Below are positions 1 to 25,044 of a stretch of 25,044 nt of DNA, one piece after another. Each line of letters starts with the position of its first letter. Positions within the stretch are counted from its first letter, which is position 1. The position numbers were made by a program, and so were the translations under genes. Source of the stretch: Jaapia argillacea MUCL 33604 (lineage: Eukaryota > Basidiomycota > Agaricomycetes > Jaapiales > Jaapiaceae); assembly GCA_000697665.1 (NCBI GenBank), contig KL197733.1, positions 28,090-53,133 of the forward strand, written 5' to 3'. The notes beneath the pieces are model-generated. The model did no database searches, was not told where the DNA came from, and saw only the letters and a program-made list of their open reading frames with translations.

Positions 1-348
1 ATGAGTATGTCACTGAGGAATTGTAGAAGAGGATAACGAACTGGATGTGTATGGGGCGTGTGGGTGGTATGATCGCAGATCCTGACTGCGTCGGTATCGT
101 AGAGTGGGTAGGGTTGGTAAGAGCTTGTCCAAGTGTTATGAGTGCCTTAGCGTTAGCGTAAGGTAGCAAATAAGGCTTGTAAGTCTTTTGGGTATTTCTT
201 GCTAACTAGTACTCAGGCTACGATCTTGAGGCAATAGAGGATGACGAGAATGAGCGAACCGGTTGAAGGATACAACTAAAGCGCTGTATTGTTCAAGTGG
301 ACAAGCTACCGAATACAAAGTAGGTAGGTGTCCTTATATACTACAGGA

Positions 349-479
349 ACAATGGGATATCGAACAATGTACTGTAGACAATAACGAATGAGACAATGTC
401 TAAGGACAATGGTGAGCGAGTTAAGGTTCAGAACAATGACAATGAACAATGAAGGTAGAACAATGAAACAGAGACAATG
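349..479 (+). repeat. Array of nine ACAATG motifs
   Basis: ACAATG starts at 349, 364, 393, 406, 433, 439, 446, 460 and 474, all on the plus strand with irregular spacing of 6 to 29 bp. ACAAT is the core recognised by SOX/MATA-type HMG-box proteins, so this could be an enhancer array upstream of the TATA box. It could also be simple microsatellite-like expansion. The motif count is seen directly; the regulatory role is inferred. Confidence 0.5.
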
Positions 480-520
480 ACGAGGCTGTACGAGGCTGTA
501 CCAGACGAGTCATTGGATGC

Positions 521-528
521 TATAAATA
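521..528 (+). promoter_or_regulatory. TATA box (TATAAATA) of the retroelement
   Basis: A near-consensus TATA box lies 124 bp before the ATG at 652. It sits between the ACAATG array and the GATA tract, which fits an LTR promoter. The transcription start would be expected near 550, inside the GATA tract. Confidence 0.5.
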
Positions 529-541
529 GTACAAGGTCCGA

Positions 542-582
542 GATAAGATAGTGTCTGAGATAAGATAGGATAAGATAAGATA
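542..582 (+). promoter_or_regulatory. Cluster of seven GATA motifs
   Basis: GATA occurs at 542, 547, 559, 564, 569, 574 and 579, mostly as AGATAAG, which fits the HGATAR consensus of fungal GATA factors (nitrogen regulators and WC-type proteins). It lies just downstream of the TATA box. It may equally be a simple AGATA repeat; no function is shown. Confidence 0.45.
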
Positions 583-651
583 AGATGAAAGAATGCTAGG
601 TATCATAGACAAGGGAAATGATACGAAAGCAAATGAAGTCTGATAAAAAGA

Positions 652-1935
652 ATGAAAACAACAGTAAATCTACAAGTCCAGACGTGTTCACAACATCGAC
701 ACTCTTGCTCTCGTTCTATTTCTCGGGTTGTTGGCGCTGCGAATGTGCTGCCTCTGTGTACCCTGAACTCTTCGGATCAAGGAGAGCGTCTGCACCGTGG
801 CATCATGCCACATCACTCTGTGCCACTACCCGATTCTCGCATCGAGCCCTCGGTGATTGGCACGAACGCTGGAACAACCATCCACGATCCGTTTACTCAA
901 CGTTGTATTGAATCTACAGCAGTCAAAGACTCTGATCTTAAGTCTTTCCAAGTTTCTAAAGTATTTCCGGACATGGGTGTGCATACCTCACCACATACTC
1001 ACCCTCGAGCAGCAACCTCAACTGTGAATATGAAGCCAGGAATTTCTGCTGCGCATCCTAGTTCTCGTTGCCAACGTGGCATTCAATTTGATCTGGATCT
1101 CATGGGTGTTGAGGATGGAGGCCCAACCTCAGCTGATGGTGGTACTGCTACAGATCCTCATGCTCGGTCTCACCCTTATCGTCACTCCTTGCATTCAATG
1201 GATGATACTCAACAATGTAGGACCCAAGCATGGGTTGCTGCAGGTGTTTCAAATGGTTTCACTGATGCTCTGGTTGACATTACCTTTCCTGGCAAGAATG
1301 TTGTGCCAGTCGACTTAGGTGCTCGTGTCACCAAGTGTGCCCCTCATCCACCGAGGATACAAGTGACTGGTACCACCAATAAAAATAAGGAAGTGTTGTC
1401 ATGCACTCGCAGTGTTCAGAAACTACCTCCATCAGAACCTCTGTCTTCATTGAGGCCTCTTGATGCTTCGGGCTCCTTTATCTCGAGTTTGAGCACTCCA
1501 GAGGTTCCTCGATCGAGTCGATGCAATGTCTTCCCTGTGGCAACAGCCATGACTGTTGACTATAATCCTGCATATTTTGGACGTAGTTTGGCTGTTGAGT
1601 CAAACAGGTCACAGTCTCAGAGTGTTGTTTCAGTTCTAAGAAACATACTGCCATTATCTTTTGTTTCCAATAGCAGAGTACCAAACTCTGGGGCCCCTGA
1701 TAGTATTTCTGGTCAGATGAAACTTGGGTATCAGGCAGTTTCCAGGTCTCAACCCAGTACACCTATTGCTGCACACAGTGCTGCAAAGCACTCCAGTGGG
1801 CTTATTTCTGTGAAGGGAGGGTCTATCCCATTACGTTCAGTGTTAGCTCTGAGACGAAAGGATGAATCTCTCCATCATATTTCTCAAATGGTATTCAATT
1901 ATGTTGGCAAGAACTCGTTAGGACACATTGTCTAG
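652..1935 (+). CDS. Gag N-terminal extension ORF, retroelement
   Basis: An ATG-initiated open frame of 427 codons directly upstream of the gag domain. The product is rich in Ser, Thr, Pro and Val and shows no motif I recognise, no zinc knuckle and no membrane segment. Its stop codon at 1933-1935 lies a few bases before the ATG of the gag-domain frame (1940), which is in a different phase, so the two were probably once one gag polypeptide or are linked by frameshifting. The open length is notable because the surrounding DNA is CpG-decayed. The frame might partly be open because of base composition, so its coding status is only moderately supported. Confidence 0.5.
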   Translation: MKTTVNLQVQTCSQHRHSCSRSISRVVGAANVLPLCTLNSSDQGERLHRGIMPHHSVPLPDSRIEPSVIGTNAGTTIHDPFTQRCIESTAVKDSDLKSFQVSKVFPDMGVHTSPHTHPRAATSTVNMKPGISAAHPSSRCQRGIQFDLDLMGVEDGGPTSADGGTATDPHARSHPYRHSLHSMDDTQQCRTQAWVAAGVSNGFTDALVDITFPGKNVVPVDLGARVTKCAPHPPRIQVTGTTNKNKEVLSCTRSVQKLPPSEPLSSLRPLDASGSFISSLSTPEVPRSSRCNVFPVATAMTVDYNPAYFGRSLAVESNRSQSQSVVSVLRNILPLSFVSNSRVPNSGAPDSISGQMKLGYQAVSRSQPSTPIAAHSAAKHSSGLISVKGGSIPLRSVLALRRKDESLHHISQMVFNYVGKNSLGHIV

Positions 1936-1939
1936 AGGG

Positions 1940-2968
1940 ATGAAATGCCCTCAACCCTACTATTGGGAAGGCTATGACAATGTTGCACAGTTTCAAACTT
2001 GGCTGCAAACTTTGTTACAATGGATGTCAGTCCACCATTTGACTGGTGATGGTCATAACCACACCCAGATTGACATTCTCAGACAGTATCTAAATGGTCA
2101 GGCATTATCCTGGTTCAACCGAGAAGTCAATGATCATCTGGTCATTGGTAACAACATGAAGTTTCAGAATGTTGTCTGTGCTATATATAAGCACTTTCTT
2201 TGCAAGGGTGTTAAAGTTCAGGCCAAGATAGTGCCAGTGGTTACCAGGTTTTATGATTGTTGCTTCCACTCATCGACTGGTGTTGTGGGTTTCTATAATG
2301 ATCTCCTCCTTGCTGCAAAGCGGATGGTTAGGTGGCCAGATGACAAAGCATTTTGTGGGCAATTCATCCAAGGTCTTCCTCTCCCTATATCTCAACACCT
2401 TCTGCAGAAATGTGGAATGTCCATTGCTTCCACATCCTTTGTTCAGATGTACAAGGAGGCATTGAAGTTTGAAGGACTGTATCCAGGATCTCTTTATTCC
2501 TGCAAATCCTCAGTCTCAACAGTGGATAGCGTGCTCTATCAGAAGCCTCAACCACTGAAAACTGTCTCTTCTCTCTCCCAGTCTACACAGACTGGCAGTA
2601 CTAGCTTTCAGACTGATAGTTCCAGTGTCCAGACTGGTAGTTTCAGCATTTTGACTGGTACCTCCAGCTTTTGTGCTGGTAGTTCCAGCTTTCAGACTGA
2701 TAGTTCCAGCTTCCAGACTGGTAGTTCCAGTGTTCAGACTGGTCACTCCAGTTTTCAGACAATTGAAGATTCTGATTCTGACTCTGTATCTTCTGGGACC
2801 TTTATCTTTGGGTCTCAGGGATATGACACCTCCTCGAGAAATAATCATGAGTCTGCAAGTAGGCAGGCTCATAGTAATTCTAATTCAGGTTCTAGTGAAT
2901 CAAGCTACTCTTCTGATTCAACTTCCTGGTTGTCTCAAAGTAGTGGCTCCTCTACAGACTCTTATTGA
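1940..2968 (+). CDS. gag: Retrotransposon Gag-domain protein
   Basis: From the ATG at 1940 the frame encodes 342 residues; an upstream in-frame TTG at 1928 is less likely as the start. Residues 5-150 fit the Retrotrans_gag fold: a Phe/Tyr-Trp-Glu-Gly opening, then FQTWLQTLLQWM, then the hallmark LNGQALSWFNREV. This is the capsid-like part that assembles element RNA into particles in the cytoplasm. After about residue 190 the chain becomes low-complexity Ser/Gln/Thr, driven by a 21-bp tandem repeat, and it ends in a Ser-rich tail. No CX2CX4HX4C zinc knuckle is present. Pol does not follow. I am confident of the gag assignment but not that the gene is active. Confidence 0.75.
   Translation: MKCPQPYYWEGYDNVAQFQTWLQTLLQWMSVHHLTGDGHNHTQIDILRQYLNGQALSWFNREVNDHLVIGNNMKFQNVVCAIYKHFLCKGVKVQAKIVPVVTRFYDCCFHSSTGVVGFYNDLLLAAKRMVRWPDDKAFCGQFIQGLPLPISQHLLQKCGMSIASTSFVQMYKEALKFEGLYPGSLYSCKSSVSTVDSVLYQKPQPLKTVSSLSQSTQTGSTSFQTDSSSVQTGSFSILTGTSSFCAGSSSFQTDSSSFQTGSSSVQTGHSSFQTIEDSDSDSVSSGTFIFGSQGYDTSSRNNHESASRQAHSNSNSGSSESSYSSDSTSWLSQSSGSSTDSY
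2588..2755 (+). repeat. 21-bp coding minisatellite, eight units
   Basis: Eight in-frame imperfect copies of a 21-bp unit, encoding seven-residue repeats close to QTGSSSF, sit in the C-terminal half of the gag ORF. The period keeps the frame. Units differ at several positions, so the array is not a fresh expansion. Confidence 0.75.
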
Positions 2969-3109
2969 GGTGCTCCAGCATTGGGCTCTCTGGACATAAC
3001 ATTGTCACCTACCCTGCATACAGATCTGGCAGAGGATGTTCTTATTTCTTCCCCTTTCATTACTCTCATTTTAGATTCATTCAAGTTGGCCAGTGGATTT
3101 GGTTCTAAT

Positions 3110-3341
3110 GGGGGAGGATGTAAGGATTGGGAGCCAGTTTAGGAAGGTGGCTGAAGTTGTGGCTGAAGCTTGGTCTTGTTTGGTTCCATTCTCGTTCATG
3201 CACGTTGGCACACTCTCTCGATTCCCCAGATTGTCTTACACACTGCATTGTCTATGGTCTCATTCACTCTCTATCATTCTCTCTTGTCACTCTAGTATAT
3301 GTTCCGGCTTATCGATATAAGACGGGTTACAGTTCTACTGC
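3110..3341 (+). repeat. Polypurine tract and possible 3' LTR
   Basis: GGGGGAGGA at 3110-3118 is directly followed by TGTAAGG at 3119, the usual layout of a gypsy polypurine tract and LTR start. A CA at 3340-3341 would give a TG..CA unit of about 223 bp. No second copy is present in the window, so the right end is a guess. The stretch between the gag stop and the tract (2969-3109) has no coding signal. Confidence 0.4.
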
Positions 3342-3369
3342 ATGACTTAGGAATGATTCATTGAGTGTC

Positions 3370-6114
3370 TTACACCATTCCAACCTCACTTCGACCCTTG
3401 CTTTTGGCCGAGTTTTTGAGATGCTTGCCAGCGTCGAGATTTTGGAAGTGGTTTGTGAAATCGTCACCTGTGGGGTCCATCCCAACAGGGACAATACAGT
3501 TGGGATCAGGATCTGCACCAATACTTTGCAGATACCTTGCCCTCACTACAATCCAACCCAGCTGCTTCTCGCGCTCGTCACCATGTGGAGCAGCTTGTTC
3601 CGCTGTTGAATAATACTCCTTCTCTTCATACTCAACCATCATATCTTCAGTGTGTGGATCGAGAATGAGCTGACGGAGGCTGTGCAAGTACGAGATGACC
3701 TCTTGTTGTGGACGCAGGTCTTCCTTGAGCTGATCGAGTAGTTCTTGTAAGCCAGATTTCATCATGATGTCCTTGATCTCTTTGACATGCATTTCCAGCC
3801 ACATCTTCCAAACAACGGGGTCTCCTCGTAAGGTTTCCACTGGCGACTTCATCACCTCTGCTGTGATGACTCAGTTTGCCACTTCAGCAACACATTGAGT
3901 GACAAGTTGGAGGGTAAGATGGAGTTTTGCAAAGAAGGGATCATGTTTGATGTGACCTGGGTCGCCTATTGCCACCCAGATGGCAGCATCAGATTCTCCC
4001 AGATGATATGGACGAAGCATGGGTTCTCCTTGAACATCGAGAAAATCCAATCTGTAAATGTCACGAGATCGCCCTCGGATGGTCGCAGTAGGGGAAATAA
4101 CTTCGATGTTGCCTTTACTACTTCCCGTCATGAAAGCATCCCTTGCCTCTCGATATTCGGATGTTGTGGTATCCATTCCCAACCACACCTCTCGAAACTT
4201 GCCACGAAACATTGACATTGACACCAAACTTGACCAGGTGACCAGAAGGATTGGCCTTGCAGTAATCAAGTTTCAGCTAAGAAGGAGAAAGTGGAGTAGA
4301 AGCCAGCAGTGGAGAAGTGTAACTGCCCAGAGATTGACAGTGGGTCCAAAGTACTTTTGTATCTCGTAGATGCTGAGATCGCCTTCCAGCATAGCTGTAG
4401 GATCTAGAAATCGCCGAATTCGACGATCTACTTGAAAAGCATGGCTGGTTGTAGTGTCTTGAATCCCGCCAATGTGACCGTCGAAGTCCTCAGCAGGAAT
4501 ATCCTTTGCAACTGCCATCTTGATCACGGATCCATTCACGATTGGTAGGACATCCACGAGGTTCTTCTTTGCAGACTCGAGTGCATTAGGGTTGATTCGA
4601 CGACCACCAATCTTCCCTCACAAGAATGCCAGAGTCGTCAATGTGGGCTCGCAGTTTTGATGTTAGCATAAAATCCTCATTGTATATTGGTGACGGGCTT
4701 CCTGCCATTTGAAGGGCATCCGCACATGTGTTGAGGATCGACACTGGAGGCAAAAAATTGGGAATCCACCCTCCTCTCACAGAGTTTAGCAAAATCTGAC
4801 AAGTTGCATTGATGAGGCATCCCTCGATGTTGCCCAGTATTTGGTTTGTGCGATACTCCAGAGTATTGGCAATGGGGATGCTGAGACTTGAGATTTGCAG
4901 AGGGTGCCAAGTGATCTTGCCTTTATTCACCTGGATAACGTTGACAATTTGCCTATGAAGGGATGTGGAATCGTTCTGGCACCACGAGAGTGGATTGCCA
5001 GCAATCAAGGTTCCAGCATATAGACAGACCACGGGTCACCAATCCTCAATATTGTTTGGAAGCATATCTGTAACCACATCAAAGAACTCCTTCAGTGTCT
5101 TGGTGTGTCGAACTCCATAAATTTGTCCAACTTGTTCCTCAACTTGTTTTGGATCGACTCCAAGGACTGCTATGAGGATAAAGGTTGCAAAGCCAAGGTC
5201 TCCAGGATTCTTCTCAGCATATTTCATGAATGCTTCTGCTCCGTCATCAAGAATCGCAATCCGATAGTAAAAGCTGCAAGAGAGTTCATTCACCAAGGAG
5301 TGATGATTCACCTCTAGCCATTCACAGTGGCCCTCGCTTCCCTCATCCATTCTTTCATTCGTCCCCATTCCGTCCTCATCATCACCTATATCCTCCCACC
5401 CATTACCCATATCCTCCCACTCATCGTCACCCGTATCCTCCCACTCACTATCACTTCCATCATCTGTCTTGAAACCCTTCTCCATCTCAAAACATTCATC
5501 ATCAAACACAAGACCGTCATCTTGGACCAGGGCACCCTCTTCAACCCACTTCTTGTGATCAAAATGCAATGGGTTCCAGGCCATTTCAACCAACATCTCG
5601 GCAATCAGCTCCAACCTTGGCCAAATGGGGTCATTGTCCACAATTGGCTTGACCCAGTCCTCACTACACTCCACAGCCACCAACTTCTTCACCACCTCAA
5701 TAGGCAGGAGATGCAAACTCTCATGAAGAACATTGAGAGTAGCCTCTCAATGAGTCACCAGTGCCTCAAAGTGATGGACCCACAATGCTACCATATGCAG
5801 AGAGTATTTGTTTGCCTGCACTACACATTCAGCATCATGTTTGCGACAGTATGCACTATTCAGCAATTGATGATGCTCTGCACGGCAGTGCTTATCAGGA
5901 GTCCTCTGGAACCTCAACAGTCAGTAGTGTAATTCATCTTTCACACACACATCTCACCTTTTGCTAGATATTAGAGGCTCAAAACCTTTTTCATTGCAGC
6001 TCCACGGAAACATCCTGGGGAGTATGTATATCTCAAGAAAAACACAACTGGACGAACTCTCACCTCACTAGGCACCACACCTTTTCCCTTTCTTTTGGTT
6101 CCCTTACATGCCAT
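3370..6114 (-). pseudogene. Copy A: long unknown gene, interrupted by TGA codons
   Basis: Exon 1 (6114-6064) starts MACKGTKRKGKG. A GTGAGA intron follows (6063-5918, 146 nt), and exon 2 starts at 5917. From there one frame runs to about 4621, then a probable small intron (GTGAGG donor, CTAAT branch, exit near 4576 or 4567), and the frame resumes to the TAA at 3370. The product would be over 800 residues: a basic N-terminus, an acidic Trp-Glu-Asp repeat region, a hydrophobic stretch near 4280-4340, and no domain I recognise. In-frame TGA codons lie at 5747, 5036, 4273 and 3871, with protein-like sequence on both sides of each. All could be former CGA. The 3' end of intron 1 reads TG where copy B has AG. 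The stops at 5036 and 4273 could instead be hidden in introns (87 nt and 99 nt models keep phase). A decayed gene is more likely. Confidence 0.6.
5374..5449 (-). repeat. Acidic Trp-Glu-Asp repeat in copy A
   Basis: Three imperfect units of about 24 bp encode WEDTGDDE, WEDMGNG and WEDIGDDE-like stretches, within an Asp/Glu-rich segment of copy A. They produce the repeated ATCCTCCCA pattern on the plus strand. A flexible acidic linker is likely. Confidence 0.6.
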
Positions 6115-6389
6115 GTTTCAAATGAAGGATGGGGGAGTTTATGATGGAGGATGAGAGATTTGTCCCATCTTTCCTTGGGGTGTACTGGCCTTGTCAGTAT
6201 TTCCTGGGGTGCCACTCCTTGGCTTCTGTGAAACAGCTGCCCTTCCGATCCTTCACTCATTGTGGCCCCTTCTCTCACCTTGTTCGATGTCCATTTCATC
6301 CCTGTCAAACTGAGATATGCCTTTTTGGGTAGTTTCATGCCTGAATTTGGCAAGTCAAGATTGTCATGTGTTCAGTAGCCACAAAGTCA
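5825..6389 (-). repeat. Inverted repeat, copy A arm (CpG-poor)
   Basis: Aligns in reverse complement with 7461-7990. It covers the region upstream of exon 1, exon 1, the 146-nt intron and the start of exon 2 of copy A. By eye similarity is roughly four in five bases. A large share of differences are CpG in the other copy and TpG or CpA here. Confidence 0.75.
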
Positions 6390-6432
6390 GTATGTTATGG
6401 TTCTCGAGAATGGCACTGTGTAATGCATCAGC

Positions 6433-6685
6433 CTTCTGCAGACTGACTATTGACACGTTGGAACAACCTCAAGCTAGGGTGCTTTGCTGAGTGTTATTCT
6501 GCATGATCCAAAGTTCACAACAACTACATCTCGATAAGTTGGATTCCTGGATAATTATCAACTGGGGACCAATGACAGAGCAAATGCAGGTCAAGACAGT
6601 AATGTTAAACAAAACACACAGTGGTTGTACAGATGTAGACAAGTGTCTGTATCAATTTACAATGTCAACAAGCACAGAGCACAAG
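6433..6685 (+). repeat. Noncoding direct repeat, left copy
   Basis: Matches 8107-8358 in the same orientation. Shared anchors include CTTCTGCA at the left, GATTCCTGGATAATTA in the middle, CAGTGGTTGTACAGATGT, and ACAATGTCAACAAGC at the right. No reading frame is conserved between the copies, so this is probably a noncoding repeat or old transposable-element fragment. CpG is depleted here relative to the right copy. Confidence 0.65.
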
Positions 6686-7460
6686 TGACAACCCCTCGAT
6701 GCTAACCACATCTCAAGAATGACAGCATAGATTAGTTGTGCACCTATTCAAGACCTTGCATCACCAAAAGTTGCACAAATCATTTCACAACCACCAAAGG
6801 GAGAAAAGGGAGTCCTTACAGTGTGGCGGGACTTGAGGCCATATTCCGTCAGATTACTTGGTGAGGGGAGACTGTTGAATAGGGTGGTGAGGTACTGGGG
6901 TTGATTTATGTTGGGCTGTGGTTACCCTACCCCTGTGGTAACCCTAGAGCAAATCATCAGTTGGTCACCAGAAGCAGAGACTCGAGATTAATCACTTGAG
7001 GCACATCTGTGAGGCCTTCATACTTTGTGTGACTCAGAAGGTGCATTGAGTGACCCATCAAGTGAACCATCAACCGACACAACAACTTACTGGAGCTGGG
7101 GATAACGAAGCTATAAGGGTAGTCGCATGAGAAAGGGGGTGGATGGGTAGATGAAGTTGGGTGAGCAAGTTTGCAATTCTGGATGGATGTGAGGCAGAAC
7201 GAGAGGATAGATCTATTGAGGGAGGCACCAGGGATGATGAAAAATTGGTGCTGGCAAGCACTCTGCACCCTTCGGAGAGTGAGGAGGATAAACGACAACC
7301 AATCATTCTCGTTCTCGAGAGGAGGAAACCCGTGGAACTGAGACACGCAGTTTGCGAGATTCGACAGACATGAGAGGGCGACATGGTAGTAAACACACAC
7401 CAATTCAGCTTCCATTCAAAAGGGTAGAGGTGTTCTCAACTCGAAAGGAGCCTCTGGGAG
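6686..7460. other. Spacer between the repeat arms, no clear gene
   Basis: Nothing is firmly supported. A plus-strand frame at 7161-7373 (charged, rich in Glu and Arg) and an overlapping minus-strand frame at 6957-7415 are both open, and neither has recognisable motifs or splice context. GGTTACC..GGTAACC around 6920-6946 forms a perfect 7-bp inverted repeat. CpG content rises through this interval from low on the left to normal on the right. Confidence 0.4.
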
Positions 7461-7990
7461 TCACTGCAGCCACTGAACACTCGACAATCTTGAGTTGCCA
7501 AATTCGGGCATGGAACTCCCCGAAAGGGGATCTCTCGTTTGACAGGGGAACGGGTATGAAGGATCGGAAGGGGAGCTGTTTCACAGAAGCCAAGCCATGG
7601 CACCCCAGAGAATACAGACGAGACTGGCACACCCTAGGGAAAGGGAGCCAAATCTCTCGTCCTCAATCGGAAACTCGCCCGTCCTCCTCTCGAAACATGG
7701 CACGTAGGAAGAGCACCAAACGAAAGGGAAAGGGTGTGGTACCTAGCGAGGTGAGAGTTCGTCTGGGTGTGTATTTCGTCAGATGTAAATATCCCGTAGG
7801 ACATCTCCACGGAGCCGCAACGAAAAAGATTCCGAGCCTCTAATATCCAGCAAAGGGTGAGATGCGTGTGCGCAAGACGAATTACACTACTGACAGTTGA
7901 GGTTCCAGAGGACTCCCGATAAGCACCGCCGTGCAGAGCGGCGTCGATTGCTGAATAGCGCATACCGTCGCAAATGCGACGCTGAACGGG
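7461..7990 (+). repeat. Inverted repeat, copy B arm (CpG retained)
   Basis: Reverse-complement partner of 5825-6389. Here the CpGs survive: the 60 bases at 7921-7980 hold nine, while most counterparts in copy A are TpG or CpA. It contains the promoter, exon 1, intron and early exon 2 of the copy B gene. Confidence 0.75.
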
Positions 7991-8049
7991 AACAGGAGAC
8001 CACCAAAGTCGCGGGAGCCCGGAGAAATGTTCTGCAACGATTCCTTTGA
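7697..8049 (+). CDS. Copy B: short basic protein, truncated paralogue of copy A
   Basis: Exon 1 (7697-7750) reads MARRKSTKRKGKGVVPSE. A 146-nt intron follows (7751-7896, GTGAGA..CTGACAG), and exon 2 (7897-8049) stays in phase and ends at TGA. The product has 68 residues, strongly basic, with an Arg-rich stretch (HRRAERRRLLNSAYRRK) that looks helical and might bind nucleic acid. It matches the start of copy A for about 50 residues, then diverges after the DAER segment and stops, so the gene is probably a 3'-truncated relative of the long copy A protein rather than a natural short form. The splice sites are intact. No known family is recognised, and a bZIP reading was considered but no leucine zipper follows. 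Confidence 0.5.
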
Positions 8050-8106
8050 GTTATGAATGTTACACAGGGCGAGTGTTTGCGTACCATAGAAAGACCGTGG
8101 ATCTAG

Positions 8107-8358
8107 TCTTCTGCACCAAACTGACTGCCATCGACATGTTGAAACGACCTCAAGGTGATTCCGTACAATCCATCATTCACACAGCAACTACGTCTCAACA
8201 AGTTAGATTCCTGGATAATTAACAACAGGGGATTAACGACGGGGCCAACGGGAGCCGAGACAATAGTGTTAAGCGACAAATACAGTGGTTGTACAGATGT
8301 GTGTGTCAGACAGGCGTTGGTATCGATGTACAATGTCAACAAGCGGGGAGCGCATGAT
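8107..8358 (+). repeat. Noncoding direct repeat, right copy
   Basis: Same-orientation partner of 6433-6685, with CpG better preserved. It begins about 60 bp after the end of the copy B gene. A minus-strand frame crosses it (8103-8342) but is broken in the left copy, so it is not treated as coding. Confidence 0.65.
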
Positions 8359-8501
8359 GGGAGCGACTCGATTGATACATGCGTAGATCAAGAATGTGGG
8401 TGAGCTGCGGGTCATAGTTCAGCACAACATAGAAGGGGAGACAAAGTACACGCACGGAAAGGTATCACAAGAAACGCGGATTAAGGAAGGTCACATCCGT
8501 C

Positions 8502-9206
8502 CTAGTACTCGTCCATCCTACTCTTTTTCTTCTTGGGCTTCCGCTTCTGGGGCGATCTCTGTAGCTCGTTGAGGTAGACATCGTCGTAGCTACGAAACGT
8601 GCAGAGACCAATGTCCGAGTCGTAATCTGCGAGTGTGGCCCAAACGCAGTGCCATCTCGGAGGTGGCTGGCCCTCGTCCGAAGAGAACTTTAGGGCAATC
8701 GCGAGGTGATTCTGATTCCATCGAGATTCCTTCCCCACCCCCACACCGAAAATAGCATCGATCTCCCCGTCCTCCGGCTCCGACCTCTTGAACGCCTTGT
8801 CGGTCAATTTGACAAAGGTGCAGTCGACGATGGTGAGCTCTCGGGGCAGGCGCCCACCGTACCCATCGTCAGAGTTCACACAGTCCCTAATTACACTAGC
8901 GAGGCCTTCATCCATTTCCAAGTCCTTTGGAATGCCTTTGTGAATGGGATCATACCCATCGACGAGGATTTGGAAGGTGGTATTGTCGGAAAAGTCGAGG
9001 GTGAGAGCGGGGTGCGTGGGGGATCGACGTACGCGAGTGAGGGTCTTGCCGATGATGACCGAGGGGTCAACTCCAATCGTGTCTATTCGAAGGCCAGCGG
9101 GTTGAACACGCCTTTTAGTCGGGGAGGGAGGTGGATGGGAGGACGATGAGGATGATGCTGAGTGTAGAGAGAGGGAGTCGGTGGTGGGGGGTGTTCGAGA
9201 AAACAT
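8502..9206 (-). CDS. Conserved-looking unknown protein, 234 residues
   Basis: An intronless frame with an ATG at 9206 and TAG at 8502. Residues 1-32 are Ser/Pro-rich. The core (about 38-205) has ordinary globular composition, with segments such as VIIGKTLTRVRRS, LTLDFSDNTTFQILVDGYDP and RWHCVWATLADY. The C-terminus is a lysine/arginine tail (KRKPKKKKSR), a likely nuclear localisation signal. I recognise no named domain. A TATA box sits about 75 bp upstream of the ATG, and a CT-rich stretch lies between. Base composition is normal, with no sign of CpG decay. An antisense frame at 8706-9149 is judged a shadow because it lacks such features. Confidence 0.75.
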   Translation of the reverse strand: MFSRTPPTTDSLSLHSASSSSSSHPPPSPTKRRVQPAGLRIDTIGVDPSVIIGKTLTRVRRSPTHPALTLDFSDNTTFQILVDGYDPIHKGIPKDLEMDEGLASVIRDCVNSDDGYGGRLPRELTIVDCTFVKLTDKAFKRSEPEDGEIDAIFGVGVGKESRWNQNHLAIALKFSSDEGQPPPRWHCVWATLADYDSDIGLCTFRSYDDVYLNELQRSPQKRKPKKKKSRMDEY

Positions 9207-9281
9207 AAGGCTGAAACAGATGATACAGGTTGAATGAGAGAGAGACGCGTCTCCTTTGAAAGACAGAATGAAGGAGAGTGG

Positions 9282-9288
9282 TTATATA
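9282..9288 (-). promoter_or_regulatory. TATA box of the 234-residue gene
   Basis: TATATAA on the minus strand, about 75 bp upstream of the ATG at 9206, followed by a pyrimidine-rich stretch. Spacing suits a fungal core promoter. Confidence 0.5.
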
Positions 9289-10421
9289 CAAGAATTACTC
9301 TTGAAAGCGAGTCAATGGAATGTGGTCACTGTGGTCTGCCGGAAGCCACCCACAGCCACCCACGCCCTGAAGAACCCACCACCGAAATAAATTGCCTTTT
9401 TTGGAGGCCACATCATTAATGCATCAGATTCATTGTTCGCAGAGTCGACAAGTTACAATTACTTTCTATTCGAGTAATACCACTGGCATAACAGATACGG
9501 CTTGCCATCTCCTACTAGTCGTCGCTTTCGTCGATACCCTCACCCTTCGCAACCTCTTCCGATACCCCACGTGGATGTCTCCTCTAATGTCGATCTTCCA
9601 ACTCGCTTGCATTGGCCAGAATCTATTCTAGAGCACTGCTTCAATAGACCCCACGACGGGGTTTAAGCGTCCTATGTGCGACTCGGTTAGATATACTTCT
9701 CGATACAAACCGTCAATCTCTGCCTCACATCTCGCCAAGAGGGGGTAACACATTGTCGCCGATTCGAAATAACCGCCGCCTGTGCTCGCTTCGGCTACCT
9801 TAAAATGTGAGTTCAGATTCGGGTAGGCTTTCTCACTCCTAACCCCATTTTTCATCTGCGTGCAGTGATCTACAACACGTCTGACCTACTCGACGGAGAC
9901 AGCCGTCTCTTGCTGGGCTCCGTTTGCCTCAGCACCCACAACCAGTCCTCTCCGAGATCAGACAGATATATGGTATATATGGTTCCCCTCGCCCCCTGAG
10001 CAAGTGCACCGGCGACAATGTTAATGAGACACAGCGGACATCTTGATCAGTGATCACTCGCCTCTCCTAACTTTGAAGATTCTCTCGTGCTGATTTCTGC
10101 TCGCGTCTTGCTTTATCGCGTTTGGTCAAATTTTTACAGTAGACGCAGTGGTTTGACCTGTAAATGCATGTGAAGGTCAGTGGGATGTCCAGTAAGACTC
10201 TGTCGGGTCCTGGAGCACACCGCCAACCCCAAATCGTGGAAGAATTTCTTCACTACAGCAGAACTACGTTCTCGAACAATTTCCATCACGATTCAGGTGG
10301 CGAAAATTTGATCTATTGCTCACGGCACGTGATGCCTCCTTCGTCACTCGCATTCCTTTGTCCTCGCTCATATGTCCATCCTCCGCATCCATTGAACATT
10401 CTCCCTCGGCTTTCCTTGGTA
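9289..10421. other. Intergenic, one weak small ORF
   Basis: No recognisable gene. A minus-strand frame of 75 codons at 9855-9628 starts with ATG and is preceded by a CACGCAG that could be a 3' splice site, but nothing else supports it. A TATATATGG stretch near 9968-9980 could be an AT-rich promoter element. Confidence 0.35.
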
Positions 10422-10688
10422 ATGGACGAACCGTCTCCGAACATCGAGGGTCGCGTGGTGTTCTTCGACTCCTCGGATTCCAAGGGTCTGTTTCGTTCGA
10501 GAGCTGCGACCCACACGCTTCACCAGGTACGCAGCGCTAGAAGTTGTTTTCCCTCACTTTGTGTTTCTCACACTATTCTTGTTTCTGATACAACCAACGC
10601 GTAGAACCCTGGTCTCGCTTCGCTGAACGTTTGTCTCCAAACAAACGCTCTGAAGATTCACCGGCGTTTCGGGCCATTCAATTCATGA
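10422..10688 (+). CDS. Putative small spliced gene or gene fragment
   Basis: The ATG at 10422 opens an exon beginning MDEPSPNIEGRVVFFDSSDS. A good donor (CAG|GTACGC at 10527), a CTGAT branch and the acceptor GCGTAG (ending 10604) define a 78-nt intron, and the frame then runs to TGA at 10688 (62 residues). However, a different frame of the second exon looks more protein-like (PWSRFAERLSPNKRSEDSPA, to TAG at 10713). It could be joined in phase by an alternative donor, GTCTGT, near 10488. The gene is therefore real-looking but the model is unsettled. No family is recognised, and it may be the 5' remnant of a larger gene. Confidence 0.35.
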
Positions 10689-10713
10689 CGAACATCCTCA
10701 CCGGAAACTCGTG

Positions 10714-12167
10714 TCCATAGTTATTCAACTAGCTAAACCTTACGCGGTGCTTTAGCTTTGCCCTGACGTTAATTGTACTGGTAAGGTTCTTCCTATGTAC
10801 AATATGCTGCCGCCACCGGCTCATTGATAGTGATCGCACAGACGCCGCTGCCGCTACCTCTAACGATGCGCTCTGAGTAGTATTCTTTATGCCGTAAGTT
10901 GGTCTCAGTCCCACTTCATTGTACGTCCAAGTTATGCATCCGTGCCGATCAGGCACATTCTACAAGTACGGAGTCAAGTTAAGCCGGATACGCATCTTAG
11001 CACGCTCTTTATGGCAGGTGAGGATCACCTTCTTGCTGCTTCCACTAGGTTCCCTTCCACATTATTTGGCGGCCGGTGTAAATTCCTGTCCGCGCAAACC
11101 ATCAACCTCGAGTTTCAGAACCTACCGACCAAAGGAGTTGAAGACCCATCTGATAAGCCTCGTCGTCGGGATCAGCACCTCCATCTAGTCTGTCACGGCA
11201 CCTGGACCCAGCAAGCATTCTGCAGGAACGCAGACCAAACTTCAGCGCTCTTCGGGTGCCTTCTTCTGATTATGGAGATAAGATATCGGGGCCTCTGGAC
11301 CGACAACCTGTGATCAGTTTGATCCAGAGCTCTGCAATCGAAAAACTTGCGAAACGATGCGTAATTCCCGAAACCTGCAACTGTGTCACATCATTATTTG
11401 ATCATCCGGACCTGCTGAGATTTACAATGGATATCTCAAACAGCTGAATAGTCCAGCCGGAGGCTCCGCGGCGAGTGCACGAAGCTACCTTTGACGAAGC
11501 TGACTGCCTGTTTATGATAGGGCGAGACGTCTGCGATGACACAATCAATCATCTCGGAGCAGCGTGACTGGCCAACAAGGTTTGCAGCCTGCTTCATCGA
11601 CGAAGGGGCCCGATCGTGGCGCGCCACGATATGGTGCGTTCTCCGTGATTTGAATACGAGTGGGTGTTTGTGGTGACTTGTGTGTTTGGCAGAGGTGTTT
11701 ATCGTGCTTGATCTAAGCGCTCCCGCGAACAACCACTCGGGAAGATCGTCAAGGTTCTTACATCGCGCCGAAGCGAAATGAAATAGCCATCGGCAAAATC
11801 GAACAGTTCCAAGATCCAAGAGTATCGAGGTCTCTCGTCAGTCCTTGCAAATGCAGGAAAAATCCTACAGCAAAGACTCAATAATCTGAGGGCGGGGCGT
11901 ACAAACGGTTGGAGAGCAATGAGGTCCTCTTCAGCACCCAGCGCCACACTCCTTTACCGTCACAAGTTCACTTTCCCACGTTCCCAAAATGTGAAATCCC
12001 GAGGTGAAGCCAAACATAGACAAATATCATTCCCCGAAGCCACAACCACCAAGCACTTTGCTCTCGATTTTCCCATTGTTCACTTATAAGTCGATAAAAT
12101 CTGGTGAGCGGTGAGCATCCCCTACATGAGGTACCTTGGAAGGTCTAACCCGCTTCGTCTTTAATAG
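10714..12167. other. No clear gene; scattered coding-like fragments
   Basis: Short protein-like stretches occur on the plus strand near 11100-11330, but frames change without convincing splice sites. A minus-strand frame at 11819-11436 lacks an ATG and motifs. This may be an old gene remnant downstream of 10422. A perfect 18-bp palindrome lies at 11613-11630. Confidence 0.35.
11613..11630. repeat. Perfect 18-bp palindrome
   Basis: ATCGTGGCGCGCCACGAT reads the same on both strands, with an AscI-type GGCGCGCC core. It lies in otherwise featureless DNA. It might bind a dimeric regulator, or be chance in GC-rich sequence. Confidence 0.5.
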
Positions 12168-12550
12168 TGTGCCTCCGTCATTCGTCGTCTTTCCCCGACA
12201 GAGCCTCGGGTCGAGCAATCTGGCTCCGACGGACTCGACCATATATCCCTTCAGTCTGTGGCACGTACAGCCAGCCAGAGTGCTCAATCTACTGCCGACT
12301 TCGTGAGCGAGATGACCTCCGCTCTCGCCTCGAAAAATGACACTTCGCCCATACACGACCGTCCAGTCCCACAATTTCTGCCTGTATCGTCTTTGCCTCC
12401 CCCCTCACAGACGCGCTGCTAGTCACTCTACAGCCTTCCGGGCCCTGGGATAAGTCTGCGTCTATGTCGTCAATCTCGTTACCCTCCACGTCTGGCGTTT
12501 GTGGTAGGTTCGATGCGCCCTTGGATGCTGTCGCGGGCAGCTTAGGATAA
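12168..12550 (+). CDS. Possible exons of a Ser-rich unknown protein
   Basis: An exon-like frame begins after a likely 3' splice site (CTAAC branch at about 12145, TTTAATAG ending 12167), with a GTGAGC donor at 12103 as its partner. It reads 12168-12383 with normal protein composition. A phase-0 intron (12384-12433, GTATCG..CTACAG, 50 nt) then gives a second exon to TAA at 12550, including PSGPWDKSASMSSISLPSTS. The first in-frame ATG is at 12312 (62 residues if used). The upstream exon and true start are not found. Ser/Pro composition suggests a disordered, perhaps regulatory protein. It could be a fragment of one gene together with 12640-13230. Confidence 0.3.
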
Positions 12551-12639
12551 CGGTGGCTGTCCTCCCCCTCTTTGTGATACCCCTTGCGACTTTCTTGGAA
12601 TTATATTTTCGTCTCCCGGCCGCTCTCGCGATTTCTTTG

Positions 12640-13230
12640 GATGGATAAATTTGTATGAAACCCGCTCCTCCTCCTTACCTCGAGCCTCGTGTCCCTTGTT
12701 ACAACCCGACCCATCAGCTGGGAACCCTTCTATGTATCCCAGAATTTCTGACCAGACAGATCTGTTTAACTCTCTGTGTTCCTCGCCTGCTCCTAAGGCC
12801 CCACCCGTACCCTTGCCTTCAGTGCTTCGGTGTCGATGGAAGAGTCATCCACTGAATCCGACAACCAGGCAGATCTTTCCGCTTGCCATCCTTGACGAGC
12901 ACCTGTCTTCCTCATCCATTCTTGTGACATTGTCGCGCTCCCTTCCCCTTCGCCGATTTCCAGCCGAATGATCGCCGCAAATTCACGCCACAATGATTGA
13001 GCAAAGCCGACGATCGGTACGTCGCAAACGTCTGAGATTTAGGAGTGATTTAGGCCCTCTCCCCCTCCTCCATCGAGACGGCGTCCAACCCCTCATAACT
13101 GCGTGCAATACTCGTGGTCTCGGCGAGGTAACTCGGAAACTTCCTTTTACACTATTTGTCGCAGTCTGCCCACCAAATCCACTACCAGGCAGAAGCCTCG
13201 GCGAATGGAGTACATTTCAGTAGTTGATTT
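12640..13230 (+). other. Ser/Pro-rich coding-like fragments
   Basis: Several overlapping plus-strand frames are protein-like in turn: 12651-12971, then a different frame around 12827-12893 (SASVSMEESSTESDNQADLS), then 12993-13223. No single splice model links them. This may be a multi-exon gene continuing from 12168 or a decayed one. Confidence 0.25.
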
Positions 13231-14659
13231 CATAACGCCACGGGGTTCTTGGTGCCTCATCGCAGTGTTATGGGGGAATTTCGCTCTGTCTAATCTGCAA
13301 TCAAAGGCCGATGGAAGCATTCTGATCAGGCCATCTGCACCAACTCTCCATCCCTGCATCGGCCCGATGCCCTGTTGTATCATACTTTCCGAGCATATTT
13401 GACACTGGCTGCTTTGTTATAAAACGTTCAATGGCATGACCAGCACGGGTTGACTACAATGACCTGCAATGCACTCGCGTTGAAAGATTATGCCGGTATG
13501 TTGCGCAAGTCTGCAAGAACGGAAGCTGTGCTTCTTACGTTTATCTACACCTACTTTGATGGCCAACAGAGGAATAGATGATGGCATTGGCACTATTCGG
13601 AATATCTTTGTCCATGTGACGGCGTTGAAACTTTCGCCCTTGGATCTCCTATACCTGAAGGATCTTTGGATCTGGCCATGCTAGCACCGCCGTTATTGGT
13701 CCAGAGGGGACAAACCAATGCAATATTTTGTAGTATTTTCCGCCATTCTGTTGGCTGAGCGCAGAGCCAAATACCGTGATAGGAAAACGGCAAAAAGCGT
13801 GATCAATGCAGACGACGTTCATGAGCCAGTACGAGAAAGTCCGATTCTCGATGTTCTAGCTGCGAACACCGTCATAAAAATGTACGTATAGATACGTCTT
13901 TTGTGCGAATAGGGCAGCCCGACACGGCCTTGGTGGGCATGTCCACCTAAGCTTTCATTAATGGAACTTGCCACATAAAATGTGGCTCGGATATGAGGCT
14001 AGGAAGTGTTCGCGTTGGCCCGCACGTAAGTGAGAGTCGGGATACGTGCTCGAAGCACAGTTCTTTGCCTCTTAATGCGATGATCGGAACATCTCGGCTC
14101 GAATAGCGGTGTGTATTGTTGCTGTTGATCAAAAGCCTGTGTGTCCCTGTCGCCGGGGCCATGGGGTGAGAAGAAATCGAAGCCCCGGCTTCCTTGTGAC
14201 CGTTCCTACCGGCTTCCTGTTAGATTGAAGATTGTCCGCCTGATTGGTTCAGAGCAGGTTCAACAACGAAACTGTTCTGTTGTTTCTGCCGTTTTCAGGT
14301 GGGCTCTCAATCGAATTTCTATGTTTTTTTTTCGAACGGGGCAAAGGAACACCACAAAAGATTGGTAAGGGATTGTATAGCTCATCCGCTTTATGCGGTT
14401 GAACTGAACGCTGCTTGGACCCAGATTTCGCGGCCAGATTAGTATTTTCTGATATAATTGGTCAGAAAAACTCGCCATCTTCCGCGCAGAAGTTGAAAAT
14501 GAGTGTGACCTGCTGGCAACCCTTAGATCTATATTCGGCGATGCACCCGATATGCCATGATCCGCAATTGGGTTTGTCTCTCCTCCATTCACCAGGCCCA
14601 CTTTAAACACGCCGTTTGGGTCTTGGTTCTGTCTGCTGTATTTAAACAATTCCCTTACT
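13231..14659. other. Intergenic region upstream of the transcription factor
   Basis: I see no supported gene. The 14260-14649 minus-strand frame has a non-ATG start and overlaps the promoter of the transcription factor. Just before that gene's ATG lies an AT-rich TATTTAAA (14639-14646), probably too close to act as its TATA box; CTTTAAAC at 14601 is another candidate. Confidence 0.35.
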
Positions 14660-17631
14660 ATGCACGACGAGAGCCTGTCTCGCCCTCCCGACTATTCTGT
14701 CGCTAATATGTACCAGTGCGTCTCCTATCCTGCTGCTGAGCCTTATCCCCCGAGCTCACAATCTCTGGCGTACTTCAGCCCCACGACTAATCACTACATC
14801 TCGCCCACCTATTTCTCACCTCCTCCCCCTCCCTCCCACTTACATGTTGGCTCTTCACCCCCACGGCCGAATAATGCGGCTCCCCAGCGAAAGCGCCCCA
14901 AATATACCCGTAGTAAGACTGGATGTTTGACTTGTCGCGCTAAGAAGATCAAGGTTCGTGATAGGCTCACTTGTCGAGTTTCTTCTCGCTTAAAGTCTCT
15001 GAAGTGTGACGAGACGAAGCCAAGTTGCATGCGGTGCACACATGGACAGAGAGAGGTGAGGGCCAGGATCGTGCCTGATCAACACAGATGGCTCACCTCT
15101 TACCTAGTGCACGTGGCCCGAGGGTGTTCCCTCTCGCAAGAAACCTGCTCCGAAAAAGCAGCATTCTGCGGATAATCACCCGTCGACGGCAGGGTCACCT
15201 GGAATATCAGAGGCATCCACCCCACCCACTCGACATCCCTCACCTCCCAATAAACCCGAGCACCAGACGCTAGACTTGAACTTGCCCCCTCTCGTCTCGC
15301 GACGCCACAGGTACTACAACACCTGATAGCCCTTGCGTCTTTGACTGATAAGTTTACAGCGAGCCTTATTTGTCGTTACACTCGTCTGGGGATCATGGGA
15401 CCCATCGTCGACAAAGGTGAGATAAATCGCTTCATCCATCTTGAAGACGTCTAATTTGGCATCGAAGCGCTGTCGATGTTGATGACGGTCATTCAGTCCC
15501 TCAATACCCACACAACCCAGGACCCCATTCCCATGTTCTACCAATGATACCCGAAATGTCTCCTTCATATCCACAGCCGCAGCGTTTTAACCATTCATAT
15601 TCGCACCACATGCATACCCAACCGACCCCCGTGCAATCCCTTGATACCACACCCGGACCATCTCGCATCCCTGGAAACAATTCTGCCCGTCGTCACGACC
15701 ATAATTCTCATGCGCCCAATCCATGGAATAATCCTCATCCGAACATCTTGAATCCAGTCGACCCTATCGAACCTTATGTATGCTCTATTCTCCCCTCGTC
15801 GGTTAGCTCTTCCTGATAGCCTTGCATTTTCTAGTTCCCAACGATCCAGGAGAGGAACTTGGTGGGGACTTCGTCTACTACTCAAACATCTAGATACCAA
15901 TGAAAATGATGATGTTTGTTTGTTTTCTATCTTGAAGATCCGTCACTATTGCGACGCTTCCCTGAGCATCATCATGGCCGTTCCCTCTGAGAATCCAGTG
16001 GTCGCTGCCAACGTCCCACTTGTCTTCAATCGTGCGCCTGGATCTGACCCATCGACTGAAGCCCTACGGATGGCGCTTTTGGGTGTCGCCGCCGTTCACC
16101 AATCGTTCCTTCTTGGCCGGAGTGGAGTTACCCCTGGAGGAGCGACCGAAATGATGCAGCTGGCGAATCTGTATAGGATGAAGGCCAGGCAATTGCTCGC
16201 TAGTGCGTGTACAACAATAGAAGGAACGCAGAGTGATGCATCGCTGGGGGCTTCTCTCACAATAGCTTTGATTGATGTGAGTACATTAAATCCCTCCTAA
16301 CAGACCCCGGGTCTTAAATAGTTCTTTGGGCGAGATTCCGTAGATCTTTACGGGAGGGCATCATTGGATGAGGAATTTGGACTTGGCAAAAACCCTGGTC
16401 AACACGCGTGGCGGCCCCGCCGTCATGCTTGCACGTAATGGGACGGTGTCAAAACCAGGATGTGTGACAGGCGCCTCGAGGGCCAGGCTGATGTTAGAGA
16501 TTTTGGCAATCTATGAGATCTTCGGTAGGTTCTCCATCCATAGGGATTCTATGCGTTTCACTAGTGTGCTGCCTAGGTTGTCTGGCGACAGGTCAACCGC
16601 CGGTGCTGCTTGCTCCTGAGACCAGTAGCTGGTGGTGAGTATCGATCATTGCTCATGTCAATACCCCGTGGCCTCACCCCACTCTAGGCATGACCAATCC
16701 AACGCGTCTTCGTTTGTTGAGAATGTTTTCGGCATATCTCGAGCACTGGTACCCCTCCTCGCTAGAGTGAGCACATCCGTCCTGCGCATTCCCTCACACC
16801 CTGATGCTCCTTCTAGGTGACGTCTCTGGCATCTCGGTCGTTGGAAAATAAAAGCCAGATCGTGGAACTGGGCGAGGACGGCCTGGAGGCACTGGAGAAT
16901 GACCAGGCTGATGAATGCAGCGTCCTCTACGGTCTCATAGAAAGTTGGTCAGATCCTTCAAACGACCTACCATTGCGGGTTCATACCGGCAATAATATAT
17001 ATCTTAGTGTCATGAAGGTAATAGTGCTATGCAAAGTTTGTCCCTTCGTCGCCGCTGACAACGTGTTCGCCGACGCAGATCATCCTCCTGCGAGACGTCC
17101 TCCACCAATCACCGGCAGATCCAATGGTGCAGGAGTGTGCGGACTCCGTCCTCACCCTCTGTCTGGAATGTGCAAGTAGCAAAATGACGGTAGAGTATGT
17201 CACCGCAACAGAATTTCCCCGCTGGCATTGACATCCATACCTCCATAGCCTTAACTGGCCGGTCATCATCGCGGGTTCACAAACCTACGGTAGCGAGAGA
17301 GCGAAAGTATTGGAGCTATTCGAAACATTTAGGTGAGACAGTTCTTCACTCCATCTCCATACGCTTCCTGATCATCACTTTCGATCAGAGCGCAATGTAA
17401 GTTCCCTCGATGACGTTTGACATAGTTAATTAACCGAGGCACATTGCAGGCTGCTATGAAGTTGACACGTCGGAGCAGATCGTTCTCCAAGTCTGTCGCC
17501 TTCCATTGTCCGCCACTTGCTCAATCCATTGACACCTTCCATAGGTATGGGGACGACTGGATCAGGATCATCCTGGGGCCGACTGGCGGTCTGTCATGCG
17601 AGACTTCAACCTGAATGTACTTGTTCTTTGA
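14660..17631 (+). CDS. Zn2Cys6 fungal transcription factor, 16 exons
   Basis: A nuclear DNA-binding regulator of 711 residues. Exons: 14660-14953, 15005-15055, 15108-15310, 15360-15416, 15468-15777, 15835-15861, 15938-16276, 16344-16524, 16577-16634, 16688-16766, 16817-17017, 17079-17194, 17249-17332, 17389-17396, 17450-17490, 17545-17631. Phases agree at every junction and the total is 712 codons. The zinc cluster is complete: Cys 89, 92, 99, 106, 109 and 116 (CX2CX6CX6CX2CX6C), preceded by a basic KRPKYTRSK. Residues about 183-305 are Pro/Ser/His-rich linker. The C-terminal half matches the Fungal_trans_2-type domain: LRMALLGVAAVHQSFL, IFTGGHHWMRNLDLAK, NTRGGPAVML, LMLEILAIYEIFG and a final ADWRSVMRDF..LVL. 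The least certain junction is intron 6 (GTGGGG donor). The target pathway cannot be told from sequence. Confidence 0.9.
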
Positions 17632-19123
17632 GTCTGCATCCCGTAAGTTTATCATTGTTGTGAAGCATGTGTACGTTTGTTGTAATTCCTCTGTGAGTGG
17701 CTCCGCCCATATTTCTACCCGTCGCCCTCGTCTCACTGGTATTCGCAATGAATATTGTCCAGTGTCAGCTTATAATCTCGAAACAATATTTGTAAACAGT
17801 TATTTTTCCTCTTGACTGTATGTAAGATTCTTCACTTGATTCACTCCTCTCTAGAATTGTTTCTCCTTGACCGGCTCCAAATGTTGAAGCAGAAGTTCCC
17901 CCCTCCAACGTGTTTGTGGTGAGGCGAATCCAACTAGAACGCGTTCTCACCTTCGCCTCTTCATGTTGCCGTGCGTGCCCCACGTTACCACACTTGCTTT
18001 TTGTTTACAAAGAGGAATGGAAATCCCGCGGGATTCCTTCCATTGGGACCGATCAGTAGAAGCAATGCGCTTCTCCTGCCTGATGCCGTTACTCGCCACC
18101 ACAGTTTCGAGCCCTCTGTCGTATTTCCCTACCTTTGCGACTTAAAATAGGCATGTCGTGTACTTCTCAGAGCATAGATCTCGTTATGCTACTGCGGTTG
18201 TACGAAATCCCGACCCTGCGTTGGATACGTTCGTTATCGAACCTGCCAGAGTCATTCTCATTTTGTGATTCATGATATACGTCTGCATAGATATGAACAT
18301 GGCCGCCAGATCACTTACGCAGCTGAAGATAACAATCGATTAAAGATACGCTAGAGGGAGTCATACGTGGGCGGCTCCTCCGCTAGTATTTTCACTGTAA
18401 CCCCTGAATCCAAGGGATATCTCCTCGCGACGCGATGTATTGGGCGGCTAGAGTTCGGAAGCCTTCCTATAGGGTTATTCGCATACTAAAAGGGCGCCGC
18501 CCCACGGGGCGTAGAGTGACGAGATGGCCCCATTGTATTGAATTCCACTACCACGGGCCCCAGTCCGCGAGGACGTACGAAACTTTCAAGACCTCCATAG
18601 CACGCGTCGGGTCCGAGAATAGCAGAGCGAACAAGTCCAACACAGGACTCTTTGAGGAGACCAATCGTTGAAGGAAACCACAGATACGGCGTGTACTTGT
18701 CACGCTGAACGGGTTATCATTCTTTGGCGGAGATGATGGTGCTGAGAAGTATAGGTTTGGAGACGAATCGAGATGGCTATCAGGAAACAGCGACGACCCA
18801 GTAAAATTTAGAAAGGAGACTTGCTTCGAAGGACGTGGTTTAGATTATCGGGGTTCAGGAAGGTCTGAATAACGACCTTCAAATTTCGAGGGTAAAGAGA
18901 GGTACGGTGCGCACCTACGAGCCTGTGTATTTTCGTCGATCAGCTTGATCACAGCGGGGTTCATGAGGGTTCATGCAAGCATCGATATCCATGCGGAAGT
19001 TGGACTGAAGTCCACCAACTATGGCTCGGCGATTGCCTCGGCTCTACATTACCTACATTCACGAACTGCCTTGACTTTGATTCTCAATCGCTGGCTTTGT
19101 TCTCGCTTCTCTCCAGGTAAACA
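17632..19123. other. Intergenic, nothing recognised
   Basis: No gene is supported over about 1.5 kb. Short frames such as 18435-18671 are Arg-rich and look like GC-rich chance openings. The right end (about 19080-19123) becomes pyrimidine-rich, as expected of a fungal promoter just before the next gene. Confidence 0.4.
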
Positions 19124-19759
19124 ATGGGTAAGACTCGCCGTATGTTATTGGACGAATCCACTGACCCAGAGGACCTCAATAGCTTCAGCAGAGGAAGTAA
19201 TCTTGAACGCCCCTCATTCGCCCCCTACCAAGGCCATCGAAGCCTTCCATGAAGTTGTCCACGACATCAAGGCGGCTATCATAGCGTCTCGCCACCATTG
19301 GAACAAGCATGAGCCCAAGATGTGGTCGCGTGCTACCGGAATAACAGATCATGAACTGGTCGCGTTCGATATCGCCAAGGATCTCGTCCAGTGTCGTAGT
19401 GGACCTACGTCCTACGGAACCATCATTTTTGGCAAGATTAGGCTTCCTGCCGTGAATGACGAGGAAGGAGAGGGGTTCGTTCACGTCAGGTTAGTGGCCT
19501 TGCTCCGTGTGCCTGTGCCTAGTCACTAACTCCACCTATCGACCACAGGATCCATGATCCTCCCAATCGAGTACGTACGCTAACAGCGGTCTCATCAAAC
19601 CCTTCGCGATTTTGAAGATCCTTGCATTCTCAGGGCATTGATGACATCAAGTTCCACTCCCTCTTCACCGATGAAGGCAATCGTAATGCGGAGGGACACC
19701 CGACGACCTGGCGCGCCATCCAGACGATAGATACTCCACTCGAGTTTTTCAATGAGTAG
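19124..19759 (+). CDS. Unknown protein, 152 residues, four exons
   Basis: Exons 19124-19127, 19183-19489, 19549-19570 and 19634-19759; introns of 55, 59 and 63 nt with GTAAGA, GTTAGT and GTACGT donors, and CACTAAC or CTAAC branch sites in the last two. Phases match and the total is 153 codons. Exon 1 holds only ATG plus one base, with good context (ACAATGG); splicing yields MASAEEVILNAPHSPPTK. The chain is soluble-looking, with an amphipathic helix near residues 17-40 (AFHEVVHDIKAAIIASRHHW) and a later LPAVNDEEGEGFVHVR segment. It has no signal peptide or membrane span. I do not recognise the family. The longer unspliced frame from 18945 is explained by an intron that happens to be open. It converges on the cyclin gene, 3' ends about 400 bp apart. 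Confidence 0.8.
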
Positions 19760-20165
19760 AAGTATTATCTATATGCCATTCTGGATACGTAGTAGGGACG
19801 CACCTCGAGCGAAGTGAACGGATATGTACTGTATGTATACCTGTCGATATCAGACGCGAGTTAACCATCCGAGTCGATGGTGTGATCCGAGCGTACTTTG
19901 AGCTGCCTTACTGTGAACAAAATCAGGTTCAGTTTCTATTGCGGGTATAAGAGAGTAGGGTACACAAGGAGATAAGCAACGCACAGTATGTACAATCCGT
20001 ATTTGCCAACCGGACGACACGCGATCAAGACATCTATATACAACGTCAACGAAACGACGTGAGGAGAGAGAGTGCATAGAGGCATATAAAGTTCGAGACA
20101 CAATGACAAGAAAGTAAGAAAAGAAAAGAAAGAACGAGAATGCAGTACATAGACACACGATAAGG

Positions 20166-22213
20166 TTAACAATACATCCGCCCACCCACAATCGACGCAT
20201 AGTCTGACACCCCACCAGTAGGAATGAAGTAATTAGAGGAATCTCCCCCATCCGTTGTACGAAATCCATCGAACGAAAGCGTCGAAACATCACCATACCC
20301 ATACGAGGATGATTGCACTGCAGGCAACCGCGGGGAAACACTCGGCTTATCGGCGAACTGGCTCGGATACGGATATCCATAACCCAAGAGAGACGGGCAG
20401 TGGGGCATGGGCGTTTGCACGTCCGCATCCGTGAAGGTCGTCATCTGGATAGTTCGCTCGCCTTCGGACGAGGAATCTGAACAGGTCGAGGAGGAGGAAG
20501 GAGAGAAGCTGAGGGTAGGTGTGGGAGGACTGGGACTGTGGGTGTTCGGCAGGTACTGGACAGGGTAGGAAGACGAGCTGGGTGGAGGCATCGTCCACGG
20601 GGGAGATGGTCCTCCTATTGCGCCGTACAACGAGAACGTTGTCGCTGCCACCCCCAACGGGGTCGGATCCAACGACGCCAAATCCGGCACCGGAGGCGGG
20701 GCAAACGACGGAGCGCGGAGAACATCCTGATTAAAATAAGACGACGCATTTGCGTCTCGGAGTGCGGGGAGGGTAGCGCTTCGACGAAGGGACGATGTAC
20801 GAGGGGGTACTGATATCGGCATTGAGGCGGGCATACGAAGGAGGCTTGGGACTCCAAGAGGAACGTCTTGCGAGGCGAGCGTCAAAGGCGACATAGTGGG
20901 ACCGAGGTTCCTTGCCGGAGCCTGGTAGCGTTTATTCGGACTCAGGTCGCCATCGCTCTTGCTCTTGGTCAGAGTCCGAACGGGCATCTTGCCGACCCAA
21001 AGCCGCCATTCGAGGGCATCACCCAACGCGCGCTCACACCTGCCGATCTCCCTGGGTGGGAGGCCGGACAACTTGGCCCAAGCGCGATTCGAATAGCAAC
21101 GATCCTGCATAAACTTGGATGCGAGGATGAGAGAGGCGAGGAAAGTGCGTCTCGGGCACAAGAGAGGTGACGGAAGGGCAGGAAGAGGAGGGAGAGGGGC
21201 AGATGGACCCTTCGGCTTCTTCGCGAGCCCCTCGATCATCGCAGGATTGGATGTCGAAGGTACTTGAGATTGGGCGAATGGATCGTGTGACTGTGGCTGC
21301 CCGCACCCATCTTGAATGCGGACTGTATCCATGGTATCCGAATCTTCGGATGCGATGCTGTCGGGGCTAGCGTATGATTGGGTGTGATCAACCTCCTCAA
21401 GGAGGTCCTCGATTCGCACGATTCGGCTATCCAACTCCTTGTCGTCCGACACTCCTTCCCCCGACTTCTCCTGTTGCACCAACTTCGGGACCTTCGAGCG
21501 AATCGCCTCGAGGTAGCACAGCGCCGTCTGGAGAACGCAACCCGAAGTCCGCGATCGTCGCAGAACTTCGTGCACGAACCCCTTCATTGGGACGAGGTTG
21601 CTCGTGGCTTGGCTGGACGGCAGCGACGCACATGGGTCCGCTGAAGACGACGACGTCTGCGAGCAGGAAGAAGTGGGGGATGTCGAAAAAGGCGAAAACT
21701 GGGTGGTGGGCGAGATAGGGGAGGGGAGTTGGACGTTGCGGCGTGTATGCGAGATGGTGGGAGTGGGGGGCGGGATCGAGTCCTGTGTAGTGCAGAATGG
21801 GACTCTCGCGGAGGTGAGGAAAATTTGAGGTATTTCGTGTGGGTGCCATATGTCACATAGGGACTTCACAGCTTGGTCTTGATGGGCGGATTCTTAGCTG
21901 AATGTGGAAGATGTGACCAAAGACAGGGCTCACCAACTAATCCTGTGACATACTTCGTTTTCTGCGCATCCCGAGGGGGAAAGTCCTTTGGTACATGGCA
22001 CACCGACGAAGAAGATGATATAGAGGTGAAATCGCATATAGAGGAAGCATGGGTTGATTGGGGAGGAGATGATGATACAGATGATGAAGGGGTATTCAGG
22101 TAGTTGACTGGAACTGAGCGCGATGGAGACGGAGAAGTGTATGGTTGCCACCGGGCCCGGGCGCGCGTGGCCCCGGGTCCCCGGTGAGCTAGTTGGTGAG
22201 AAACAGAATGCAT
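20166..22213 (-). CDS. Pcl5-like Pho80/Pcl-family cyclin
   Basis: Two exons (22213-21934 and 21877-20166) around a 56-nt intron (GTGAGC donor, CTAAG branch, AAG acceptor); 664 codons, 663 residues. The cyclin box is split: a first part around residues 85-115 (TKYVTGLVDQAVKSLCDIWH), a Ser/Pro-rich insert, FVHEVLRRSRTSGCVLQTAL near 194, another insert, and the core RRTFLASLILASKF at about 336 with NRAWAKLSGLPPREI and ending at WRLWVGK near 390. Family members bind and direct a Pho85-type kinase; Pcl5 targets the amino-acid regulator Gcn4 for turnover in yeast. The last 270 residues are Ser/Pro/Tyr-rich and probably disordered. Pcl5 identity is inferred from resemblance; another Pcl member is possible. 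Confidence 0.85.
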
Positions 22214-22427
22214 ATGTCGAGAGAGAAGTAAAGTATCAAGATGAGACGATTAAGTGGTGGATTTCGGTAAGATGGGACTGTTCAGATCTTGGCATAGACA
22301 TCTGTCGAAATAGTAATAAAGTATTGGGTGGCAAGAACGGACTTCGAGGAGACAGAGACGCTAGTTTCGGAGAGGTTGGCGATGGGCGACGGGTGCGGGA
22401 ATCGGGACACTTGTAGGGTGAGCATTT

Positions 22428-22461
22428 TGACTTGTTAAGTCAGGTTTGGACGCCCGAGTCA
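22428..22461 (-). promoter_or_regulatory. Gcn4/AP-1-like half-sites upstream of the cyclin gene
   Basis: TGACTTGTTAAGTCA (22428-22442) has two inverted TGACTT arms around a 3-bp spacer, and TGACTC (minus strand, 22456-22461) is the core of the Gcn4 site TGACTCA. Both lie about 215-250 bp upstream of the cyclin ATG. In yeast PCL5 is induced by Gcn4, which makes the position interesting. Neither site is a perfect 7-mer. Confidence 0.35.
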
Positions 22462-22479
22462 ACGACTTGGACAGTCCAA

Positions 22480-24900
22480 AATTATAAAGTCCTTCCGCAA
22501 GCGCGATAAGACTTTATATGAAAATTCGCAGAGATTTGGAAAGCTGAGAGATTTGGGAGTTGCGAGGGCAGTCAGAGGGCGTAGTTTCGACGGGGAGCTT
22601 CAGGGGACTTGTAATCGGTGTGCTGGAGTCAGACCCCCCAGCCTGTTATACATCTTCGCACCAAGCACGACCAAACAATTCTTTCCGCGCCACGTTTCGG
22701 TGTCTGACGGACCTCAGCCCGGGTCCGAAGGACTTCATCTCAGCCAAAATCCTCATCGCCATCGGGCGTATGTTCGCCACGGATCTACAGCCGTCGCGCG
22801 ACTGGGCACATCATTATCTCGTATTTCGCTTGCCACCCATGGCTCATCCAACATTATTTTCTCAAACTTCGGGCGGGGCTACGTCGGTGAACCAATTTGA
22901 ATGGCATCACCATACCTGGCTAGTTCTCGCCAATGGCGGTACCGTTCTCCCGCTTTTGCTACTTTATCGTTTGGACCGTGGTGGACCCTCTCGAGACCAC
23001 AGGTCGAGCTCTTCACAACTATCCGGAGCCGTCCGTGCACTTCTTGAAGTTCTTCTCCAGAATGTTCCCATCCAAATGTATCGCTGTGCAACGATCAAAG
23101 CACACCATCTAGCAGCGCTCCGTGCAGTGGATCAAGTGAGACCGTTCCTATTGTTGTATCTCCCACAGTCTGATCGTCGTGACTCTGCTTGGAAGTTTCG
23201 ACTGCATTCCAGTTATCGTTCGTCCAAGTCCGTCATCGACCGACGATAACTGGGTCATCTGGGTTTATCGGGGAAATGACTCCACGCTGTCAGGGGGTTT
23301 CGCTCTTTTGCAGAGTTTGAACTCCGAAGTCACATCCCTTTCTCATCCAAAAAAGGCAACATGAGAACATCACATCGAGTTTTCGAAACGGAGTAAATTT
23401 CCAAGGTCCTGACTCACGGTGTGAAGACTCCTGTTTCTCGAGGCAGCCTGACTCGTTCATGGCAAATTTTCTTTCCTCCTGGAGTCCCGGACTCAGCAGC
23501 ATCGGAATCCTTGCGGATATTCAAGTGGGCAGTGCTATTGTCCCATATTCGGGTACAGCCTCATTGTTTCCACCGACACCTGATCGAGCGCCGCCTTTTG
23601 CTGTGCGTTTTCTAGCTTCTACCAGAGCTTGACTCGCTCGGCGTGGAGTTTGAGCCTTCGGTACGCAGCAGTCTCCATACGATGCCACGACGACGAGTCT
23701 GTTACGGTTTTAGCCCCACCATGCTCCTCCGCGGTCAGATGAGCATGCTTCGAATCACGCAGAGCTTTTGAGGGCCCGTGGTTACTCATTTCCTCTACTG
23801 TATCGCTTCTATATGATTTGCTTGGTCGACAAGCGTCTTGAACGACGTACCGAACACTTGAGCGCCCAAGCCTTCCTTCTCGTTAAGTTACCAACCTTGT
23901 GACCCGAATTAGGTTGAAATTCCCTTCGATTCCCCATCTGTTCTGGCATGCACGCCTTTCATAGGTACGTACAGTTCACACCAAGGACCTGGAATACTTG
24001 CCATTTGTTATCGTAATGGAGGCAGTGCCTAAGCTTTCACCAATACCGCCCACATCCAAGACATCACAAGCCCACGAATGACCGAGCATCCCTCAGACAG
24101 TATCTTAGCTCCTGTCTTAGCCCGATATCGACGAACTTGTCAAACACCTGAGCGTCCCTTTTTCGGGCGCCCAGTGCTGTACACTCATACCCTCCTGATG
24201 CATCCATCATCCACGTTGGTGTATCCCCCAGCCTCGTGGTTGCTGACTATCGACTCGGGCACGGTATTCCATATTCCTATCGACAGGAGTTGAAGGTGAT
24301 CCTGCCACGCCAATTGATAACGGGTTTGCGCTGAATCTGCCATGCCTATAACCCGGCGGCTCTCTTGAGGTTGCTCCACTTATCATTGATACCTCGGTTC
24401 GCACCGTCGATTGTTCCAAGTACCCCTATTGTTCTCTGCAACGGCCTCGATGATGGTCTTCGTATGTACAGCTTACAGTAGAGACTCAGACATCATGATG
24501 ATCACTCTCTGAATTATTTCTTCCGTGATACTGACCTGAGCTGGCCGATGTCACCGTTGGTCTGACAGTTTCATGATAGTTCCGTCTCCCACAAGTGGCC
24601 TGCGAGACGCAGAGACCAAGCTGCTGCGCACATTTGAATGCTGGAAGGGACGAGAAGCTCAGGAAGTCGCGAAATTTGTTCTGCACGAGGCTCGCATGTC
24701 GGTCGTCCTCCTTCTCTTCACCGACGTCCTCCCAAAGTGGAAATAGACTTTCCGAATACGGTAAGTGATATGGAACGGCGTTGGAGTCTGCGTGACACCG
24801 TTGCACTGCCGAGGCTCATAAATTCGGACTCTGGTTGGGACCGTCTCCAGTCAAATCGTACAGAATGAAACCACCGTGTTATGCACGGATTGAGTATACC
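22480..24900 (+). pseudogene. Eroded coding sequence of unknown identity
   Basis: Long stretches of the plus strand keep one frame open between scattered stops. From about 22901 one frame is interrupted mostly by TGA (for example near 23039, 23163, 23174 and 23326). Protein-like segments include SAVHSYPPDASIIHVG near 24170-24220 and a hydrophobic-amphipathic stretch ending LLLFTDVLPKW at about 24740, before a strong GTAAGT donor at 24760. Neither a complete intron chain nor a domain could be established. It could be a many-exon gene I failed to splice, several fragments, or chance openings in GC-rich DNA. Confidence 0.25.
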
Positions 24901-25034
24901 GTGCATACCACGGATTTCTCGCTTAGGAATTCTTGGGAAGCACCAGACTTCTCCGCTTCGCCTGTTCGCCACCGTCCGCGCGCGCCTTATAACCTGCCCC
25001 GACCTTTCACTTCGATCCACCCTCATCGCCCACC

Positions 25035-25044
25035 ATGGAATGCT
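25035..25044 (+). CDS. Possible start of a gene leaving the window
   Basis: CACCATGG is an excellent start context, and the preceding 60 bases are pyrimidine-rich with a CTTATAA about 45 bp upstream. Only three codons are visible, so this is a suggestion based on context. Confidence 0.3.

Follow-up and report, generated by a model that had tools for sequence, protein, structure and literature searches.

The window analysed here is a stretch of 25,044 nucleotides from the basidiomycete Jaapia argillacea MUCL 33604 (GenBank assembly GCA_000697665.1, contig KL197733.1, positions 28,090 to 53,133), whose features are collected in Table 1. It carries two inverted copies of one gene, A and B, as the original prediction had it: segments 5807-6105 and 7709-8007 are 81% complementary, and a second match between the arms (6169-6255 with 7557-7643) is 84% complementary. 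The two copies are members of a small gene family arranged in head-to-head pairs, and the further copies that were to be sought in the same genome were indeed found, at the start of contig C25 and at the end of contig C11. Both contigs break off within a family copy (C25 begins and C11 ends there); since no run of at least two TTAGGG or CCCTAA repeats was found in the first 53 kb of C25 (minus 4873 letters) or in the last 10 kb of C11, no subtelomeric location is claimed.

Table 1. Features of the window (positions counted from its first letter; o/e, observed over expected).
Feature	Position	Strand	Basis or remark
LTR of younger nested element	130..695	.	partner C25:20659-21224, 99.1% identical
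CpG-poor domain	1001..7250	.	500-base windows starting 1001 to 6751: CpG o/e <=0.76, lowest 0.08
gag-like reading frame, CpG-poor	1940..2968	+	weak Ty3_capsid match
256-bp LTR (TG...CA) of the element interrupting gene A	3119..3374	.	ends read by eye
Gene copy A and upstream part, CpG-decayed	3375..6525	-	aligned with C11:1241793-1244966, ~89-90% identity
Copy A early exon 2, TTCCAG acceptor to first stop	5747..5905	-	intron borders inferred from sequence
Putative exon 1 of copy A, from its ATG up to the GT donor, MACKGTKRKGKGVVPSE	6064..6114	-	read from sequence
Arm of gene copy B, from its upstream part through exon 1 and the intron into early exon 2	7276..7988	+	713 bp
Copy B putative exon 1 (MARRKSTKRKGKGVVPSE)	7697..7750	+	read from sequence
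Copy B early exon 2, truncated at homology end	7909..7988	+	sequence comparison

Copy A has 6 stops in the 850 codons compared. The first stop in its early exon 2 is a TGA at 5749-5747 that is CGA in the C11 copy. The arm of copy B is rich in CpG (o/e 0.94), and its homology to the family stops at 7988. Compared along their full length, the arms of A and B also diverge considerably outside CpG, with transitions at 38 of 260 other C/G positions and 34 transversions, so that they must be regarded as old duplicates. Exchange between copies is visible as well: the 3' half of the intron is common to A and B only, and the decayed 3' part is common to A and the copy pA. A broken splice acceptor in A (ACTG, where B has ACAG) was considered and dropped, because an in-frame TTCCAG 12 bases further on is kept in A, B and the C11 copy; the same acceptor site reads TTACAG in pA and in pB, another member of the family.

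Searched against Pfam, neither of the two long reading frames of the C11 copy gave a hit with E of 1 or below, three pieces of copy A gave none with E of 0.01 or below, and the matches of two pB pieces (E 0.13 and 0.31), lying far under the curated cut-offs, were taken as chance. The protein identity of the gene plays no part in the argument on CpG decay.

Gene A is interrupted at 3375 by an LTR retroelement. The partner of its 256-bp LTR lies at C25:17084-17339; the LTR pair differs at 12 positions, 5 of them of the CpG type. The 5-bp target duplication CCATT at 3375-3379 is single in C11 (CCACT). The Ty3_capsid match of the gag-like frame (E 1.6e-4, 21.6 bits) falls below the cut-off of 29.1. 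This frame, gene A and the spacer are all spanned by the CpG-poor domain, and the ratio is again about 1 from 7501, with 0.87-1.15 in the 500-base windows starting at 7501 to 9251. Of 30 one-kb windows, 24 were readable: all 20 of L030-L033 have a CpG o/e of 0.79-1.12, and four from L028 have 0.34-0.47. The LTR of the younger nested element sits in DNA without CpG poverty.

The decay thus extends beyond 5825-7990, over about 6 kb of the window, and other blocks on the same contig are CpG-depleted too. A duplicated host segment has lost CpG at 43 positions in its array copy (C25:1159-3512) and at 5 in its window copy, with non-CpG differences at 62 of 1979 sites. The original prediction had placed the decay on one copy, which is too narrow as to its reach; arm B and the C11 copies, though repeats as well, have mostly escaped it. 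Given these spared copies and a CpG-poor domain that includes the gag-like frame, the decay follows a chromatin domain or transposon, and not copy number alone.

The substitutions themselves are specific to CpG. Among the 44 CpG of arm B that could be aligned to arm A, 29 are TpG or CpA there, 6 are CpG and 9 are something else, which agrees with the expectation that CpG in B is usually TpG or CpA in A; in alignment columns 608-757 (3' half of the intron and early exon 2) this holds for 13 of 15. In the reverse direction, the seven CpG of arm A correspond to 5 CpG and 2 CpA in B. From the C11 copy to window positions 3375-7804, CpG changed to TpG or CpA at 158 of 496 sites, and transitions occurred at 72 of 1716 other C/G positions (CpA 30/599, CpT 16/555, CpC 26/562). 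Both strands were hit: of 214 CpG, 70 became TpG and 82 CpA, 58 were kept and 4 changed otherwise. Tabulated by dinucleotide in this way, the outcome that would have spoken against the prediction, namely CpG sites changing no more often than others, was not seen, and an excess of CpG to TpG/CpA on both strands is what decay by methylation and deamination should leave. The same comparison shows neither the preference for CpA that marks Neurospora-type RIP nor one for TpCpG (58/200 vs 100/296 at other NpCpG, p 0.28).

At the protein level, this decay is seen as loss of arginine. Copy A has lost 32 of 53 CGN arginine codons and 2 of 11 AGR codons, so that the loss tracks the codon. At the beginning of exon 2, B reads RTPDKHRRAERRRLLNSAYRRKCDAE followed by CGG (Arg), and A reads RTPDKHCRAEHHQLLNSAYCRKHDAEC. 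The seven predicted differences between A and B, at residues 7, 11, 12, 13, 20, 23 and 27 counted from RTP, were recovered, and in the C11 copy all seven residues are arginine encoded by CGN. Among the five copies covering the start of exon 2, residues 11, 13, 20 and 27 are changed only in A; at residue 7, Cys is also found in pA and pB, and at residues 12 and 23, His is also found in pB. The CGY ancestor proposed behind the codon that is Cys in B and His in A is present as CGC in the C11 copy and pA, which means that B also lost one CpG.

The direction of change was taken from the majority of three copies, with CpG-capable sites kept separate; as the copies have exchanged sequence, some changes may be assigned to the wrong copy. 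By this count, copy A lost 25/66, 22/64 and 10/46 CpG in blocks B1, B2 and B3, which is 22, 11 and 19 times the rate of its non-CpG changes (18/841, 18/475 and 16/1216, in the same order). The C11 copy lost 0/16, 0/20 and 5/36, its non-CpG changes in B1 and B2 being 27/850 and 11/468. In the arm block, where A lost 25/66 and the C11 copy none, pA lost 1/18, and in the B set arm B lost none of 38. Even the largely spared copies show some loss, as seen in the C11 copy in block B3, in pB in B1 (5/48), and at one CpG in B. The predicted CpG-directed decay of A, with its loss of arginine, is therefore borne out with a direction given by outside copies.

In our view, these observations are probably explained by CpG methylation in transposon-rich silent DNA followed by deamination. 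Copy A would be a dead member of the head-to-head family lying in transposon-rich DNA, interrupted by the LTR retroelement and packed in silent chromatin methylated at CpG; there, 5-methylcytosine would deaminate, so that CpG becomes TpG or, when the opposite strand is hit, CpA. Arm B and the right flank kept their CpG and would behave as largely unmethylated DNA. Events may have run in this order: the gene was duplicated head to head, A and B exchanged the 3' half of the intron, the LTR element inserted and silencing set in, CpG sites were lost, and the decayed stretch was then copied between A and pA. Past or present cytosine methylation, a spread of silencing from the retroelement, and slow deamination instead of an active mutator as the cause are the inferred parts of this reading. 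By its Pfam domains, the genome appears to encode CpG methyltransferases: two DNMT1-like loci, on C5 and on C2, each have PF12047 and PF00145 close together on one strand, and a DNMT5/Rad8-like locus on C4 has PF00145 and, 2.5 kb further along that strand, an SNF2 domain. In Pleurotus, published averages of methylation run from 14.6 to 16.4% at CG and from 1.3 to 1.7% at CHG/CHH.

Alternatively, the border of the decay could be for the most part a seam left by recombination, if arm B and the DNA around it had recently been replaced from an undecayed C11-like copy. The window differs from C11 at 354 of 3447 positions over 3375-6874 and at only 4 of 430 from 7375 on, and the exchanges described above show that these copies do trade sequence. 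Nonetheless, between 6875 and 7374 the two still differ at 26 of 500 positions even though CpG loss has already dropped to 4/28, from 153/428 over 3375-6874 (p 0.023, modestly significant and resting on small numbers), so that the seam and the border of decay may not coincide. A seam alone, moreover, gives no reason for the CpG-directed decay of A. Part of the border may be owed to recombination, and we consider a seam unlikely to be the main account.

A further rival is a RIP-like process, in which repeats recognised by homology would have their CpG cytosines mutated in bursts during the sexual cycle. Block pB3 (C25:8575-10074) comes closest to this, with changes at 21 of 68 CpG and 5 of 1205 other sites, a ratio of about 89-fold (38-274, taking the error of the denominator alone). 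This pattern looks more like a burst; it is unlike that of copy A in the same block (CpG to non-CpG changes 21:5 vs 10:16, p 0.004) and lies outside our best explanation. Losses between copy A and C11 also cluster by strand, with 61 runs against 76.5 expected (z -2.5) and 83 of 135 neighbouring losses on the same strand, where shuffling gave 66.7 on average (p 0.003). However, three other, partly overlapping sets show no overall excess (19/36, 36/67 and 38/74), apart from one distance bin of pB3 (20/29, p 0.03), and strand clustering was dropped as proof of RIP. CpG-biased RIP-like mutation is reported in basidiomycetes, but arm B and the C11 copy were hardly hit here though, with lengths of 0.5-4.5 kb and about 90% identity, they too are repeats, the host segment lost CpG mostly in one copy, and non-CpG changes built up alongside in copy A. 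Mutation of both duplicates, as in classical RIP, is not what A, B, the C11 copy and the host segment display. Because other repeat copies mostly escaped and TpCpG is not preferred, a homology-triggered RIP is the poorer fit, and we hold it to be improbable. An episodic, strand-coordinated CpG mutator (a CpG-type RIP) acting on silent-chromatin repeats atop ordinary deamination, to which the pB3 burst and the strand runs of copy A would belong, seems to us a doubtful proposition of about the same standing. Of the two processes originally put forward, methylation with deamination fits best.

Plain age, by which copy A would simply be older and unconstrained and CpG the most mutable site everywhere, is very improbable: the non-CpG differences between the window and C11, the stops in A and the CpG loss of the C11 copy in B3 would suit it, but A and the C11 copy have had equal time since parting and changed alike at non-CpG sites in B1 and B2, yet the equal CpG loss expected of both lineages was not seen in these two blocks.

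The locus amounts to a clean internal experiment: one gene is present in both decayed and intact form, and outside copies give the direction. It allows CpG decay to be measured on the protein level, through CGN and hardly AGR arginines, its border to be mapped, and slow deamination to be weighed against a burst. It also bears on whether basidiomycetes have an active CpG-type RIP, a question that a single locus cannot settle.

MIP (methylation induced premeiotically), known from Ascobolus and Coprinopsis, would likewise methylate duplicated DNA without immediate mutation, and deamination could follow; it is a sexual-stage, homology-triggered process, and the spared repeats here argue against such a rule for all duplicates. 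Classical RIP of Neurospora shares the C to T transitions within duplicated DNA and differs in that CpA is untargeted here and several repeat copies are largely spared. In Microbotryum and other Pucciniomycotina, a RIP-like mutation at TpCpG, as named in PMC4352252 and PMC4014442, also hits CpG cytosines in repeats; that TpCpG preference is absent here. CpG-type decay in fungi had been thought worth documenting; according to the published accounts, it already has been: transposons of two rusts and of Microbotryum carry a CpG mutation signature (Amselem et al. 2015, PMC4352252), and changes in Rhizoctonia solani AG8 (PMC4014442) and Heterobasidion parviporum (PMC5870257) are biased from CpG towards TpG. 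As these reports describe it, the likeness lies in C to T change at CpG without CpA preference, in or near repeats, with DNMT1-type enzymes present and CGA to TGA stops arising. The present case is real and clear, and of this already known kind of process. The Rhizoctonia and Heterobasidion results, as reported, concern polymorphisms between nuclei or isolates and not decayed repeats, and what distinguishes our locus from the decay described in these sources is a duplicated gene whose twin arm, at a distance of about 1.6 kb, is largely intact and serves as a paired internal control.

The genome to which the window belongs (43.7 Mb, 95 contigs) was searched with window positions 5800-8000 and with the matching stretch of contig C11, which yielded further copies of the inverted gene pair on the window's own contig, C25, and on C11 (see table). 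The head-to-head arrangement is found at all three sites; wB ends abruptly at 7988, pA is cut by the start of C25, and cB by the end of C11. The inverted repeat itself, with exon 1, the intron and early exon 2 common to both arms, is as the original prediction described it.

Copies of the gene pair and LTRs of the two nested elements
Feature	Location	Details
wA	window 3375-6525	minus strand
wB	window 7276-7988	plus strand
pA	C25:1-1049	minus strand
pB	C25:4199-5911, continuing at 8575-10074	continues beyond an insertion
cA, cB	end of C11	
LTRs, older element	C25:17084-17339 and window 3119-3374	256 bp, TG...CA
LTRs, younger element	window 130-695 and C25:20659-21224	99.1% identical

Together, cA and cB cover window 3375-7804 (4377 aligned positions, 91.2% identity). 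When transitions from C11 to the window are tabulated by dinucleotide context, CpG is changed at 158/496 sites, against 30/599 for CpA, 16/555 for CpT, 26/562 for CpC and 95/2165 for A/T, as the proposed CpG-directed decay would have it; in the reverse direction, CpG transitions number 25/226. A three-copy comparison, with CpG-capable sites counted separately, was made over the arm block (B1) and two further blocks (B2 and B3). Here wA lost 25/66, 22/64 and 10/46 CpG, respectively, and cA 0/16, 0/20 and 5/36; pA lost 1/18 in B1, and pB 1/22 in B2 and 21/68 in B3. Among the B-type copies, the losses were 0/38 (wB), 1/40 (cB) and 5/48 (pB). Non-CpG changes amounted to 18/841, 18/475 and 16/1216 in wA, and 27/850, 11/468 and 55/1255 in cA. 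The loss is therefore CpG-specific and peculiar to certain copies and blocks. A further 38 cA CpG positions of B3 are changed in both wA and pB, a common decay that would either predate their split or have spread by exchange.

Between the two arms, 29 of the 44 wB CpG aligned with wA read TpG or CpA, 6 are still CpG and 9 are other; in alignment columns 608-757 the figure is 13/15. The arginine pattern at the seven differing residues is present, and cA has CGN Arg at every one of them; wA is the only copy changed at four, while pA and pB are changed as well at one, and pB at two. The CGY ancestor postulated for the Cys/His residue agrees with cA and pA, both of which read CGC. In a comparison of cA with wA across 850 codons, CGN Arg was lost at 32/53 and AGR Arg at 2/11 (other codons changed, 103/786), the lost arginines becoming His (10), Gln (8), Cys (5), stop (5), Trp (4), Gly (1) and Ser (1). 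Since this loss falls on CGN and hardly on AGR, it is a by-product of the CpG within CGN. The compared frame holds six stops in wA and one in cA; a TGA stands in cA where wA has CGA, so cA, too, falls short of an intact reference protein.

In 500-base windows, CpG o/e is 0.89-0.94 at starts 1, 251 and 501 (1-695 being part of the younger element), 0.08-0.76 from 1001 to 6751, and 0.87-1.15 from 7501 to 9251. On C25, ~6000-12700 and 29000-35000 are similarly poor (0.07-0.62 per kb), and the last 10 kb of C11 give 0.86-1.06, save the final full kilobase at 0.63. Four control stretches gave 0.79-1.12 in 20/20 one-kb windows, and a fifth (C1:500000) 0.34-0.47 in the four windows that could be read, so CpG-poor stretches occur elsewhere in the genome too. 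Towards the border, summed differences between window and C11 fall from 354/3447 (3375-6874) to 26/500 (6875-7374) and 4/430 (7375-7804), and C11 CpG lost in the window from 153/428 to 4/28 (p 0.023) and 1/40. On these small numbers, CpG loss appears to end short of where window and C11 become near-identical, and recombination may have sharpened its edge. The A-side spacer (6431-6681) has a direct repeat on the right-hand side of the truncated B arm (8109-8351); 12 right-copy CpG are TpG or CpA in the left copy, 2 go the opposite way, and 39/203 non-CpG sites differ.

The A gene is broken at 3375 by the older LTR element, flanked on both sides by the target duplication CCATT, where C11 has a single CCACT. 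Over 261 columns, duplication included, its LTRs show 12 differences (5 CpG-type, 6 other transitions, 1 transversion); those of the younger element, nested within it, differ at 5/566 positions, 4 of them CpG-type. The older element is CpG-poor and the younger is not in the parts examined, which fits a gradual decay. However, CpG is only slightly depleted in the left-hand portion of the older element (C25:17001-20000), at 0.68-0.77 per kb, against a minimum of 0.08 in the right-hand portion, inside the window. The bases next to the younger element seem to be TCAAC at one end and TCGAC at the other; a CpG may have changed within a target duplication. Inside the gag-like reading frame, window 2571-2776 contains seven in-register repeat copies at 21-base spacing.

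A second duplicate is found between pA and pB: the spacer there holds a copy (C25:1159-3512) that is 92.7% identical to window 18381-20741, a host segment overlapping 3' sequence of a cyclin-like frame (20166-21587; PF08613, 21.3 bits versus a cut-off of 21). CpG is lost at 43 positions in the spacer copy versus 5 in the window copy, and 62/1979 non-CpG sites differ. Selection on the native gene may partly account for this one-sidedness.

There are signs of exchange between the copies. In the 3' half of the intron, wA and wB go together, apart from cA, pA and pB (non-CpG differences from wA in columns 595-679: wB 5/73, cA 13/73, pA 13/70, pB 13/70), a B-type intron part is common to pA and pB, and in the last 340 columns of B1 pA is near-identical to wA, decay included. 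Judged from sequence, these patches would reflect gene conversion, both inside a pair and from one pair to another. In the case of pA, at a contig end, an assembly artefact is possible: C25:1-~340 is nearly identical to decayed copy A (window 5478-~5815) and then switches abruptly to CpG-richer sequence, by either gene conversion or an assembly join.

A homology-triggered, RIP-like process is less well supported than slow decay. It could claim pB in block B3, where CpG is changed at 21/68 against 5/1205 other sites (~89-fold), differing from wA in the same block (p 0.004). An unseen copy exchanging sequence with wA could likewise make the two lineages look different. Losses in wA relative to C11 also come in same-strand runs (z -2.5; p 0.003), but these are not repeated overall in three other, partly overlapping sets (p 0.39, 0.31 and 0.45), with a same-strand excess in a single distance bin of pB in B3 (p 0.03). 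Against this process, wB, cA and cB are repeats yet largely spared, there is no preference for CpA or for TpCpG (p 0.28), and the loss is one-sided in two separate duplicates. The observation is confirmed and CpG-directed decay is well-founded as its core interpretation; the process is of a known kind, and the value of the case lies in its paired internal control.

Matches to PF00145 were found on C4, C5 and C2. At the C5 and C2 loci, the DNMT1 RFD domain (PF12047) lies upstream on the same strand; at C4, an SNF2 domain (C4:532272-532709) follows on the same strand ~2.5 kb downstream, an arrangement that, by Pfam domains, would match DNMT5/Rad8. The second DNMT1-like locus (C2:149239-152415) is partly CpG-poor (0.77, 0.35 and 0.30 per kb), unlike those on C4 and C5, and may itself be decaying or methylated. 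The two classes of DNA methyltransferases reported from basidiomycetes are Dnmt1 and Rad8 (PMC5073141), and methylation in Pleurotus is predominantly CG (PMC5974365). RIP signatures have been surveyed across 1,239 fungal genomes (2025; PMC12543289), and Heterobasidion has a CpG to TpG bias whose cause its authors left open (PMC5870257). The Rhizoctonia study expects a CpG, not TpCpG, bias in Agaricomycetes, and finds CpG mutations more frequent near repeats (PMC4014442). Amselem et al. argued that the CpG signatures of basidiomycete transposons come from methyl-cytosine deamination in which a Masc2-like enzyme, and not RID, takes part (PMC4352252).
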